Below, piece by piece: positions 1 to 64,000 of a stretch of DNA of 64,000 bases. The notes beneath the pieces are model-generated. The model was not told the origin of the DNA and searched no databases. It worked only from the letters and a program-made list of their open reading frames with translations. This stretch comes from an uncultured Eubacteriales bacterium (lineage in GTDB: Bacteria; Bacillota; Clostridia; Oscillospirales; Oscillospiraceae). Made by a program: the position numbers and the translations under genes. The stretch's first letter is position 1. Every line of letters starts with the position of its first letter. Location of the stretch: assembly GCA_900319635.1 (NCBI GenBank), contig ONPF01000004.1, positions 16,732 through 80,731 of the forward strand, read 5' to 3'.

Positions 1-1
1 G

Positions 2-391
2 GACTACGGCAAGTTCCGCTTCGAGCAGACCAAGAAGGAGAAGGAAGCCAAGAAGAATCAGCGCATCGTAGAAGTCAAGGAGATCCGCATGTCCCCGGGC
101 ATCGACACCAACGACTTCAACACCAAGCTGAAAAATGCCCAGAAGTTCCTTTCGGACGGCGACCGGGTGAAGGTCTCCGTGCGTTTCCGCGGCCGCGAGA
201 TGGCGCATACCGACATCGGCGCGACGTTGCTGAAGGACTTCGCGGCTCAGTGCGCGGAGATCGCCAATCTGGATAAAGCCCCCAAGCTGGAGGGGCGGAA
301 CATGTTCATGTTCCTCTCCCCCAAGCCCGCCGCTCCGGCGAAGAAGCCGGCCAAACCCAAAGCGCCCAAGACCGAGACGGCCGAGGGCTAA
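2..391 (+). CDS. infC: Translation initiation factor IF-3, C-terminal part (5' truncated)
   Basis: The reading frame is open from base 2 and encodes the end of IF-3, which binds the 30S subunit, keeps subunits apart and proofreads start-codon selection. The C-terminal domain is recognisable from [14 protein letters not shown], the K-rich segment before it, and [14 protein letters not shown]. About 20 extra residues rich in Ala, Lys and Pro follow the normal end of the family, a low-complexity tail. The start and N-terminal domain lie outside the window. It is followed after 23 nt by rpmI and then rplT, the classic infC-rpmI-rplT operon. Autoregulation through a leader or an AUU start cannot be judged here. 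Confidence 0.96.
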
Positions 392-414
392 CACACGTAA
401 AGGAGATTATAGTC

Positions 415-612
415 ATGCCCAAACTGAAGACCCACAGCGGTGCCAAGAAGAGATTCAATCTCACCAAGACCGGTAAGGTCAAGCGCGCCCACGCTTTCAA
501 GAGCCATATCCTCACCAAGAAGGACACCAAGCGCTGCCGCCGTCTGCGCAGCGAGACCTACGCTGACGAGACCAACGCCGCCACCATCAAGAAAATGATC
601 CCTTACAAATAA
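415..612 (+). CDS. rpmI: 50S ribosomal protein L35
   Basis: A 65-residue basic protein that opens [14 protein letters not shown] and carries the L35 signatures KTHSGA and [11 protein letters not shown]35 is a small late-assembly protein of the large ribosomal subunit. An AAGGAG ribosome site (around 401-406) precedes the ATG. It sits between infC and rplT, in the order and spacing usual for Firmicutes. Length matches the family (about 65 residues). Nothing unusual is seen. Confidence 0.97.
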
Positions 613-642
613 GGGCAGACGCGAAATAGGAGGATTTGACAA

Positions 643-996
643 ATGGCAAGAGTTAAAGGCGCAATGATGACCCGCAAGCACAGAAATAAGGTGCTTGGCC
701 TGGCGAAGGGTTACTGGGGCAACAAGTCCCGTCACTATAAGATGGCTCAGGAGCAGATGATGAAGTCCGGCCGCTACGCTTACGTCGGCCGCAAGCAGAA
801 GAAGAGAGACTTCCGTCAGCTCTGGATCACCCGCATCAGCGCGGGCTGCAAGATGAACGGTCTGAACTACTCCAAGTTCATGTACGGTCTGAAGAAGGCC
901 GGCATCGAGATGAACCGGAAGATGCTCAGCGAGACCGCCATCCACGATCCCGCCGCCTTCACCGCCCTCTGCGATCTGGCGAAGAACGCGCAGTAA
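643..996 (+). CDS. rplT: 50S ribosomal protein L20
   Basis: A 117-residue basic protein starting [18 protein letters not shown], with the L20 features [13 protein letters not shown] and [10 protein letters not shown]20 binds 23S rRNA early in large-subunit assembly and in many bacteria represses its own operon. An AGGAGG ribosome site (629-634) precedes the ATG, 30 nt after rpmI. A strong intrinsic terminator follows at 1009-1050 and closes the operon. Length and sequence are normal. Confidence 0.97.
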
Positions 997-1008
997 GCGA
1001 GTGAAAAT

Positions 1009-1050
1009 AGAAGACGATCTGCGAATTACAGGCAGGTCGTCTTCTTTTTT
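1009..1050 (+). terminator. Intrinsic terminator of infC-rpmI-rplT
   Basis: A 13-bp stem (1009-1021 pairing with 1033-1045, one G-U pair) is followed by a run of T from 1045. It lies 12 nt after the rplT stop codon. Confidence 0.9.
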
Positions 1051-1545
1051 GCGCAGACGGGGCCTTTCCCCCTCGCACAGAGATCCGTCCCCTGTGCTCC
1101 GCCGCGCTGTTCCTCCCCCAGCGGGGGAGGATGTCGCTTGCGACAGGTGAGGGAGAGGCTTAACCGATAGAGCGGCCGACCCCACCCTGTCATTTCACAG
1201 CGTAAAGAAAAAGATCCTTCGACTTCGGCGCAAGCGCCTTCGCTCAGGATGACAGGGGACGGGGGACGCGGATCGCCACACCAGTGTGCGCAGAAGGTGA
1301 ATTGCCGCAAAGAGAATTATTTGTCGTTGCGAACCAGTGCGCACACTGGTGTGGCAATCCGTATTCTCTTTGCGGCAAGAGAGACCACCCTGGGGTGCTG
1401 GTTCGCGATGACAAGCGAGGGGACGGGAGCACCCCGCGCAGCGTTGGACATAGGCCAGTGACAGATACGACGGATATGACGGATCAGGGACTGTCTCCAG
1501 AATCCGTCGTATCCGTCGTATCTGTCACCGGTGTTCCGCGGGCGG
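1051..1545. repeat. Intergenic repeat island
   Basis: No convincing gene is present between rplT and the sigma-factor gene. The space holds pieces of dispersed repeats that recur elsewhere in the window. A CCTCCCCC..GGGGGAGG palindrome with a following GTCGCTTGCGACAGGTGAGG motif (about 1113-1160) recurs near 11413-11495. Two CCAGTGTGCGCA/TGCGCACACTGG palindromes (about 1279-1291 and 1335-1349) recur at 3497-3514 and 19104-19125. A long hairpin lies at 1458-1528. Confidence 0.7.
1458..1528. repeat. Long 27-bp-arm hairpin, copy 1 (GTGACAG family)
   Basis: The arms 1458-1484 and 1502-1528 are inverted repeats matching at 26 of 27 positions. The outer end is GTGACAGAT and each arm has an internal 9-nt period (GATACGACG, GATATGACG). 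The loop contains CTGTCTCC. A second copy with the same arms and a reverse-oriented loop lies at 3827-3908. Confidence 0.85.
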
Positions 1546-1547
1546 CC

Positions 1548-1576
1548 TTGCCTTTTGCCGCAAATCATGCTATTTT
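1548..1576 (+). promoter_or_regulatory. Putative promoter of the sigma-factor operon
   Basis: TTGCCT (1548-1553), 17 nt, TATTTT (1571-1576). The -10 is only a moderate match. The start codon lies about 62 nt beyond the expected transcription start. Confidence 0.4.
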
Positions 1577-1645
1577 TTGCAAAGACCTGCAAGATCCGCC
1601 TCCGGATTGCGAGAGAATAGGTGAGGCGGAAAGGAAGTGACGCGG

Positions 1646-2203
1646 ATGGAAGACGAAAGGATCCTCGACCTGTTCTTCGAGCGCTCGGAACAGGCCATCG
1701 GGGAGCTGGACAAAAAATACGGCGCCGCCGCGGCGAGAACGGCGGGGAATATCCTGCGCAGCCGGCAGGATGTGGAGGAGTGCGTGAACGACACCTGGCT
1801 GGGGGTCTGGAACAGGATTCCGCCTCTCCGGCCAAGCCCCCTGGGCAGCTACGTTTGCCGCATTGCCCGCAACCTTGCGGTGTCCCGTCTCCGCAGCGAG
1901 ACGGCGGACAAGCGCAACCACAGTCTGGATCTGGTGCTGGACGAGCTGGAGGACTTTCTCCCCTCCGGCCAGAGTGTGGAGGCGGACTACGATTACAAGG
2001 AAACGGTGGAGGGGATCAACCGCTTTTTGGAGAGCCTCCGCTATGACGACCGCTTCCTCTTCGTGCGCCGCTACTGGTACGCCGACTCCGTGAAGGAGAT
2101 CGCCGCCTCCATGCACCGGAAGGAGAGCCAGATCTCCCTGCGTCTTTTCCGCCTCCGTGAGAAATTGCGGAAAACTTTGCAAAAGGAGGGCTTGCTGGTA
2201 TGA
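1646..2203 (+). CDS. RNA polymerase sigma-70 family (ECF-like) factor
   Basis: A 185-residue protein with region 2 (roughly 20-85: RTAGNILRSRQDVEECVNDT, then W..RIPPLRPSPLGSYVCRIARN) and region 4 (roughly 120-178, helix-turn-helix around DSVKEIAASMHRKESQISLRLFRL). It should direct core RNA polymerase to a small regulon. I chose ATG 1646 because AAGGAAG (1631-1637) is correctly placed. An upstream GTG at 1637 overlaps that ribosome site. The stop overlaps the next start (ATGA), coupling it to a membrane protein. That is the usual sigma/anti-sigma arrangement, so activity is probably released by a membrane signal. The regulon is unknown. Confidence 0.88.
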   Translation: MEDERILDLFFERSEQAIGELDKKYGAAAARTAGNILRSRQDVEECVNDTWLGVWNRIPPLRPSPLGSYVCRIARNLAVSRLRSETADKRNHSLDLVLDELEDFLPSGQSVEADYDYKETVEGINRFLESLRYDDRFLFVRRYWYADSVKEIAASMHRKESQISLRLFRLREKLRKTLQKEGLLV

Positions 2204-3327
2204 ATCGGGAAAAAGCCTTTCAGGCGCTGAACGCCCTGGACGACCGCTATATCGCGGAAGCGCTCCGCTACGCGCCCGAGGGAGCCGCAGGCGCCTCGGA
2301 AAGGAGCGCAAGCATGAAGAGCAAACGCATTGTGACCCTGGCGCTGGCAGCGGCGTTGATCCTGGCCTTAGGCGCCGCCGCCTGGGCCATCGGCCTGAGC
2401 ATCCACCGGCAGCGGCAGCAGGAGCTGCGACAGGAGCTGCAGGTGGACGAGAACCGGGTGGAGGACTATGTGGAATACCCGGTGCCGGAGGATCCGGAGC
2501 AGGCGCCGGAGAGCGGCGTGACCCTGCTCTCCGCCATGAACGACGGGGAGTTCCAGAACTACTGGGTGGTGCTGAACGGCGTGACGCCGGAGATGGTCGA
2601 GCGCATGGCCGCGCCGATTTTGGAGGATCGGGACGGCTCCCCCCTGGGGGAGAACGACCACCGGTACTGCTGGCTCTACTGCGGCTGGGACGGAGAGAGC
2701 TGGTACGACGTCTGGCCGGAGGGCGGCCACAACGCCCAGGGCATCCGGGACGCCTACGACCCGGAGACCTGCACCCTGACGGTGCGGACGGCCATCACCA
2801 TTGACAGGATGCCGGAGCGGGCGGAGCTGCGTTTCATCATCGTGGACACCATCGACTACGGCGACGCCCATGTTTCCGACGGGGAGCTGGTCTGGGATCT
2901 GGGCAGCGTCTCCGTGGAGCGCACCGGCCAGACCCTGCGCACAGTCTGGTTTACGGAGCCCGTGTCCTTTGAAAACGGCGACTACGGCGGGGGCGAATTT
3001 CTGGGAATGGAGCTCAGCGCCAGCGGCGTCAACTGGATCCTCCGCCACGACGGCGTGAGTGAGATGTACCATCCCCACGAATTTGCAAGCGAGGAGGAGC
3101 GACAGGAATATCTTGCGCTGGAGCAGAGCTGGCTCCAGGCCATCGACGAGCTGGAGCGCACGGCGGTGCTGCATTTTGCCGACGGCAGCAGCATGGCGGT
3201 GAATCCCCCGCTGAGCAGCGAGCCGGCGGGCGACAGGGTGAAGGATAAGTGCATCTTCGGCCACACCATCGACCCGAGCCAGGTGGTCGGCGTCACCCTG
3301 GGCGGCCGGACCTTCGAGATCCCCTGA
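2200..3327 (+). CDS. Membrane-anchored putative anti-sigma factor / sensor
   Basis: A 375-residue protein whose start overlaps the sigma-factor stop by 4 nt. It has a short acidic cytoplasmic N-terminus (about 45 residues), one transmembrane helix (RIVTLALAAALILALGAA, about 48-68), and a roughly 300-residue extracellular part with no motif I recognise. Single-pass proteins translationally coupled to ECF genes commonly hold the sigma factor at the membrane, so I infer that role. The architecture resembles clostridial DUF4179-type proteins, but I cannot confirm the family. The ectodomain has many Trp, Tyr and acidic residues and a histidine-containing segment (GVSEMYHPHEFAS). It is followed by an octamer repeat array and a repeat island. 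Confidence 0.6.
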   Translation: MNREKAFQALNALDDRYIAEALRYAPEGAAGASERSASMKSKRIVTLALAAALILALGAAAWAIGLSIHRQRQQELRQELQVDENRVEDYVEYPVPEDPEQAPESGVTLLSAMNDGEFQNYWVVLNGVTPEMVERMAAPILEDRDGSPLGENDHRYCWLYCGWDGESWYDVWPEGGHNAQGIRDAYDPETCTLTVRTAITIDRMPERAELRFIIVDTIDYGDAHVSDGELVWDLGSVSVERTGQTLRTVWFTEPVSFENGDYGGGEFLGMELSASGVNWILRHDGVSEMYHPHEFASEEERQEYLALEQSWLQAIDELERTAVLHFADGSSMAVNPPLSSEPAGDRVKDKCIFGHTIDPSQVVGVTLGGRTFEIP

Positions 3328-3342
3328 GGGGGGAGAAAAGAA

Positions 3343-3374
3343 ATGAAGGAGTGAAGGAATGAAGGAGTGAAGGA
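3343..3374. repeat. Short tandem array, four 8-nt units
   Basis: Four units of ATGAAGGA or GTGAAGGA begin 15 nt after the stop codon of the preceding gene. A related array in inverted orientation (3555-3582) lies near the other end of the repeat island. Confidence 0.8.
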
Positions 3375-3776
3375 GTGAGCCCTTTCCGGCCTCGCCGCCC
3401 CCACCGTCTCGCTCGCTTCGCTCCCTCGACACCTCCCCCAAAGGGGGAGGCAAGAGACAGCTTGAACCCTTGCTTCCCCCCCTGGGGGGAAGTCCCCAGT
3501 GCGCACACTGGGGAATAGGGGGAATCTCAATTCGTCGCCGCAGGCGACACCTCAATTATTCATTCTTCACTATTCACTATTCATTGCACCTGAAAGGAGA
3601 GCCCCCACCGTCAGCGGCGGGTGTGATACGCCGCTGACACCTCCCCCGGAGGGGGAGGCAAGGCGAGCGACCAAAGGTCGCCCCTACGGGGGGCGGCGCG
3701 TCCTCCGTCCTTACCCCTTCCGTCACGGCTGCGCTGCGCTTGCCGCGACACCTCCCCCAAGGGGGGAGGCAAGAAA
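3375..3776. repeat. Intergenic repeat island
   Basis: No gene is visible. It contains several CCTCCCCC/GGGGGAGG palindromes (about 3430-3455, 3640-3660, 3750-3772), a CCCCAGTGCGCACACTGGGG palindrome (about 3495-3514), a GTAGGGGCG-type element in reverse (about 3676-3702), and an inverted heptamer array (3555-3582). Confidence 0.65.
3555..3582. repeat. Heptamer array, four 7-nt units (reverse orientation)
   Basis: Units ATTATTC, ATTCTTC, ACTATTC, ACTATTC. On the minus strand these read GAATAGT/GAAGAAT-like, resembling the GTGAAGGA units at 3343-3374 in inverted orientation. Confidence 0.7.
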
Positions 3777-3778
3777 AT

Positions 3779-3809
3779 TACCGCTGTCGCAAGACGGCGG
3801 TATTTTTTT
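3779..3809 (+). terminator. Intrinsic terminator
   Basis: A 10-bp stem (3779-3788 with 3793-3802, one mismatch), a GCAA tetraloop and a T7 run. It lies in the long space after the putative anti-sigma gene and could stop read-through into the next gene. Confidence 0.75.
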
Positions 3810-3826
3810 GCCGCCGATCTGCGTCT

Positions 3827-3908
3827 GTGACAGATGTGACGGATGTGACGGATCCTGGAGACAGCCCCCCTCAGGGGGAAAATCCGTCACATCCGTCGCA
3901 TCTGTCAC
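3827..3908. repeat. Long 27-bp-arm hairpin, copy 2 (GTGACAG family)
   Basis: The arms 3827-3853 and 3882-3908 are inverted repeats with one mismatch, outer GTGACAGAT, and 9-nt internal period GATGTGACG. The loop contains GGAGACAG, the reverse complement of the loop motif of copy 1 (1458-1528), plus a small CCCCCTCAGGGGG hairpin. Confidence 0.85.
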
Positions 3909-3933
3909 CTTTCCTCGATCCAGCATGTTCCTC

Positions 3934-3963
3934 TTGCGCCGGGGGCGGGAGAGGGTGTACAAT
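3934..3963 (+). promoter_or_regulatory. Promoter of the DUF3810 gene, possibly leaderless
   Basis: TTGCGC (3934-3939), 18 nt, TACAAT (3958-3963). The expected transcription start coincides with the ATG at 3970. No ribosome-binding site fits between them. Confidence 0.6.
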
Positions 3964-3969
3964 ACGGGC

Positions 3970-5097
3970 ATGGAAAACAAGACGACACAAAAACGCGGCC
4001 TCGCCGCCATCTGGAAGCTCTGCCCCGTGCGGCATGTGCTGATCCTGCTGAACGCCCTGATCATCGGCCTGCACCTGGCCACCCGGGGTAACCATGCCCT
4101 GAACCGCGCCCTGTCGGAGCGCTTTGTGCGCCCGGTGCACCGCCTGCTCAGCCGGGTGACCAATGTGCTGCCCTTCTCCCTGGCGGAGCTGATCTATGCC
4201 GCGGCGATCCTCGGGGGGCTGGTTTACATCATCATCTCCCTCGTCCGGATGTTCCGCCGGCGGGAGTGGGGGAAGCGGCTCTATCTCATCTTCACCGCCC
4301 TGCTCACCGCGGGGGCGGTGTTCTACGGCGGCTTCTGCCTGCTCTGGGGGGTCTTCTACTATGGGGACGACTTCATGACCCGCAGCGGCCTGCCCCATGA
4401 GAAGATCAGCGTGGAGCAGCTCCAGCGCGTCACCGCCTGGTTTGCGGACCTGGCCAACGAGTATTCCGACCGGGTGCCCCGGGACGAAAACGGCGTCTGC
4501 GACCTGGATCGCGCCGCGGTGCTGCAGAAGTCCCCAGAGGTCTACCGGGGGCTGGAGCGGCAGTACCCCTGCCTGGAGGGGCCGGAGGTGCGCGCCAAGG
4601 GCGTGTTCTTCTCCCGGATCATGAGCTACATCGACTTCACCGGCTTCTTCTTCCCCCTCACCGCCGAGGCAAACGTGAACACCGACTGCCCCAGCTGCAT
4701 GTTCCCGGCCACCGTGGCCCACGAGCTGGCCCATCAGAGGGGCGTGGCCAAGGAGCAGGAGGCCAATTTCGTGGCGGTGCTGGCCTGCCTGGACTACGGG
4801 GAGCCGGAGTATGTCTACGCTGCGGCGCTGCTGGCCTACACCCACCTGGGCAACGCCCTCCACGACGCGGACTACGCCGCCTGGCAGGAGATCTACGGCG
4901 GCCTCAACGAGAACGTGCGGCGGGACTATGCCGCGAACCGCGCCTACTGGCAGCAGTTTGAGACCCCGGCGCGGGAAGTGTCCAACACCGTGTATGAGGG
5001 CTTTCTGCAGAGCTATGACCAGGATCTGGGGCTCAAGAGCTACGGCGCCTGTGTGGATCTGCTGGTGAACTATTACGACGATGCGGCCCGGCCCTGA
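3970..5097 (+). CDS. DUF3810 family membrane protein (metallopeptidase-like)
   Basis: A 375-residue protein with three N-terminal membrane helices (roughly 20-40, 65-90, 100-125) and a large outer domain holding an HExxH zinc-type motif in ATVAHELAHQRGVAKEQEANF, where Glu in EQEAN is a likely third ligand. This is the DUF3810 layout. A zinc-dependent peptidase role is inferred from the motif; no substrate is known. The frame is open much further upstream through repeat DNA, but ATG 3970 is the first codon of a normal-looking protein. A -10 element ends 6 nt before it, so translation may be leaderless. Its 3' end converges on a phosphodiester glycosidase gene with a shared terminator. Confidence 0.8.
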   Translation: MENKTTQKRGLAAIWKLCPVRHVLILLNALIIGLHLATRGNHALNRALSERFVRPVHRLLSRVTNVLPFSLAELIYAAAILGGLVYIIISLVRMFRRREWGKRLYLIFTALLTAGAVFYGGFCLLWGVFYYGDDFMTRSGLPHEKISVEQLQRVTAWFADLANEYSDRVPRDENGVCDLDRAAVLQKSPEVYRGLERQYPCLEGPEVRAKGVFFSRIMSYIDFTGFFFPLTAEANVNTDCPSCMFPATVAHELAHQRGVAKEQEANFVAVLACLDYGEPEYVYAAALLAYTHLGNALHDADYAAWQEIYGGLNENVRRDYAANRAYWQQFETPAREVSNTVYEGFLQSYDQDLGLKSYGACVDLLVNYYDDAARP

Positions 5098-5104
5098 GGG
5101 GCTG

Positions 5105-5155
5105 GGAAAAAAGACAGAGGCGGATCTGTGCATGTTGCAGATCCGCCTCTGTTTC
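5105..5155. terminator. Bidirectional intrinsic terminator
   Basis: A perfect 15-bp stem (5114-5128 with 5138-5152) flanked by an A-run on the left and GTTTCG on the right. It sits between convergent genes and can serve both, more strongly on the minus strand. Confidence 0.85.
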
Positions 5156-5164
5156 GTATTATAA

Positions 5165-6619
5165 TCAGTAAGTGGCCAGGGCCAGGAAGCCCAGCGGCAT
5201 CTCCGGCGCCGGCATCACGGTGATGCGCAGCTTGGCGTCGGCGGCCTTGTACTTCCAGTAGGGGGACTGCTCCAGGAGATCCAGGGTGACGTACACGTCA
5301 TAGCTCCCGTCGCCGTTCCGATACACGGCGTCCACGCTGAGCTTCTGCACCTCGTTCATGCGGGTGTTGACCCAGGCGCGATCCATGGCCGCCAGATCCA
5401 TCCGCTCCCGCAGCTCGCAGTCCTGCGCCACATATTGGGACAGGTCGGGGTAGTGCCGGTCGTACCACTGGGTGCCGAAGTAGCCGTAATAGGCGGTGCA
5501 GAACACCCAGGAGAAGGTGTACAGGCGCTCCAGCGTCTCCTCGTCCGTGATCTCCGCCTCGTATTCCCGCACTTCGCCCAGGGCGTTCTCGGGGATCACG
5601 ATGGAATCCGGCGTGCCCGCGGGCTTCACATAGTCCTCCGGCAGCGGCGCCACCAGCCAGGCGTTGGGCAGGACGCGGGTGCCGCCCGCCTGGTTGGAGG
5701 AGCGGTTCACGGCCTCGCCGTAGAGCAGCATGCAGGTGGAGTTGCCGCCGTCCATGTTGGAGGCGTTGACGCAGCCGAACTTGTCCGCCATGATGTCGAT
5801 GCAGTCGCCGTAGGTCAGACCGATGCTGTAGGCCTGCCGCCCGTCGATGGCGACCAGGACGATGGCCCCGTCCTCCCGCTGGCCCACCAGCGTTCTGGCG
5901 CCGATGCCGGTGTCCAGAGCCTCCGGGTCGGCCTTCACGCCGTTTTGCACCAGATAGGGGCCGAAGCTGACCCCGTCGCGGATCCCAAGGGCCTCACAGT
6001 CCTCCACGGTGTAATAGCCGCACCACAGATGGCCGCTGCCGTCCAGCCCGGCCACCGGGCCGAATTCCTCACCCTCAAAATTCATGCCCCGGCTGTAGGT
6101 GATGCCCTGGGGCGGCCACCCTTCACCGCTGCCGTCCTTGTCCTTGAAGCCGCCGGCGTTGACGCCGGCGATGGCGCCGTACTGCTCCGCCAGCACGTCC
6201 AGGGTGAGGCCGTGGCCGCCGGCGCTGCCGGGCTCCGGAACCGCCGTGCCCACATAGACCTGGGCGGGATCCAGCACGATCAAGGCATAGACCGTGGAGC
6301 CTTTGTAGGTGAAGCGATAGGGGATGACCCCGTCGCCGTCCTCGTCCACCAGGACTTCACCGACGACAGGCTCCGGCGTGGGCTCGGGCGTGGGCTCGGG
6401 CGTGGGCTCCGGTGTAGGCTCCGGCGTAGGCTCGGGCGTCGGCTCCGGGGTGGGCGCCGGGGTGGCGGAGGCCTGGGCGGGAGCCTGAGGCGTCTCTGCC
6501 GCGGGGGAAGCCGGGGCGGAGGCCGGGGGTGCGGGGATCGTGCTGCAGGCGGCCAGACTCAAGACAAGCGCGGCGAGGAGCAGCAGTGCCGCAGTACGTT
6601 TCAAAACCATGTTGTGCAT
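5165..6619 (-). CDS. Phosphodiester glycosidase family (NAGPA-like) lipoprotein
   Basis: A 484-residue exported lipoprotein: a signal peptide with lipobox LAACS (Cys about residue 25), a Pro/Ala linker, then a PTPEP stalk of about seven repeats. A phosphodiester glycosidase (DUF2233/NAGPA) domain follows at about residues 95-330. Landmarks are GVNAGGF, the core NMDGGNSTCM and RVLPNAWLV. About 150 C-terminal residues are of unclear fold (NTF2-like is possible). The family removes sugars from phosphodiester-linked exopolymers or wall polysaccharides. ATG 6619 is preceded on the minus strand by AAAGGA at 8 nt; an internal ATG at 6610 is an alternative. It is monocistronic and converges on the DUF3810 gene. 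Confidence 0.85.
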   Translation of the reverse strand: MHNMVLKRTAALLLLAALVLSLAACSTIPAPPASAPASPAAETPQAPAQASATPAPTPEPTPEPTPEPTPEPTPEPTPEPTPEPVVGEVLVDEDGDGVIPYRFTYKGSTVYALIVLDPAQVYVGTAVPEPGSAGGHGLTLDVLAEQYGAIAGVNAGGFKDKDGSGEGWPPQGITYSRGMNFEGEEFGPVAGLDGSGHLWCGYYTVEDCEALGIRDGVSFGPYLVQNGVKADPEALDTGIGARTLVGQREDGAIVLVAIDGRQAYSIGLTYGDCIDIMADKFGCVNASNMDGGNSTCMLLYGEAVNRSSNQAGGTRVLPNAWLVAPLPEDYVKPAGTPDSIVIPENALGEVREYEAEITDEETLERLYTFSWVFCTAYYGYFGTQWYDRHYPDLSQYVAQDCELRERMDLAAMDRAWVNTRMNEVQKLSVDAVYRNGDGSYDVYVTLDLLEQSPYWKYKAADAKLRITVMPAPEMPLGFLALATY

Positions 6620-6754
6620 AGGACAGATCCTTTCATATAAGTCAGAGAAAATGTACTATACTTTCCGCCGCAAGTCAAGGAGAACCCGACAGCCTGAGAC
6701 GGAAAGGCGCCGGAGAGCTTTCCCGTCCGCGGCGGAAAAAGGGAATGAAGCCGA

Positions 6755-6783
6755 TTGCACAAAGCTGATTCTTGTGCTAAAAT
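6755..6783 (+). promoter_or_regulatory. Promoter of the moaC-MOSC-lar operon
   Basis: TTGCAC (6755-6760), 17 nt, TAAAAT (6778-6783). The untranslated leader would be about 40 nt, too short for a molybdenum-cofactor riboswitch. Confidence 0.6.
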
Positions 6784-6829
6784 ACCAACAATATAGTGCG
6801 GCAAAGACCGCGGAACTGAGGCGGCGAAG

Positions 6830-7307
<478 letters not shown>

Positions 7308-7315
<8 letters not shown>

Positions 7316-7757
7316 TCAAAAGGCCGTCGTCAAGGCCGTTTGCATCAGCGAAAAGAAGGGCCAGCAGAAGCACCCGGTGGACGCGATCCGCCTGGAGCCC
7401 CATCTGGGCATCCCGGGGGACGCCCACGCGGGAGACTGGCACCGGATGGTCAGCGTCCTCTCGGTGGAGAGCGTGGCGCGCCTGCAGGAGAAGATCCCCT
7501 TCCCCCTGCTGCCCGGCGCCTTTGCGGAAAATGTGCTGGTGGAGGGGATCGAGGTGTCCCGTCTGCCGGTGGGAACGAAGCTGCGCATCGGCTCGGCCCT
7601 CTGCGAGGTGACCCAGATCGGCAAGGAGTGCCATGCCGACTGCGCCATCCGCCGCCAGGCGGGGGACTGCGTCATGCCCCGGGAGGGGATCTTTGTCCGC
7701 GTGCTGGAGGCGGGGGAGGCCCGCCCCGGCGATACGGTGGAGGTCGTGCATGGATAA
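7308..7757 (+). CDS. MOSC domain protein
   Basis: A 149-residue single-domain MOSC protein with GIPGDAHAGDWHRMVSVLS near the N-terminus and the conserved Cys-containing segment IGKECHADCAIRRQAGDCVMPREGIF. MOSC domains bind sulfur or molybdenum-cofactor-related ligands (MOCO sulfurase C-terminus, YiiM). Stand-alone clostridial versions often sit with moaC-type genes, as here. I chose ATG 7308 because GGAGGG (7296-7301) is 6 nt upstream; ATG 7302 is an in-frame alternative. It overlaps moaC by 8 nt and larB by 8 nt, so all three are translationally coupled. The precise role is unknown. Confidence 0.85.
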
Positions 7758-8502
7758 ACAGGAGATCACCGCCCTGCTGGAGGGCGTCGCGGCCGGAACC
7801 ACCACGGTGGAGGAGGCGGTTTTGAAGCTGAAGACCGCGCCCATCCGGGAGCTCGGGGCCTACGCCAAGGTGGATCTGCACCGGGGGCTGCGCCAGGGCG
7901 TGCCGGAGGTCATCTACGGCGCGGGCAAGACCCCGGAGCACATCCTGGGCATCGCAAGGGCCATGCGGGAGGCGGGGCAGGAGACCGTGCTCATCACCCG
8001 CATGAGCGGGGAGGCCGCCGCCCTGGTGGGGGCGGAGCTGCCCCTGCGCTACGACCCCCTGTCCAGAACGGGCATCGTGGGGAAGCTGCCGGAGCCCACG
8101 GGCAAGGGCACTGTCGTGGTCGCCACCGGCGGCACCAGCGATATGAACGTGGCCGAGGAGGCCGCCGTGACCGCCGAGGCCCTGGGCAACCGGGTCGTCC
8201 GGCTCTACGACGTGGGCGTGTCCGGCATCCACCGGCTGCTGAGCCATCTGGAGGAGATCATGAGCGCCCGGGTCATCGTGGCCGTGGCCGGCATGGAGGG
8301 GGCGCTGCCCTCGGTGATCGGGGGCCTGGCCGACTGCCCGGTGATCGCCGTGCCCACCAGCGTGGGCTACGGAGCCAGTCTCGGCGGGATCGCGGCGCTT
8401 TTGAGCATGCTGAACTCCTGCGCCAGCGGGGTCTCGGTGGTGAACATCGACAACGGCTTCGGCGCGGGCTACATGGCCAGCATGATCAATCATCTGGAGT
8501 GA
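7750..8502 (+). CDS. larB: Nickel-pincer cofactor synthesis carboxylase LarB
   Basis: A 250-residue protein related to PurE, with the LarB signatures PEVIYGAGKTPEHILGI, VVATGGTSDMNVAEEA and the C-terminal GYGASLGGIAALLSMLNSC. LarB carboxylates and hydrolyses nicotinic acid adenine dinucleotide to begin assembly of the nickel pincer nucleotide used by lactate racemase-type enzymes. ATG 7750 overlaps the MOSC gene end by 8 nt. larE and larC follow, so all three cofactor-assembly steps are present. A larA-type apoenzyme is not in the window. A heptamer array abuts its stop codon. Confidence 0.95.
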   Translation: MDKQEITALLEGVAAGTTTVEEAVLKLKTAPIRELGAYAKVDLHRGLRQGVPEVIYGAGKTPEHILGIARAMREAGQETVLITRMSGEAAALVGAELPLRYDPLSRTGIVGKLPEPTGKGTVVVATGGTSDMNVAEEAAVTAEALGNRVVRLYDVGVSGIHRLLSHLEEIMSARVIVAVAGMEGALPSVIGGLADCPVIAVPTSVGYGASLGGIAALLSMLNSCASGVSVVNIDNGFGAGYMASMINHLE

Positions 8503-8530
8503 GTGCGTAGTGCGTAGTGCTTAGTGCTTA
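8503..8530. repeat. Heptamer array, four 7-nt units
   Basis: GTGCGTA twice, then GTGCTTA twice, beginning at the first base after the larB stop codon and followed by GGAGACGG. Confidence 0.85.
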
Positions 8531-8584
8531 GGAGACGGTGAGAAAAACGAATTGTGAGAACGGATTGCCGATGCTGAGAGACTT

Positions 8585-9340
8585 ATGACCATCCAAGATT
8601 TCTTCCATGATCACCCCAAGGCCGCGCTGGCCTTTTCCGGGGGCGTGGATTCGGCCTATCTGCTGTACGCGGGGCTCGCCTGCGGCGCGGATCTGCGGCC
8701 CTACTATGTGAAGACCCAGTTCCAGCCTCGCTTTGAATTTGAGGACGCCCTGCGCCTCTGCCGGGAGCTGGGGGCGGAGCCGAGGGTGCTGCACCTGGAC
8801 GCGCTGTGCAGTCCCGACGTGGTGCGAAACGGCGCGGATCGCTGCTATTACTGCAAGGTCAATATCATGTCAAGCATTTTGGCCGCCGCGGCCCAGGACG
8901 GCTATCCCCTGCTGCTGGACGGCACCAACGCCTCCGACGACGCGGGGGATCGGCCGGGGATGCGGGCGCTCAAAGAGCTGGAGATCCTCTCACCCCTGCG
9001 GCTCTGCGGGCTCACGAAGCCCGAGATCCGGCGGCTCAGCCGGGAGGCGGGGCTTTTCACCTGGTCAAAGCCCGCCTACGCCTGCCTGGCCACCCGGGTC
9101 AAAACCGGGGAGCCCATCACCAACGAGCGCCTGCGGGCCATCGAGGAGAGCGAGGACTTCCTCTTCTCCCGGGGCTACACGGATTTCCGGGTGCGCACCG
9201 CGGGGACGGCTGCGCTGCTGCAGTTTCCGGCGGAGCAGCTGGAGCGGGCGAAGCAGGAAGAGACGGAGATCGCGGGAAGGCTTGGCGCCTTCTTTGACAC
9301 CATTACCATCGACCCGAAGGGGAGAACAAGAGGATTATGA
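8585..9340 (+). CDS. larE: ATP-dependent sacrificial/[4Fe-4S]-type sulfur transferase LarE
   Basis: A 251-residue PP-loop protein (SGGVDS at about 18-23) of the LarE family, which adenylates and thiolates the carboxylates of the pincer precursor. It has a CxxC in RCYYCKVN plus a third Cys in AYACLATRV. That three-cysteine set is the pattern of LarE proteins proposed to carry a [4Fe-4S] cluster, rather than the single sacrificial-Cys type of Lactobacillus plantarum. The ribosome site is weak. It starts 82 nt after larB, past the heptamer array, and its stop overlaps the larC start (ATGA). An anaerobe would suit the cluster-dependent form. Confidence 0.94.
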   Translation: MTIQDFFHDHPKAALAFSGGVDSAYLLYAGLACGADLRPYYVKTQFQPRFEFEDALRLCRELGAEPRVLHLDALCSPDVVRNGADRCYYCKVNIMSSILAAAAQDGYPLLLDGTNASDDAGDRPGMRALKELEILSPLRLCGLTKPEIRRLSREAGLFTWSKPAYACLATRVKTGEPITNERLRAIEESEDFLFSRGYTDFRVRTAGTAALLQFPAEQLERAKQEETEIAGRLGAFFDTITIDPKGRTRGL

Positions 9341-10512
9341 AAACGCTGTATTTTGACTGCTCCATGGGAGCGGCCGGGGACATGCTGGCGGCGGCGCTGC
9401 TGGAGCTGCACCCCGATCCGGAGGCCTTTCTGCAAAAGCTGAACGCGGCTCTGCCCGCGGGCGTCACCGCCTGGGCGGAGCGGGACGAGAAGCACGGCGT
9501 CGCCGGCACCCACTTCCATGTGGACGTCCACGGGGAAGAGGAGGGGCATGAGGACGGCCATCACCACCACCCCCATACCTCCGTCGCGGAGATCCTGGGA
9601 CGCATCGACGCCCTGGACGCGCCGGAGCAGGTGAAGCAGGGCGCCACCGCCGTCTACCGCCGCATCGCGGAGGCGGAGAGCGCCGTCCACGGCGAGCCGG
9701 AGGAAAACATTCACCTCCACGAGGTGGGCTCTCTGGACGCCCTGGCGGACGTGCTGGCGGTCTGCTGGCTGATGCATGAGCTGCAGCCGGAAAAGATCGT
9801 ATGCTCCCCCATTGCGGTGGGCAGCGGCACGGTGAAATGCGCCCACGGCGTCCTGCCCGTGCCCGCCCCCGCTACCGAGCGGCTGCTGCGGGGCCAGTCC
9901 ATCTGGGCAGGGACCGAGAAGGGCGAGCTCTGCACCCCCACCGGCGCGGCGCTGCTGGGATACTTTGTCCGGGGCTATGGCCCGGTTCCTGCCATGATCC
10001 CGGATAAGTGCGGGATCGGCACGGGACACAAGGATTTTGCGACGGCAAATGTGCTGCGCGCCCTCTGGGGAGAGAGCGAAGGGGAAAAAGAGCCTGTCCT
10101 GGAGCTCCGCTGCAATCTGGACGACATGACGGGAGAAGAGCTGGGCTTTGCCATGGAGCGGCTTTTCGAGGCAGGCGCTCTGGACGTTTTTACAACGCCC
10201 ATCGGCATGAAGAAAGAGCGTCCTGCTGTTATGTTAATGGTTTTATGTAAACCAGACCAGAAGGAAAAGCTGATCCAAAGCTTATTTCGGCATACCACCA
10301 CGCTCGGCGTGCGGGAGAGCGTCTGCCTGCGTTACACGCTGCGGCGGAGCTTTCAAACGGTTCAGACGGAGGCGGGGCCGGTGCGCCTGAAAACCAGCGA
10401 GGGCTACGGCGTCCGGCGGGAGAAGCCGGAGTACGAGGATCTGGCGGCCATCGCCCGGAAGCGGGACATCTCTCTGGCGGAGGCAAGGGCAATCCTGGAG
10501 GGAGCGCTGTGA
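9337..10512 (+). CDS. larC: Nickel insertase for the pincer cofactor, LarC
   Basis: A 391-residue full-length LarC, the CTP-dependent cyclometallase that inserts nickel. It begins TLYFDCSMGAAGDMLAAALL, has the His-rich stretch GHEDGHHHHPH typical of nickel handling, then GELCTPTGAALL, KCGIGTGHKDF and PIGMKKERP. In L. plantarum larC is read as two frames joined by programmed frameshifting. Here one frame is continuous, so no frameshift is needed. The start overlaps larE by 4 nt and the end overlaps the next GTG start. Bases around 10195-10265 are locally more AT-rich than the rest, near the position of the frameshift junction in other species. Confidence 0.95.
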   Translation: MKTLYFDCSMGAAGDMLAAALLELHPDPEAFLQKLNAALPAGVTAWAERDEKHGVAGTHFHVDVHGEEEGHEDGHHHHPHTSVAEILGRIDALDAPEQVKQGATAVYRRIAEAESAVHGEPEENIHLHEVGSLDALADVLAVCWLMHELQPEKIVCSPIAVGSGTVKCAHGVLPVPAPATERLLRGQSIWAGTEKGELCTPTGAALLGYFVRGYGPVPAMIPDKCGIGTGHKDFATANVLRALWGESEGEKEPVLELRCNLDDMTGEELGFAMERLFEAGALDVFTTPIGMKKERPAVMLMVLCKPDQKEKLIQSLFRHTTTLGVRESVCLRYTLRRSFQTVQTEAGPVRLKTSEGYGVRREKPEYEDLAAIARKRDISLAEARAILEGAL

Positions 10513-11030
10513 AGATCGCCGTCGTCGGCTTTGCCGGCTCCGGCAAGTCCACCCTGGCCCAGACGCTGGGTGAGCTCACCGGCGCCCCGGTGCTGCACCT
10601 GGACACGGTGCAGTTTCTGCCGGACTGGGAGATCCGCCCGGAGGAGGAAAAGCAGGCCATGGTGCGGGAGTTTCTGGATTCCCACAGCGCCTGGATCATC
10701 GACGGCAACTACCGCAGGCTCTCCTTCGAGCGGCGGCTTGCGGAGGCGGATCAGATCTGGATCCTGCTCTTCAACCGCTTCACCCGCTTCTCCCGGGTCC
10801 TGCGCCGCTATCGTCGCTATCGGGGGCAGCAGAGGCCGGACATGGCTCAGGGCTGCCAGGAAAAGCTGGACGGGGCCTTTGCCCGCTGGGTGCTCTGGGA
10901 GGGCTGCACGCCGGAGAAAAACCGGCAGATGAAGGACATCGTGCGGCAATATCCGCAGAAGAGCCACCTCTTCCTGAACCAGCTGCAGGCAGACGCCGGT
11001 CTGCGCCTCTTCCGGGAGGGACGCCTGTGA
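10509..11030 (+). CDS. P-loop nucleotide kinase-like protein (FlaR / adenylate-kinase-like)
   Basis: A 173-residue protein with a Walker A motif at its N-terminus (VVGFAGSGKSTLA, residues 5-17) and the motifs LHLDTVQFLPDW and WIIDGNYRR. Proteins annotated as topology modulation protein FlaR or adenylate-kinase-related share these. The substrate is unknown; small-molecule or nucleoside phosphorylation is likely from the fold. It starts with GTG at 10509, overlapping the larC stop by 4 nt, so it is translated from the lar operon. Whether it acts in nickel-cofactor metabolism or is a passenger cannot be told. Confidence 0.75.
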   Translation: MKIAVVGFAGSGKSTLAQTLGELTGAPVLHLDTVQFLPDWEIRPEEEKQAMVREFLDSHSAWIIDGNYRRLSFERRLAEADQIWILLFNRFTRFSRVLRRYRRYRGQQRPDMAQGCQEKLDGAFARWVLWEGCTPEKNRQMKDIVRQYPQKSHLFLNQLQADAGLRLFREGRL

Positions 11031-11040
11031 GCGCACCAGT

Positions 11041-11100
11041 CGCACAGAGGACGGAACTGTGTGTCTCGCGGGGGACACACAGACCCGTCCCCAGTGCTCC
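11041..11100. repeat. 60-bp direct repeat, copy 1
   Basis: Identical base for base to 11348-11407. Each copy contains a hairpin with arms CTGTGTGTC and GACACACAG and outer GGACGG/CCGTCC. A shorter diverged piece occurs around 1073-1102. Confidence 0.9.
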
Positions 11101-11101
11101 G

Positions 11102-11129
11102 GTTTTTAGTTTCTAGTTTTTAGTTTTTA
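11102..11129. repeat. Heptamer array, four 7-nt units
   Basis: GTTTTTA, GTTTCTA, GTTTTTA, GTTTTTA followed by GGAGACGG, the same trailing motif as the array after larB. Confidence 0.85.
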
Positions 11130-11347
11130 GGAGACGGGAGAGACGGGGCGACCTTTGGTCGCCCGCCTTTGGCCCCCTTGCCTAAAGGGGGCTGTCGCCC
11201 GAGCAGCGCGAGGGTGACTGGGGGATATTTCGTCCTCCGGCTCCGTCGGAACGGAGAGCATCTCCTTATCGTATCCCCCCGCCCCAGTTTGCGAACTGGG
11301 GCACCCCCCTCTAGGCGAGGGGGGCTTTGCGCCAGTTCCCGCCGTCT

Positions 11348-11407
11348 CGCACAGAGGACGGAACTGTGTGTCTCGCGGGGGACACACAGACCCGTCCCCA
11401 GTGCTCC
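11348..11407. repeat. 60-bp direct repeat, copy 2
   Basis: Exact copy of 11041-11100. Confidence 0.9.
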
Positions 11408-11727
11408 AATTGTTCCTCCCCCAGCGGGGGAGGATGTCGACGCGCGGGCAGCGTGCGACGTTCCCAGCTCTGCTGTCGCTTGCGACAGGTGAGGGAGAAG
11501 GTTACCCGATCAACCGGCTAAACCGAAGCGGCAAGCTTCTCCCTCATCACCCGCTTCGCGGGAGTGTTCGCTTCGCTCCTCTTTTGCCTGCAAAACCTGC
11601 CACCGGCAGCTTTTGCTTCGGCAAAAGTCCCCGCTGGGGGAAGCACAGACGCGTGTCCGACAGACGGACGACCAATGGTCGTCCCTACGGGTTCGCGATG
11701 ACAGAAATCAACTTTGTCTACAATCTG

Positions 11728-11759
11728 AGACGCCCTGCCGCACGGCAGGGCGTCTGTTT
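11728..11759. terminator. Hairpin downstream of galT
   Basis: A perfect 12-bp GC-rich stem (11728-11739 with 11744-11755), GCAC loop, followed on the plus strand by GTTT. It lies beyond the galT stop but has no good T-run on the minus strand, so terminator activity for galT is uncertain. Confidence 0.5.
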
Positions 11760-11801
11760 CAATGATTATAGTTTACATAACAATAATAATACAAATTATC
11801 G

Positions 11802-13289
11802 TCAACCGATCCGGTTCACCGCGTCCACGAAGCGCAGGAAGGCGGCCTTGCCCTCCTCGTTCCGCTTGTAGACGCCCGCGTCGCAGAGCACCTGCAGGAA
11901 CACAGCGCCGACCTCCTTGTGCAGCAGCAGCTCGGCGTTGGCCTCCGTGAAGCTGTAGCGGCCCATGAGCTCCTCCGCCCAGTCGGCGTGAGCGGCGGTG
12001 AGGGGATTCTGGCGCAGGTCTTCCCCGGCCAGGATCGCCCGCCGCAGCTCCTCCAGCTCGGTTTTCAGGCGAGAGGGCAGTACGGCCAGACCCATCACCT
12101 CGATGAGGCCGATATTCTCCTTCTTGATGTGGTGCAGGTTCTGGTGGGGGTGGTAGAGACCGAGGGGGTATTCCTCGGTGGTCAGATTGTTGCGCAGCAC
12201 CAGATCCAGCTGATAATCCTCGCCCCGCCGCCGGGCGATGGGGGTGATGGTGTTGTGGGGCACGCCCTCGGTCTCGGCGTAGATCACGGCGCTCTCGTCG
12301 GTATAGCCCCGCCAGCAGCCCAGGATCCTGTCCGCCAGCTCCGCCAGGCGGAAGCGATCCGCCCCGGTGAGGCGCAGCACGGACATGGGCCACTTGACGA
12401 TGCCGGCCTTCACGTCCTCATAGCCCTTGAAGGCGACCTCCGTCTCCACCGGGGCCTTGGCCATGGCGAACTCATAGCGGCCGCCCTGGAAATGGTCGTG
12501 GCTCAGGATGGAGCCGCCCACGATGGGCAGATCCGCGTTGGAGCCCACGAAGTAGTGGGGGAACTGGGTCACGAAGTCGAAGAGCTTCAAAAAGGCCGCC
12601 TTGTCGATCTTCATGGGGGTGTGCTGGGCGTTAAAGACGATGCAATGCTCATTGTAGTACACATAGGGGGAATACTGCCAGTACCAGGGAGAACCGTTGA
12701 TCTCCAGGGGGATGATCCGGTGGTTCTGCCGCGCGGGGTGGTTCATGCGCCCGGCGTAGCCCTCGTTCTCCGCGCAGAGCTGGCACTTGGGGTAGCCGGA
12801 CTGGGGCGCGAGGCGCGCCGCGGCGATGGCCCGGGGGTCCTTCTCGGGCTTGGAGAGATTGATGGTCACGTCCAGATCCCCGTACTCGCAGGGGTAGACC
12901 CACTTGCGGTCCCGGGCGATCCGATCCCGGCGGATGTAGTTGGTATCGCAGCTGAACTGATAGTACCAGTCGGTGGCCGCCTCGGGGCTGTGCTCGTAGA
13001 GCGCCCGGAAAATGGCCCGCACCTCGTGGGGCGGGGGCAGGATGGCGCCCATGAGCCTGGTGTCGAAGAGATCCCGGGCGGTGATGTTGTCCTCAATGAT
13101 ACCCCGGCGCACCGCGTCGTCGGTGAGAGCGCCCAGAATTTCGGGCAGCTCCGCCTCGACAGGCTCACCCTCGGCCTCGTCCAGCCCCATCACCTCCAGC
13201 AGGCGGTTATAAGCCCAGAGCTCGTCTCCCTCCTGGATGAGTCCGTGCTCCAGCGCGTAATCTACCAGCGCGTCAAGATAGCCCTTCAT
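11802..13289 (-). CDS. galT: UDP-glucose--hexose-1-phosphate uridylyltransferase
   Basis: A 495-residue protein of the larger Firmicutes-type GalT family (COG4468). It has ILPPPHEVRAIF, SGYPKCQLCAENEGY and the catalytic histidine triad-like segment SHDHFQGG. It transfers UMP from UDP-glucose to galactose-1-phosphate in the Leloir pathway. It is the second gene of a minus-strand operon; its ATG overlaps the galK stop by 4 nt. Length is normal for this family and longer than the E. coli enzyme. No galE is in the window. Confidence 0.96.
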   Translation of the reverse strand: MKGYLDALVDYALEHGLIQEGDELWAYNRLLEVMGLDEAEGEPVEAELPEILGALTDDAVRRGIIEDNITARDLFDTRLMGAILPPPHEVRAIFRALYEHSPEAATDWYYQFSCDTNYIRRDRIARDRKWVYPCEYGDLDVTINLSKPEKDPRAIAAARLAPQSGYPKCQLCAENEGYAGRMNHPARQNHRIIPLEINGSPWYWQYSPYVYYNEHCIVFNAQHTPMKIDKAAFLKLFDFVTQFPHYFVGSNADLPIVGGSILSHDHFQGGRYEFAMAKAPVETEVAFKGYEDVKAGIVKWPMSVLRLTGADRFRLAELADRILGCWRGYTDESAVIYAETEGVPHNTITPIARRRGEDYQLDLVLRNNLTTEEYPLGLYHPHQNLHHIKKENIGLIEVMGLAVLPSRLKTELEELRRAILAGEDLRQNPLTAAHADWAEELMGRYSFTEANAELLLHKEVGAVFLQVLCDAGVYKRNEEGKAAFLRFVDAVNRIG

Positions 13290-14470
13290 GCCTGCACCTC
13301 CTCCAGCAGAACGCCGCCCTGGGGGCGGATGGAGAGCACCTGGCAGCTGCCCTCACCCAGCACCGCCTCCATGCCGGCCTTGAAGCCGTCCAGCAGCTCC
13401 AGGGGCACAAAGGCCTGGATGGTGCCGGCAAAGCCGCCGCCGTGGACGCGCACGGCGCCCCGACCCTGCAGCAGCCGGGAGGCCAGCGCCAGACTCAGCG
13501 CCAGCTCCTGGTGCCGGGTGCTGCCCGTGGGCACCACGTTCTGCAGATAGAGCCAGCTGGAGCGGCCGGACTCATTCACCAGACTGAGGAAGCGGGCGAA
13601 ATCATTGGCCTTCAGCGCCTCCACCTGCTGGCAGACCCGGCGGTTGTCGTCAAAGAAATGCATGGCGCGCAGGGCCGCCCGGTCGCCGGCAGCGGCGCGC
13701 ACCTCGGGCAGGCGGGCGTAGAATTCCGCCTCGTCCACCTGACGCAGATGGGCTTTCCCGAAAACGCGGCAGACCTCCCCCATTTCCCGGGGAATGGCGG
13801 CGTACTCATCGGTGAGGTCGGCGTGGTCGGCGCCGGAGTTCACGATGCAGAGAGCGTGGCCGCAGGAAGCGAAGTCGAAGTCCAGGGGCTCCACCACGGG
13901 GTGCTCCCGGTCGGCAAAGTCGATGGTCACGATGCCGCCCACGGAGGAGGCCATCTGATCCATCAGCCCGCAGGGCTTGCCGAAGTAGACGTTCTCGGCA
14001 TACTGGCCGATCTGGGCGATCTGAACGGCGTCGAGACCGCAGCCGTCCAGGTGATTGATGATCGTGCCGATGAGCACCTCGAAGGCGGCGGAAGAGGAGA
14101 GGCCGCTGCCCGGGAGCACCCGGGAAGAGACAAAGGCGTCAAAGCCGGAGACCTTGTGTCCCAAGGCGGTGATGCGCCCGGCCACGCCCCGGATCAGGCT
14201 CAGGGTGCTGCCATACTCCGCCTCGCTGGGAGCGAGATCCTTCAGCGCCACGGCGCAGAGGGGATAGCCCTCGGACTGGACGCGGATCACGTCCTCCCCG
14301 TTGGGGGCGACTGCTGCGACGGTGTCCACGCTGACGGCGCCGGCCAGCACCCGACCCAGCTGGTGGTCGGTGTGGTTGCCGCCCAGCTCGGTGCGGCCGG
14401 GGGCGGAAAAAACGAAGCGCGGACTTCTGGAATAAGTGGAAGCAAATTGCTGCTTGATCATTTCATACAT
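13286..14470 (-). CDS. galK: Galactokinase
   Basis: A 394-residue GHMP kinase. The galactokinase signature appears as APGRTELGGNHTDHQLGRVL, the ATP loop as VLPGSGLSSSAAFEVLIG, and the C-terminal GHMP motif as VHGGGFAGTIQAF. It phosphorylates galactose at C1 with ATP. The signature carries GGNHTDH instead of the more common GEHTDY, a variant I know from clostridial galactokinases. GGAGG lies 10 nt upstream of the ATG. It is first in the galK-galT operon and divergent from the gene at 14671, with separate promoters. Confidence 0.95.
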   Translation of the reverse strand: MYEMIKQQFASTYSRSPRFVFSAPGRTELGGNHTDHQLGRVLAGAVSVDTVAAVAPNGEDVIRVQSEGYPLCAVALKDLAPSEAEYGSTLSLIRGVAGRITALGHKVSGFDAFVSSRVLPGSGLSSSAAFEVLIGTIINHLDGCGLDAVQIAQIGQYAENVYFGKPCGLMDQMASSVGGIVTIDFADREHPVVEPLDFDFASCGHALCIVNSGADHADLTDEYAAIPREMGEVCRVFGKAHLRQVDEAEFYARLPEVRAAAGDRAALRAMHFFDDNRRVCQQVEALKANDFARFLSLVNESGRSSWLYLQNVVPTGSTRHQELALSLALASRLLQGRGAVRVHGGGFAGTIQAFVPLELLDGFKAGMEAVLGEGSCQVLSIRPQGGVLLEEVQA

Positions 14471-14507
14471 ATTTTTTTATCCTCCGGGATCGTAAAAATC
14501 CACGGTG

Positions 14508-14536
14508 AAGATACCATAAAAACGCCCGCAGGTCAA
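14508..14536 (-). promoter_or_regulatory. Promoter of galK-galT
   Basis: On the minus strand TTGACC (14536-14531), 17 nt, TATCTT (14513-14508). The leader would be about 30 nt. Confidence 0.6.
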
Positions 14537-14588
14537 CGGGGCAGGGGAAGAAAAGCGCGGGGATGGCGAAAATAAACCGGCGGGGCGA

Positions 14589-14617
14589 TTGACCGTCATT
14601 TTGGATTCTGGTATAAT
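14589..14617 (+). promoter_or_regulatory. Promoter of the PqqD/HprK-like/ABC operon
   Basis: TTGACC (14589-14594), 17 nt, TATAAT (14612-14617), close to consensus. The leader is about 47 nt, with GGGAGCGGAG before the ATG at 14671. Confidence 0.75.
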
Positions 14618-14670
14618 ATCCTGGGATAAAAGGGAAGGGTTCCCAGGGAAATGTACAGGGAGCGGAGACA

Positions 14671-15645
14671 ATGAGAAGAGAAGGCTGGTGGCACACGCCG
14701 CTGATCCTGCTGGTGGCGGCATTGGTGCTGTTTGGATTGGTATTTCTTGAGCTCAGGGCTCGGGCGGCCAGAGCCCAGCGGGAGGAGATCCTGCTGCGGG
14801 CCGAGCCTCTGGAGCTGGAGCGGGACAGGCTGACGCTTCAGCGGGATCAGCGCCAGGCGGAGGTGGACAAGCTCTCCCGCGCCCTGGCCACGGAGCAGCT
14901 GCTGTTTCTGGAGCCGGATCCGCTGCTGATGACGGAGGTCTTTCCCCTCCTGCAGGAGCGGGGGCTCCCCGGCGTGCTGGGTCTCTCTGCGGGCAAGCTC
15001 CCCGGCGACCCGGGACAGATCAGCAGGGAAGACTATGACAGGCTCCTGGCAGCAGGCTGGGAAAGCTGCCTGGTCTATGAGGGGGGCGATGACTTCGCCG
15101 CCTGGGATCGGGACATGAGCGCGCGCCTGGCCGCCGCCGGGATCGAGAAGCCCAGAACCGTGTATTTCCCCGAGGATCGCTACGACGCCGCGCTGGATCC
15201 CCAGATCCTCGAGTGCGGCTACACCGTGGCCGTCCACCATGGGGAGAGCTTCCGCCCCCTGATCGCCGGGGAGGTGGAGGGGGAGCTTTGGCTCACCGGC
15301 GCCCACCCCTGGAACTACGAGGGCGTCCGGGAGCAGATCCGCAGCGTGGTGAACAAAGGCGGCCAGCACTGCTATACCCTGCGCTTCACGGAAGGCCGGG
15401 AGGCGTATCGTGCCGATTCTTTTCAGAACATGCTGAATTTTATTCAGCCCTTCCTGGACGAGGGGCAGCTTGTGGTGACGGGCTTTCAGCACGCCCGGGC
15501 GCTGCACGACCCGGCGCTGAACGGCGCCGATGCGGCCAGAGGACAGTGGCTGCAGGAGAAAGCGGAGCTGGACGATAGGATCCACGAGCTGGACGGGCAG
15601 ATCCAGGCGATCTATGCCGAATGGAACGGAGAAGCGGATGACTGA
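14671..15645 (+). CDS. Membrane-anchored NodB-like (degenerate polysaccharide deacetylase-like) protein
   Basis: A 324-residue protein: one N-terminal membrane helix (about 8-28), a coiled coil (about 30-75, rich in Arg, Glu and Leu), and a barrel-like domain. The segments RGLPGVLGLSAG, SREDYDRLLAAGWESCLVYE, PRTVYFPEDRYD and LECGYTVAVHHGE follow the order of NodB-type deacetylases. The usual metal-binding Asp-Asp/His-x-x-x-His set is not evident, so catalytic activity is doubtful. A second coiled coil (about 290-318) ends the protein. It is the first gene of a five-gene operon and overlaps the next gene by 8 nt. The function is unknown; context suggests a role in cell-envelope or peptide export. 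Confidence 0.55.
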   Translation: MRREGWWHTPLILLVAALVLFGLVFLELRARAARAQREEILLRAEPLELERDRLTLQRDQRQAEVDKLSRALATEQLLFLEPDPLLMTEVFPLLQERGLPGVLGLSAGKLPGDPGQISREDYDRLLAAGWESCLVYEGGDDFAAWDRDMSARLAAAGIEKPRTVYFPEDRYDAALDPQILECGYTVAVHHGESFRPLIAGEVEGELWLTGAHPWNYEGVREQIRSVVNKGGQHCYTLRFTEGREAYRADSFQNMLNFIQPFLDEGQLVVTGFQHARALHDPALNGADAARGQWLQEKAELDDRIHELDGQIQAIYAEWNGEADD

Positions 15646-16381
15646 GTTTACGGTAAAGCTGGCGGACATTCCCCTGCGGATCCGGACGATCCACCCGGAG
15701 CTGCGGCACTTTCTGCGGGACTGGCTCTCGGCGGAGGAGCCGGAGCTGACGCTGGAGATGCAGCCGGCGGACATCGAACGGGAGCGGCAGCTGGATGCGG
15801 AAAATCGTGCCCTGGAGGGGCTGCCCCCCTCCCGCTCGTCAGACTGCAATCTGGAGATGCTGGCGGTCTACCGGAAGCTGGCGGAGGAGCTGGTGGAGCG
15901 GGATATCCTGCTGTTTCACGGCTCCGTCATCGCCGTGGACGGCAAGGCCTATCTCTTCACCGCCAAAAGCGGCACCGGCAAGAGCACCCACACCCGCCTC
16001 TGGCGTGAGGCTTTCGGGCAGCGGGCGGTGATGATCAACGACGACAAGCCCCTGCTCCGTGTGGGCGAGGGGGGCGTCACCGCCTACGGCACCCCCTGGA
16101 ACGGCAAGCACCGCCTGGGCGGCAATCTCTCCGCCCCGCTGAAGGCGCTCTGCGTCCTCACCCGGGACGAGAGAAATCACATCGAACGCATCACGCTGGA
16201 GGACGCCTTTCCCATGCTCTTCCAGCAGTGCTATCAGCCGGAGCAGGCGGAGAAGATCCCCCGGGTGCTGACGCTGCTGGAGCGCCTGGGCAAAACCGTC
16301 GGATTATACCGTCTGGGCTGCAATATGGAGCCCGAGGCGGCGATCATATCCTATCAAGGAATGCAGGAGGAAGAAACATGA
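15638..16381 (+). CDS. HPr kinase/phosphorylase-like ATPase
   Basis: A 247-residue protein with a P-loop at about residues 108-118 (TAKSGTGKSTHTRLW), preceded by LLFHGSVIAVDGKAYLF and followed by INDDKPLL and TPWNGKHRLGGN. This is the HprK C-terminal-domain-like family found beside PqqD-type proteins. It lacks the N-terminal domain of true HPr kinase and is not adjacent to PTS genes, so HPr is unlikely to be its substrate. Similar kinases act in some lasso-peptide clusters, where they phosphorylate the precursor. Start ATG 15638 overlaps the preceding gene by 8 nt with GGAG upstream. The stop overlaps the PqqD-like start by 4 nt. Confidence 0.8.
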   Translation: MTEFTVKLADIPLRIRTIHPELRHFLRDWLSAEEPELTLEMQPADIERERQLDAENRALEGLPPSRSSDCNLEMLAVYRKLAEELVERDILLFHGSVIAVDGKAYLFTAKSGTGKSTHTRLWREAFGQRAVMINDDKPLLRVGEGGVTAYGTPWNGKHRLGGNLSAPLKALCVLTRDERNHIERITLEDAFPMLFQQCYQPEQAEKIPRVLTLLERLGKTVGLYRLGCNMEPEAAIISYQGMQEEET

Positions 16382-16641
16382 AGCTGAAACCCGGATTTAT
16401 CACCCACAACGTGGGCAAGGAGCAGATGATGGTGGCGGCCGGCCCCGCCGCGAAGCAGTTTCACGGCCTGGTGCGCTCCAACGAGACCGCGGCCTTTATC
16501 GTCAACTGCCTCAAGAAGGAGACCACGGAGGAGGCCATCGTGGAGGCCATGCTGGAGCAGTATGACGCGCCGCGGGAGACCGTCGCCCGGGACGTGCACC
16601 GGGTGGTGGAGCAGCTGCGCCAGATCGGTGCCCTGGCATGA
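16378..16641 (+). CDS. PqqD family peptide-binding (RRE-like) protein
   Basis: An 87-residue protein with the winged-helix pattern of PqqD: a short beta N-terminus (KLKPGFITHNVGKEQMMV), FHGLVRSNETAAFIVNCL, then alternating helices to VVEQLRQIGALA. PqqD-type domains bind leader peptides and hand them to modifying enzymes. It overlaps the HprK-like gene by 4 nt and the peptidase gene by 4 nt, so the three are tightly coupled. No radical SAM partner or precursor gene is visible in the operon, which is unusual for this family. Confidence 0.85.
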   Translation: MKLKPGFITHNVGKEQMMVAAGPAAKQFHGLVRSNETAAFIVNCLKKETTEEAIVEAMLEQYDAPRETVARDVHRVVEQLRQIGALA

Positions 16642-17084
16642 CGAGCTTCGAGGAAGAGCTGGCGCGATCCGGCAGCATCGTCTTTACCAACAGGGGCGTC
16701 AGCATGATGCCCCTGCTGCGCCAGAACCGGGATCTGATGGTCATCGAGAAGAAGGGAGCGTCGCGCTGCAAAAAGTATGACGTGATCCTCTTCAAGCGGG
16801 GCGAGAAATATGTGCTGCACCGGATCCTCAAGGTGCGGGAGCGGGACTACTATGTGGCGGGGGACAACTGCCGCAAGGGCGAGAGTGTGAAGGAGAGCCA
16901 GATCCTGGGCATCCTGACCCAGGTGGTGCGGGACGGGAAGACCGTCACCCCCGAGGATCCCGCCTACCGGCGCTACGTCCGCCTCTGGTGCGGCCTGTAC
17001 CCGCTCCGCATGGGCCTGTTCTTCCTGCGGGACGGGGCGCGGCATGTGGCCCGCCGGGCAAAAAAACTGCTGAAACGGAACTGA
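16638..17084 (+). CDS. S24/S26 family (signal-peptidase-like) protease
   Basis: A 148-residue protein with a Ser-x-Met-Pro nucleophile motif (NRGVSMMPLLRQN, Ser about residue 25), KYDVILFKR, and VLHRILKVRERDYYVAGDNC. The catalytic Lys of bacterial signal peptidase I is replaced by His in LHRI, as in Sec11/SipW-type enzymes. GDN is the family end motif. No clear N-terminal membrane anchor exists, though the C-terminus has a hydrophobic basic stretch (about 113-130). In this operon it probably trims a peptide before or during ABC export. It overlaps the PqqD-like gene by 4 nt and is followed 3 nt later by the transporter gene. Confidence 0.8.
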   Translation: MTSFEEELARSGSIVFTNRGVSMMPLLRQNRDLMVIEKKGASRCKKYDVILFKRGEKYVLHRILKVRERDYYVAGDNCRKGESVKESQILGILTQVVRDGKTVTPEDPAYRRYVRLWCGLYPLRMGLFFLRDGARHVARRAKKLLKRN

Positions 17085-17087
17085 GCC

Positions 17088-18776
17088 ATGAAAAAACAGG
17101 AGACTGCGCTGCGCTGGCTGAGCCGGACGGCGGGGAAGGACAAACTGTATATCGGCCTCCTGGTGCTGACCCAGGCCATTCTGGGCGGCAGCGGGGTGCT
17201 CTACGCCGTGCTGCTGCGGGATCTGATCGACGCGGCGGTGGCCCACAGCCGGGACGGCATGTGGCGCAGCGCGGTATATCTGGTGCTGCTGGTGCTCTCG
17301 CAGCTGCTGCTGCGGGCGCTGAGCCGCTTTTTGCGGGAGTTTTCCGCCTCCAGTCTGGAAAACCGCTTCAAGAAGCGCCTGTTCTCCTGCCTGCTGCGGA
17401 AGGACTACGCCTCCGTCACCGCCGTCCACTCCGGCGAGTGGATGAACCGCCTGACCAGCGACACCGCCGTGGTCTCAAAGGCCCTGGTGAACCTGCTGCC
17501 GAATCTGGCGGGGATGCTGGTGCGCCTCATCGGCGCGCTGGCGGCGCTGTTGATCCTGGAGCCCAAATTCGCCGCCATCCTGATCCCCGGGGGACTTTTG
17601 CTGATGGCGCTGACCTACAGCTTCCGCCGGGTGCTCAAGGCCCTGCACAAGCGCATCCAGGAGGCGGACGGCGCCCTGCGGATCTTCCTGCAGGAGCGGC
17701 TGGGGAGCCTCTTGGTGCTGCGCAGCTTCGGCGCGGAGGAGCGCAGCGGAGAGCTGGCGGAGGAGCGGATGAAGAAGCACCGCGCCGCCCGCATGCGCCG
17801 CAACCACATCTCGAACCTATGCAATGTTGGCTTCGGCCTGGTGATCCAGGGGGCCTACCTGGGCGCCGCCATCTACTGCGCCATCGGGCTCTTCAACAGC
17901 ACCCTCAGCTACGGCACCCTCATGGCGATTTTGCAGCTGGTGGGGCAGATCCAGGCGCCCTTCTCCAACATCTCCGGCCTTGTGCCGGAGTATTACGGCA
18001 TGATCGCCAGCGCCGAGCGCCTCATGGAGCCGGAGCGCTTTGAGGAGGACGAGGCTTCTCCCCGGAGCCACGGGGAGATCCGCCGCTTTTACGGGGAGGA
18101 GTTTCGCGCCCTGGGCCTGCGGGACGCCTGCTTTACCTATCAGCCGCCGGTACGGGGGGAGGAGGATACCCCCATGCCCGTGGTGCTGGAGCAGCTCTCG
18201 CTGGAGGTGCAGAAGGGCGAATTCGTCGCCTTCACCGGCCACTCCGGCAGCGGCAAGAGCACGGCGCTGAAGCTCCTCATGAGCCTCTACCCCCTGGACA
18301 GCGGAGCGCGCTATCTGAAAACCGGGACGGGGGAGCTGCCGCTGGACGCCTCCTGGCGTGGGCTCTTCGCCTATGTGCCCCAGGGCAACCAGCTTCTCAG
18401 CGGCACGATCCGGGAGATCGTGGCCTTTGGAGACGCGGATGGCATGCGGAAGGAGAAGGAGCTCTGGCGGGCGCTGCGCGTCGCCTGCGCGGAGGACTTT
18501 GTTTCCGCCCTGGACAAGGGGCTGGACAGCCCCCTGGGCGAGAGCGGCGCCGGCCTCTCCGAGGGGCAGATGCAGCGTATCGCCATCGCCCGGGCGGTGT
18601 TTTCCGACCGGCCGGTGCTGCTGCTGGACGAGGCCACCAGCTCCCTGGACGCGGAGACGGAAAAGCGCGTGCTGGAAAATCTGCGCGCCATGACGGATCA
18701 GACCGTTCTCATCGTGACCCACCGCCCCGCCGCCCTCTCGATCTGCGACAAGCGCATCGACCTGGCCGGGGAGTAG
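17088..18776 (+). CDS. ABC transporter, fused permease and ATPase (exporter type)
   Basis: A 562-residue half-transporter: six membrane helices (about 20-310) of the type-1 exporter fold, then an ATPase domain. Walker A is GHSGSGKST, the Q-loop region AYVPQGN, the signature LSEGQ (Gly to Glu at the third position), Walker B VLLLDEATSSLD, and the H-loop THRP. It probably works as a homodimer. It has no N-terminal C39 peptidase domain, so cleavage of a substrate would fall to the S24/S26 gene just upstream. It is the last gene of the operon; a GC-rich hairpin follows at 18788. Confidence 0.9.
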   Translation: MKKQETALRWLSRTAGKDKLYIGLLVLTQAILGGSGVLYAVLLRDLIDAAVAHSRDGMWRSAVYLVLLVLSQLLLRALSRFLREFSASSLENRFKKRLFSCLLRKDYASVTAVHSGEWMNRLTSDTAVVSKALVNLLPNLAGMLVRLIGALAALLILEPKFAAILIPGGLLLMALTYSFRRVLKALHKRIQEADGALRIFLQERLGSLLVLRSFGAEERSGELAEERMKKHRAARMRRNHISNLCNVGFGLVIQGAYLGAAIYCAIGLFNSTLSYGTLMAILQLVGQIQAPFSNISGLVPEYYGMIASAERLMEPERFEEDEASPRSHGEIRRFYGEEFRALGLRDACFTYQPPVRGEEDTPMPVVLEQLSLEVQKGEFVAFTGHSGSGKSTALKLLMSLYPLDSGARYLKTGTGELPLDASWRGLFAYVPQGNQLLSGTIREIVAFGDADGMRKEKELWRALRVACAEDFVSALDKGLDSPLGESGAGLSEGQMQRIAIARAVFSDRPVLLLDEATSSLDAETEKRVLENLRAMTDQTVLIVTHRPAALSICDKRIDLAGE

Positions 18777-18787
18777 TGGGGGGAGTA

Positions 18788-18813
18788 GGGAGGCATGCCC
18801 TCATGCCTCCCTT
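18788..18813 (+). terminator. Hairpin after the ABC transporter gene
   Basis: A perfect 10-bp stem, GGGAGGCATG pairing with CATGCCTCCC, then TT. The short T-run makes it a weak intrinsic terminator. Confidence 0.55.
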
Positions 18814-18816
18814 AAA

Positions 18817-18858
18817 GTGAACAGTGAAGAGTGAAAAGAGAACAGTGAAGAGAGAATT
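18817..18858. repeat. Heptamer array, six 7-nt units
   Basis: GTGAACA, GTGAAGA, GTGAAAA, GAGAACA, GTGAAGA, GAGAATT. The last units also form one arm of a 23-bp hairpin (18839-18861 with 18866-18888). A six-unit array of the same heptamers lies inverted at 19184-19225. Confidence 0.85.
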
Positions 18859-19183
18859 CGCAGGGGCGGATTCTCTCTTCGCTGTTCTCTGTCGCCCCCG
18901 TAGGGAGCGATCCCCAGATCGCTCCGCCAACCTGCGCCCGCGTCCGACAGGCGGGCGACCACAAGGGTCGCCCCTACGTCGTGAACGAAGGTTTCCCCGT
19001 AGGGGCGGCTATCAGCCGCCCGCCTGTTGGGCAAACGCCGGATCTGCGGCCGAGCAATGCTCGGCCCTACGGGAAAAACGGGCGTCGGCCCCTACGGGGG
19101 AATGCGGATTGCCATGCCAGTGTGCGCACTGGCTCGCAATGACAAACGGGGGACGATGTGAACAGGGAAGAGGTACGAATTAC
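18859..19183. repeat. Intergenic repeat island between inverted heptamer arrays
   Basis: No gene is visible. It contains several GTAGGGGCG-type palindromes (about 18897-18925, 18950-18977, 18998-19025, 19060-19100), and the CCAGTGTGCGCACTGG palindrome near 19109-19125. Confidence 0.7.
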
Positions 19184-19225
19184 TGTTCCCTGTTCCCTCT
19201 TCACTTTTCACTGTTATCTGTTCAC
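19184..19225. repeat. Heptamer array, six 7-nt units (reverse orientation)
   Basis: TGTTCCC twice, TCTTCAC, TTTTCAC, TGTTATC, TGTTCAC. On the minus strand these read GTGAACA, GATAACA, GTGAAAA, GTGAAGA, GGGAACA, GGGAACA, matching the array at 18817-18858 in inverted orientation. Confidence 0.85.
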
Positions 19226-19230
19226 TATAA

Positions 19231-19264
19231 GGCAACACCCCCGGATTGCTCCGGGGGTGTTGCC
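19231..19264 (-). terminator. Intrinsic terminator of glnA
   Basis: A 15-bp GC-rich stem, GGCAACACCCCCGGA pairing with its complement, followed on the minus strand by TTAT. It lies 14 nt beyond the glnA stop. Confidence 0.8.
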
Positions 19265-19278
19265 TTGTGTCAGGATGC

Positions 19279-20703
19279 TTACAGATTATAATACTTCTCA
19301 AACTCCGCCGGGTGGGGGATCTGGCTGAGCTCCAGGCACTCGGCCCGCTTGCGCTTGATGAAGCTCTGCAGCAGCTCCTCGGGGAAGACGCCCCCTGCGG
19401 TGAGATAGTCGTGATCCTGCTCCAGGGCGTCCAGCGCCTGATCCAGAGAGGTGGGCAGGTGGTGGAGCTTCCGCTTTTCCTCCTCGGGCAGGTGGAAGAG
19501 GTTCATGTCGTAGGGGCCCCAGCCCTTCTCGTGGGGGTCGATCTGCTTCTGGATGCCGTCCAGCCCGGCCATCAGAATGGCGGCGTAGCAGAAATAGGGG
19601 TTGCAGGTGGCGTCCGGGTTGCGAAGCTCGAAGCGGCGCAGCTTGGGGCTCTTGGCATAGGCAGGGATGCGGATGACGGCGCTGCGGTTGGAGGTGGCGT
19701 AGCCCACCGTCACCGGCGCCTCGAAGCCCGGCACCAGGCGCTTGAAGGAGTTGGTGGAGGGGTTGGTGATGGCGCAGAGGGAGGCGATGTGCTGCAGCAG
19801 GCCGCCCATGAACCAGTGGGCCTCCTTACTCAGATGGGAGTAACCGTTGTCGTCGGAGAAGACGGGCTCCCCGTCCTTCAAAAGCAGCATGTGCACGTGC
19901 ATGCCGCTGCCGGCCTCGCCGTAGACGGGCTTGGGCATCAGCGTGGCGCTGTAGCCGTACTTGCGGGCTACGTTGTGGATGATGTACTTGATCATCATGC
20001 TGCCGTCGGCCATCTTGGACATCTGCATCAGCAGCGGCTCGATCTCGTACTGGCCGGCGCCGCCCACCTCCGGATGGTGATACTTCACGGGGATGCCCGC
20101 CTTTTCGATCTCCAGGCACATTTCGCTGCGGCACTCGTAGCTGGGATCCAGGGGCTTTGCCACGTGATAATTCTTCTGGAAGGGCACCACGCAGCCGCTG
20201 CCCTCGGTGTCGCTGTTCCAATAGGCCTGCCTGGTGTCCAGATGCACGCCGATGGCGTTGTTGGTCACCTTCCAGCCGATCTCGTCGAAGAGATAGAACT
20301 CAAACTCCGGCAGGATCAGCATGGTGTCGGCGATGCCGGTGTCCTTCATATACTGCTCCGCCGCGGCGACGATGTTGCGGGGGTACTGCTTGAGCGGGCG
20401 GTTGTTGGGGTAGTCGATGATCATGGCGTTGCCGATCATCGAGAGGGTCTTGATGCTGCTGAAGGGTTCGATCATGGCGCTGTCCAGATCGGGGATGTAG
20501 ACCATGTCGCTCTTCTCCACCACGGCGTAGCCATAGTTGGAGGCGTCGAAGCCGATGCCGTTGATCATCGTGTCCTCGTTGAAGTGGGCGGCGGGGATGG
20601 TCACATGGCGGAACTGACCGTCGATGTCCACCACCTTGAAGTCCACCATCTGGATGTCCTGCTCCTTGATCATCTGCATGATCTCTTGCGCGGTTCTTGC
20701 CAT
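19279..20703 (-). CDS. glnA: Glutamine synthetase, type I
   Basis: A 474-residue GS-I protein that makes glutamine from glutamate, ammonia and ATP. Catalytic landmarks are LPEFEFYLFD, QYEIEPLL, GSGMHVHMLLL, NPSTNSFKRL, SNRSAVIRIP and the glutamate-binding RFELRNPDATCNPY. The adenylylation-site region of proteobacterial enzymes is not conserved, as expected in Firmicutes. ATG 20703 follows GAGGAGAG; an upstream ATG (20715) is less well placed. It is monocistronic, with its own promoter (20767-20795) and terminator, and divergent from the GH31 gene. No GlnR or GlnK gene is adjacent. Confidence 0.96.
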   Translation of the reverse strand: MARTAQEIMQMIKEQDIQMVDFKVVDIDGQFRHVTIPAAHFNEDTMINGIGFDASNYGYAVVEKSDMVYIPDLDSAMIEPFSSIKTLSMIGNAMIIDYPNNRPLKQYPRNIVAAAEQYMKDTGIADTMLILPEFEFYLFDEIGWKVTNNAIGVHLDTRQAYWNSDTEGSGCVVPFQKNYHVAKPLDPSYECRSEMCLEIEKAGIPVKYHHPEVGGAGQYEIEPLLMQMSKMADGSMMIKYIIHNVARKYGYSATLMPKPVYGEAGSGMHVHMLLLKDGEPVFSDDNGYSHLSKEAHWFMGGLLQHIASLCAITNPSTNSFKRLVPGFEAPVTVGYATSNRSAVIRIPAYAKSPKLRRFELRNPDATCNPYFCYAAILMAGLDGIQKQIDPHEKGWGPYDMNLFHLPEEEKRKLHHLPTSLDQALDALEQDHDYLTAGGVFPEELLQSFIKRKRAECLELSQIPHPAEFEKYYNL

Positions 20704-20766
20704 AGCTCTCCTCACTTCTCTGCCTGAAAAGGCTTGTTATCATCCGGGTCATGAAACCCAAGGCAT

Positions 20767-20795
20767 ACTATAGCAGCTTTCCGTCATTTTGTACA
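20767..20795 (-). promoter_or_regulatory. Putative glnA promoter
   Basis: On the minus strand TGTACA (20795-20790), 17 nt, TATAGT (20772-20767). The -10 is good, the -35 moderate. Confidence 0.55.
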
Positions 20796-20899
20796 TCATT
20801 TTTCGAGAGAAAAATAAATATTTTGGGAAACATACCGGAAAACGGCCGGGTGAGGCGGGCGATTCTTTGCCGCGCCGGAAAAAAATTTCCCCTTTCCTC

Positions 20900-20928
20900 T
20901 GGACGGATGGGCGAAAACCCGATACAAT
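20900..20928 (+). promoter_or_regulatory. Putative promoter of the GH31 gene
   Basis: TGGACG (20900-20905), 17 nt, TACAAT (20923-20928), then an AGGAGGA ribosome site before ATG 20958. Confidence 0.6.
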
Positions 20929-20957
20929 AGAAAAAAAGACAACAGGAGGATAGCACC

Positions 20958-22934
20958 ATGCTGCAATCGCAAGTTCGCGCCGGATCCTGGATGCTGGAGC
21001 AGGACAAGGTCCTGCTGGCCAGCCACACCGTCGACCGCCCCTTTGCCACCGCCGTGAAGCGGGAGAAGAGCTATCAGGAGAACCGGGGCACCTATAAGGA
21101 GACCGTGCGGGAGACTGCCCGCATCCCCCTGACCAAGGTGAAGCGGGAAGGGGAGGAGATCGTCTTCTCCGACGAGGGGCACAGCCTGCGCATGAAGGCG
21201 GAGAGCCGCCCCCGGGGCGTGGAGCTGTTCCTTACCGGCGAGGAGGGCTGGGCCTACGAGTTTTCCCTGCCCGCTATGGAGGACGAGTGCGTCTTCGGCG
21301 GCGGCGAGCAGTACCGCCAGGTGAACCTCCGGGGCGAGCGGGTGAAGAACTTCGTCTCTGAGCACATCAAGGCCACCACCATCCTGGAAAAGGCGCTGGT
21401 GCCCCGGGCGCTGTATCGGGAGAAGAAGGCAGCCAGCATCGGCACCTACGCCCCCATGCCCGTGTTCGTCACCGACTCCGGCCGCCTCATCCGCTTCGAT
21501 ACCGCCTCTGACGGCTGGGCGGACTTCGGCAAGGAGGAGTACCGCTTTCAGTACGACCGCTGCCCCGCCTCGCTGACCCTGCAGAAGGGCGGCAGCTTCC
21601 AGGAGCTCTCGGCCCTGCTCTCCGTCCAGATCCCCAACCGCCAGTATCTGCCCGACTGGTGCCTGGACGGCATGATCCTGGGCGCCCAGGGCGGCACCGA
21701 GGAGGTACTGCGCAAGACCTTCTCCCTGCTGGACGCGGGGGCGGAGATCTGCGGCGTCTGGAGCCAGGACTGGTCCGGCTGCAACAAGACCATGGCCGGC
21801 TACCAGGTCTGGTGGAACTGGGAGGCGGACGAGAAGCTCTATCCCGACATCCGCGGCATGATCCGCAAGCTCAACGAGCGGGGCGTCAAATTCCTGGCCT
21901 ACATCAACCCCTACCTGGTGCGGGACAGCCGCCTCTATACCTACTGCAAGGACAAGGGCTACCTTATCACCCGGCGGGACGGCAGCATCTACCACATCAA
22001 ATCCACCACCTTTGACGCCGGCATGCTGGATCTGACCAATCCCGAGGCCGTGCGCTACATCAAGGATCAGCTCATCAAGAAGAACATGCTGGAGCTGGGC
22101 GTCTCCGGCTGGATGGCGGACTTCGGGGAATACCTGCCGGTGGACTGCGTGCTCCATGACGGCGACCCCGCGGAGCTCCACAATCTCTGGCCGGTGCTCT
22201 GGGCCAAGGTCAACCGGGAGGCCATCGAGGAATACGGCGCCAAGGACGCCTTCTTCTTCTCCCGCTCCGGCTACACCGGCATCCAGACCTACGCCCCCAT
22301 CCTCTGGAACGGCGACCAGCACACCGACACCACCCGGGACTACGGCATGCCCTGCGTGATGCCCGCCAGCTTCTCCCTGGGCTTCTCCGGGGTGACCATG
22401 CTCCACTGCGACATCGGCGGCTTCTTCTCCTTCCTGCGTCTCAAGCGGGACGGGGAGCTGCTGACGCGCTGGATGGAGATGTGCACCTTCTCCCTTTTGA
22501 TGCGCAGCCACGAGTCCATCCGCCCCTCCGCCAACGCCCAGCCCTATGACGAGGACGTGCGGGACTACACCGTGCGCCTCACCAGGATCCACAAGGCCCT
22601 CAAGCCCTACATCGCCCGCTGCGTGTACCTGGCCTCCGAGGGGCTGCCCGCCATGCGCCCGGACTTCTGGGAGGAGATGGACGGGGAGGACAGCCGGGAT
22701 CCCTACGCCTATTTCTTCGGGGAGGAGATGTTCGTCTGCCCGGTGCTGAAGAAGGGCGCCGTGAAGCGCAAGGTGTATCTCCCCCGGGGCAAGTGGGTGC
22801 ATTTCTGGACGGGGAAGACCTACAAGGGCGGACGGAAGCACACCGTGCCCGCCCCGCTTGGCGAGACCCCCGTGTTCTACCGCAAGGACGGAAAATTCGC
22901 AAACCTCTTCCGGGAAGCGGCGGCGGAGCTATGA
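20958..22934 (+). CDS. GH31 glycoside hydrolase of the sulfoquinovosidase (YihQ) clade
   Basis: A 658-residue intracellular retaining alpha-glycosidase. It aligns from memory along its length with E. coli YihQ, including GGTE, SQDWSG, FLAYINPYL, the nucleophile in GWMADFGEYLP (Asp388), the acid/base in NGDQHTD (Asp453) and HCDIGGF. Sulfoquinovosidases release sulfoquinovose from plant sulfolipid glycosides. The five sulfonate-pocket positions read Gln244, Gln270, Gln283, Trp286, Phe489 against Q-Q-R-W-Y in E. coli, so the Arg and Tyr are replaced. The clade and the neighbouring sulfo-TK genes argue for sulfoquinovoside cleavage. The pocket changes leave room for another alpha-glycoside. It converges on the isomerase gene and shares a terminator with it. 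Confidence 0.8.
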   Translation: MLQSQVRAGSWMLEQDKVLLASHTVDRPFATAVKREKSYQENRGTYKETVRETARIPLTKVKREGEEIVFSDEGHSLRMKAESRPRGVELFLTGEEGWAYEFSLPAMEDECVFGGGEQYRQVNLRGERVKNFVSEHIKATTILEKALVPRALYREKKAASIGTYAPMPVFVTDSGRLIRFDTASDGWADFGKEEYRFQYDRCPASLTLQKGGSFQELSALLSVQIPNRQYLPDWCLDGMILGAQGGTEEVLRKTFSLLDAGAEICGVWSQDWSGCNKTMAGYQVWWNWEADEKLYPDIRGMIRKLNERGVKFLAYINPYLVRDSRLYTYCKDKGYLITRRDGSIYHIKSTTFDAGMLDLTNPEAVRYIKDQLIKKNMLELGVSGWMADFGEYLPVDCVLHDGDPAELHNLWPVLWAKVNREAIEEYGAKDAFFFSRSGYTGIQTYAPILWNGDQHTDTTRDYGMPCVMPASFSLGFSGVTMLHCDIGGFFSFLRLKRDGELLTRWMEMCTFSLLMRSHESIRPSANAQPYDEDVRDYTVRLTRIHKALKPYIARCVYLASEGLPAMRPDFWEEMDGEDSRDPYAYFFGEEMFVCPVLKKGAVKRKVYLPRGKWVHFWTGKTYKGGRKHTVPAPLGETPVFYRKDGKFANLFREAAAEL

Positions 22935-22962
22935 GTTTTGAGTTTTGAGTTTTGAGAATTGA
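22935..22962. repeat. Heptamer array, four 7-nt units
   Basis: GTTTTGA three times and GAATTGA, starting at the base after the GH31 stop codon, followed by GGAGATGA. The same heptamer lies inverted at 23204-23231. Confidence 0.88.
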
Positions 22963-23154
22963 GGAGATGAGGGAACGGGGTCACCCCGTAGGGGCGAGCT
23001 GTGCTCGCCCGCAGACCTTCGCCCGTGTCCGACAAGCGGGCGGCCTTGCCTCCCCTGCAAGGGGTCTTGGGTGTGGCACGGCAAGCGCAGCGCGGCCGTG
23101 ACGGAGGGGTTTCCCCCGTGGCTTTGCGTTTTGCGTTCATCGTATATATAACAA

Positions 23155-23202
23155 AAAAGTCCAAGAGGTCAGCTGCAAAGGCTGACCTCTTGGACTTTAT
23201 CT
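23155..23202. terminator. Bidirectional intrinsic terminator
   Basis: A long perfect stem (about 23155-23173 with 23181-23199), with A-run and T-run ends, between the convergent GH31 and isomerase genes. Confidence 0.88.
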
Positions 23203-23203
23203 C

Positions 23204-23231
23204 TCAAAACTCAAAACTGAATACTCAAAAC
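23204..23231. repeat. Heptamer array, four 7-nt units (reverse orientation)
   Basis: TCAAAAC, TCAAAAC, TGAATAC, TCAAAAC. On the minus strand it reads GTTTTGA, GTATTCA, GTTTTGA, GTTTTGA, then GAGAT, starting at the base after the isomerase stop codon. Confidence 0.88.
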
Positions 23232-24572
23232 TCAGTACTTGTACACCTCAAAGCCCAGCATGCCGGCCAGAGCCTCCAGGGCCTTGACGTGGTTGCCCTT
23301 CATCACCACGAAGTGGGGCTCGAAGCCGTCCAGCACGCTCTTCTCCACGATCTCCCGGCTGTCGCTGTCCGTGCAGATCACGAGAGAGGTGCCGATGAAC
23401 TGCCGGGGCTTGTCCAGCGCCTCGCCCGTAGCCAGGAAGAAGCGGAAGCTGCCGTCGGGTTCCCGGCCGATGCGGAAGATGGTGGCCTCCGGGAAGGCCT
23501 CGCAGCCGAAGTTCATAGCCGGGCCGATCTTCCGGTTGGGGTGCACGCCAATCTCGGCGCCGGTGTCCTTCCGGGCCAGGGAGCAGGCGGCGGCGCCGCA
23601 GTGCCAGAAGGTGATGGTGTTCTCCCACTCGTCCAGGCTCACCGGGTCGCCGAAGAACACCGGCTCGCCCGAAAGCTGCATGCCCACCCACATGGAGAGG
23701 GCACCGTACACGTCCGCCTCGCAGGCGGCAGCCACGCCGTCGTCATTGAGCAGGCTCAGCACCGTGCACACCGGGGTGCCGTAGGCGGTGAAGAAGTCCG
23801 GCCAGCAGCGGCTGGCCAGGGCACCGATGCCGTTTGCCTGCACATAGTCGCTGTAGGCCTTGTAGAGCCGGGCGTGATCCAGGCGGTTGCGCTCCGGGGT
23901 CTTGTCCAGCCCGCAGGTGGCACAGGCGGTTTTCTCCAGAAAGGCGGCGCAGTCCTCGTCACTGTAGCTCTTAGCCTTGTCGATGAGCTCCCGGGCCTCG
24001 ATGGCCTCCAGCTCCACGCCGAAGACGCTCATGAGCTCCCCGTCCAGCGCCCGGCCGAAGCCGAAGCCCTGGGGCGTGTGGCCGATGGCGGCCAGCTTCA
24101 GACCGCGCATGGCGTGCCTGACCCTGGCGGCGGCCACCGCGGCCTTTACCGCCTCCTCCAGATCCAGCTCCTCGGGGGAGCCGAACACGTAAGAGAAGGG
24201 GCGATCGTCAAAGGCGCGGAGGGTGTTGGCGGCGGAATAGGCCCCGGTGAGGGAGTTGAGGCGCAGCCGCCCCCCGTCGATCACGGGCTCCCGCAGCGTC
24301 CAGAGCAGCACCGGGCAGTCAAAGCGGCGCAGCACCTCGGCCATGTAGGCGGCGTTGGCGAAGGTCAGATTCTGGAACACGATGAGATCCGGCTGCACAG
24401 AATCCAGCCAGGCGCGGAGCTTGTCGATGCTGAGCAGCATCTCCTCCGGGCAGAGGAAGGCGGGGTCGATCTCCCGCAGCAGCTCTTTGCTCTTGTCAAA
24501 GGCCTCCTGCGCGCTCTCCAGATGGAAGGTGGGCACGCCCACCGGGACGTAAACAGGCGTAAATGCTTTCAT
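23232..24572 (-). CDS. sqvD: Sulfoquinovose isomerase-like protein (L-fucose isomerase fold)
   Basis: A 446-residue protein of the L-fucose/L-arabinose isomerase-like superfamily (COG2407), the family of SqvD, which turns sulfoquinovose into 6-deoxy-6-sulfofructose. Features include LIVFQNLTFANAAYMAEVL, LLWTLREP, IGHTPQGF, CEADVYGALSMWVGMQL near the metal site, and FWHCGAAACSLA. ATG 24572 follows GAGGTG; the frame is open 14 codons further but without a ribosome site. It is divergent from the transketolase genes, with 149 nt between starts and back-to-back promoters, and convergent with the GH31 gene. The specific substrate is inferred from context; the fold assignment is firm. Confidence 0.75.
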   Translation of the reverse strand: MKAFTPVYVPVGVPTFHLESAQEAFDKSKELLREIDPAFLCPEEMLLSIDKLRAWLDSVQPDLIVFQNLTFANAAYMAEVLRRFDCPVLLWTLREPVIDGGRLRLNSLTGAYSAANTLRAFDDRPFSYVFGSPEELDLEEAVKAAVAAARVRHAMRGLKLAAIGHTPQGFGFGRALDGELMSVFGVELEAIEARELIDKAKSYSDEDCAAFLEKTACATCGLDKTPERNRLDHARLYKAYSDYVQANGIGALASRCWPDFFTAYGTPVCTVLSLLNDDGVAAACEADVYGALSMWVGMQLSGEPVFFGDPVSLDEWENTITFWHCGAAACSLARKDTGAEIGVHPNRKIGPAMNFGCEAFPEATIFRIGREPDGSFRFFLATGEALDKPRQFIGTSLVICTDSDSREIVEKSVLDGFEPHFVVMKGNHVKALEALAGMLGFEVYKY

Positions 24573-24609
24573 AAGGCACCTCACTTGCGTATATTTTGTC
24601 TTCCCGCAC

Positions 24610-24639
24610 ATCATAGTACCAAAGCCCGCCTGCTGTCAA
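24610..24639 (-). promoter_or_regulatory. Promoter of the sqvD-like gene
   Basis: On the minus strand TTGACA (24639-24634), 18 nt, TATGAT (24615-24610). Its -35 is 11 nt from the -35 of the divergent promoter. Confidence 0.7.
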
Positions 24640-24650
24640 GGAGATTGCGG

Positions 24651-24679
24651 TTGACAAAGTCGCCGCGGGGGCGTACAAT
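24651..24679 (+). promoter_or_regulatory. Promoter of the sulfo-TK operon
   Basis: TTGACA (24651-24656), 17 nt, TACAAT (24674-24679), near-consensus. The two divergent -35 boxes form an inverted repeat TGTCAA(11 nt)TTGACA, a natural place for a shared regulator. Confidence 0.8.
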
Positions 24680-24721
24680 TTTACTGTTATGGCCTATAAA
24701 ACTCAAAGGAGGGACTTGAAC

Positions 24722-25549
24722 TTGAGTCAAGATCTCAAAGAAATCTGCAAGGATATTCGCTGCGACATCATGACCACCATCGGTCATCTGGGCGTGGGGC
24801 ATATCGGCGGCTGCCTGTCTCTGGCGGAGCTGCTGACGGTGCTGTACTTCAAGGAAATGCACATCGATCCCCAGAACCCCAAGATGCCCGGCCGGGATCG
24901 GCTGGTCTGCTCCAAGGGGCACGCCGGCCCCGCCATCTACGCCGCCCTGGCCAATCGAGGCTACTTTGACAAGGCGGAGCTGCTGACCCTGAATCAGAGC
25001 GGCACCCACCTGCCCAGCCACTGCGACATGAACCTCACCACCGGCATCGACATGACCACCGGCTCCCTGGGCCAGGGCTTCAGCTGCGCCGTGGGCGTGG
25101 CGCTGGGCTCCAAGCTGGAGGACGACGGCGCGACGATCTATGCCATCGTGGGCGACGGCGAGAGCCAGGAGGGTCAGATCTGGGAGGCGGCCATGTTCGC
25201 CGCCGCCAAGAAGCTGGATAACCTCATCGCCTTTACCGACTACAACAAGCTCCAGATCGACGGCCCGGTCTCCGAGGTCAACGACGTCGCCCCCCTGGCG
25301 GAGAAGTGGGCCGCCTTCGGCTGGAACGTGATCGACGTGGAGGACGGCAACGACCTGGAGCAGGTGGAGGCCGCCATCGAGCACGCGAAGCTTGGCCGCG
25401 GCGGGGAGAAGCCCACCATGGTCATCCTGAACACCAAGAAGGGCTGCGGCGTCAAGTGGATCGAGGATCTGGGCGCCGGCAACCACAACACCAATGTCAC
25501 CGAGGAGCAGGCCCAGGCCGCCATTGCGGAAATTCGGGGGAGGGACTAA
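24722..25549 (+). CDS. sqwG: Transketolase, N-terminal (TPP-binding) subunit, sulfo-TK type
   Basis: A 275-residue subunit with the thiamine-diphosphate motif GDGESQEGQIWEA...YNKLQIDG and SKGHAGPAIYAAL, TTGSLGQGFSCAVG. With the next gene it forms a two-subunit transketolase. In the sulfo-TK pathway SqwGH removes two-carbon units first from sulfofructose and then from sulfoerythrulose. I chose TTG 24722 because AAAGGAGGG (24705-24713) lies 8 nt upstream. ATG 24689 is in frame but only 9 nt beyond the -10 box, so it would be nearly leaderless. The C-terminal subunit starts 3 nt after this stop. A generic pentose-phosphate role is possible but fits the neighbours less well. Confidence 0.78.
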   Translation: MSQDLKEICKDIRCDIMTTIGHLGVGHIGGCLSLAELLTVLYFKEMHIDPQNPKMPGRDRLVCSKGHAGPAIYAALANRGYFDKAELLTLNQSGTHLPSHCDMNLTTGIDMTTGSLGQGFSCAVGVALGSKLEDDGATIYAIVGDGESQEGQIWEAAMFAAAKKLDNLIAFTDYNKLQIDGPVSEVNDVAPLAEKWAAFGWNVIDVEDGNDLEQVEAAIEHAKLGRGGEKPTMVILNTKKGCGVKWIEDLGAGNHNTNVTEEQAQAAIAEIRGRD

Positions 25550-25552
25550 GCT

Positions 25553-26476
25553 ATGGAAATGAGAGCTGTTTACGCTGAATGCCTGGCCCAGATGATGGAG
25601 CAGGACAAGCACGTCGTCGTGCTGGACGCCGACCTCTCCAAGGCCAGCGGCACCCGCAAGATGTACGATCGCTTCCCCAGGCAGATGTTTGACTGCGGCG
25701 TGGCCGAGCAGAACATGGCCTCCATCGCCGCCGGCCTCTCCAGCTACGGCTTTAAGCCCTGGATCGAGAGCTTTACCCCCTTCGCCACCCGGCGGATCTG
25801 CGACCAGATCGCCATCTCCATCTCCTATGCCAAGCAGAACGTGAAGATCGTGGGCACCGACCCCGGCATCTCCGCCGAGCTCAACGGCGGCACCCACATG
25901 AGCATGGAGGACATCGGCGTCCTGCGCTCCATCCCCGGCATCGTGATCTTTGAGCCGGTGGACGAAGTGCAGCTGCGCGCCGCCATGCCCGTGCTGAACG
26001 CCTATGAGGGGCCGGTGTATGTGCGCCTCTTCCGCAAGGTGCAGCCCGTGATCTTCCCCGAGGACTACAAGTTCGACCTCTTCAAGGCAGATACGCTCCG
26101 CGAGGGCAGGGATCTCACGATCTTCGTCTCCGGCATGGTGACCAAGGACTGCCTGGACGCGGCCGAGCTTCTGCGCGAGCAGGGCATCGACGCGGAGATC
26201 ATCAATGTCCACACCATCAAGCCCGTGGATCGGGAGACGGTGATCGCCTCCGCCCGGAAGACCGGCGCGGTGCTGACGGTGGAGAACCACAATGTCATCG
26301 GCGGCCTGCACTCCGCCATTCTGGAGACCCTGGCCCAGGAGAAGATCCCCGTCTGCGCTGTGGGTGTGCCCGACCGCTTCGGCGAGGTGGGCAAGATCCC
26401 CTATCTGCGTGAGGTCATGGGCCTCACGGTAGAGAACATCGTGGAGACGGCGAAGAAGGCCGTCAGCCTGAAGTAA
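25553..26476 (+). CDS. sqwH: Transketolase, C-terminal (pyrimidine-binding) subunit, sulfo-TK type
   Basis: A 307-residue partner subunit. It carries the pyrimidine-binding domain (DADLSKASGTRKMYDRFP, FDCGVAEQNMASIAAGLS with the catalytic Glu in GVAEQN, FTPFATRR) and the C-terminal transketolase domain (MVTKDCLDAAELL, NVHTIKPVDRETV, TVENHNVIGGLHSA). It completes the thiamine enzyme with the preceding gene. Length is usual for split clostridial transketolases. Its stop is abutted by a heptamer array, then a repeat island of 374 nt, before the RpiB-like gene. Confidence 0.78.
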   Translation: MEMRAVYAECLAQMMEQDKHVVVLDADLSKASGTRKMYDRFPRQMFDCGVAEQNMASIAAGLSSYGFKPWIESFTPFATRRICDQIAISISYAKQNVKIVGTDPGISAELNGGTHMSMEDIGVLRSIPGIVIFEPVDEVQLRAAMPVLNAYEGPVYVRLFRKVQPVIFPEDYKFDLFKADTLREGRDLTIFVSGMVTKDCLDAAELLREQGIDAEIINVHTIKPVDRETVIASARKTGAVLTVENHNVIGGLHSAILETLAQEKIPVCAVGVPDRFGEVGKIPYLREVMGLTVENIVETAKKAVSLK

Positions 26477-26504
26477 TGCGGAATTCGGAATGCGGAATTC
26501 GGAA
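26477..26504. repeat. Heptamer array, four 7-nt units
   Basis: TGCGGAA, TTCGGAA, TGCGGAA, TTCGGAA beginning at the base after the stop codon, followed by an inverted segment TTCCGCATTCC (26515-26525) that could pair with it. Confidence 0.85.
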
Positions 26505-26620
26505 TTGCCTCCGGTTCCGCATTCCTTTTGCGCCTTGCACCGTAGGGACGGCTATCAGCCGCCCGCTTAAGCTTCCTCGGGGAGGGAGCCTATATGGAGG
26601 AGTTCCATTGATCCCACAGC

Positions 26621-26845
26621 TCCCTCAGTCAGCCGCCTTCCGTGAGACGGCGTCTGCCAGCTCCCTCGGGGAGGGAGCCTATATTGAAAGGAAAACCCCT
26701 CAGTCATCCGTCTTCCGTGAGACGACGGATGACAGCTCCCCTTACAGGGGAGCCTAAGATGAAAGGAGAACCCCTCAGTCATCCGTCTTCCGTGAGACGA
26801 CGGATGCCAGCTCCCCTTACAGGGGAGCCAAAAAAGAAAGGAGAT
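26621..26845. repeat. 75-bp tandem triplicate upstream of the RpiB-like gene
   Basis: Three consecutive units with a period of exactly 75 nt (26621-26695, 26696-26770, 26771-26845). Each has a CCTCAGTCA start, a CATCCGTC..GACGGATG hairpin (diverged in unit 1), an AGCTCCC..GGGAGCC palindrome and an AAAGGA-type end. Units 2 and 3 are nearly identical; unit 1 is more diverged. The end of unit 3 supplies the AAAGGAG ribosome site of the next gene. A partial palindrome piece lies at about 26569-26590. The preceding 26527-26568 carries a GTAGGGACGG..CCGCCCGC palindrome. No gene is seen in this space. Confidence 0.85.
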
Positions 26846-26850
26846 TGTAT

Positions 26851-27327
26851 ATGAAAATTGCGATCGGCAGCGATAAATCCGGCTTCTCCGCCAAGGAAGC
26901 CATCAAAGTGTATCTCACCGAGTCCGGCGCGGACTTTGACGATCTGGGCACCGTGGACTTAAACCAGGTGCACCCCTACTATCAGGTGGCCTCTGAGGTG
27001 GCTCCCCTGGTGCAGAACGGTACTTACGACCGGGCTATCCTCATCTGCGGCACCGGCGCCGGCATGTGCGTGGTGTCCAACAAGTTCAAGGGCGTCTATG
27101 CCGTGGCCTGCGAGGGCGTGTACTCCGCCAAGATGGCCCGCACCATCAACAACGCCAACATCCTCTGCATGGGCGGCTGGATCGTCGGCCCCGAGATGGC
27201 CGTGGAGATGACCAAGACCTTCCTCGCCACCGACTGGTGCCAGGATCTGGAGGATTGGCGCGCCGCCAATATGCACAAGTTCGCCCTGCAGGTTTCCGCC
27301 ATCGAGGACAAGATCTATGACAAGTGA
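26851..27327 (+). CDS. sqwI: RpiB/LacAB family isomerase (sulfoerythrose isomerase-like)
   Basis: A 158-residue protein of the RpiB/LacA/LacB family: KIAIGSDKSGFSAKEAIK, the active-site segment ILICGTGAGMCVVSNKFKGVYAVAC and TINNANILCMGGWIVG. RpiB enzymes interconvert aldoses and ketoses. In the sulfo-TK pathway SqwI converts 4-deoxy-4-sulfoerythrose to the erythrulose form. RpiB normally has DHAG near the N-terminus and here SDKSG stands at that place, consistent with a different substrate. AAAGGAG from the tandem repeat gives the ribosome site. The 3' end overlaps the dehydrogenase gene by 11 nt, tying it to the pathway. Confidence 0.78.
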   Translation: MKIAIGSDKSGFSAKEAIKVYLTESGADFDDLGTVDLNQVHPYYQVASEVAPLVQNGTYDRAILICGTGAGMCVVSNKFKGVYAVACEGVYSAKMARTINNANILCMGGWIVGPEMAVEMTKTFLATDWCQDLEDWRAANMHKFALQVSAIEDKIYDK

Positions 27328-28417
27328 GTTCATCTATGCCCAGCCGGTGAAGATCTTCTTCGGCCAGGGCGAGTTTCAGAAGCTTGGCGCGGTGCTGGAC
27401 GAGCTGGGCGTCACCCGGGCGGTGCTCTGCTGCGGGCGGCACTTTGCCCCCCAGGCGTCTCTGCTGATGGAGAAGGAGCCGCGCATCGCGGCCGTTTTCA
27501 CTGAGGTGGAGCAGAATCCCCAGCTCTCCGGCATCACGGAGACTACCCGCCTCTGCCGCGTCCACGCGGCCGACGGCGTCATCGGCATCGGCGGCGGCAG
27601 CTCCCTGGACACCGCCAAGTTTGCCGCGGCCGTTGCGCCGAACCCCGGCGAGCCCATCGACTACTACGAGGGCAAGCGCCCGCTGAACGCCCAAAACCGG
27701 CTCCCCGTGGTGGCCGTGCCCACCACCGCCGGCACCGGCAGCGAGGTGACCCAGGTCTCCGTGGTAAGCCACGGAACCGAGAAAAAGACCATCAATAACC
27801 CGGCCTTCATGCCCGCGGCGGCCATCGTGGATCCGCTGCTCTCCGCCTCTGTGCCGCCCCGCACCACCATGAACACGGGCCTGGACGCCATGGCCCACGC
27901 CCTGGAGGGCTACTGGAGCCGGAACCACCAGCCCATCCCCGACCTCATGGCCATCGAGGCCGTGCGCCTGATCCTGGGGAATCTGGAGCGGGCATACCGG
28001 GACGGCGGCGACCTGGAGGCCCGGAGCAGCATGGCCCTGGCCGCGCTGCTGGGCGGGCTGAGCTTTGCCCTGCCCAAGACCGCCGCCAGTCACGCCTGCA
28101 GCTATCCGCTTTCCGAGGACTATCACCTGCCCCACGGGGAGGCCTGCGCCTTCACCCTGGACAGCCTGGTGAAGATCAACGCCGACGAGCGGCTGGAGCA
28201 TCTGTGCCATGCCGTTGGCCTCAAGGATACCGACGAGCTTGCCGCCCGCATCCGGGCGCTGAAGGCGCTGGGCGGCCTGCGCAGCAGACTGTCCGACCTG
28301 GGGGACGTGGATCTTGCGAAGCTCTGCCGGGACTGCGCCGCCCACCCGCTGATGAAGAATAACCCCGTGAGCCTGGACGAGGAGGCGCTGCGGGAGATGT
28401 TTGAAGCCCTGGCATGA
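27317..28417 (+). CDS. sqwF: Iron-containing alcohol dehydrogenase (sulfoacetaldehyde reductase-like)
   Basis: A 366-residue group III (Fe-ADH) dehydrogenase: nucleotide-binding GIGGGSSLDTAK, VPTTAGTGSEVTQ, and metal ligands in TGLDAMAHALEGYWS and LPHGEACAF. In the sulfo-TK route the last step is NADH-dependent reduction of sulfoacetaldehyde to isethionate by this family. It overlaps the RpiB-like gene by 11 nt and the transporter gene by 4 nt, so all three are co-translated. Other aldehydes cannot be excluded from sequence alone. Confidence 0.78.
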   Translation: MTSEFIYAQPVKIFFGQGEFQKLGAVLDELGVTRAVLCCGRHFAPQASLLMEKEPRIAAVFTEVEQNPQLSGITETTRLCRVHAADGVIGIGGGSSLDTAKFAAAVAPNPGEPIDYYEGKRPLNAQNRLPVVAVPTTAGTGSEVTQVSVVSHGTEKKTINNPAFMPAAAIVDPLLSASVPPRTTMNTGLDAMAHALEGYWSRNHQPIPDLMAIEAVRLILGNLERAYRDGGDLEARSSMALAALLGGLSFALPKTAASHACSYPLSEDYHLPHGEACAFTLDSLVKINADERLEHLCHAVGLKDTDELAARIRALKALGGLRSRLSDLGDVDLAKLCRDCAAHPLMKNNPVSLDEEALREMFEALA

Positions 28418-29325
28418 AAAGCACGTTGAAAACCGCCGGCATGTTCGGCGGGATGATCCTGTCCTGGTCGATCTATTACGCCGCCAGCAAGGTGCTGGTG
28501 GGGGAGACCGGATCGCCGCTGCTGGCGGGCTTTCTGCTGCGTACGGCGGCGCTGGTGTTCCTCACGGTGCAGCTGCTGCTGGACGGCAGCTTTACCCGGC
28601 TCTTCCACCAGGGCAAGGCGGTGAAGATCCTGCTGATGATCGGCGTCTTCGGCTTCCTGCTGGATCTTTTTGCCAATCTGGGCTACGCCGGGGGCAGCCT
28701 CTCCACCGGCACGGCGCTTTTGAAGACCGACGTGCTGATGGTGAATCTGGTCACCGTGATCCTGTATAAAAAGAAGCTCTACGCCTCGGACTGGCTGGGC
28801 ACCTTCATCATGCTGCTGGGGGTGCTGCTGGTGCTGGGCGTGGACTTCGGCAGCATGTCCCTCAACGGCTACGACCTGTTTTTCCTGCTCTCCGCCGCCT
28901 GCGTCACCGCCAACGCCTTCATCATCAAGCGCGCCCAGGACAAGTACCACGAGGACGCGGACATGATCTCCTATTACAATAACGGCGTGGTGCTGCTGCT
29001 CTTCGCCGCCTCCGCCGGGGTGACGGGGGATCTGGGCGGCTTCGACTGGGGGAGTCTGCGCACGCTCTGGTGGCTGGTCGCCCTGGGCGGTCTTGCCCAG
29101 ACGGGGATCTATTTCTTCTACTACCGCAATCTCAAGACCCACGAGGTCTGGGAGGTGAAGCTGGCGCTGCTGCTGATGCCGGTGCTGAGCTGCTTTATCG
29201 GCGTCTTCTTCCTGGCGGAAGAGCTGACGGCCAAAAAGCTCCTTGGTATCGGGATCGTGCTGGCCGGCGCGGCGCTGCTCTTGCTGCGGAGCAAGATGCA
29301 TCCCCGGGAGGAAAGGAAGGAATGA
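28414..29325 (+). CDS. DMT/EamA family transporter (candidate isethionate exporter)
   Basis: A 303-residue membrane protein with about ten helices in two EamA-like halves, few charges in the helices, and a basic C-terminal tail. Members of the drug/metabolite transporter superfamily move small metabolites. Its start overlaps the dehydrogenase stop by 4 nt, so I infer that it exports isethionate or imports the substrate of the pathway. It is the last gene of the operon. A T-rich stretch follows, but no clear hairpin terminator. Confidence 0.7.
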   Translation: MKSTLKTAGMFGGMILSWSIYYAASKVLVGETGSPLLAGFLLRTAALVFLTVQLLLDGSFTRLFHQGKAVKILLMIGVFGFLLDLFANLGYAGGSLSTGTALLKTDVLMVNLVTVILYKKKLYASDWLGTFIMLLGVLLVLGVDFGSMSLNGYDLFFLLSAACVTANAFIIKRAQDKYHEDADMISYYNNGVVLLLFAASAGVTGDLGGFDWGSLRTLWWLVALGGLAQTGIYFFYYRNLKTHEVWEVKLALLLMPVLSCFIGVFFLAEELTAKKLLGIGIVLAGAALLLLRSKMHPREERKE

Positions 29326-29360
29326 AGGAATGGTTCTTCTTCCTTCCTTTCTTTCTGTCC

Positions 29361-29389
29361 TTGCATAATCCGGAATTGTATTGTATACT
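29361..29389 (+). promoter_or_regulatory. Promoter of the FAD/Fe-S oxidoreductase-hypA operon
   Basis: TTGCAT (29361-29366), 17 nt, TATACT (29384-29389). Leader about 55 nt with GAGGGAGAG before ATG 29451. Confidence 0.7.
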
Positions 29390-29450
29390 GCCTATAAGCG
29401 CACATTTTTGGTTCGCTATATGTAAAAATATTGAGGGAGAGAATCATATC

Positions 29451-32132
29451 ATGGCTGAACTGAGACCGAAAATCGTCAAGCTCTGTCATATCGTCGGCGG
29501 CCTCACCGGCGTTGTGAACAAGATCGACGAGAACGCCCCCGAGTATTATTCCCTGGCCAGCATCGTCACCGACGATGAGGCCGATGTTGCCATCGCCGCC
29601 GGTCTGCGCAAGGAGCGCACCGTGGGCTACCTGGCCAAGAAGGTCGGCAAGCCCGTGGAAGAGGTGGAGAAGCTGGCCAAGCATCTGGCCTGGATCGGCG
29701 TGTTCCGCTGCACCTACGACGAGAAGCTGGGAGAAGACGTGTACTTCATGCAGATCTTCGCCCCCGGCATCATGGAGATGCTGGTGAACAACCAGGAGCT
29801 GCTGAACACCCATCCGGAAGTGGGCAAGGCCTTCGAGGAGTATACCCGCATCCGCATGGAGACCATGTCCCCCCTGATCCCCAACGGCTACGGCCTGATG
29901 CGCGTTGTCCCCGTGGAGAGCGCCATCAAGGATCTGCCCGGCGTCAGCCCCTATGAGAAGCTCAGCTACTATCTGGACAAGTATGACACCTTCTCCGTGT
30001 CTCCCTGCTCCTGCCGCGCCTCCCGCACCTCCATCGGCGACGGCTGCGGCCACCTGGCCGAGGAAATGTGCATCCAGATGGGCAAGGGCGCGGAGCACTA
30101 CATCCGCTCCGGCCGTGCCCGCAGGATCACCAAGGAAGAGGCACTGGAGATCATCAAGCGCGCCGAGGACAACGGCCTCATGCACGACATCCCCAACATC
30201 GAAGAGGTGGGCGACAGCGCCGCCATCTGCAACTGCTGCTCCTGCGCCTGCTTCGGTCTGCGCGTGGGTCTGATGTTCGGCGCCCGGGACGCCATCCGCT
30301 CCAACTTCCAGGCGGAGGTGGACGAGGCCAAGTGCGTGGCCTGCGCCCAGTGCGTGGAGGTCTGCCCCGCCAACGCCCTGAAGCTGGGCCAGAAGCTCTG
30401 CACCACGGTGAACATCGCCCCCGCCAAGTACACCAAGCTCTCCGAGACGCTGCTGGCCAAGAACGCCTGGAATCCCGACTACCGGGAGAACCGGGAGGAC
30501 GTGGTTCCCACCGGCACCGCCCCCTGCAAGGTGGCCTGCCCCGCCCACGTTCCCATCCAGGGCTACCTGAAGCTGGCCGCCCAGGGCCGCTACAAAGAGG
30601 CTCTGGAGCTCATCAAGACCGAGAACCCCCTGCCCGCCGTCTGCGGCCGCATCTGCAACAAGCGCTGCGAGGCCGAATGCACCCGCGGCGGGGTGGACGA
30701 GGCTGTCGCCATCGACGAGGTCAAGCGCTTCATTGCCGACCACGACCTGCAGAGCGAGCACCGCACCGTGCCCAAGATGCTCAACCAGACCGGCAAGCCC
30801 TTCACCGAGAAGATCGCCATCATCGGCGCCGGCCCCGCGGGTCTGAGCTGCGCCTACTACCTGGCCCTCAAGGGCTACCCCGTCACCGTCTTTGACCGCA
30901 ACCCGGTCCCCGGCGGCATGCTCACCATGGGCATCCCCAACTTCCGCTTGGAGAAAGACACCCTGAACGCCGAGATCGACATCATCCGCGAGATGGGCGT
31001 GGAGTTCAAGTGCGGCGTGGAGGTCGGCAAGGACGTCACCATCCAGGAGCTGCGCGAGCAGGGCTACAAGGGCTTCTATCTGGCCATCGGCGCCCAGAAG
31101 AGCGCCAGGATCGGCGTCCCCGGCGAGGAGCTCACGGGCGTGCTGGGCGGCGTGGACTTCCTGCGGGAAGTGAACCTGGGCCATGAGGTCAAGGTCGGCA
31201 AGAACGTGGCCGTCGTGGGCGCGGGCAACGTGGCCATGGACGTGTGCCGCACGGCCGTGCGTCTCGGCGCCGAGAATACCTATATTATCTACCGCCGTTC
31301 CGAGGCGGAGATGCCTGCTGATCCCGAGGAAGTGGGCGAGGCCAAGGAAGAGGGCGTGCAGTTCCGCTTCCTCTGCGCCCCCGTGGAGATCCTGGGCGAG
31401 GACGGCAAGGTCAAGGCGCTGAAGGTGGAGCGCATGACCCTGGGCGAGCCGGACGAGAAGGGCCGCCGCAAGCCCGTGGGCACCGGCGAGTTCGAGGAGA
31501 TCGACGTTGACACTGTCATCGGCGCCATCGGCCAGCGGGTGGACTTCGGCAAGCTGGATCTGGGCGAGATGAAGCTGGACAAGAAGGGCCTGGCCGAGGC
31601 CGACGCCCTCACCTACCAGACCGCGCAGCCCGACATCTTTGTGGGCGGCGACTGCTACACCGGCCCCAGCTTTGCCATCAACGCCATTGCCGCCGGCAAG
31701 GAGGCCGCCATCTCCCTGCACCGCTATGTCCATCCCGGCCAGACCCTCACCATGGGCCGTGACCGCCGCATTTACCGCGCGCTGGACAAGGAGCATGTGC
31801 AGCTCACCGTGGGCAGCTACGACAGGGAGCACCGCCAGGAGCGGGGCTACAACGCCGAGAAGGCCAAGACCTTTGCCGACGCCCGCGTGACCTTCACCGA
31901 GGAGCAGGTGCGCAAGGAGACCGCCCGCTGCCTGGGCTGCGGCGCCACCAAGGTGGATCCGTACCTCTGCATCGGCTGCGGCATCTGCACCACTCGCTGC
32001 AAGTTCGACGCCATCCATCTGAAGAAGGTGCGCGATTGGCACGCCGGTTCCTTTGAGACCATGCCCATCAAGGCCGCGGCCGGGCTTGTCAAGAAGGCGG
32101 GCAACATCGTCAAGCACGCTGTGGTGAAGTAA
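29451..32132 (+). CDS. Large FAD-dependent oxidoreductase with multiple Fe-S clusters (GltB/NfnB-like)
   Basis: An 893-residue protein in three parts. The N-terminal part (1-340) has cysteine motifs SPCSCRAS, ICNCCSCACF and a ferredoxin-type CVACAQCVEVCP. The middle (about 350-790) is the glutamate-synthase small-subunit-like FAD/NAD(P) core, with IIGAGPAGLSCAYYLA, PGGMLTMGIP, VVGAGNVAMDVC and a final GGDCYTGPSFAINAIAAGKEAA. The C-terminal part (about 825-865) has CLGCGATKV and CIGCGICTTRCKF. Such proteins move electrons between NAD(P)H and ferredoxin or another partner. The partner is not evident. The stop overlaps the hypA start (TAATG). Confidence 0.85.
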   Translation: MAELRPKIVKLCHIVGGLTGVVNKIDENAPEYYSLASIVTDDEADVAIAAGLRKERTVGYLAKKVGKPVEEVEKLAKHLAWIGVFRCTYDEKLGEDVYFMQIFAPGIMEMLVNNQELLNTHPEVGKAFEEYTRIRMETMSPLIPNGYGLMRVVPVESAIKDLPGVSPYEKLSYYLDKYDTFSVSPCSCRASRTSIGDGCGHLAEEMCIQMGKGAEHYIRSGRARRITKEEALEIIKRAEDNGLMHDIPNIEEVGDSAAICNCCSCACFGLRVGLMFGARDAIRSNFQAEVDEAKCVACAQCVEVCPANALKLGQKLCTTVNIAPAKYTKLSETLLAKNAWNPDYRENREDVVPTGTAPCKVACPAHVPIQGYLKLAAQGRYKEALELIKTENPLPAVCGRICNKRCEAECTRGGVDEAVAIDEVKRFIADHDLQSEHRTVPKMLNQTGKPFTEKIAIIGAGPAGLSCAYYLALKGYPVTVFDRNPVPGGMLTMGIPNFRLEKDTLNAEIDIIREMGVEFKCGVEVGKDVTIQELREQGYKGFYLAIGAQKSARIGVPGEELTGVLGGVDFLREVNLGHEVKVGKNVAVVGAGNVAMDVCRTAVRLGAENTYIIYRRSEAEMPADPEEVGEAKEEGVQFRFLCAPVEILGEDGKVKALKVERMTLGEPDEKGRRKPVGTGEFEEIDVDTVIGAIGQRVDFGKLDLGEMKLDKKGLAEADALTYQTAQPDIFVGGDCYTGPSFAINAIAAGKEAAISLHRYVHPGQTLTMGRDRRIYRALDKEHVQLTVGSYDREHRQERGYNAEKAKTFADARVTFTEEQVRKETARCLGCGATKVDPYLCIGCGICTTRCKFDAIHLKKVRDWHAGSFETMPIKAAAGLVKKAGNIVKHAVVK

Positions 32133-32473
32133 TGCACGAGCTGGGAATCTGCGATGCCCTGCTGAAAATGATCCGGGGCATCATGAAGGACGAAGAGCTG
32201 ACCGAGGTGGAGCGCATCACCGTGGAGGTGGGCTCTCTCAGCGGCGTCGTGCCCAGGTTCCTGGAGGATTGCTGGGAGGCGGTGGCCGACGGAACGGAGC
32301 TGGAGAAGACGGAATTCGTCGTCGAAGAGCTCCCGGGCACCGCCCGGTGCATGGACTGCGGCGAGCAGTTCATCGCCGACCTGAACGACCTGAGCTGCCC
32401 GAAGTGCAAGGGCAAAAAGCTTCTGCCCCTCACCGGCCGGGATCTGACCCTGAAGGAGATCCTGGCGCCATAA
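32132..32473 (+). CDS. hypA: Nickel-insertion metallochaperone HypA
   Basis: A 113-residue HypA/HybF protein. It starts MHELGICDALLKM (Met-His-Glu, the nickel site) and has a structural zinc site with CMDCGEQF and CPKCKGK. HypA delivers nickel for [NiFe]-hydrogenase maturation. No hydrogenase structural gene or other hyp gene is in the window. It overlaps the large FAD/Fe-S oxidoreductase by 1 nt, an arrangement suggesting that enzyme belongs to a hydrogen or nickel-related electron chain. Length is normal. Confidence 0.93.
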   Translation: MHELGICDALLKMIRGIMKDEELTEVERITVEVGSLSGVVPRFLEDCWEAVADGTELEKTEFVVEELPGTARCMDCGEQFIADLNDLSCPKCKGKKLLPLTGRDLTLKEILAP

Positions 32474-32546
32474 TGACCAAAGCGGGCTGTGAAGGAGGCG
32501 ACTTCTTTGCAGCCCGCGTTTTGCACCGAAAGGATGGGATCACGCC

Positions 32547-33443
32547 ATGCATTTTGTGGACGCGAAAGGGATCCTGACCGGGAGCGGCGGTTCTTCCGGA
32601 ATGAACATCTATCGCGGCTGCCTGCACGGCTGCATCTACTGCGACAGCAGAAGCCGCTGCTATGGGTTCAGCCACCCCTTTGAGGATATCGAGGTGAAGC
32701 GGAACGCGCCGGAGCTGCTGGAAAAAGCGCTGCGGGCCAAACGGCAAAGGTGCATGATCGGCACGGGCTCCATGTCCGACCCCTATCTGCCCTGCGAGGA
32801 GCAGCTGGGTCTGACCCGGAAATGCCTGGAGATCATCCTGCGCTACGGCTTCGGCGCCGCCGTTCTGACCAAATCCGACCGGATCCTGCGGGACATCGAT
32901 CTGCTGGATGAGATCAACCGCTCGTCCAAATGCGTGGTGCAGATGACGCTCACCACCTACGACGACGCCCTTTGCAAAATACTGGAGCCGCATGTGTGCA
33001 ATACGAAAAGGCGGATCCAGGTGCTGGAGCAGATGGGAGAGCGGGGGATCCCCACCGTGGTCTGGCTCTGCCCGATCCTGCCCTATCTGAACGACACGGA
33101 GGAAAACCTCCGGGCGATCCTGGACGAGTGCGTCCGCATCGGGGTAAAGGGGATCGTCTGCTTCGGCATGGGCTTGACGCTTCGGGAGGGGAGCCGGGAA
33201 TACTTCTACGCGGCCCTGGATCGGCATTTCCCGGGGCTCAAGAGCAGGTATATCCGCCAATACGGAAACGCCTACGAGCTGCCGAGTCCGAATAGCGATG
33301 CGCTGATGGGGCTTTTTCACAAGACCTGCGGGGAAAACGGCATCCTCTCCACCCCGGAGGACTGCTTCCGCTACCTGGGGGAGCTGCCGAAGCGGGAGAG
33401 GCAAATGAGCCTTTTCGACGAGGATGCGGGCTCGGGCTTGTAA
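32547..33443 (+). CDS. SPL-type radical SAM protein
   Basis: A 298-residue radical SAM protein with the cluster motif CLHGCIYCDSRSRCYG near the N-terminus (about residues 28-40), GTGSMSDPYLPCEEQLGLTRKCLE and VLTKSDRILRD. These are features of the SplB-like family (COG1533) annotated as DNA repair photolyase-like. True spore photoproduct lyase activity is not established for this subgroup. It starts 73 nt after hypA, and is followed by a separate promoter for the next genes. Role unknown. Confidence 0.85.
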   Translation: MHFVDAKGILTGSGGSSGMNIYRGCLHGCIYCDSRSRCYGFSHPFEDIEVKRNAPELLEKALRAKRQRCMIGTGSMSDPYLPCEEQLGLTRKCLEIILRYGFGAAVLTKSDRILRDIDLLDEINRSSKCVVQMTLTTYDDALCKILEPHVCNTKRRIQVLEQMGERGIPTVVWLCPILPYLNDTEENLRAILDECVRIGVKGIVCFGMGLTLREGSREYFYAALDRHFPGLKSRYIRQYGNAYELPSPNSDALMGLFHKTCGENGILSTPEDCFRYLGELPKRERQMSLFDEDAGSGL

Positions 33444-33466
33444 AAGCAAGAAAAAACCGGTATAAT
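33438..33466 (+). promoter_or_regulatory. Promoter of the fRMsr-rhodanese pair, possibly leaderless
   Basis: TTGTAA (33438-33443), 17 nt, TATAAT (33461-33466). The expected start of transcription is at about 33473, immediately before GTG 33474/ATG 33477, with no room for a ribosome site except for ATG 33483. The -35 overlaps the end of the radical SAM gene. Confidence 0.65.
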
Positions 33467-33473
33467 CAAGCTG

Positions 33474-33941
33474 GTGATGCATATGACAAATTACAATGAA
33501 CTGAACGCCCAACTGAAAAGCCTCATTGAGGGCGTGCCCCATAAAATCGCAAACCTGGCCAACGCCTCCGCTCTGCTCTGGCAGGGGATGGAGGGGCTGA
33601 ACTGGGCAGGCTTCTACCTGCGCAAGGGGGACAGGCTGGTGCTGGGGCCCTTCCAGGGCAAGCCCGCCTGCATCGAGATCCCCCTGAGCCGGGGCGTCTG
33701 CGGCGCGGCGGCGCGGGAAAAGAAGACCCAGCGGGTGGAGGACGTGCACGCCTTCCCCGGGCACATCGCCTGCGACTGCGCCTCCAATGCGGAGATCGTG
33801 GTGCCGATCCTCGTGGGGGGAGAGGCGGTGGCCGTGCTGGATCTGGACAGCCCTCTGACCGGGCGCTTCAGCCCGGAGGATCAGCAGGGGCTGGAGGCCT
33901 TTGCGAAGATCCTGGAGAACGAGTGGGAGAACATGGCATGA
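33474..33941 (+). CDS. GAF-domain free methionine-(R)-sulfoxide reductase
   Basis: A protein of about 155 residues with the fRMsr pattern: WAGFYLRKGDRLVLGPFQGKPAC, SRGVCGAAAREKKTQ, DVHAFPGHIACDCASNAEIVVPI. The three cysteines of the family (PAC, GVCG, IACDC) are present. It reduces free methionine-R-sulfoxide. The start could be GTG 33474, ATG 33477 or ATG 33483; none has a ribosome-binding site and the -10 box is adjacent, so a leaderless message is possible. It overlaps the rhodanese start by 4 nt. Confidence 0.88.
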   Translation: MMHMTNYNELNAQLKSLIEGVPHKIANLANASALLWQGMEGLNWAGFYLRKGDRLVLGPFQGKPACIEIPLSRGVCGAAAREKKTQRVEDVHAFPGHIACDCASNAEIVVPILVGGEAVAVLDLDSPLTGRFSPEDQQGLEAFAKILENEWENMA

Positions 33942-34246
33942 TCGAGAGAGTTGATTTCGCCCGGGCGAAAGCCATCCTGGACGCGGAGCCGGAGGCCGTT
34001 CTGCTGGATGTGCGGGAGGAGGCGGAGTATATCACCGGCCACGCGGTGAACGCGGTGCTCCTGCCCGTGGACGAGCTCACGGACGAAGCGGCGCTGGACG
34101 CGATCCCGGAGCTTTCCACCCCGGTGCTGGTCTACTGCCGCTCCGGTTATCGCAGCAATGTGGCCGCCCACAAGCTGGAGGACTACGGCTATGAGCGCAT
34201 CTACGATATCGGCAGCCTGATCGGCTGGCCCTACGGGCTGGAATGA
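33938..34246 (+). CDS. Rhodanese-like protein
   Basis: A 102-residue single rhodanese domain: AVLLDVREEAEYITGHAVNA, and the active-site loop YCRSGYRSNVAA with the catalytic Cys. Such proteins transfer sulfane sulfur or reduce disulfides. Translation is coupled to the methionine sulfoxide reductase by a 4-nt overlap, so a role in thiol or sulfur repair is plausible. Length matches minimal rhodaneses. Confidence 0.88.
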   Translation: MIERVDFARAKAILDAEPEAVLLDVREEAEYITGHAVNAVLLPVDELTDEAALDAIPELSTPVLVYCRSGYRSNVAAHKLEDYGYERIYDIGSLIGWPYGLE

Positions 34247-34278
34247 GCCGCTTTTCCCGGAAAAACTCCAAATTTCTG

Positions 34279-34306
34279 TTGCAATTTTCAAAAAACGCGG
34301 TATAGT
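34279..34306 (+). promoter_or_regulatory. Promoter of the YegP-like gene
   Basis: TTGCAA (34279-34284), 16 nt, TATAGT (34301-34306); leader about 40 nt ending in AGGAGGG. Confidence 0.6.
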
Positions 34307-34352
34307 AAAATCATGCAAGGTCGAAACAAACAAGCTAACAGGAGGGAAAACT

Positions 34353-34760
34353 ATGGGTAAATTTGTATGGAAAACCACCAAGGCCGGCTTCCGCTTCAAC
34401 CTGCTGGCCACCAACGGACAGGTCATCGCCACCAGCGAGACCTATTCCTCTGAGGCTGCCTGCCTCGCCGGCATCGAGAGCGTGCGCAGCAGCTGCTTGG
34501 GCGGCATCGAGAACCAGACCGTGGAGAATTTCGAGACGCTCACCCACCCCAAGTTCGAGGTCTACACCGACAAGGCCGGCGAGTTCCGTTTCCGCCTGAA
34601 GGCGCGCAATGGCCAGATCGTCGCCGTCAGCGAGGGCTACAAGAAGCTGGAGAGCTGCCTCAACGGCGTGGACAGCGTGAAGAGAAACGCCCCCGAGGCC
34701 CCTGTCGTGCAGGAGGAGCCCGTCAAGCACGATCTCCCCGAGACGCCGGAGCTGCAGTAA
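34353..34760 (+). CDS. YegP family (DUF1508) protein, two repeats
   Basis: A 135-residue protein with two copies of the DUF1508 unit: GFRFNLLATNGQVIATSETY at about 10-29 and EFRFRLKARNGQIVAVSEGY at about 73-92. Each is followed by a Cys-containing helix (ACLAGIESV, SCLNGVDSV). The family is small, cytoplasmic and of unknown function; the E. coli member is stress-associated. It has its own promoter and a strong terminator at 34775. A Pro/Glu-rich tail of about 20 residues ends it. Confidence 0.88.
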   Translation: MGKFVWKTTKAGFRFNLLATNGQVIATSETYSSEAACLAGIESVRSSCLGGIENQTVENFETLTHPKFEVYTDKAGEFRFRLKARNGQIVAVSEGYKKLESCLNGVDSVKRNAPEAPVVQEEPVKHDLPETPELQ

Positions 34761-34774
34761 GCCAAATGACAGAA

Positions 34775-34817
34775 GATACCCCGTACCTTTTTGCGGTACG
34801 GGGTATCGTTCTTTTTT
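34775..34817 (+). terminator. Intrinsic terminator of the YegP-like gene
   Basis: A perfect 13-bp stem (34775-34787 with 34795-34807) then GTTCTTTTTT. Confidence 0.92.
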
Positions 34818-34845
34818 GTGGTTCTTTCCGGACTGTTTTTGAAAA

Positions 34846-34868
34846 GGCGCACATCGGTTTCGATGTGC
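34846..34868 (-). terminator. Hairpin ending the DUF1295 operon
   Basis: GCACATCG and CGATGTGC (34849-34856 with 34861-34868) around GTTT; on the minus strand it is followed by GCCTTTTC. Modest terminator 12 nt beyond the stop. Confidence 0.55.
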
Positions 34869-34879
34869 TTATTTTCGCA

Positions 34880-35731
34880 TCAGGCCACCAGCCACTTGTA
34901 CTTCTCCACGCTGTAGAGCGGAACGAAGGGCAGCAGGATGGGCACGGTCTTGACGAACTTCTGGTACTCGGGATCCTTGCCGTAGCGCTTGTTCTGGCGG
35001 ACCTCCAGACGGCGGGCGCCGGAGAACATGACGAAGATGATGCCGCAGTAGCCGACAGCGCAGAGGACCCACTGCCACCAGCTGGTAACGCCGCCGATGC
35101 CGGAGAGCAGCACGCCGGTCCAGAAGATCATCTCGCCCAGGTAGTTGGGGCAGCGGACGATGCGGAAGAGGCCGGTGTCCACCCAGCGCTTGGGATTGAC
35201 CTTCTTGGCCTTGTTCTTCTGGATGTCGGCCGCGGACTCCAGGGTGATGCCGGAGACCATGATCACGGCGCCCACGAAGACCATCACGTTGTCCGTAACT
35301 CCGGCAGGGGCGTTCCACATGCGGAAGAACACCGGGGAGACCTGGGTGGCGTAGAGCAGGGCGCAGGTGATCCAGATAGCCAGCTTCACGCCCATGGGGA
35401 CCTTGCTGCCGTCCTTGATTTCGCCCACCATGTTTTTCTTGTAGGAGCTGCTCTTCAGCTCGCGATAGGCCAGATAGCCGCCCAGCCGGCATCCGTAGAG
35501 GAAGAAGATCACACAGCAGATGACGGTGCCGAGCGTCAGAGTCTTGTGGAACAGGATCAGCATCAGGACGCCGGCGGCGGCAATGGAGAAGCCGTAGCCC
35601 AGGGAGATGAACCAGACGTAGTTTTTAAAGCCGATGGAGCTTACCACCATAGCCAGGGCAAAAAGCAGGAAGAAAAACCAACCGGGATATGCAAAAGCAG
35701 ATGCAGCAACCTCAGTAACTTCAGGTGTCAT
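34880..35731 (-). CDS. DUF1295 / steroid 5-alpha-reductase-like membrane protein
   Basis: A 283-residue protein with about seven membrane helices. The C-terminal half has the DUF1295/isoprenylcysteine methyltransferase-like pattern DTGLFRIVRCPNYLGEMIFWTG, then EVRQNKRYGKDPEYQKFVKTVP. This family groups with steroid 5-alpha-reductases and ICMT-like methyltransferases and acts on lipidic substrates using NADPH or SAM. The exact chemistry is not deducible. It is the last gene of a four-gene minus-strand unit with a flavoprotein and two other membrane proteins. That context makes a reductase acting on an isoprenoid or steroid-like molecule attractive, but this is inference. Confidence 0.72.
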   Translation of the reverse strand: MTPEVTEVAASAFAYPGWFFFLLFALAMVVSSIGFKNYVWFISLGYGFSIAAAGVLMLILFHKTLTLGTVICCVIFFLYGCRLGGYLAYRELKSSSYKKNMVGEIKDGSKVPMGVKLAIWITCALLYATQVSPVFFRMWNAPAGVTDNVMVFVGAVIMVSGITLESAADIQKNKAKKVNPKRWVDTGLFRIVRCPNYLGEMIFWTGVLLSGIGGVTSWWQWVLCAVGYCGIIFVMFSGARRLEVRQNKRYGKDPEYQKFVKTVPILLPFVPLYSVEKYKWLVA

Positions 35732-35772
35732 AACACTTAGCCTTCTTTCCTTTTTTCTATTCGTATGCTTGC

Positions 35773-36399
35773 TTACAGTTTATATTCCCGCAGGCCGGCC
35801 TTGTGCAGGCCCAGAGTGCCGCCCAGCAGCAGAAGCATGCCCAGGGTGTTGACGCCCTGCTCCAGCCAGTTGGCGGCGGCGCTGTTGTCGCCCCGGGAGG
35901 ACAGGTATCCCATCCCCATATAGGTGACAAAGCAGAGGATGAACACGGGGATCAGCGCCTTTTTCTTCAACTTCCCTGCCAGCACGGCGAGACAGGCGCA
36001 GACAGCGCCGTGGCCCAGCACCATCATGGCCACGAAGACCATGCTGCCGCTGAACAGGGGTGGCGCGGCCAGGGCCAGCGCGGTGTTTTTCCGACCGACG
36101 AACGTCAGGACGATCCCCAGGCCCGCCAGCAGGAAGCCCAGCGAGCTCATGGGCAGAAACAGGGTGTTGAGCACCTGGAAATCGCAGATCCCGGCGGCAT
36201 ACAGGGTCTTCCACAGGGCCTTGAGAAAGCCCGCCGTGAAGACGTTGATGGTGCCGGCGGCAAAGCAGGCGAAGGCGTACTTGGGCATCTTGTTGTAAAG
36301 ATCCCGCTGCAGCAGCACCAGGCTGATCAGATACAGGATCACCGGCACAAAGTCCACAAGGCCCATCAGCACTGTGAATTCATAGATCTCCTGTTCCAT
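35773..36399 (-). CDS. Uncharacterised polytopic membrane protein
   Basis: A 208-residue protein with about six or seven hydrophobic helices, first at about 8-28, and short loops. No catalytic motif is evident. It starts 10 nt before the flavoprotein gene ends in operon order (36410 to 36399) and lies upstream of the DUF1295 gene. I do not recognise the family. It may be a partner subunit in the same membrane process. Confidence 0.7.
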   Translation of the reverse strand: MEQEIYEFTVLMGLVDFVPVILYLISLVLLQRDLYNKMPKYAFACFAAGTINVFTAGFLKALWKTLYAAGICDFQVLNTLFLPMSSLGFLLAGLGIVLTFVGRKNTALALAAPPLFSGSMVFVAMMVLGHGAVCACLAVLAGKLKKKALIPVFILCFVTYMGMGYLSSRGDNSAAANWLEQGVNTLGMLLLLGGTLGLHKAGLREYKL

Positions 36400-36409
36400 C
36401 GCGCCCTCC

Positions 36410-37348
36410 TCAGCCCTTGCCCTTCTCCTTGGCGCGCTTGTCGTTGATGATCTGCATCTCCTTGGCGGTGATCTCGGTGACGCCGTGCTCCTTGGCCCAC
36501 TTGACGCAGCCCTTGAGCACCGTGGGCAGGAAGATGCGCGGCACGTTCAGGATCATCTCCAGCGCGTCGTCGGTGAAGTGGACGTTAGGGTCGGTGCGGT
36601 CGGCGGCGTAGCGGACGGAGGAGAGAGTGGCGTTGCGGATGGGCAGCAGCTCCGGCACCAGACGCGGGGTCTTGGCGAACCAGAAGTTCTTGCTGTCCCG
36701 ATAGCCGTGGCAGATCAGCACATTGGGCCAGTTGCGTCCCTTCACGCCGTCGATGATGTTCTGGTGATACTTGGGCTTCATCAGCATCTTGTCGATGCGC
36801 AGGATGAAGTGGGCGCCGTACTGGGTGGTGATGCCGTTGAAGTTTTTATAGGGGGGCGGATAGCAGCCGTCCACCAGCTTTCTCCCGATGTCCTCGTCGG
36901 CGTTCTCCAGGTCGCTCATCCAGGTGCACTCCATGACCTGGTAGGCCTCCGCCACCACCTTGGGCCGCGGGGTGGAGGGATCCTCCGCGATGCAGAGGCC
37001 ATCCTCCAGCGTAAAGCCGAAGTCCTTCATCTTCTCCGCCGGGGTGTCGCCGGGCCAGCCCTGTGCCACGATCTTCTTGTGGAAGCCCCTGCCCTCGGGC
37101 ATAAAGTTGATGGCGCAGGTCTTGCGCCCGGCCAGCAGATGCTGGGCGGTGTTGGAGGAGTTGCGGGCCTCCAGCACCATGGCATAGTAGCCCTTGCCGG
37201 CGATGTAGTAGGGGAAGCACAGGGAGTAGGAGCCGACGGACGTGCTGCCGTCCTCCGCCAGGGTGGAGATCATAACGGTGGGCATGGGGAAATAGGAGCT
37301 GGTCTGGTAAAAATTGTCTACGATGCGAAGGTCCTTGAAGCTGCTCAT
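36410..37348 (-). CDS. Flavin reductase-like FMN-binding protein with a PCP_red-like C-terminal domain
   Basis: A 312-residue soluble protein. The N-terminal part has the FMN split-barrel pattern (TVMISTLAEDGSTSVGSYSL, ARNSSNTAQHLLAGRKTCAINFMP). The C-terminal 55 residues (TDDALEMILNVPRIFLPTVL...) resemble the small helical PCP_red domain seen at the end of protochlorophyllide-reductase-type proteins. I chose ATG 37348, which has GAGAGG 8 nt upstream; the frame continues 10 codons further without a site. It probably supplies reduced flavin or acts directly in a reduction with the membrane partners on either side. Confidence 0.75.
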   Translation of the reverse strand: MSSFKDLRIVDNFYQTSSYFPMPTVMISTLAEDGSTSVGSYSLCFPYYIAGKGYYAMVLEARNSSNTAQHLLAGRKTCAINFMPEGRGFHKKIVAQGWPGDTPAEKMKDFGFTLEDGLCIAEDPSTPRPKVVAEAYQVMECTWMSDLENADEDIGRKLVDGCYPPPYKNFNGITTQYGAHFILRIDKMLMKPKYHQNIIDGVKGRNWPNVLICHGYRDSKNFWFAKTPRLVPELLPIRNATLSSVRYAADRTDPNVHFTDDALEMILNVPRIFLPTVLKGCVKWAKEHGVTEITAKEMQIINDKRAKEKGKG

Positions 37349-37388
37349 GAAATTACCTCTCTTTCCGTATATTCGCAAGTTTTTTTGC

Positions 37389-38072
37389 TCATTCCGATTT
37401 CTTTGCCTTCCTGCGGGCGTAGAGCAGGAAGAACAGCGCCAGGAACACTTCCCCGACCATGGTGATGAGGAAGTTCAGATCCAGGTTTCCCGTGGCGGGA
37501 GCCAGGGCGGCGAAGACGAACATCAGAAAGCCCGCCAGCAGGAGCAGCGGCGTTTTCTGCTTGATCCAGACGACGATCCCCGCCAGGATCACGGGGAGGA
37601 TGGTGCCGAAGGCCAGCAGCATGCTCACGCCGGTGGCCCAGCCGGGGGTGGCTTCCTTGTCGGAGGCCAGGCGCAGGATGCCCGCCGTCCGCTCCGGGAC
37701 CATGACGGTGGCAAAGCCCTCCGCGATCCCCAGGGCGATCACCACGCCGGTCAGCGCCCAGACGGCCAGCTTCCAGGGCTTTTTGAAGTCCAGCGCATAG
37801 GCGCAGATGGGAAACAGCAGGGGGATCAGCGCCCCGTGGAACACATAGCGGAAGCGGCTGAGGAAGCGGAGCGCGGCGCCCTCTCCCAGCGCGGAGCCCA
37901 GCGCCTGGATCAGCGCGTCGTAGCAAAGGCCGAAGCTCAGCAGGGCCAGCAGCAAATACAGCGGCTGACGGGACTTGCGATAGCCCAGCAGCGCCAGCAC
38001 CAGGATCAGCGCGTGGAAGACTGTGATGGCCCAGACCCAGATCGGTCCGGTGTTCAGAAGAAATTGTCTCAT
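37389..38072 (-). CDS. Uncharacterised seven-helix membrane protein
   Basis: A 227-residue protein with about seven helices, a basic inside loop (LLGYRKSRQPLY), and a charged C-terminus (ARRKAKKSE). No known motif was recognised. It is the first gene of the unit that runs from the promoter at 38125-38154 down to the DUF1295 gene. GGAAGGG lies 6 nt before the ATG. Confidence 0.7.
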   Translation of the reverse strand: MRQFLLNTGPIWVWAITVFHALILVLALLGYRKSRQPLYLLLALLSFGLCYDALIQALGSALGEGAALRFLSRFRYVFHGALIPLLFPICAYALDFKKPWKLAVWALTGVVIALGIAEGFATVMVPERTAGILRLASDKEATPGWATGVSMLLAFGTILPVILAGIVVWIKQKTPLLLLAGFLMFVFAALAPATGNLDLNFLITMVGEVFLALFFLLYARRKAKKSE

Positions 38073-38124
38073 GTCGATCCCTTCCTCTCTACCTCCTGCG
38101 GTTTTGTGTAATTCTTACAATGGA

Positions 38125-38154
38125 AGTATACGCCTAATTCGGAAAGCTTGTCAA
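38125..38154 (-). promoter_or_regulatory. Promoter of the four-gene DUF1295 operon
   Basis: On the minus strand TTGACA (38154-38149), 18 nt, TATACT (38130-38125). No other promoter or terminator is obvious before 34880. Confidence 0.75.
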
Positions 38155-38164
38155 CAATGGATAA

Positions 38165-38197
38165 TAAAAACGCAGAGGTGTTCCCTCTGCGTTTTAC
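38165..38197 (-). terminator. Intrinsic terminator of the metallophosphoesterase operon
   Basis: AAAACGCAGAGG (38167-38178) pairs with CCTCTGCGTTTT (38184-38195); on the minus strand a TTTTTATTATT tract follows. Confidence 0.85.
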
Positions 38198-38207
38198 TGT
38201 GTCGGGT

Positions 38208-39302
38208 TCAGCCGGCGTTTGCAATGTCGATGACCACAAACTCCGAGAAGCAGCCGGTTTTGAAGGGGATCGCCCAGCCGGAAATGCCGGAGCTTACGAT
38301 GAAGCAGGTGTTGCCCCGCCGCTCCATCCCATAGCGCTGGTCATTGTAATGCATCAGCCGATCCACGATCCAGGCGGGGAAGATGTGTCCCCCGTGGGTG
38401 TGGCCGGAGAGCACCAGATCCACCTCCGCCGCGGCCTGGGCGTCATAGTCGTTGGGCTGGTGGTCGAGAACGATCAGATAGCGGGAGCGATCCAGATCCT
38501 CCGTCAGCTCCGCCATGTCCGCCCGGCCGCGCATGGAGCGATCCCGCCGACCGATGAGGGTATAGCTCTCCCCCAGGGGCAGGCTCTCGTCCGCCAGGAT
38601 GGTGACGCCGTTTTCCTCCAGCGCGTCCCGCAGCTCCTGACCGGTGAAGTCCCGGTACCGATAATAGCCCTCGTCGTGATTGCCGTAGACATAGAAGACG
38701 CCGTAAGTGGTCTCCAGCCCGCCCAGAGCACGGCATGCCTCCACCATGTCCGCTTTCAGCGTGTCATCATCCACAAAGTCCCCCACCACGACCACGATAT
38801 CCGGGTCTGTGGCCTGTACCCGCTCCATTTCGCGGGCAAAGCCCTCCCCGTCCAGGGTGATGCCCAGGTGGGCGTCGGAAATGAGGACGATGCGCAGCTC
38901 CTCCGAGACGGGCTTGGCGCTCTCCACGGTATAGTGGGTCTCCGTCACATGATGGGCATTATACCAGCCGATACTCAGATAAACCGCGGCCAGCAGGATG
39001 GCAAGCGTTCCCCGCAGCCAATAGGGGATCTCCTTTTTGCTGAGCTTTTTGAACAGCCAGGCCAGCAGGGCGCAGAGCAGGAAGGCTGCCGCCACATGGA
39101 GGATCACCACCATCAGGGCGAAGACATTGATGAGCCCGAAGAGCCCCAGGGCCAGCACCGGCAGGGCGGCAAGCAGCCAGGACAGCAGCTTCCGCTTCTC
39201 TCCCAGGCGCTGAAAGGCCGGGAAGCGGTGGACGCAGCGGATCAGATACCAGCAGCACAGGAGCGCGATGAGCATCAGCGCCCCCATGATCGCAAACCAC
39301 AT
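38208..39302 (-). CDS. Membrane-anchored metallophosphoesterase (YkuE-like)
   Basis: A 364-residue protein: four N-terminal membrane helices (about 1-125), then a calcineurin-type phosphoesterase domain. Its metal motifs run in order: SDAHLG, VGDFVDD, YGNHDEG, and GHTHGGH. Related YkuE-type enzymes hydrolyse lipid-linked phosphoesters such as UDP-diacylglucosamine or work on lipid headgroups. The active site would face outside or lie at the membrane. GGGGAG precedes the ATG. It follows the LUD gene by 16 nt in the same operon and ends at a good terminator. Confidence 0.88.
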   Translation of the reverse strand: MWFAIMGALMLIALLCCWYLIRCVHRFPAFQRLGEKRKLLSWLLAALPVLALGLFGLINVFALMVVILHVAAAFLLCALLAWLFKKLSKKEIPYWLRGTLAILLAAVYLSIGWYNAHHVTETHYTVESAKPVSEELRIVLISDAHLGITLDGEGFAREMERVQATDPDIVVVVGDFVDDDTLKADMVEACRALGGLETTYGVFYVYGNHDEGYYRYRDFTGQELRDALEENGVTILADESLPLGESYTLIGRRDRSMRGRADMAELTEDLDRSRYLIVLDHQPNDYDAQAAAEVDLVLSGHTHGGHIFPAWIVDRLMHYNDQRYGMERRGNTCFIVSSGISGWAIPFKTGCFSEFVVIDIANAG

Positions 39303-39318
39303 GGAACCGTCTCCCCGC

Positions 39319-39948
39319 TCAGAAGCCCAGGCTGTCGTTCACCAGGATCACGTGGATGCGGCCCGTGTGGCGGGAGAAGCGGGTGATCAGGAACTGGCAG
39401 CAGATGGTGTCGGGGGACTTGCAGTTCATACAGGAGCCGGTCTTGGCGCAGGGGGTGGAGAGTCCGAAGCGCTGGGCGTTGGTGGGCGCGGCCACATTGC
39501 GCGCCCGCTTCATGGCGCCGTCCACATCGTCGCAGACCTTGTTCATTCCCACGATCAGGATGACCTTTTTCGGCCCCTGGGCGATGGCGGAGACCCGGTT
39601 TGCGTTGCCGTCGATGTTCACCAGCACGCCGTCCTCGGTGATGGCGTTGGCGCTGGCCAGGAACACGTCCGCGTCATAGGCCAGCAGCATGGCCGCCCGC
39701 TTGTCCTCGTAGGCGTCCCGGTCGATGAACTTGTAGTTGCCCTGCTTCAGCGCGTCCACCAGACCGATCTCGTGAACGCTGACGCCGCCGCCCATGGTGG
39801 CGGTGCTGCCCTCCGGGATCAGCTCCAGCGCCAGCCGGAGCGCCTCCTCCCGGCTCTCGGCGTAGTAGCCGGACATGTTGCGGGACTGGAGCCCTTTGAT
39901 GACCTTCTGCGCCAGCAGCGCGTTGCGTTTTACCATATTTGCGTTCAT
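39319..39948 (-). CDS. LUD-domain (lactate utilisation, DUF162) protein
   Basis: A 209-residue LUD-domain protein: GSTATMGGGVSVHEIGLVDAL, ASANAITEDGVLVNIDGNANRVSAIA, VGMNKVCDDVDGAMKRARN, and a C-terminal Cys cluster (CAKTGSCMNCKSPDTICC). This matches the single-domain clostridial DUF162 proteins related to LutC, whose function is not settled. ATG 39948 follows GGAGGA; a longer frame upstream lacks a site. It is first of the two-gene operon with the metallophosphoesterase. Confidence 0.85.
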   Translation of the reverse strand: MNANMVKRNALLAQKVIKGLQSRNMSGYYAESREEALRLALELIPEGSTATMGGGVSVHEIGLVDALKQGNYKFIDRDAYEDKRAAMLLAYDADVFLASANAITEDGVLVNIDGNANRVSAIAQGPKKVILIVGMNKVCDDVDGAMKRARNVAAPTNAQRFGLSTPCAKTGSCMNCKSPDTICCQFLITRFSRHTGRIHVILVNDSLGF

Positions 39949-39979
39949 AAGAAATCCTCCTTTTTGATGCTTCTTCTGG

Positions 39980-40008
39980 ATTATAGCAAAAAAAACGCCG
40001 TCAGGCAA
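39980..40008 (-). promoter_or_regulatory. Promoter of the LUD-metallophosphoesterase operon
   Basis: On the minus strand TTGCCT (40008-40003), 17 nt, TATAAT (39985-39980). Confidence 0.72.
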
Positions 40009-40099
40009 CGCATACTTTATATTACATTACATTCTGAAGCTGCGCAGAAAGGGGGATGATCCCGGCACCAAAAAAGTTTACGGATTATTAACACGATTC

Positions 40100-40140
40100 T
40101 TGCAGTAGGCATTTTTTTGTGTTACCATAAAATATGGTAA
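40100..40140 (+). promoter_or_regulatory. Promoter with overlapping palindrome before the PP2C/kinase array
   Basis: TTGCAG (40100-40105), 17 nt, TACCAT (40123-40128). A perfect palindrome TTACCATAAAATATGGTAA occupies 40122-40140 and covers the -10 box, as an operator would. The rest of the 335-nt space between the LUD and PP2C genes holds only a small hairpin (about 40166-40188) and the AGGAGGA ribosome site of the phosphatase gene. Confidence 0.5.
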
Positions 40141-40282
40141 ATTTGGGGGAATAGCACGATACGGCAGACGGCTGCTGCTTTCGGCAGCTTTGAGCGGCAG
40201 CGGCACCCCTCGCCTGATCCGAGAATAAAAGCGACTCACACCCGCGAAAGAACCGGAAACGGAATCTACAGGAGGACGGAAT

Positions 40283-42595
40283 ATGGCTTACAAACTGGAT
40301 GCTGCATGCCTGTGCAACACCGGCAGGGTGCGCAAGAATAACGAAGACAATTTCTACTTCGACGGGAAGCGCATGGAGGCGGAGAATAACGGCCTTCCGA
40401 ATCCCCTGGTCATGACGAAGAACCTCAACCAGGGCGTTTGCGTCGCCGTGTTTGACGGCATGGGCGGCGAAAACTTCGGTGAATTTGCATCCTTTGCCGC
40501 GGCGGACTGTATGCAGGCCATGATGCTTAAGCTGCAGAGCAGCCTTTCCCCCGACAGGAATGCGCTGAACAAGATGTGCCTTGCCGTCAACGACGCCGTT
40601 GTGGCCAGACAGAGGGAGCTCTGCACCGAGCGCATGGGCTCCACACTGGTGGGCTTCTATTTCAGCCACAGCAGCGTCTATGCCTACAACCTGGGCGACA
40701 GCCGGGCTTATCGGCTGCGCGGAGGTCAGATTGTGCAGCTCTCGGAGGATCATGTGGAGCGGCGCGAGGGGAAGAGCACCCGGAAGGCTCCGCTGACCCA
40801 GCATCTGGGTATCGACCCGGAGGAATATCTGATCGAGCCGTACATCGTGAAGGATCAGCTGCAGGCGGGAGATCAGTTCCTGCTCTGCAGCGACGGGCTG
40901 ACCGATATGCTGGACGACGGGGAGATCGCCGCCATCATGACCCAGGCTCCCAGTGCGGAGATCGGGGCGAAAATGCTGGTGAACACCGCGCTGGAGCACG
41001 GCGGCAGGGATAATGTGACCGTCATCCTGTGCCGGATCCAGGAGACCGGGGAGGAAGATGCCCCCGCCGCGATGGGCGCCATGCCCCTTGCAAGGCAAGC
41101 TGCCGCGCCTGCGGCTGCGCAGAATGGACTGCAGAAGCGCAAGCGCCTTGTGATCGGCGCCCTGATCGGCATGGCCGCCCTTGTGCTGCTGCTGTTGGTC
41201 TGCTTCTTCACGATCCACAGCTGGCGGCCCGCCTCCTGCGAGGAGCCGGAGACCTGCAGCATCTGCGGCAAGACCCGCGGGGAAGCGCTGGGGCACAACT
41301 GGCAGGCCGCCAGCTGCGAGACACCGGAGACCTGCAGCGTCTGCGGCCAGACCCGGGGCAGCGCGCCTGGGCACAACTGGGTGGAAGCGACCTGCACGGA
41401 GCCCAAGACCTGCCTGGTCTGCGGCGCGACCGAGGGTGTTGCGCTCGGCCACGACTGGGAGCCCGCCACCTTTACCCGTGCCGGGGTTTGCAGGAGATGC
41501 GGAGAGAGGCAGGAGCCCATCGCCTATGAGGGCGTCCCGTACACGGAGCTGCGCGTGAAGGAGGGAGCTGAGGCCGCCGCCGCAAATCCCGACATCGACT
41601 ACAGCCTGAAGAGCGAAACCGAAACGGAGCTGGAGCTGCCGAAGAACGGCGAGTTCTTCGATCTCCCGATGCTGATGGATTCCACCGGCTTTGACATCCT
41701 GCCGATCCCGGAGGAGGGGCACGGAAAGCTTGGCCGGGTGGAGCACGACGAGACGGTCCTGGTCGTGGCGAGACGCCTGATCCCCACCGGGCCGGACGGA
41801 ACGGACGAGGCGGAGCTCTATTACTTCTTTGTCACCTACAACGGCCGCGCGGGCTGGTATAAGAACGAGGCCTTCAAGGTCACCGGAGATGCCATCGGCT
41901 GCCAGGACGGCCATCACTGGGAGGACGCGACCTGCGTCGCTCCCCAGGTCTGCAGCGCCTGCGGCGCAACAAAGGGCGAGCTCGGGGAACATGTCTGGCA
42001 ACCCGCCACCTGCACGGAGCCGAAGACCTGTTCGGCCTGCGGAAAGACGGAGGGAGATGCCCTTGGCCACAAATGGATAGACGCGACCTGTGAGGATCCG
42101 GAAAAATGCGAAAGATGCGGAACAGGAAGACTCGGAGGGAAACCGGCGACCGGCCATAAATGGAAAGACGCGACCTGCACGGAGCCGGAAATCTGCGAGA
42201 ATTGCGGCAAAGAAAAGCCCGGCGGCAAAGCCCTCGGACATGAATTGGTAGCCGGAACTCCTGTCCCTCCGACCTGCACAGAGGATGGCTACACGCCATA
42301 TGCTTGCAGCAGATGCGAGTACGTTGAGAAACGCGAAATGAAAGCTAAACTTGGACATGATTATGAAAAAGGAGAGACTGTCCCGCCGACCTGTACGGAG
42401 CAGGGTTACACGCCGTACACTTGTTCCAGATGCGGTGAGGTTGATAAACGCGACATCGTTGAACGCCTGAAACACGACTGGCAGCAAAAAGTTGATGGTA
42501 TCATGAGCTGGCACTGGGAATGCTCAAGGTGTGGGGCAAAGGATTACGGCTTCGATAAGCCGCCCGCAAGCATTGTGATCATCGCGGAAAAGTAA
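40283..42595 (+). CDS. PP2C-type Ser/Thr phosphatase with CxxC-repeat and SH3-like ectodomain
   Basis: A 770-residue receptor-like phosphatase. The cytoplasmic PP2C domain (about 1-260) has KNNEDNF, VFDGMGG, RMGSTLVGFYF, NLGDSRAYRL, LLCSDGLTDMLDDGE and GGRDNVTVIL, so the metal-binding acidic residues are intact. One membrane helix follows (about 289-311). Outside are four CxxC units (pattern ATCTEPKTCSACGKTEG...GHxW), an SH3-like domain (about 415-540, ending YYFFVTYNGRAGWYKNEAF), and about seven more CxxC units. It is the first gene of the kinase array and the only phosphatase there, so it likely reverses all the kinases. Its SH3-like domain resembles that of kinase D. Confidence 0.88.
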   Translation: MAYKLDAACLCNTGRVRKNNEDNFYFDGKRMEAENNGLPNPLVMTKNLNQGVCVAVFDGMGGENFGEFASFAAADCMQAMMLKLQSSLSPDRNALNKMCLAVNDAVVARQRELCTERMGSTLVGFYFSHSSVYAYNLGDSRAYRLRGGQIVQLSEDHVERREGKSTRKAPLTQHLGIDPEEYLIEPYIVKDQLQAGDQFLLCSDGLTDMLDDGEIAAIMTQAPSAEIGAKMLVNTALEHGGRDNVTVILCRIQETGEEDAPAAMGAMPLARQAAAPAAAQNGLQKRKRLVIGALIGMAALVLLLLVCFFTIHSWRPASCEEPETCSICGKTRGEALGHNWQAASCETPETCSVCGQTRGSAPGHNWVEATCTEPKTCLVCGATEGVALGHDWEPATFTRAGVCRRCGERQEPIAYEGVPYTELRVKEGAEAAAANPDIDYSLKSETETELELPKNGEFFDLPMLMDSTGFDILPIPEEGHGKLGRVEHDETVLVVARRLIPTGPDGTDEAELYYFFVTYNGRAGWYKNEAFKVTGDAIGCQDGHHWEDATCVAPQVCSACGATKGELGEHVWQPATCTEPKTCSACGKTEGDALGHKWIDATCEDPEKCERCGTGRLGGKPATGHKWKDATCTEPEICENCGKEKPGGKALGHELVAGTPVPPTCTEDGYTPYACSRCEYVEKREMKAKLGHDYEKGETVPPTCTEQGYTPYTCSRCGEVDKRDIVERLKHDWQQKVDGIMSWHWECSRCGAKDYGFDKPPASIVIIAEK

Positions 42596-42687
42596 CAGAG
42601 AAGCCATGCTGACGCCTGCGGGAAGCGGCGCTGCATGAGACGAGTTTGTGACAGAATCCATAAGAAACGCACTCGGAGGAGACGAGC

Positions 42688-42792
42688 ATGGCAGCGGAGA
42701 GTCATTTCCCCGTCTATCCCGGCGGGGAGACTGCAGAAGACTCACCGGCTCGCTCTTTATCGACGAACATACACTTGACGCATCTATCATAA
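42688..42792 (+). pseudogene. N-terminal relic of a kinase gene
   Basis: A 34-codon frame with a good CGGAGGAG ribosome site. Its first 12 residues, MAAESHFPVYPG, match the kinase A start MNTESNFPVYPG, then homology breaks (GETAEDSPARSL) and a stop follows. It looks like the remains of a deleted kinase copy, 22 nt ahead of kinase A. Confidence 0.65.
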
Positions 42793-42814
42793 GAAAGATT
42801 TGGAGGAAACAGGA

Positions 42815-45138
42815 ATGAATACGGAGAGCAATTTCCCCGTATATCCCGGCTGGGAAACCGTGCGCCTGATCGGCCACGGGAGCTTTGGAGCTGTATACGA
42901 AATCCAGCGAACGCTGTTCGGCAAGGTGGAGAAGGCTGCGCTGAAGCAGATCTCCATCCCCCAGGATCAGGGCGATGTGGAGGAGCTCTACAGCACCGGC
43001 TACGATGACGCCAGCATCACCGCCCACTATGAGAGCTACCTGGCGGACATCGTGCGGGAATACCAGCTTATGGCGGAGATGAAGGGCCACACCAACGTGG
43101 TCAACTGCGCCAGAAGGACACCGGCATCGGCTGGGACATCTACATCAAGATGGAGCTGCTGACCCCAATGATGAAGAGCCTGGATCGGATGGCGGATGAA
43201 AAGCAGGTCATCAAGCTGGGCAGGGATATGGCCAGCGCCCTGGTGCTCTGCCGGAACCGCAGCATCATCCACCGGGACATCAAGCCCCAGAACATCTTCG
43301 TCTCCAAGGACGGGGACTTCAAGCTGGGGGATTTCGGCATCGCCAAGACGGTGGAGAAGACCAGCGGCGGCACCAAGATCGGCACCTACAACTACATGGC
43401 GCCGGAGGTCTACAACAACCAGCCCTACGGCCATGAGGCGGACATCTACTCTCTGGGCATGGTGATGTACTGGCTGCTCAATAACCGGCGGCTGCCCTTC
43501 TATCCCGCGCCCCCCGCCATTCCTCTTTCCTCTGACATGGATCGCGCGCGGATCCGCCGCTTCCAGGGTGAGGAGATCCCGGCACCCGCAAAGGGCGGCG
43601 AGGAGCTCAAGCGGATCGTGCTGAAATGCTGCGCCTTCGATCCCAAGGATCGCTATCACAGCGCGGAGGAGCTGCTGAGGGATCTCCAGGCCTTGGAATT
43701 CATGGCGGCGCAGCCCAAAACCGAGCCCGCAGAGCAGACGGCCGGGGGCGGGGCGGCGGAGCAGCAGACCCAGGTGGACGCCGGCGATGAGACGATAGAC
43801 AAAAACAGAGCCTTCCTTGCGGGCGGAGCCGCCGCTTCTGCGGCGGGAGCCGGTGTGCTGCTGGGGAGCCTGAGCAAAAAAGTCCAGGCTTCGGGCGGCG
43901 GGGAGGCCTCCTGGAGCACCGGCCTTGCCGCCCCAGAAGATGACGGCGGCACCATCGGCATCGGATACGGGGCGCCGGAGCATGAGGGGAACGCGCAGGC
44001 GGAGGGCTTCTCTACCGGCGTGACCCCGGTAGACGGCCCGGAGGAGGAGTCCACGGTCGGCGTTTACGGGAAGGCGTGCCCCGAAACAGGAAAAAAGAAA
44101 GCGAAAAAGGAGAAGCCGGAGAAAAAGGCGAAGAAGGAAAAACCCGAGAAGAAGGCAAAGCGGGAGACCGCTTTTGAGGAAGGCAAGGCGAAGCCTGAGA
44201 AGAAGAAAAAGACCGGCCTGATCGCCGCCGTCCTTGCGGCGCTTCTCTGCGCTGCGGGCGCTGTGGTGTACTTCCTCTATCCCAAGTACGGCGCTTGGTC
44301 CGAATGGAGCACCGTGAAGCCGGACGCGATCGAGGGCCGGAGAATCGAGACGAGCACCCAGTACCGCTACCGGGAGCAGACCCTGCACGCCACCACGAAC
44401 CGGAGAGAGGTGGTCGGCCCGGTGGATCATGAGACGGTGGAGCTTGCCGCCTGGGGAAAATGGAGCGATTGGCAGGAGACTCCCATCGACGCCGGCGAAA
44501 ACCGGGAGGTCGAGACGGGACTGCAGTACCGCGTGAGGAACAAGCTGCGGACGACCTCGGAGGAAGCGGAGCTGGAGGGCTGGACTCTTGACGGCACCCG
44601 CACCGTGGAAACGAAGAGAAACTGGACGCTCTGGAGCACGGAGCAGCCCGGCTATAAGGAAGGCCGCGCGACCTCTTCGAAAACCCAGTACCGCGCCTAC
44701 TGGAAGGTCTATCGGAACAATTCCGTGTATAGAAGCCGGCAGTACCCCACATCGAGCTCCGACTGGCGCTTCTCCCAGGATTACGGCACCAGCGGCTCGC
44801 TCTACAAGAGCAGCAAAAGCGGCTCCTATACTTACCGGTACTATACTTATTACGATACCCGCACGGTCTACAGCTATCAGGATATCGAGAAAAAGACCGT
44901 TAACGTCTTCTACCGCTGGGACGACTGGGGGAACTGGCGCAATACCGCCGTGGAGGAGACGGAGAACAAGCAGGTGGAGACCCGTACCGTCTATCGCAGC
45001 AGAGATAAGGTGGAAGCGACGGTGTATTACTACTACGATTGGAGCGATTGGAGCGATTGGCTGCTGGGTGAGCGCAGCCCCAGCGACAGCGTGGAGCTGG
45101 AAACCCGCACGGTTTACCGCTATGCCGATCGGGACTAA
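42815..45138 (+). pseudogene. Ser/Thr kinase A with WSxWS-repeat ectodomain, frame interrupted
   Basis: A Hanks-type kinase split between two frames. The first (42815 to about 43107) encodes the glycine loop [14 protein letters not shown], Lys in AALKQI and ends MKGHTNVVNC. The second (from about 43108, in another frame, to 45138) encodes [10 protein letters not shown], catalytic [16 protein letters not shown] and APEVYN, a Lys-rich linker, a membrane helix (about 44217-44280) and an ectodomain of WSEWS/WSDWQ-type repeats with TQYRYR motifs. Compared with kinase B, 16 nt are missing after the TGCG at about 43109. The junction is the end of a 100-bp stretch identical to kinase C. It may be a real pseudogene or an assembly fault; both halves are otherwise well preserved. 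Confidence 0.8.
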
Positions 45139-45140
45139 AA

Positions 45141-45207
45141 CGGAAACACAGAACACCATCAGCGGTTCACTGCGGCCTGACACAGAGAACCGCTCGATGT
45201 GTTTCCG
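45141..45207. repeat. Nested hairpin between kinases A and B
   Basis: CGGAAACACA (45141-45150) pairs with 45198-45207, and GCGGTTC (45162-45168) pairs with 45187-45193. It could act as a transcript-processing or attenuation structure; no T-run follows. Confidence 0.6.
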
Positions 45208-45258
45208 GCGTTCATGAATTTGCTTGTAAGAAACACGGAATCTTGGGAGGAAAGGGCT

Positions 45259-47109
45259 ATGTCCGACATAAGTCTTGCAGTTGCCTGGCCGGGCTGGAAG
45301 GTGGTGCGCCTCATCGGCCGCGGGAGCTTCGGCGCGGTGTATGAGATCCAGCGGGAGCTGGACGGCCATCATGAGAAGGCCGCCCTGAAGCATATCTGCA
45401 TCCCCCAGAACAACAGCGAGCTGGAAGAGCTCAGAAATGACGGCTACGACGACAGGAGCCTCACCGAGCGCTTCGAGGGATACCTCCACGATATGCTGCG
45501 GGAGTATTCCGCCATGGCGCAGCTGAAGGGCTGCAGCAATGTGGTCTACTGCGATGACGTGCGCTATGTCCAGCACGACAACGGCATCGGCTGGGACATC
45601 TATATCAAGATGGAGCTGCTGACGGCGCTGCCCAAGGCGCTGGGAGAGACGATTTCGGTGCAGCAGGTGCTGAAGATCGGCAGGGACATCTGCGGCGCGC
45701 TGGTTTTCTGCGAGAAGCGGAAGCTCATTCACCGGGACATCAAGCCAGCCAACATTTTTGTGGCGCCGGACGGCACCTATAAGCTGGGGGACTTCGGCAT
45801 CGCCAAGACTGCCGAGCGCACCACCGGCGGCACGAAGACCGGCACCTACAAGTACATGGCGCCGGAGGTGTATAACAACCAGCCCTATGGGGCCAAGGCG
45901 GATCTTTACTCCCTGGGCCTGGTGCTGTACTGGCTTTTGAACGAACGGCGCACGCCCTTCCTGCCCCTGCCGCCGACGATCCCCAGCTCCCGGGAAGAGG
46001 ATGCGGCGCGCAGCCGCCGCTTCCGGGGAGAGCCGATCCCCGCCCCCGCCCACGGCAGCCCGGAGCTGCAGCGGATCGTGCTGAGAGCCTGCGCCTATGA
46101 TCCGGAGCAGCGCTATCAGAGCGCGGAGGAGATGCTGCGGGATCTGGAGAATGCCGCATTCCGGCTGCGGAACGCGGAAGGGGAGGACGCGGCGACTGGG
46201 GAGTGGGCCGGAAGACCCGCCGTGAACCGCCCGGATCGGACAGAGCCTGCAGCGAATAAGGGCACCGCCGGCGACGTGCTCGGGGCGGCGGCCCTTCTGG
46301 GCACCATGGCGCCGGGAAAGCCTTTGCGGGAAGCCCGGGACGACAACGGCACGGTCGGCGTTTTCCGCAGGGATGCCGCGCCCGGCGGGGAAACCCTTGG
46401 AGAGCCGCAGAGAATGAATCGATCCCCGGCCGGGGAGATGGATCCCACGGTAGGCGTCGATGTACGGCGCGTGTCCCGCCCGGGAGAGAGGCCGCCGCAG
46501 CGAAACCGCGGCAGGAGCCTCCTGCTGGCCGGAGGCGCCGCGGTGCTGCTGCTTGCGGTGATCCTCCTGCTGTGGCCGCGAGGCGATAAACCTTCCACGC
46601 AGCCTGTCCTTGCGACAGAGACGCCGACCCCGGCGCCTACGCCAGCGCCCACCCCGGCGCCGACCCCGGCGCCTACTCCGGCGCCGACCCCGGCGCCCAC
46701 ACCGGCGCCCACCCCGGCGCCGACCCCGGCGCCTACTCCGGCGCCGACCCCGGCGCCTACTCCAGCGCCGACCCCGGCGCCGACGCCCGCGCCCACCCCG
46801 ACGCCTACGCCGGAACCGGAAAAAAAGCCGAGCGCCGATGACATTAAGCAAACGGGGAACAACATTGAATACCCCAGAGCGTCGGAATACTACGATACTT
46901 ACCAATACGCCGTTGTTGTCGCTCCGAAGGGGCACAGCATTTACGGCTATGCCACCGCGGATCACAGCGGAAGAACCTTCCAGGTGCTCAACGGGGAAAC
47001 GGTGACGATGCTGGCCGAGCGGAGAGGCTGGGTCTGCGTCATCATCCAGTCCACCAACACCGCCCGGTGGGTGAACAAAGCCCATCTGGACATCCTGGAA
47101 GAACCCTGA
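45259..47109 (+). CDS. Ser/Thr kinase B with PTPAP stalk and SH3-like ectodomain
   Basis: A 616-residue receptor kinase. The kinase domain (about 10-290) has [14 protein letters not shown], Lys in AALKHI, catalytic [20 protein letters not shown] and [11 protein letters not shown] linker with two TVGV-type motifs follows, then a membrane helix (about 418-438), a PTPAP stalk of about 13 repeats, and a C-terminal SH3-like domain ([24 protein letters not shown]). The likely topology is kinase inside and stalk plus SH3 outside, where SH3-like domains often bind wall peptides. GGGAGGAAAGG precedes ATG 45259. All catalytic residues are intact. Confidence 0.88.
46621..46812. repeat. In-frame PTPAP-coding tandem repeat
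   Basis: Tandem 12-nt units coding Pro-Thr-Pro-Ala in kinase B, for example ACCCCGGCGCCT variants. Length is likely to vary between strains. Confidence 0.85.
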
Positions 47110-47153
47110 TACGGACTTGAGAATAAAAGCTTGCAATACAGGAGGCGCTTGCT

Positions 47154-49210
47154 ATGACCATCTCTCATCCTGTCCCAACATATCCCGGCTGGGAGACCGT
47201 GCGCCTCATCGGCCGCGGGAGCTTCGGGGCCGTCTATGAGATCCGGCGGGATGTGTTGGGCCTCACCGAGAAGGCTGCGCTGAAGCACATCTCCATCCCC
47301 CAGAACCAGAGCGATGTGGAGGAGCTCTACAGCAGCGGCTATGACGAGACCAGCATCACCGCCCACTATGAGAGCTACCTGGCGGACATCGTGCGGGAAT
47401 ACCAGCTTATGGCGGAGATGAAGGGCCACACCAACGTGGTCAACTGCGCTGGGACATCTACATCAAGATGGAGCTGCTGAACCCAATGACAAAGGCCCTG
47501 GATCGGACCATCGAGGAGAAGCAGGTCATCAAGCTGGGTAGGGATATGGCCAGCGCCCTGGTGCTCTGCCGGAAACGGAACATCCTCCACCGGGACATCA
47601 AGCCTCAGAACATCTTCGTCTCCAAGGACGGGGACTTCAAGCTGGGGGACTTCGGCATCGCCAAGACGGTGGAGAAGACCAGCGGCGGCACCAAGATCGG
47701 CACCTACAGCTACATGGCGCCGGAGGTGTACAACAACCAGCCCTACGGCCATGAGGCGGACATCTACTCCCTGGGCATGGTACTGTACTGGCTCTTGAAT
47801 GAGCGGCGGCTGCCCTTTTACCCGGCGCCGCCCGCGGTGCCGATGGCGTCGGATCTGGAGCGGGCGCGGCAGCGCCGCTTCCGGGGTGAGAAGCTCCCAC
47901 CGCCGATGCACGGGAGCGAGGAGCTCAAGCGGATCGTGCTGAAATGCTGCGCCTTTGATCCCAAGGATCGCTATCACAGCGCGGAGGATCTGCTGTGGGA
48001 GCTGGAAGCGCTCTCGGCCAAGCCCGCCTCGGAGCGGGGCACAGGAACGCCGGAGAAAAAAGCGTCCTCGACCGTCGGTACAGACAAGAAGAGCGGCACT
48101 GCGGCAAGAAGCGCGTCCTTCCTGGCGCGGGGCGGCGCTTCTGCCGCGGGCGGCGGTGTGCTGCTGGGGAGCCTGGCGAAGAAGAAAGCCGCGCCGGAAC
48201 CGGAATCGGCGGGTCTCGTTTCCCCGGAGATCCTCGGCGAGGGGACGACGGTGGACGATCTGGAGGAGCCTGCGCCCCTGCTTCCGCCGACGGGAAAGCC
48301 CGAGCCCGAGACCGAGGGAACGGTCGGCGCCTTCCACGAAAAAGCGTGGCGACATGTGCCCGGAAAGCCCCTGACGCGGGAGAGCCCGGCCCATGAGGCG
48401 CCCTTCCTCAAGCTCGATCCCTTTGCGCCTGAGGAGAACGAGTTGCCCACGGTGTACGGCCCGCCCCTTGCCCCGGAGAACGACTTCACGGCGAGAAGCT
48501 GGCCTATACCTGCAGAGGAGAAAAAACCGGAACCTGCATGGAACGGGGAGCGCGAAGATGTGACCTTTCGGGAAGTAACGCCTTCCTACGAGGGGAAAAA
48601 GCCTGATTCTGCGCCGCATGGCTCTGCTATCGGAGACCGCGCCGACCGCTCGGAGGGAAAAGACAGCCGCAGCGCGGCGCTTGGAAAGACGCTTATCGCC
48701 GGACTCCTGATCCTGGCCGGCCTCGGCATGCTTTTTCTGAGATGGATGCGAAACGGGCTCTCCTGTTTCGATTTGATCCGGAAAGCGTTCGACGCGATCC
48801 GCGACGTAGGCTTCCTTGGAGCGATGGGGGAGAGCGATATTGCTCTCTTCAGCCTTGCGACGTTCTTACTGCTCGTCACCGGCGTGCTGGGCGTCATCCT
48901 GTGTCTGCGGGGGAAACGCTTCGCCGGCGTTCCGTTTTTTGCCGCCAGTCTCCTCCTTTTTGGAGCTGTTTGGAACTTATGTGATTTTTCCATCGGATAT
49001 ATGAGCGTTGGCGCGTGGCTCTGTGTGGCCTTTGCCCTTGCGGCTATGATCGTCATGCTGCTCCCGGGCGCCTTGACCCGCCGGACTCCTGATCGCAGCA
49101 GAGCGGCAGGCGGAGCTACCACCTGGCTTTGCCCCCGCTGCGGCGCGATGTGCAGAGCGGGAGCCCTGTTCTGCGTCAGCTGCGGGACGAAACGCGCAAG
49201 GGACGAATAG
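47154..49210 (+). pseudogene. Ser/Thr kinase C with multi-pass segment and C-terminal zinc ribbon, frame interrupted
   Basis: The first frame (47154 to about 47447) encodes the glycine loop [14 protein letters not shown] and ends MKGHTNVVNC. The second (from about 47448 to 49210) encodes [32 protein letters not shown], a long acidic linker, about four membrane helices (48684-49070) and a zinc ribbon (CPRCGAMC...CVSCG). Compared with kinase B about 37 nt are missing after TGCG at 47448. This is the same junction as in kinase A but a larger gap. It differs from the other kinases in having a multi-pass segment rather than a single helix. Whether it is expressed depends on whether the deletion is genuine. 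Confidence 0.8.
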
Positions 49211-49244
49211 AAGATTTTGAGCAAAGATACAGGAGGAGATAAGC

Positions 49245-51290
49245 ATGCCGACGATCGATCCGAAAATTACATGGCCGGGCTGGGAGACGGTGCGTCTCAT
49301 CGGCCGCGGGAGCTTTGGGGCCGTCTATGAGATCCAGCGGGAGGTGCTGGGCCACCAGGAAAAGGCGGCGCTCAAATATATCCGCATTCCCCAGAGCGAG
49401 AGCGAGCTGGACGAGCTGATGAACGACGGCTACGATGCGGAGAGCATCACCGCCCGTTTCCGGGGCTATCTGCAGGATATTGTGCGCGAGTATTCCCTGA
49501 TGGCGGACATGAAGGGCTGCGGCAATGTGGTCTACAGCGACGATGTGCGCTATATCCAGCATGACAACGGGATGGGCTGGGACATCTATATCAAGATGGA
49601 GCTGCTCACGCCCCTGCCCAAGACCATGGGCAAGATGATCACGGAGCCGCAGGTCGTGAAGATCGGCAAGGACATCTGCAACGCCCTGACCTTCTGCGAG
49701 AAGCGGAATCTGATCCACCGGGACATCAAGCCCGCCAACATCTTCATGGCGGCGGACGGCACCTATAAGCTGGGGGACTTCGGCATCGCCAAGACCGCCG
49801 AGCGCACCACCAGCGGCACCAAGACCGGCACCTACAAGTACATGGCGCCGGAGGTGTACAACAACCAGCCCTACGGCACCAAGGCGGACATCTATTCGCT
49901 GGGCCTGGTGCTGTACTGGCTCTTGAACGAGCGGCGGATGCCCTTCCTTCCTCTGGACGGCGCCATTCCGACCTCCCGGGACGAGGACGACGCGCGCAAC
50001 CGCCGCCTTCGGGGCGAGCAGATCCCCCCTCCGGCACACGGCAGCGCCGCGCTGAAGCAGATCGTGCTGAAGGCCTGCGCCTATTCTCCCCGGGATCGCT
50101 ACCAGAGCGCGGCGGAGATGCTGCGGGATCTGGAGGCGGTGGAGCTGGGACAGCCCATCGGAGCAAACCGGGTGTTCTTTGAGGCCCCAATGCAGACGGG
50201 AACGCCTGACAGAGAAGGGCTTGCGGGCAGCAGACGGGGCCAAAGCGCGTCCGTGCCTGCAGAGGAAAACAGCGTTTACGGGGCGCAGACTGGGTCGCTG
50301 CTGGGAAGCCTGAGCGGCAGCGGAACCGGCCTGTACGACGCCGCGCCGGCGGCCCCCGGAAGTGTGCGCCCCGCTCCCACGGCGGAGCCGGAGGAAACGG
50401 TAGGCGCTTTCGGAGCTGGGAGCGCTCTTGGCCGTGCTCCTGCCTGGGGCGGCGCAGCAAATGCGGGGAGATACGGCGCCCCTCTGCAGAGCGACAGGCA
50501 GGAGGAGCTCACCTATCGCACACCGGCTCCGAAAAGCTTTCCACGTGAGGCGCCTGCCCCGAAAGGGGCGAAAAGGAATGGCGGCCTGATCGCCGCGCTT
50601 GTCCTGACCGGGATATTGGCCGTTGTTGCCATCGTGCTGCTGGTGATCCTGCTGAAAGGCGGGATCGGCGGCGGAACGGGCAACAGCACAACGCCCACCG
50701 TGACGGAGAAGCCCGTGACGGAGAGCCCGGATCCGACGCCCTTCGATGCTGTCATCATCCCGGCGGAGGATCCCACGCCCGCGCCAACGGTTGAGCCGAC
50801 CCCGGAGCCGACCCCGGAGCCGACGCCTGAGCCTACGCCTGAGCCGACGCCCCTGCCCACGGCGCCTCCTTCATCCTCCTACGCGCCAACGGAGCCCCCG
50901 GCAGGGGATTATGTGTACAGCAGCGGCACCTATACCAACGCCGGCATCTGGGCCGGCGCAAAAGCGGCGGCGGACAACGGGGGACTCCAGTGGAACTACA
51001 CCCTTCGCTCGAGAGGCGACGCACCGGATGGGGAGCGGGATCTGCTGGTGCCAAACGATGCGGATCTGCTGCAAAAGCCCTTCCTGAAGCGGGTCAACGC
51101 CGGGAAAAACGTGGCGATCTACATCATGCCGATCCCCGAGCGGAATCACGGCTATGTGGGCCGGGTGGCGCACCAGGAGCTTGTCACGGTTGTGGCTACA
51201 TATAAAAATGGGGATACGCTGTACTACTTCTTTGTGACGGAGGACGGCAGAGCGGGCTGGAACGGAAGCTACCTGTTCGTCAATCCCTGA
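49245..51290 (+). CDS. Ser/Thr kinase D with PTPEP stalk and SH3-like ectodomain
   Basis: A 681-residue receptor kinase. The kinase domain (about 8-290) is intact: [14 protein letters not shown], Lys in [37 protein letters not shown] linker with TVGAFG follows, a membrane helix (about 445-470), a PTPEP stalk, and a C-terminal domain of about 110 residues. That domain (MPIPERNHGYVGRVAHQELVTVV, YYFFVTEDGRAGWNG) is the counterpart of the SH3-like domain in the PP2C phosphatase. It starts 34 nt after kinase C with AGGAGGAG. Phosphatase and kinase D may therefore sense the same wall ligand. Confidence 0.88.
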   Translation: MPTIDPKITWPGWETVRLIGRGSFGAVYEIQREVLGHQEKAALKYIRIPQSESELDELMNDGYDAESITARFRGYLQDIVREYSLMADMKGCGNVVYSDDVRYIQHDNGMGWDIYIKMELLTPLPKTMGKMITEPQVVKIGKDICNALTFCEKRNLIHRDIKPANIFMAADGTYKLGDFGIAKTAERTTSGTKTGTYKYMAPEVYNNQPYGTKADIYSLGLVLYWLLNERRMPFLPLDGAIPTSRDEDDARNRRLRGEQIPPPAHGSAALKQIVLKACAYSPRDRYQSAAEMLRDLEAVELGQPIGANRVFFEAPMQTGTPDREGLAGSRRGQSASVPAEENSVYGAQTGSLLGSLSGSGTGLYDAAPAAPGSVRPAPTAEPEETVGAFGAGSALGRAPAWGGAANAGRYGAPLQSDRQEELTYRTPAPKSFPREAPAPKGAKRNGGLIAALVLTGILAVVAIVLLVILLKGGIGGGTGNSTTPTVTEKPVTESPDPTPFDAVIIPAEDPTPAPTVEPTPEPTPEPTPEPTPEPTPLPTAPPSSSYAPTEPPAGDYVYSSGTYTNAGIWAGAKAAADNGGLQWNYTLRSRGDAPDGERDLLVPNDADLLQKPFLKRVNAGKNVAIYIMPIPERNHGYVGRVAHQELVTVVATYKNGDTLYYFFVTEDGRAGWNGSYLFVNP

Positions 51291-51337
51291 GCTGTCTCAG
51301 CTGCGGCAAAGAACGAAACGCACGAAGGAGAAGAGAC

Positions 51338-53965
51338 ATGCCAATGAAAGAGAAGACCCCGGTCTGGCCGGGCTGGGAGACGGTGCGGCTCATCGGCCGC
51401 GGCAGCTTCGGCGCGGTGTATGAGATCCGGCGGAGCGTATTCGGGGAGACGGAGCGCTGCGCCCTGAAGTACATCTCCATTCCACAGGATGACAGCGAGA
51501 TCCGCGACATGAAGAGCGAGGGGATGGATGACGAAAGCATCACCCGCAGCTTTGAGGAGCAGGCGAGGGACATTGTAAAGGAATATCGCCTGATGATGCA
51601 GCTGAACGACTGCCCCAACGTGGTACACTGCTACGATGTGGAGAGCGTCCAGAAGGACGAGGGCTTTGGCTGGGACATCTATATCCGCATGGAGCTGCTG
51701 ACGCCGCTGACGGTGCTGCTGGGCCGGACGAAGGACTGGTCGGAGGCGGAGACAGGCAGGCTGGCGCGGGACATCGGCACTGCGCTGCGGGACTGCGGGA
51801 GGCTGAATATCGTCCACCGGGACGTGAAGCCGCAAAACATCTTCGTCTCGAAGGACGGCCGGTACAAGCTGGGCGACTTCGGCATCGCGCGAATTTCGGA
51901 GATGACCGGCTCCGCCACGGCGCGGGTGGGCACCTATTCCACCATGGCGCCGGAGGTTTTCAACGGCGAACGCTACGGCGCGGCGGCGGACGTCTACTCC
52001 CTGGGCATGGTGCTCTACTGGCTCCTGAACGAACGGCGCCCGCCCTTTGTGACCGTGAACACGGCGGCGGAGAAAAATCAGGCGCTGCGCCGCCGCATGA
52101 GCGGGGAGGCGCTCCCCGCGCCTGTGAACGGCAGCGCGGAGTTCAAAGGCATTGTGCTGAAAGCCTGCGCCTTCGACCCGAAGGAGCGCTACCGCAGCGC
52201 GGAGGAGCTGCTGCGCGACCTGGAGAATGCGGAACTTGAGTACGAAGAGCCCACGGCCTATGTAGGGGCGATAGCTGAATCGCCCGCGGATCCGGGAGAG
52301 CGTCGGTTCGCACCCGTAGGGGTCGGCGTCCTCGACGACCCGAAAACCGCGACCAATACAAACGGGCTGTCGAGGATGCCAGCCCCTACAGCGGAGACGG
52401 CGCTTCCCGCGGAGGACGAAACCGAGGGCGTGTTCGGCGCTGCCTCCGTAGGGGCGGCTATAAGACGCTCGCCTGTTACGTCCAAGGCGGAAACCCCGGA
52501 CAACACCGTAGGGGCGGGGCTTGCCCCCGCCCGTGAACGGGGAGAGCGTCGGTTTGCCCCTGTAGGGGTCGGCGCCCCCGACGACCCGAAAACCACAACT
52601 GACAGAAACGGGCTGCCAAGGACGCCAGCCCCTACAGCCGAGGACGAGGAAAAAACCGTTGTCAACCTGGAGCGGAGGAAAGCCGCCCATGAAGAAGAGG
52701 CGGCGAAAGCAAATAAGAGTAAAAAGAAATCCGTCCTGCTGATACGGGTTGCATTAGCCGTATTGATGACATTGTCACTGATTATCTTACTTTCGCCACA
52801 GCGCAGCAAAAGTAAGACTGCGAGGGAAGCGTCTGTCGAAACACCGACGCTGACAGAGGAACCCACCCTGGAGCCGATAGACGAGACCGCGCTGGCCTAT
52901 GAAAACGCCCTTGCCCTGCTGGAAGCCGGGCAGTACGAGGAGGCTATTGCGGCCTTTGAGGCTCTGGGGGACTACGAGGACAGCGCGGAGCGGTTGCTGC
53001 AAGCCCGGTATGGGCACGCGGACGCGCTGGCTACCGAGGGAAAGACCTATGAGGCTGCCCGGGCCTTTTCCGAGATCCGGGATTACCGGGATGCGTGGGA
53101 TCGCTGTTTTGAACTTTGGGGGCAAATCACCGAGAGAGAGACGGTTTCCGCCGGGTGGGCTCACACGGTGGGGCTGCGGGCGGACGGCACCGTGGTCGCC
53201 GTGGGAAATAACGGCGACGGCCAGTGCGACGTGAGCGGCTGGACGGACATCGTGGCCGTCTCCGCCGGGTATGATCACACGGTGGGGCTGCGGTCGGACG
53301 GCACGGTTGTAGCCACGGGACGGAACAAATATGGCCAGTGCGAGGTGGGCGACTGGACGGACATCGTGGCCGTCTCCGCCGAGTGGGACAACACGGTGGG
53401 GCTGCGGTCGGACGGCACGGTGGTCGCCGTGGGCTTTAACGGCGACGGCCAGTGCAAGGTGAGCGGCTGGACGGACATTGTGGCCGTCTCCGCCGGGTAT
53501 TATCACACGGTGGGGCTGCGGGCGGACGGCACGGTGCTTGCCACGGGGTATAACAACGACGGCCAGTGCAATGTCGGCGGCTGGACGGACATCGTGGCCG
53601 TCTCCGCCGGTGGGGGTCACACGGTGGGGCTGCGCTCCGACGGCACGGTGGTCGCTGTAGGGGATAACGAAGACGGCCAGTGCAATGTCGGTGACTGGAC
53701 GGACATCGTCGCTGTCTATGCCGGAAGCTTCCACACGGTGGGCCTGCGGGCGGACGGCACGGTGGTCGCTGTAGGGGATAACGAAGACGGCCAGTGCAAT
53801 GTCGGCGGCTGGACGGACATCGTGGCCGTCTCCGCCGGGTACAAGCACACGGTGGGCCTGCGGTCGGACGGCACGGTGCTCGCTGTGGGGTATAACGGTT
53901 ACGGCCAGCGCGATGTCGGCGACTGGTCGAACATCGCCATGCCCGAGAAGAGAGCCCGGAACTGA
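51338..53965 (+). CDS. Ser/Thr kinase E with RCC1-repeat ectodomain
   Basis: An 875-residue receptor kinase. The kinase domain (about 8-290) has [34 protein letters not shown] and TMAPEVFNG, so it is more diverged than A-D. The linker (about 308-440) is built largely from in-frame copies of GTAGGGGCG-type intergenic repeats, including two 99-nt copies (52294-52392, 52540-52638). A membrane helix (about 466-486), a TPR-like segment (YENALALLEAGQYEEAIAAF) and seven 38-residue RCC1-type repeats (HTVGLRADGTVVAVG...) follow. The stop codon lies within the left terminal repeat of a MITE-like element, so the original C-terminus may have been longer. Confidence 0.85.
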   Translation: MPMKEKTPVWPGWETVRLIGRGSFGAVYEIRRSVFGETERCALKYISIPQDDSEIRDMKSEGMDDESITRSFEEQARDIVKEYRLMMQLNDCPNVVHCYDVESVQKDEGFGWDIYIRMELLTPLTVLLGRTKDWSEAETGRLARDIGTALRDCGRLNIVHRDVKPQNIFVSKDGRYKLGDFGIARISEMTGSATARVGTYSTMAPEVFNGERYGAAADVYSLGMVLYWLLNERRPPFVTVNTAAEKNQALRRRMSGEALPAPVNGSAEFKGIVLKACAFDPKERYRSAEELLRDLENAELEYEEPTAYVGAIAESPADPGERRFAPVGVGVLDDPKTATNTNGLSRMPAPTAETALPAEDETEGVFGAASVGAAIRRSPVTSKAETPDNTVGAGLAPARERGERRFAPVGVGAPDDPKTTTDRNGLPRTPAPTAEDEEKTVVNLERRKAAHEEEAAKANKSKKKSVLLIRVALAVLMTLSLIILLSPQRSKSKTAREASVETPTLTEEPTLEPIDETALAYENALALLEAGQYEEAIAAFEALGDYEDSAERLLQARYGHADALATEGKTYEAARAFSEIRDYRDAWDRCFELWGQITERETVSAGWAHTVGLRADGTVVAVGNNGDGQCDVSGWTDIVAVSAGYDHTVGLRSDGTVVATGRNKYGQCEVGDWTDIVAVSAEWDNTVGLRSDGTVVAVGFNGDGQCKVSGWTDIVAVSAGYYHTVGLRADGTVLATGYNNDGQCNVGGWTDIVAVSAGGGHTVGLRSDGTVVAVGDNEDGQCNVGDWTDIVAVYAGSFHTVGLRADGTVVAVGDNEDGQCNVGGWTDIVAVSAGYKHTVGLRSDGTVLAVGYNGYGQRDVGDWSNIAMPEKRARN
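52262..52638. repeat. Intergenic-type palindromic repeats captured inside the kinase E coding region
   Basis: Contains GTAGGGGCG..CGCCC palindromes (52262-52288, 52449-52475, 52508-52533) and two 99-nt copies 246 nt apart, starting GGGAGAGCGTCGGTT and ending AGCCCCTACAGC. The same kind of sequence is found between genes at 18.9-19.1, 23.0 and 26.5 kb. All are read through in frame. Confidence 0.8.
53150..53940. repeat. 114-nt tandem repeats encoding RCC1 units
   Basis: Seven units with a 114-nt period, highly similar at DNA level (shared GGACGGCACGGTGGTCGC and CACGGTGGGGCTGCG pieces), which points to recent expansion or homogenisation. Confidence 0.85.
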
Positions 53966-54131
53966 TACTGATATCTGATAGAAATCCCGGATTCCTTCCG
54001 GCCATAATTGCGTCATGCTTCGTTAAAGTCCTTGACCATATATGTCCATTATGCTCTGCGGGCTTCGCCTCGCCTGACACAATTCTGCCTCGGAAATCAT
54101 TTCCGACCTTTCTACCAGGTATCAGTATGAG
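53962..54131. mobile_element. MITE-like element (170 bp) with 24-bp terminal inverted repeats
   Basis: The left end 53962-53985 and the right end 54108-54131 are inverted repeats matching at 20 of 24 positions (core ATACTGATA / TATCAGTAT). There is no coding capacity. The left end overlaps the kinase E stop codon. The interior (CTTCGTTAAAGTCCTTGACC...) is AT-richer than the surroundings. I recall similar sequences from gut Firmicutes but cannot name the family. Confidence 0.6.
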
Positions 54132-54202
54132 CCGCGCCGAAGGCGCGGAAAGGCGGCTTCCTGGGAACGCGTGCGGACTTGCGTTGAACTCTTGTATACA
54201 GC

Positions 54203-54242
54203 AAAAAAGAACCTTGGAGAGCAAACTCCAAGGTTCTTTTTG
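54203..54242. terminator. Bidirectional intrinsic terminator
   Basis: AGAACCTTGGAG (54208-54219) pairs with 54226-54237; A-run on the left, T-run on the right. It separates the kinase array from the minus-strand MBL gene and can end both. Confidence 0.9.
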
Positions 54243-54256
54243 CGTCCATATAAAGC

Positions 54257-55093
54257 TCAAAACGTCAGCTCGCCGGGCTGCAGCGCCGGGTCGTGGCTGC
54301 AGAGGATCGCCGCGCAGGCGGGGTCTGCCTCCATCTCCCGCAGCCAGGAAAGGCTCTTGCGCTGAAACTCCCGGTCAAAGCCGAAGCCGGGAGTCAGATC
54401 CTCCCGCCAGTTCCGGGGGGAGAAGGCCGCATCCGCCGCCAGGAGCACAAAGCGGCCCCCGCTCCGGATCAGCACCGCCGCCTGCCCGTCGGTGTGGCCG
54501 GGGACGTTAATCAGCAGCAGACTCTCGTCCCCAAAGAGGTCGATGGCCCAATGGTTTGGCCCCAGGGGAGAGCCGCGGTAATAGGGGCGTTCCATAGGGG
54601 TATCGATCCACAGGCTCTGGGGCTGCCGGAACTTGTACACGGTGCGGCAGGACCAGAAATACTCGTCCTCCGGCAGAACGACCCGCTTTGCACCCCGCAG
54701 ATGCCGGAGCCCGGCCACATGATCCGGATCCAGATGGGTCAGCACTACGGCAGCCAGATCCTCCGGCTTGAGCCCCAAGGCCGCAAGCTGCTCGTGGATG
54801 GCCTCTCCCGCGGGCAGACAGGGATGGTAAAAGGCCGCAAGAGGCGCGGACAGCACCGCCGCCGCGGCTTTGGGATCGTAGACGCCGGCAGGGGAGACGT
54901 TCCGACACCAGCCCGTATCCACCAGGATCGGGCCTCGGGGATGCTCGATCAGAAAGCAGAACACCGGCAGCTCCACCCGGTCTTTCTCCGGCGCAAGCAG
55001 CTGCCGCATGCTGCCTCCCAGACCGAGCTTGTTCCCATATGGCACGGCAGGGGAGACCCGAATGCTTCCGCAGCGCAGAAGATGCAGCTTCAT
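54257..55093 (-). CDS. MBL-fold metallohydrolase (AHL-lactonase-like family)
   Basis: A 278-residue metallo-beta-lactamase-fold protein: ILVDTGW, the metal motif LTHLDPDHVAGL (HxDxDH), NVPGHTDGQAAVLI, LLAADAAFS and the late ILCSHDPAL. It resembles the AttM/AhlD branch of lactonases, though many members act on other esters or lactones. ATG 55093 overlaps the stop of the MoaE-like gene by 4 nt, so the pair is co-translated. The substrate is unknown. Confidence 0.82.
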   Translation of the reverse strand: MKLHLLRCGSIRVSPAVPYGNKLGLGGSMRQLLAPEKDRVELPVFCFLIEHPRGPILVDTGWCRNVSPAGVYDPKAAAAVLSAPLAAFYHPCLPAGEAIHEQLAALGLKPEDLAAVVLTHLDPDHVAGLRHLRGAKRVVLPEDEYFWSCRTVYKFRQPQSLWIDTPMERPYYRGSPLGPNHWAIDLFGDESLLLINVPGHTDGQAAVLIRSGGRFVLLAADAAFSPRNWREDLTPGFGFDREFQRKSLSWLREMEADPACAAILCSHDPALQPGELTF

Positions 55094-55491
55094 TCGCTTA
55101 TCTCCCGTTCCTGCACGCACTCGTTCTTGATCCGCCCAACCAGGTGCTGCAGCGCGTCCACCACATGGGGGCGGATATCGCCGCCGATGAGCACCAGCAT
55201 GATGTCATCCCCAAGACCCAGTTCTCCCTCGTTGAGCCAGACCCGCACATGATAGATGCCCGGCAAGGCCCTGGTCTCCGCCACAGCGGCGTCAACCTTT
55301 TCCAGGTCATAGGAAAAGAGCATCCCGCGCACGGGCGCGGCGTCCTGGGCGCCCTGCCGCACCAGAGCCCGGGCAGTCTGCCGGACGACGCCGTTGTGCG
55401 CCAGGTACATGCCGCAGTTCGCTGCGGAGGGCTCCGCCTTGGCCTCCTGCAGCCATTGATCCAGGGAAGGTACTTGCTTGCTCATTTGCAT
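55090..55491 (-). CDS. moaE: MoaE-like molybdopterin synthase large-subunit homologue
   Basis: A protein of about 133 residues related to clostridial proteins annotated MoaE: GMYLAHNGVVRQTAR, then VWLNEGELGLGDDIMLVLIGGDIRPHVVDALQHLVGRIKNEC. The GD-I-x-V-L-I-G-G-D-I-R-P region stands where classic MoaE has its conserved HR-containing strand, and several canonical MoaE residues are absent. Catalytic equivalence is therefore uncertain. The start is ATG 55491 (AAAGG 6 nt upstream) or ATG 55485. It forms an operon with the MBL gene and has an extended -10 promoter. Confidence 0.6.
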   Translation of the reverse strand: MQMSKQVPSLDQWLQEAKAEPSAANCGMYLAHNGVVRQTARALVRQGAQDAAPVRGMLFSYDLEKVDAAVAETRALPGIYHVRVWLNEGELGLGDDIMLVLIGGDIRPHVVDALQHLVGRIKNECVQEREISE

Positions 55492-55529
55492 CCCAGCCTT
55501 TCGTTCCGTTTCCTTTGCGGTTTTGATTC

Positions 55530-55540
55530 AGTATATCACA
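55530..55540 (-). promoter_or_regulatory. Extended -10 promoter of the moaE-like operon
   Basis: On the minus strand TGTGATATACT, i.e. TG-A-TATACT with the hexamer at 55535-55530; the -35 is not clear. Confidence 0.45.
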
Positions 55541-55683
55541 ATTCCCGCGCAGAAACAGCCCCCTTTTTTGTTTTTCCCGTATTTGTAGCCCGAAAGGTGG
55601 TGGGGAGCGGAAAAACCGGGATAGTCGACGAAAAATGCGACTGAATTGAAAACACTTTATACGAAATTGAAGCAAAAAAACTG

Positions 55684-55712
55684 TTGCGAAATAAAGCGCG
55701 GATGGTTATAAT
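55684..55712 (+). promoter_or_regulatory. Promoter of the dockerin-subtilase gene
   Basis: TTGCGA (55684-55689), 17 nt, TATAAT (55707-55712). The leader is about 114 nt and ends in GGGAGGA. Nothing else was recognised in the space 55541-55832. Confidence 0.75.
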
Positions 55713-55832
55713 TCTAAGATAAGGGATGTTATTGGGATCTGCGCTTTCTTGCAGCAGCGAAATAAAGAGCGCGCTCCCGATGCCCACAATGTTTGGGGCC
55801 GGAATGATCTGGCTCGGTAAGGGAGGAACACT

Positions 55833-58800
55833 ATGAGCAAGACATGGAAGCGTCTGTTGTCGCTTCTGCTCGCAGTCGTGATGATGCTGTCCCTCGGTGT
55901 GACAGGCTTCGCTGACGACGGCGAGGAGGAGACTACCGCGGAGACCCCGGAGGAGAACGAAGTTCTCGCGCCGGAGGAGGAAGCGGTAGAGGACAACGGA
56001 GAACTGGAAATGACAGAGATCAGCCCGGACAAGCTGAATGTTCCGAAGCTTGGTCTGGAGGAGGGCGAGGAGGACAGCGAAGAGCTGATCCCCATGGACG
56101 AGGAAGATCTGAATCAGGTCGTCCGCGTTTCCATTTTCCTGGAGGCGCCCTCTACGATCGGCGCTGGCTTTTCCACCGAAGGAATCGGCACCAACTCGGC
56201 TGCCATTGCCTACCGCGAGGGACTGAAAACCCAGCAGGCTGAGATGACCGCGCAGATCGAGAGCGTGATCGGTCATTCTCTGGACGTGCAGTGGAACCTG
56301 ACCCTGGCGGTCAACGCCATCTCCGCGTATGTCACCCTGGGCGACATCGTGAAGATCGAGAGCATCCCCGGCGTCAAGAGCGTCCAGCGTGAGAACCTGT
56401 ATCTCCCGATGGAAGGCGAGACTGCCGACCCCAACACCGCCAACACCAGTGAGAACATGGTGGGCGCCACCGCCGCCTGGGCCGCCGGCTACACCGGCGC
56501 CGGCAGCCGCATCGCCATCATCGACACCGGTATTGACACCACCCACCAGTCCTTTGCGGAGGAGCCCTTCCTCTATTCCGTCGGTCTGGCGGATGCAACG
56601 GACGAGCTGATGACCGAGGCGGACATCAGCCGGGTTCTGAGCCAGCTGAACGCCAGTCAGAAGATGAGCGGCGTCACGGCGCAGCAGCTCAACCGCAGCG
56701 GCGGCGGTGGAAACGCCGTCAACAGCAAGATCCCCTACGGCTTCAACTATGTGGATGGCAACCTGACCATCGACCACGTACATGACACCGAAGGCGACCA
56801 CGGCTCTCACGTTGCCGGTATCGCCGCGGCCAACCGCTACATTGGCACCGCCCATAACGACGCCGCCTCCACTGTCGGCGCCGTGGGTATGGCGCCCGAT
56901 GCGCAGCTGCTGATCATGAAGGTCTTTGGCTCCAACGGCGGCGCTTACGACTCCGACTACATGGTCGCCATCGAGGACGCCATCGTCCTGGGCGCAGATG
57001 TTGCCAACCTCTCTCTGGGCTCCGGCGCTCCCGGCTGGACCTTTGACAACGAGTACCAGGATCTGATCCTGGGCTGGGCAGACAGCCACAACAACAAGAT
57101 GGTGCTGTCCATCTCCGCCGGCAACTCCTACGACCTGGCCTCCTTCCTTCCCAACAAGTACCTGTACCTGGAGGACGTCTCCATGCACACCGGCGGCAGC
57201 CCCGGCTCCTACCTCAACAGCCTCGGCGTGGCCGCTGCCCAGAACACCCTGCAGAAGGGCACGCCCATGCTCTTCAACGGCACCCAGGACGTGTACTACT
57301 ACGAGTCCACCGGCAACGAAGAAGAGGGCACTACCTACACCAATCCTGCCCTGACCACCATCGTCGGCAGCTACAATTATGTGTACATCGACGCCACCGG
57401 TACCGCGGATGACTACAGCGCCGTCAACAGCGCCGTCAGCCTCTCCGGCAAGGTCGTCATCGTCAACCGCGGCGACCTCTCCTTCGTGGAGAAGGGCGAG
57501 AACGCCAAGAGCTACAACCCCAAGGCGGTCATCATCGCCAACAATCAGGACGGCACCATCTACATGGATCTGACGGACTTCACCGGCACCTTCCCCATGG
57601 TGACCATCACCCTGAAGGACGCCAAGCAGATCAAAGCTGGCGGCACCGCCCACACCGCCAACGGCATCACCTACTATACCGGCAGCGTTCAGGTCACCGA
57701 TGTGGAGAAGGAAGTGGTGATCGACCGCGACCAGGCCACCATCACCGACTTCAGCTCCTGGGGTGTTCCCGGCTCTCTGATCATGAAGCCGGAGATCACT
57801 GCCCCCGGCGGCGACATCTACTCGGTCTACGGTACGGCCAACAAGACCTCCGGCGGCACCGAGGGCGGCTCCGCTGAGTATGTGAGCTTCAGCGGCACCT
57901 CCATGGCGGCGCCCCATATCGCGGGCCTCACCGCCGTGCTGGCCGAGTATCAGCGGGAGAACGACCTGGTCGCCATGAACGCGGGCCTTTCCGGCTACAG
58001 CACCCGCGCCATCGCCCAGAGCCTGATGATGTCCACCGCCACACCCATGAAGCCGGAAGGCAGCTATCTGTCCATCCTGCAGCAGGGCGCCGGCCTTGTG
58101 GACGTGAGCAAGGCTGTCACCTCCAACTCCATCATCATGATGGATCCTGCCAACAGCGGCCTCACCGGCAAGACCGGCGCTGCCGCCGACGGTAAGGTCA
58201 AGGTCGAGCTGGGCGACGATCCCGGCCGTTTGGGCGACTACAGCTTCGGCTTCACCGTCTACAACCTGACCGACGATGATCTGCACTTCAATGTGAACAC
58301 AGATATGTTCACCCAGGGAATCGGGGAAGATGGCAGCGGCGAGCTGCTCATGGACCGCGGCACCATCGGCCTCAACGCCAGCGCCACCTGCTGGTGGGAG
58401 CCCATCGACGGCAGCGTTCCCGCTGAGGGGCACGACGTTGACCGCGACGGCGACACCGACAAGGACGACGCCCAGGCCATCCTGGACTACCTGACCGACG
58501 AGAAGGAAGAGTCCGAGGTGGATCTGGATGTGGCCGACCTGGACGGGGACGGCGAGATCACCACTCTGGACGCTTACCTGCTCCTGGGCTTCGAGTCCGA
58601 AGAGGGCACGGGCTATGCCAACGGCGTGGTTCCTGCCCACGGCAGCCGCTACTGCGCGGTGCGCATCACCCTGCCCGACAGCGAGAAGGAAGATCTGGAT
58701 CTCTACTTTGAGGGCGGCGCTTACCTGGAGGGCTACACCTTCGTGACCTGCGACACCACCACCGAGGACGGCGCAGTGTACGAGGATGCTCACTCCATCC

Positions 58801-61800
58801 CCATCCTGGGCTTCTACGGCTCCTGGACCGACGCCACCATGTTTGATACCGCTTCTTACACCGAGAAGCTCTACGGCAGCAACCAGGAGAACTACTCCGG
58901 CAACGCCACCACCAACTATCTGACCATGCAGATGAACGGCGCTACCGTGAAGTTCAGCGGCAACCCCTACATGGTGGAGAATGAGTTCCCCGCCGATCGG
59001 CTTGCCATCAACAGCAACACCACCATGCTGAACATCGCCTATAACCTGGTCCGCTCCGCCGGCACCACCGGCTTTGCCGTGACCAAGCTGGATGGGGAAC
59101 ATCAGGTCACCGATGTGATCAGCTCTGCCGTCACCGGCAACGAGATCACCGGCCTTTGGTACTACGTGAACGGCGGCACATGGCAGGGTACGACCATGAA
59201 GCTGTACAACGTGAACAAGGCGCCCAGCGCTTACGGCCTGGTTGAGGGCGACCGCTTCCGCGTGGGCTTCTACGCCATCCCCGAGTATAACGCCATGCTC
59301 GTCAATGACGACTACACCAGCGCCGAGGCCGGCATGCTGGGCAAAACCGGCTTCGATACCCTGCTCAAGAGCAACGTCCTGGGCGAGGGCGCCTATGTGG
59401 GCTATGACTTCGTGGTGGACAACACTGATCCTCAGATCATCGGCGCCAACCTGGAGGGCACTGACCTGACCGTCACCGCCACCGATAACCAGGCTCTGGC
59501 CTATGTGGCGGTCATGTCCCTGGACGGCACGGTGATCTATGCCGAAGCGACCCCTGGCACCGGCAGCTACACCATCGAGCTGGACGCCTCTGATGCGGTT
59601 GCCAACGCCAAGGATTATGTGGCCGTCTTTGCCGGCGACTACGCGGGCAACGAGACTGCCATGGCCGTCAAGGTCAATGACGACTGCTTCGAGGAAAAGA
59701 CGATTTATGTTCTTACCGACACCTTGACCGCCGGTGAAGATTACCTGATCGTCAACCGCAACAGTACCGGTACGGGCTATGCATTGAGCTACGTGACGCC
59801 CACGTCCACCAATGCGACTACAGCGACGGCTGCCACCAACTCCCTCACTGTCTTGGCAGGCAACGCAGATACCAACGGCGTCGTGTACATTGACAGCAAG
59901 GACGTCTCTACCAACGCTGTCTGGACGGCCGGCAACGGCGTGACCCTCTCCAATGTAAACGGCTCTAAGACCTGGTATGTTGGCCGCAGCAATAGAAATG
60001 CATTAACGATCAACACGAATCCCAGCGACAGGAACTGGTCGTACGCCAACAGCCGCTTGAAGTCCGGCACCTCGACTCGTTATCTGTATTACAACGGAAG
60101 CGCCTTTACCATCGGAACGGCAACAACGAACGTTTACCTGTATCAGAAGACCGTGATCCGCACCGAGATCGATCCTTATGGCGTCACGGAAGTCACCATT
60201 ATGCCCGAAAGCCTGAATCTCTACAAGGGCAACACCGCGGATCTGACCGCCAAGGTTCTGCCTCTGACCGCCGCTGACCGCACGGTAACCTGGACCAGCG
60301 CCAATCCCGCTGTGGCCACGGTGGACGAGTTCGGCCACGTGACCGCGGTTGCGAAGGGCACCACCACTATTCGCGCCACTGCCAACGGCGACAACACCAA
60401 GTATGCCGAGTGCACCGTGGATGTCGAAGCGATCAACAAGACGCTCAACGCCTTCGCTTGGGACGAGGAGGGCAAGGTCTGGGCTTCCAGCTTCAACGCC
60501 AACAACCTGCCCACCTGGACAAAGTCCACCAACAACGAAGTCGGCACCTACCTGACCAACGCCTTTATGTTCAACGCCAGCACCCTGTATGCCAGCACCT
60601 GCGACACCAGCGACACCTCTGTGCTCTACACCGTCAACCGCAGCACCTATGCCCTGACGGAGTTCGGAACCAACTACGTGCCTGCTTTCGGTATGGCAAG
60701 AGGCATGACAGGCTTCTCTGCGAGCTATGGTTTGGACTTCATTGTCTACGGCTTTGCCAAGTATCTGATCATGGGCAACCTGACTCCTGATCACGAAGAT
60801 CCCGACGATAACACCAGCGCACTGTACTCCGGACTGCCTTACGCTCTGCTGGATCTGACCACAACCGATGTGGGCGATGCCTATGTGGCTGCTGTCTGCG
60901 CCAAAGCGGTTGGCACCCAGTCCGCCAGCTACTACTTCCTGGATGAGACCGGCAAGATCTGGGAGACCACAGCAAGATACAGCAGCGGCTTCAAATTCAG
61001 TGCGCCGACCCTTGTGGTCGACACCGGCATCGGCACCAGCCTCCAGTACCAGTCCCTCTACTATGACGGAACCCGTATCTTCTGGACGCACACCACCGAT
61101 GAGGATTGCCAGCTGATCATCTACGTGCCCAGCACCGGCAAGCTCTACAACGCCGGCAACTTCGGCGAGGGCGTGTGGCCTGTGGCCGGCATGTATGTCG
61201 ACGGCATTGCCGCTCCCGGCACCACCGGCGCCAACAGCGTGGGCGACGAAATCGAGGGCGAACTTGCGCTCGAGCCCCTGAACCTCCGTCCTGTTGCCAC
61301 CCGCGAGCAGCTGCTGACTGAGGATATCATCGAACGGATGACCGCCCTTGGTTTCCAGTTCGCTTGGCTTGAGAACGGCATGGACGAGAATCCCGAGTAC
61401 CTTGAGGACGAGGAGCCCGTTGAAGAGCCCATCGAGGAGCCCGCGCCCACCGAAGAGCCTGTTGAGGAGCCCATCGAGGAGCCCGCGCCTGCTGAGGGAG
61501 ACGAGGGCAATGCCTATACCGGCAGCCTGATGGCCTTCCGCGGCAGCTACGCTCCCGCTGTGGTGCCCACGGTGGATCCCGAGACGGCTGTTGTCGAAAC
61601 CGGCGAAGGCGACGAGCCCACCGATCTTGTCCTGGATATCTACGAGGACGAGGAGAGCCACAACGGCCTGATCGCCCTGGCCTATGACACCGACGCGCTG
61701 GTCTTTGCCAGCTACGAGGCCAACGAGGCCATCACCATCACCTCCGTCCATGTGGACAAGGACAAGGGCGTCATCACCGTCGGGTACGCCCATAAGGGCA

Positions 61801-62849
61801 AATCGGCGCTGCCGATCCTCAATGTGCGCGGCACCTCCGAAGAGGGGGATGACTACATTGACATCAATGAGCCCATCGTCACCATCCACTTCACAGTCAG
61901 CTGCGAGGACGGCCAGTGCGAGATCATGACGCTGGAGCGCAACGATGAGTTTGCCCTGGGCGAAAGCAAACTGTTCGACGTGTCCGGCACCGGCCACGAT
62001 TGGGGCAAACCCACCTGGAAGTGGGCGGAGGACTACAGCAGCGCCACCGCCGCCTTCGTGTGCCAGAATGACGAGAGCCACACCGAGACTGTGAACGCCA
62101 CGATCACCAGCAAGACCACCGAGGCCACCTGCGAGGAGGCCGGTAAGACGGTCTTCACCGCTACCGTTACCTTTGACAGCAAGACCTTTACCGACACCAA
62201 GGAAGTGACCATCGAGGCCATCGGCCACGACTGGGGCGAGCCCACCTGGACCTGGGCGGAGGACTTCAGCACCGCCACCGCCGCCTTCGTGTGCGCCAAT
62301 GATGAGACTCATGTCAAGACTCTGACCGCCACCGTCACCTCCGAGGTCGTTGGCCACGAGAAGGTCTACACTGCGACTGTTGAACTGGACGGCGAGACCT
62401 ACACCGCCACCGAGACGGTTTCCATTGGTGTCACCGTGACCTTCAATGCCGGTGAGGGCACTGTGGATCCCGCGACGAAGGAAGTCACTCCCGGCGAGGC
62501 CATCGGCGAGCTGCCTGTTCCCACCCGCGAGGACGGCTGGGTGTTCATCGGCTGGTTCACCGAACCCGCGGCCTCCTATCTGGCGGCCGGTCAGGGCACC
62601 GAGGTGACCGCTGAGACCGTCATCGAGGAAGACACCACGGTTTACGCTCACTGGCGCCTGCCCGGTGACGTGAACGGCGACGGCAAGGTGAACCTGATCG
62701 ACGCCCAGCAGCTGATGCGCTACGTCAAGTACAACGACGTCGCGGTCGTGGAAGCCAACGTGGATATCACCGGCGACGGTAAGGTGAACCTGATCGACGC
62801 CCAGCAGCTGATGCGCTACGTCAAGTATCACGATGTGGAAATCCACTGA
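55833..62849 (+). CDS. Secreted S8 (subtilisin) family protease with two dockerin-like modules
   Basis: A 2338-residue secreted protein. After the signal peptide (about 1-28) and an acidic propeptide comes an S8 domain with Asp231 (AIIDTGID), His326 (DHGSHVAG) and Ser690 (SFSGTSMAAPHIAG). A PA-like insert precedes the Ser. An internal dockerin-like calcium pair lies at about 866-922 (DVDRDGDTDKDDAQ, DLDGDGEITTLDAY), with a Big2-type Ig domain at about 1450-1530. A PEEPIEEPAPTEEP linker follows, then a cohesin-like domain at about 1925-2030, two GHDWG-type repeats, and an InlB-like repeat (FNAGEGTVDP...WFTEP). A C-terminal type-I dockerin ends it (GDVNGDGKVNLIDAQQLMRY twice). It is probably a surface protease docked to a cohesin partner; a secreted cohesin-like protein is encoded 31 nt downstream. 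Confidence 0.9.
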   Translation: MSKTWKRLLSLLLAVVMMLSLGVTGFADDGEEETTAETPEENEVLAPEEEAVEDNGELEMTEISPDKLNVPKLGLEEGEEDSEELIPMDEEDLNQVVRVSIFLEAPSTIGAGFSTEGIGTNSAAIAYREGLKTQQAEMTAQIESVIGHSLDVQWNLTLAVNAISAYVTLGDIVKIESIPGVKSVQRENLYLPMEGETADPNTANTSENMVGATAAWAAGYTGAGSRIAIIDTGIDTTHQSFAEEPFLYSVGLADATDELMTEADISRVLSQLNASQKMSGVTAQQLNRSGGGGNAVNSKIPYGFNYVDGNLTIDHVHDTEGDHGSHVAGIAAANRYIGTAHNDAASTVGAVGMAPDAQLLIMKVFGSNGGAYDSDYMVAIEDAIVLGADVANLSLGSGAPGWTFDNEYQDLILGWADSHNNKMVLSISAGNSYDLASFLPNKYLYLEDVSMHTGGSPGSYLNSLGVAAAQNTLQKGTPMLFNGTQDVYYYESTGNEEEGTTYTNPALTTIVGSYNYVYIDATGTADDYSAVNSAVSLSGKVVIVNRGDLSFVEKGENAKSYNPKAVIIANNQDGTIYMDLTDFTGTFPMVTITLKDAKQIKAGGTAHTANGITYYTGSVQVTDVEKEVVIDRDQATITDFSSWGVPGSLIMKPEITAPGGDIYSVYGTANKTSGGTEGGSAEYVSFSGTSMAAPHIAGLTAVLAEYQRENDLVAMNAGLSGYSTRAIAQSLMMSTATPMKPEGSYLSILQQGAGLVDVSKAVTSNSIIMMDPANSGLTGKTGAAADGKVKVELGDDPGRLGDYSFGFTVYNLTDDDLHFNVNTDMFTQGIGEDGSGELLMDRGTIGLNASATCWWEPIDGSVPAEGHDVDRDGDTDKDDAQAILDYLTDEKEESEVDLDVADLDGDGEITTLDAYLLLGFESEEGTGYANGVVPAHGSRYCAVRITLPDSEKEDLDLYFEGGAYLEGYTFVTCDTTTEDGAVYEDAHSIPILGFYGSWTDATMFDTASYTEKLYGSNQENYSGNATTNYLTMQMNGATVKFSGNPYMVENEFPADRLAINSNTTMLNIAYNLVRSAGTTGFAVTKLDGEHQVTDVISSAVTGNEITGLWYYVNGGTWQGTTMKLYNVNKAPSAYGLVEGDRFRVGFYAIPEYNAMLVNDDYTSAEAGMLGKTGFDTLLKSNVLGEGAYVGYDFVVDNTDPQIIGANLEGTDLTVTATDNQALAYVAVMSLDGTVIYAEATPGTGSYTIELDASDAVANAKDYVAVFAGDYAGNETAMAVKVNDDCFEEKTIYVLTDTLTAGEDYLIVNRNSTGTGYALSYVTPTSTNATTATAATNSLTVLAGNADTNGVVYIDSKDVSTNAVWTAGNGVTLSNVNGSKTWYVGRSNRNALTINTNPSDRNWSYANSRLKSGTSTRYLYYNGSAFTIGTATTNVYLYQKTVIRTEIDPYGVTEVTIMPESLNLYKGNTADLTAKVLPLTAADRTVTWTSANPAVATVDEFGHVTAVAKGTTTIRATANGDNTKYAECTVDVEAINKTLNAFAWDEEGKVWASSFNANNLPTWTKSTNNEVGTYLTNAFMFNASTLYASTCDTSDTSVLYTVNRSTYALTEFGTNYVPAFGMARGMTGFSASYGLDFIVYGFAKYLIMGNLTPDHEDPDDNTSALYSGLPYALLDLTTTDVGDAYVAAVCAKAVGTQSASYYFLDETGKIWETTARYSSGFKFSAPTLVVDTGIGTSLQYQSLYYDGTRIFWTHTTDEDCQLIIYVPSTGKLYNAGNFGEGVWPVAGMYVDGIAAPGTTGANSVGDEIEGELALEPLNLRPVATREQLLTEDIIERMTALGFQFAWLENGMDENPEYLEDEEPVEEPIEEPAPTEEPVEEPIEEPAPAEGDEGNAYTGSLMAFRGSYAPAVVPTVDPETAVVETGEGDEPTDLVLDIYEDEESHNGLIALAYDTDALVFASYEANEAITITSVHVDKDKGVITVGYAHKGKSALPILNVRGTSEEGDDYIDINEPIVTIHFTVSCEDGQCEIMTLERNDEFALGESKLFDVSGTGHDWGKPTWKWAEDYSSATAAFVCQNDESHTETVNATITSKTTEATCEEAGKTVFTATVTFDSKTFTDTKEVTIEAIGHDWGEPTWTWAEDFSTATAAFVCANDETHVKTLTATVTSEVVGHEKVYTATVELDGETYTATETVSIGVTVTFNAGEGTVDPATKEVTPGEAIGELPVPTREDGWVFIGWFTEPAASYLAAGQGTEVTAETVIEEDTTVYAHWRLPGDVNGDGKVNLIDAQQLMRYVKYNDVAVVEANVDITGDGKVNLIDAQQLMRYVKYHDVEIH

Positions 62850-62880
62850 GCGAAAGAAAACAAGGCGAAGGAGCATTGCA

Positions 62881-64000
62881 ATGAAAAAACTGATTTGTTT
62901 TGTCTTGGTGCTGACAATGCTGGCCGGTATGACCGCATTTGCCAGCGCGGAGGGGGCCCCATCCTTTGTGGTCTCCTCTGCCGAGGCAGCTCCGGGAGAA
63001 GAGGTACAGGTGACTGTGAGCCTCCAGAACAACCCCGGTGTTGCCCTTGTAAACCTGGATGTTGAGTACGATGAGAATGTTCTGGAATGGACTGCAGTGG
63101 CAAAGGGCGTATACGACGACGGCATGTGGGACGCGAAGCCCGGCGTGGCAGTGACATGGATGTCCTTTGACCGCCACGAGGAGGACGGCGTGTTCTGCAC
63201 GCTGACCTTCAAGGTGAAGGAGGACGCTCCTGCGGGCGATACGGCTGTGACGGTTCGGTACGCTGAAAGCGACGTAGCAGACGAGTCCGGCAATCCGGTG
63301 AGCTTTGAGATCGTCCCCGGCAAGGTGACGGTGATCAAGGAGACCCTGGAGGACGGCTACTACCTGATCGGCCAGAAGGGCTGGACGGTGGACGACATCG
63401 ATCCGGAGCAGAAGTTCGAGCCGAATCCCAATAACGCTGGCGAGTACCTGCTGGAGACCTTCCTGAATGTGGGCGACGGCATCAAGGTGGTGCAGGTGAC
63501 GAACGGCGAGATCACCGCCTGGTATCCCGACGGCATGGACAACCAGTACATTGTGGATACTGCCCACTCCGGCCGCAAGACCATCTACTTCAAGACCAGC
63601 TATGACGGCAACTGGAGCCAGTTTGGCGGCTACATGTGGATCGACGCTGCTCTGACGGGCGCGGAGGTCTACGGCAGCAGCGTGAGCCTGAAGGGCGACA
63701 TCGCGCTGAACTTCTTCCTGATCATCCCCAATGAGCTGAAGGAAGACGAGGGCGCCTATGTGACGATCGGCACGGAGAAGTTCCTGATCAAGGACGCTAC
63801 GACCCGGAAGGTCGGCGAGGATACGCTGTACCAGTTCACGGTGAAGATGAACGCCAAGCAGATGAACGACGAAGTGACGCTGAAGGTGTTCAACGGTGCG
63901 GACGAAGTGTACAAGCTCTTCAACCACACCACCGGCGAGGACGTGACGGAAGGCTATGTCTACTCGGTGCAGACCTACATTGAGAAGACGATCGCGACCA
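62881..64000 (+). CDS. Secreted cohesin-domain protein (3' end outside window)
   Basis: The frame is open from ATG 62881 to the window end (373 codons). After a signal peptide (MKKLICFVLVLTMLAGMTAF) comes a cohesin-like domain (about 27-150: SFVVSSAEAAPGEEVQVTVS, ALVNLDVEYDENVLEW, FCTLTFKVKEDAPAGD). A Trp-rich carbohydrate-binding-like segment (about 160-260, GYYLIGQKGW...) and a further domain (GSSVSLKGDIALNFFLIIP) follow. AAGGAG precedes the ATG and no terminator separates it from the dockerin-protease. A cohesin partner co-transcribed with a dockerin enzyme suggests a small scaffold complex. Further domains may lie beyond the edge. Confidence 0.85.
   Translation, partial: MKKLICFVLVLTMLAGMTAFASAEGAPSFVVSSAEAAPGEEVQVTVSLQNNPGVALVNLDVEYDENVLEWTAVAKGVYDDGMWDAKPGVAVTWMSFDRHEEDGVFCTLTFKVKEDAPAGDTAVTVRYAESDVADESGNPVSFEIVPGKVTVIKETLEDGYYLIGQKGWTVDDIDPEQKFEPNPNNAGEYLLETFLNVGDGIKVVQVTNGEITAWYPDGMDNQYIVDTAHSGRKTIYFKTSYDGNWSQFGGYMWIDAALTGAEVYGSSVSLKGDIALNFFLIIPNELKEDEGAYVTIGTEKFLIKDATTRKVGEDTLYQFTVKMNAKQMNDEVTLKVFNGADEVYKLFNHTTGEDVTEGYVYSVQTYIEKTIAT

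What the first reader, a model, noticed from the sequence alone, without database searches (positions are those of the whole stretch)
20958..29325. Complete sulfoglycolytic transketolase pathway ending in isethionate
Seen: a GH31 enzyme of the YihQ clade, an SqvD-type isomerase, split transketolase, RpiB-like isomerase, Fe-type alcohol dehydrogenase and DMT transporter in one locus. Known: this set, apart from the transporter type, matches the sulfo-TK pathway described in a Clostridium. Inference: the organism takes plant sulfoquinovose, keeps the C2 units as sugar phosphates and excretes isethionate, feeding sulfite- and H2S-forming gut bacteria.
Basis: partly seen in the sequence, partly recalled or inferred. 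Interest (0 to 1): 0.8.

Follow-up and report, generated by a model that had tools for sequence, protein, structure and literature searches.

The report
Rumen sulfosugar-to-isethionate gene cluster
This is a compact set of genes with which a bacterium, probably from a ruminant's gut, is predicted to eat the sulfur sugar of green leaves and excrete isethionate; the pathway is already known, but its first enzyme has an unusual sugar-binding pocket worth testing.

Summary
Window 20958-29325 carries a YihQ-clade GH31, a divergent SqvD isomerase, split transketolase SqwGH, RpiB-like SqwI, Fe-ADH SqwF and a DMT transporter. The sulfo-transketolase (sulfo-TK) reading held for the four core enzymes: SqvD's only NCBIfam match is the sulfoquinovose-isomerase model (below its cut-off); SqwH has the published R-A-D-R residues, not R-S-H-R; SqwI lost the phosphate-binding and ring-opening histidines of ribose-phosphate isomerases but kept the isomerisation residues; SqwF's nearest solved structure is a proven sulfoacetaldehyde reductase, with matching catalytic and substrate residues. 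sqvD and sqwG are head to head in 76 of 76 named relatives holding both, and the core genes co-occur across 102 genomes of the genus. It is a new member of a known pathway, reported for rumen bacteria in 2026. The locus lacks an importer and the usual DUF4867 protein; an importer candidate lies on another contig. And the GH31 belongs to a divergent clade in which the arginine and tyrosine that (by recall) hold the sulfonate in known sulfoquinovosidases are Gln and Phe in 31 of 31 members compared. It probably remains a sulfoquinovosidase; its substrate is the open question.

The parts
20958..22934 (+). GH31 of the YihQ (sulfoquinovosidase) subfamily, divergent clade 'GH31a': catalytic D388/D453 kept, W286 kept, but Q283 and F489 at E. 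coli YihQ R301 and Y508
   Evidence: NCBIfam PRK10426 613 bits over cut-off 553; six best PDB sequences are sulfoquinovosidases; residues; AF2/Foldseek top 23 chains are SQases
23156..23198 (-). terminator-like 18-bp hairpin with T tail just downstream of sqvD
   Evidence: 8 terminator-like sites found in the 9 kb, 6.7 expected from shuffles
23232..24572 (-). SqvD/SftI-type sulfoquinovose isomerase (446 aa from ATG 24572; ORF open from 24614)
   Evidence: NCBIfam NF048012 386 bits, 2.6e-115, below cut-off 700; Pfam Fucose_iso_C 24.9 bits, below cut-off 29.3; 60-61% to isomerases of two other families of the order, one of them in a sulfo-TAL-like cluster; fold = AraA/FucI type
24610..24679 (.). 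divergent region with two near-consensus sigma-70-type promoters, TTGACA-17-TACAAT (+) and TTGACA-18-TATGAT (-)
   Evidence: (11 of 12 matches each), sequence
24722..25549 (+). SqwG, N-terminal (TPP-binding) subunit of split 6-deoxy-6-sulfofructose transketolase (TTG start 24722; ORF open from ATG 24689)
   Evidence: PF00456; start from sequence
25553..26476 (+). SqwH, C-terminal subunit; R4, A31, D103, R161 = the published SF-transketolase residues
   Evidence: PF02779+PF02780; residues against PMC11659671; tree
26622..26822 (.). three tandem copies of a 75-bp-spaced palindromic intergenic repeat between sqwH and sqwI (incidental)
26851..27327 (+). SqwI, RpiB-family 4-deoxy-4-sulfoerythrose isomerase; D8, C66, T68 kept, RpiB His10 and His99 (E. 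coli numbers) replaced by K9 and I99
   Evidence: PF02502; residues
27317..28417 (+). SqwF, metal-dependent alcohol dehydrogenase, predicted sulfoacetaldehyde reductase
   Evidence: best PDB hit 6jko = BkTauF, 257 bits; residues
28414..29325 (+). DMT/EamA transporter, candidate isethionate exporter
   Evidence: PF00892; directly downstream of sqwF in 53 of the 54 loci (of 80) that have it

Best explanation
The locus encodes the reductive (isethionate-forming) sulfo-TK pathway of a bacterium whose close relatives are gut Oscillospiraceae of ruminants. Proposed order: the GH31 releases sulfoquinovose (SQ) from an imported SQ glycoside. SqvD isomerises SQ to 6-deoxy-6-sulfofructose. SqwGH moves a C2 unit to glyceraldehyde-3-phosphate, giving xylulose-5-phosphate and 4-deoxy-4-sulfoerythrose. 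SqwI isomerises this to sulfoerythrulose, SqwGH repeats the transfer, and the remaining sulfoacetaldehyde is reduced by SqwF to isethionate, which the DMT protein probably exports. Shown here: gene content, conserved layout, co-occurrence and discriminating residues of SqwH, SqwI and SqwF. Inferred from published work on homologues: the individual reactions. Pure inference: exporter role, use of the off-locus importer, and cross-feeding. A further inference: SqwI needs no ring-opening histidine because a sugar with sulfonate in place of the C4 hydroxyl cannot close a furanose ring.
For: SqvD: only the SQ-isomerase model hits in NCBIfam. SqwH: R-A-D-R with the same spacing as Faecalicatena R9/A36/D108/R166, while two transketolases elsewhere in the same genome (34 and 37% to SqwH) have R-S-H-R. 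SqwI: D-K-C-T-I/V-N in 80 of 80 SqwI-type rows (window copies and L137 included) against D-H-C-T-H-N in the 11 of 11 RpiB proteins of the genus that I picked; roles of those residues from PMC4783025 (passages). SqwF: closest solved structure by far is the sulfoacetaldehyde reductase BkTauF, with metal ligands and the substrate residues Phe, Thr and Phe/Tyr kept in 64 of 66 rows. Layout. Co-occurrence in 102 genus genomes: SqwH 68, SqwI 63, SqvD 68, all three 61. Importer candidate 76% identical to the cluster-linked one. The same pathway was transcribed in rumen microcosms that formed isethionate (PMC13219744).
Against: SqvD is below the curated cut-off (386 against 700), although an SqvD of a sulfo-TAL-like cluster is too (391). 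Three loci with a neighbouring SqvD have K-S-D-R in SqwH (L083, L093, L104), so R-A-D-R is not absolute, and other transketolase-like copies in the window's genome have K-C-D-R and S-G-D-R, so D alone is not diagnostic. Five genus genomes carry SqwH at 71-83% without SqvD or SqwI (G303, G319, G321, G357, G366); the tree nests them inside the cluster clade, so they look derived, but their role is unknown. Seven of 80 named loci lack SqwF and DMT, DMT alone, or all sqw genes near SqvD without being cut there. SqwI-like residues also occur in a different TK cluster with a transaldolase-family protein (L137). The GH31 lacks two sulfonate contacts. Importer, regulator and DUF4867 were not found in the window. 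No culture or enzyme data exist for this organism here.
Confidence: 0.88

Rival explanations
1. The catabolic core is sulfo-TK, but the GH31 in this locus is not a sulfoquinovosidase: it cleaves another alpha-glycoside (for example a different thylakoid-lipid head group or an ordinary alpha-glucoside), and the organism lives on free SQ released by others.
For: E. coli R301 and Y508 (sulfonate contacts, recalled from Speciale 2016) are Q and F in 31 of 31 members of this clade compared, while 32 of 32 canonical rows, E. coli YihQ included, keep R and Y. Bits to the six solved SQase sequences are 401-415 for the window protein against 632-731 for one canonical paralogue, L047. In two near relatives (G338, G353) it lies near glnA on a different contig from the sqw core. 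No canonical paralogue was found in the window's genome.
Against: GH31a is found with SqvD in 29 of 30 genus genomes that have it. In 23 of 28 named loci with GH31a the GPH importer is its neighbour. W304 and both catalytic Asp are kept. The sister sequence L112 (R301Q, Y508 kept) sits in a sulfo-TAL-like cluster. The nearest folds are all SQases.
Confidence: 0.25
2. The cluster degrades a different sulfonated sugar (for example sulfofucose or another 6-sulfo-hexose) through the same C2-transfer chemistry.
For: The altered GH31 pocket and the below-cut-off SqvD score.
Against: SqvD is 60-61% identical to isomerases of two other families, one in a sulfo-TAL-like cluster; canonical YihQ-type GH31b stands beside the same core in other genomes.
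Confidence: 0.07
3. Ordinary pentose or tetrose-phosphate salvage: a housekeeping split transketolase, RpiB and alcohol dehydrogenase that happen to sit together.
For: Family-level hits are transketolase, RpiB and Fe-ADH; no other RpiB and no RpiA was found in this draft genome, so the RpiB-like protein could in principle be the housekeeping one.
Against: Discriminating residues; 57 of the 63 genus genomes with SqwI have two or more RpiB-family matches, the ordinary ones listed at 35-44%, so the missing copy is probably a draft gap (genome 92% complete); separate R-S-H-R transketolases are present.
Confidence: 0.03
4. The end product is sulfoacetate (oxidative sulfo-TK variant) or the isethionate is desulfonated by the same cell.
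For: The oxidative variant exists in other anaerobes (PMC12890257 section 3.4).
Against: A reductase-type SqwF with BkTauF residues is in the operon and no CoA-acylating dehydrogenase or CoA ligase is among the seven cluster proteins scanned. A genome-wide search for SqwD, SqwKL or IslA was not made.
Confidence: 0.04

Closest known systems
Sulfo-TK pathway of Clostridium sp. MSTE9 (SqvD, SqwGH, SqwI, SqwF, SqwE; PMC12890257 section 3.4 read, PMC9594981 passages; the founding paper was not seen)
   Same: Same set of core enzymes and predicted product isethionate.
   Different: The MSTE9 proteins could not be fetched, so identity was not measured; PMC12890257 calls its exporter a sulfite/sulfonate transporter (SqwE), here it is a DMT protein; no DUF4867 found in this window.
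Rumen Ca. Limivicinus, Caproiciproducens and Neosphaerochaeta sulfo-TK clusters (PMC13219744; abstract, sections 14-16 and passages read)
   Same: Same habitat class and pathway; the paper reports it in 35.5% of 313 Ca. Limivicinus genomes, with transcripts and isethionate formed in microcosms.
   Different: The paper treats YihQ as one family with phylogenetically distinct clades; a search of its main text found no mention of the active site.
Faecalicatena bifurcated sulfo-TK/TAL pathway (PMC11659671; abstract, section 3.3 part 1, section 3.4 and passages read)
   Same: Same SqwH residues and spacing; a figure legend also abbreviates a DMT transporter.
   Different: No transaldolase-family protein was found in the window's genome, so no bifurcation is predicted.
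GH31 sulfoquinovosidases (E. coli YihQ, A. tumefaciens SQase, E. rectale SftG)
   Same: Fold, catalytic Asp pair, W304; all 23 top structural matches are SQases.
   Different: R301 to Q and Y508 to F; the clade is 35-41% identical to E. coli YihQ against 48-52% for the canonical rumen paralogue.
BkTauF sulfoacetaldehyde reductase (PDB 6JKO; PMC6616044, passages read)
   Same: Metal ligands and mutated substrate residues kept.
   Different: Q196 to H and F265 to Y, both reported as natural variants of BkTauF homologues in that paper.

Membership tests
sulfo-TK pathway | SQ isomerase (SqvD/SftI) present (criterion stated in PMC13372026, passage seen) | tested here: met
   only NCBIfam hit is NF048012, 386 bits, below the 700 cut-off, as are four other SqvDs at 382-424; AraA/FucI-type fold
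sulfo-TK pathway | SF transketolase SqwGH with R-A-F-D-R instead of R-S-F-H-R | tested here: met
   R4, A31, D103, R161 with published spacing; 83 of 96 aligned rows share R-A-D-R; the F was not located
[quoted passage not shown]
   80 of 80 SqwI-type rows against 11 of 11 RpiB rows separate at two of six positions; the 80 include one row (L137) from a different cluster; identity bimodal in the genus
sulfo-TK pathway, isethionate branch | sulfoacetaldehyde reductase SqwF | tested here: met
   BkTauF best hit and residues
sulfo-TK pathway | isethionate detected in culture | not testable with these tools
   no organism or metabolite data
sulfo-TK / sulfo-TAL gene clusters | DUF4867 protein (SqvB/SftX), present in the majority of clusters according to PMC9594981 | tested here: not met
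   no hit in the window with a rumen DUF4867 query; rest of the genome not searched; not part of the published minimal criteria
GH31 sulfoquinovosidase | YihQ subfamily by sequence and fold | tested here: met
   613 bits over cut-off 553; top 23 Foldseek chains are SQases, TM 0.90-0.92, next group about 0.7
GH31 sulfoquinovosidase | catalytic Asp nucleophile and acid/base (E. coli D405, D472) | tested here: met
   D388, D453
GH31 sulfoquinovosidase | sulfonate-contact residues R301, W304, Y508 (roles recalled from Speciale 2016, not seen; [quoted passage not shown]
   Q283, W286, F489: one of three kept
BkTauF-type sulfoacetaldehyde reductase | D192, Q/H196, H261, H275, F252, T257, F/Y265 (PMC6616044) | tested here: met
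   window D190, H194, H259, H273, F250, T255, Y263

The most novel reading that the evidence does not exclude
The window's GH31 represents a new class of sulfoquinovosidase ('GH31a'), common in ruminant-gut sulfo-TK bacteria, that recognises the sulfonate in a different way: the arginine and tyrosine present in the solved SQases of E. coli, E. rectale and A. tumefaciens are replaced by Gln and Phe in every member compared, with other clade-specific changes such as an invariant arginine at window 120 (Ser137 in E. coli YihQ) that may take over. It usually travels with a GPH importer, while the canonical paralogue often travels with an ABC importer, which would suggest two SQ-glycoside uptake and cleavage modules feeding one pathway. 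It may be the 'long branch' to which PMC13219744 assigned 64% of 1220 (YIHQa) and 47.5% of 1548 (YIHQb) rumen yihQ variants; that link is a guess not tested here.
Probability: 0.5. Interest if true: 0.55.

Novelty: new member of a known kind. Interest (0 to 1): 0.4.

Why it matters
Isethionate from leaf sulfolipid is a substrate for sulfite- and H2S-forming gut bacteria, so which rumen bacteria make it, and from which glycosides, matters for sulfur and possibly methane balance in ruminants. The locus itself is an ordinary, well-conserved example. What it adds: (1) a residue-level test separating SqwI from RpiB that fits the chemistry of a sugar unable to form a ring, useful because a review notes that SqwI activity was hard to measure directly (PMC9594981); (2) a warning that surveys using yihQ as a marker for SQ release may be counting a clade whose pocket has changed at two key positions and for which I came across no activity measurement.

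Tried and rejected
Solitary sqwGH genes as proof that SqwGH is a housekeeping transketolase: rejected, since three carry R-A-D-R and two R-S-D-R, and the tree places all five inside the cluster clade (the two R-S-D-R rows pair with support 83/61, within a poorly resolved part). A dedicated ABC importer for SQ glycosides in this genome: the cluster-linked binding protein has no credible counterpart (best 3.4e-7, mostly short N-terminal stretches). A bifurcated TK/TAL pathway: no TAL family protein. SqvD by sequence in the PDB: no hit at E 0.01. AF2 of the GH31 to see whether R120 faces the pocket: the model is uncertain at residues 276-285 and 132-155, among others (pLDDT under 50), and no structure file was seen in the Python box, so nothing is claimed about distances. 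Literature on the GH31 residues: two searches returned nothing; two returned papers, of which I read passages or sections of PMC10755693, PMC11968277, PMC9061262, PMC8397734, PMC12330013 and PMC13219744 without finding them (R301 and W304 have no occurrence in PMC8397734 and PMC12330013; 'active site' has none in PMC8397734 and PMC13219744). One search for SqwI listed 17 papers, several off-topic; no residue analysis of SqwI in the passages I read. Abayakoon 2018 was asked for and is not held; Liu 2021 and Speciale 2016 were not asked for by id and did not appear in any listing. Comparison with MSTE9 or Caproiciproducens KNHs216 proteins was not possible: the single named-genome scan went to SqvD and kept only its 80 best of 511. 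One search aligned two unrelated proteins by mistake and is not used.
Full report
WHAT IS THERE. The window lies on contig C32 of a 2.16-Mb draft genome (52 contigs, 92% complete). Between a glutamine-synthetase-like gene (19279-20715, minus; named by my own reading) and a long open frame (29070-32132, not studied) it holds GH31 (20958-22934, +), SqvD (24572-23232, -), SqwG (24722-25549), SqwH (25553-26476), SqwI (26851-27327), SqwF (27317-28417) and a DMT protein (28414-29325). SqvD and the sqwGHIF-DMT operon diverge from a short region with two back-to-back near-consensus promoters, 11 of 12 matches each (6 promoter-like sites found in 9 kb against a mean of 1.5 in shuffles). I moved two start codons: SqvD to ATG 24572 (the upstream ATG at 24614 lies in the -10 box) and SqwG to TTG 24722 (Shine-Dalgarno-like 24705-24713; 275 aa, equal to the median of homologues).

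CONSERVATION. A scan of the named species genomes with an SqvD alignment gave 511 relatives. The 80 best, 73-85% identical, are assemblies of uncultured bacteria whose titles, where they name a host or gut part, name cattle, goat, sheep, yak, buffalo or roe deer. Of these 80 loci, 54 contain SqvD, SqwG, SqwH, SqwI, SqwF and DMT together. Of the other 26, 19 end within 2 kb on the sqw side; seven do not, and lack SqwF and DMT (L037, L038, L074), DMT alone (L066, L068) or all sqw genes (L078, L109) near SqvD. sqvD and sqwG are head to head in 76 of 76, G-H-I-F are in order in 57 of 57, and DMT directly follows sqwF in 53 of 54. Among the 40 loci of at least 20 kb, counts are SqwG 39, SqwH 39, SqwI 39, SqwF 38, DMT 36, ROK regulator 28, DUF4867 24, GPH importer 16, ABC binding protein 13. 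In 295 genomes of the order, besides the window's genome only G229 and G145 had a full-length SqvD (60%); the next best full-length hit was 27%. The nearest full relative, L034, is the same DNA as part of the same-genus genome G297 (probes), so the window's genus includes the assembly RUG11086 ('Ruminococcaceae bacterium').

CO-OCCURRENCE. In the 102 genomes of the window's genus, SqwH (at least 70% identical) occurs in 68, SqwI (at least 70%) in 63, SqvD (at least 60%) in 68, and all three in 61 (counted from typed lists; pairwise Fisher p 1.1e-13 to 1.6e-19, descriptive only because relatives are not independent; incomplete drafts and partial hits are included). Five genomes have SqwH without SqvD and SqwI (G303, G319, G321, G357, G366). 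In all five sqwG and sqwH stand without other sqw genes in the stretch fetched. Three keep R-A-D-R, two have R-S-D-R, and a 42-row tree nests them inside the cluster clade (long outgroup branches were flagged). They look like relics or re-used copies rather than the ancestor. Six genomes have SqvD without SqwH at 70% (G295, G344, G355, G391, G392, G393); G392 and G393 carry a divergent set.

TESTS OF EACH ENZYME. SqvD: the only NCBIfam hit is the SQ isomerase model (386 bits; cut-off 700); Pfam's fucose-isomerase domain is also hit, below its cut-off. Four other SqvDs, including L003 whose neighbours are a TalC-type transaldolase, an SLA-reductase-like protein, a DUF4867-like protein and a GH31 (the middle two by my reading), score 382-424, so the cut-off excludes all five tested. 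The model folds like L-arabinose and L-fucose isomerases (TM about 0.79 and 0.73). SqwH: Borusak et al. (PMC11659671, section 3.4 read) describe R-A-F-D-R replacing R-S-F-H-R. The window has R4, A31, D103, R161, with the same spacing. Of 96 aligned rows 83 have R-A-D-R, 3 K-S-D-R, 4 K-C-D-R, 2 R-S-D-R, 1 R-P-D-R, 1 S-G-D-R and 2 R-S-H-R; the last two, one K-C-D-R and the S-G-D-R row are other copies in the window's genome (rows include four copies of the window protein; the F was not located). SqwI: the window and all other SqwI-type rows (80 of 80, including three copies of the window protein, two rows of the divergent clusters L133/L134, and L137 from a different cluster) keep D8, C66, T68, N100 but have K9 and I99 (V99 once). 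Eleven ordinary RpiB proteins of the genus, picked by hand from the capped list, have His at both places and a C-terminal RHxRR stretch that the six printed SqwI-type rows lack. In RpiB these histidines and arginines bind phosphate or help to open the furanose ring, while Cys and Thr do the isomerisation (PMC4783025, passages read). A sugar with sulfonate at C4 cannot form that ring, so the pattern of loss fits the proposed substrate; this link is my inference, and a tetrose 4-phosphate would fit the loss of the ring-opening residue as well. SqwF: best solved relative 6jko, 257 bits, next 155. 6JKO is BkTauF, a sulfoacetaldehyde reductase whose T257A and F265A mutants are nearly dead and F252A retains about 28% activity (PMC6616044, passages read). 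The window has the equivalent F250, T255, Y263 and metal ligands D190, H194, H259, H273; 62 of 66 rows are identical at all seven and two more differ only by F for Y. The two that fail are 29-32% identical ADHs (L075 second copy, L111).

THE GH31. By family score, catalytic residues and fold it is a YihQ-type enzyme. But two groups occur beside the same core pathway. Canonical GH31b (48-52% to E. coli YihQ) has Q262, Q288, R301, W304, D405, D472, Y508 in 32 of 32 rows, E. coli included. The window clade (35-41% to E. coli YihQ, 63-84% to the window) has Q, Q, Q, W, D, D, F in 31 of 31, window included. A sister sequence in the sulfo-TAL-like cluster of G145 (L112) has Q at 301 but Y at 508, which suggests stepwise change. 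In a quick 34-row tree the clade, with L112 at its base, branches among the canonical sequences on a long stem (2.47 changes per column; long-branch warning). Other clade-specific invariants include R120 (S137 in E. coli), T350, T351 and H346. That R301, W304 and Y508 contact the sulfonate is recalled from Speciale et al. 2016 and is not from a call; searches show that the printed solved SQases (E. coli, E. rectale, A. tumefaciens) have R, W and Y there. Of 28 named loci with GH31a, 23 have the GPH importer next to it; of 30 with GH31b, 17 have the ABC binding protein and 2 the GPH importer, those two also having GH31a. In the genus, GH31a occurs in 30 genomes (29 with SqvD; the exception G357 has the solitary SqwGH), GH31b in 44 (all with SqvD), both in 12, and 7 SqvD genomes have neither, one of them (G361) with a 54% fragment. 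The window's genome has only GH31a plus an ordinary GH31 at 29%. I read this as a sulfoquinovosidase with altered recognition (about 0.7) rather than an enzyme for something else, but only an assay can tell.

WHAT IS MISSING FROM THE LOCUS. None of the importer, DUF4867 or ROK queries hits the window. A GPH importer 76% identical to the cluster-linked one is at G000:C20:466-1866. The ABC binding protein has no credible counterpart. No transaldolase-family protein, no RpiA and no second RpiB were found in this draft. DUF4867, the regulator, SqwD/SqwKL and IslA were not searched genome-wide.

KNOWN OR NEW. The pathway is known from Clostridium sp. MSTE9 (PMC12890257 section 3.4 read; PMC9594981 passages), Faecalicatena (PMC11659671, sections read) and, in 2026, rumen Ca. 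Limivicinus, Caproiciproducens and Neosphaerochaeta with transcripts and isethionate (PMC13219744, sections read). The published minimal set for calling sulfo-TK (SQ isomerase, SF transketolase, sulfoerythrose isomerase; PMC13372026, passage) is met. So this is a new member of a known kind. The GH31a pocket and the SqwI signature were not described in any passage I read, but the library lacks most subscription papers, so absence from print is not claimed.

Noticed in passing
L137 (G296:C15:90000-105000), 4234-8786: A different cluster in the same genus: RpiB-like (43% to SqwI, with K9/I99), SqwGH-like (54/43%), a 446-aa TAL_FSA-family protein and a TauE exporter, near ABC-transporter-like proteins and a LacI-like regulator (my reading), with no SqvD hit in the stretch. 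It may be a related route for another sulfonated or non-cyclising sugar.
   Followed up: partly
L128, L129, L130, L131, L132: Solitary sqwGH pairs (67-85% to the window) with no other sulfo-TK gene in the stretch fetched; two have R-S-D-R, half-way to the ordinary motif.
   Followed up: partly
L133 and L134/L135 (G392, G393): A second, divergent sulfo-TK type in the same genus (SqwI 51%, SqwG 53-56%, SqwH 48-50%, SqwF 40-41%) with order I-G-H-F.
   Followed up: partly
L111 (G229:C17:64000-83500), about 1200-18500: An SqvD (60%) with a canonical-type GH31 and, further on, a large protein and partner that read like a glycyl-radical enzyme and its activase beside a 32% Fe-ADH: possibly another sulfonate pathway. 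Named by my reading only.
   Followed up: no
window 26622-26822: Three tandem palindromic repeats at 75-bp spacing between sqwH and sqwI; a related 32-nt stretch occurs at 18992-19023 and 26535-26566. Looks like a dispersed intergenic repeat.
   Followed up: no
window 22926-23239: TGAGTTTTGAG-type simple repeats in inverted orientation flank the region between the convergent GH31 and sqvD genes.
   Followed up: no
L171 (G338:C42), L172 (G353:C50), L173 (G297:C2): GH31a lies near the glutamine-synthetase-like gene on a different contig from the sqw core in G338 and G353, but beside the core in the window and G297, suggesting that the core cassette or its flank has moved.
   Followed up: partly
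L140 (G000:C35:7062-8902) and L050, L056, L073: A further split transketolase type with K-C-D-R, 41-43% to SqwH, of unknown substrate, in the window's genome and near some sulfo-TK loci.
   Followed up: no
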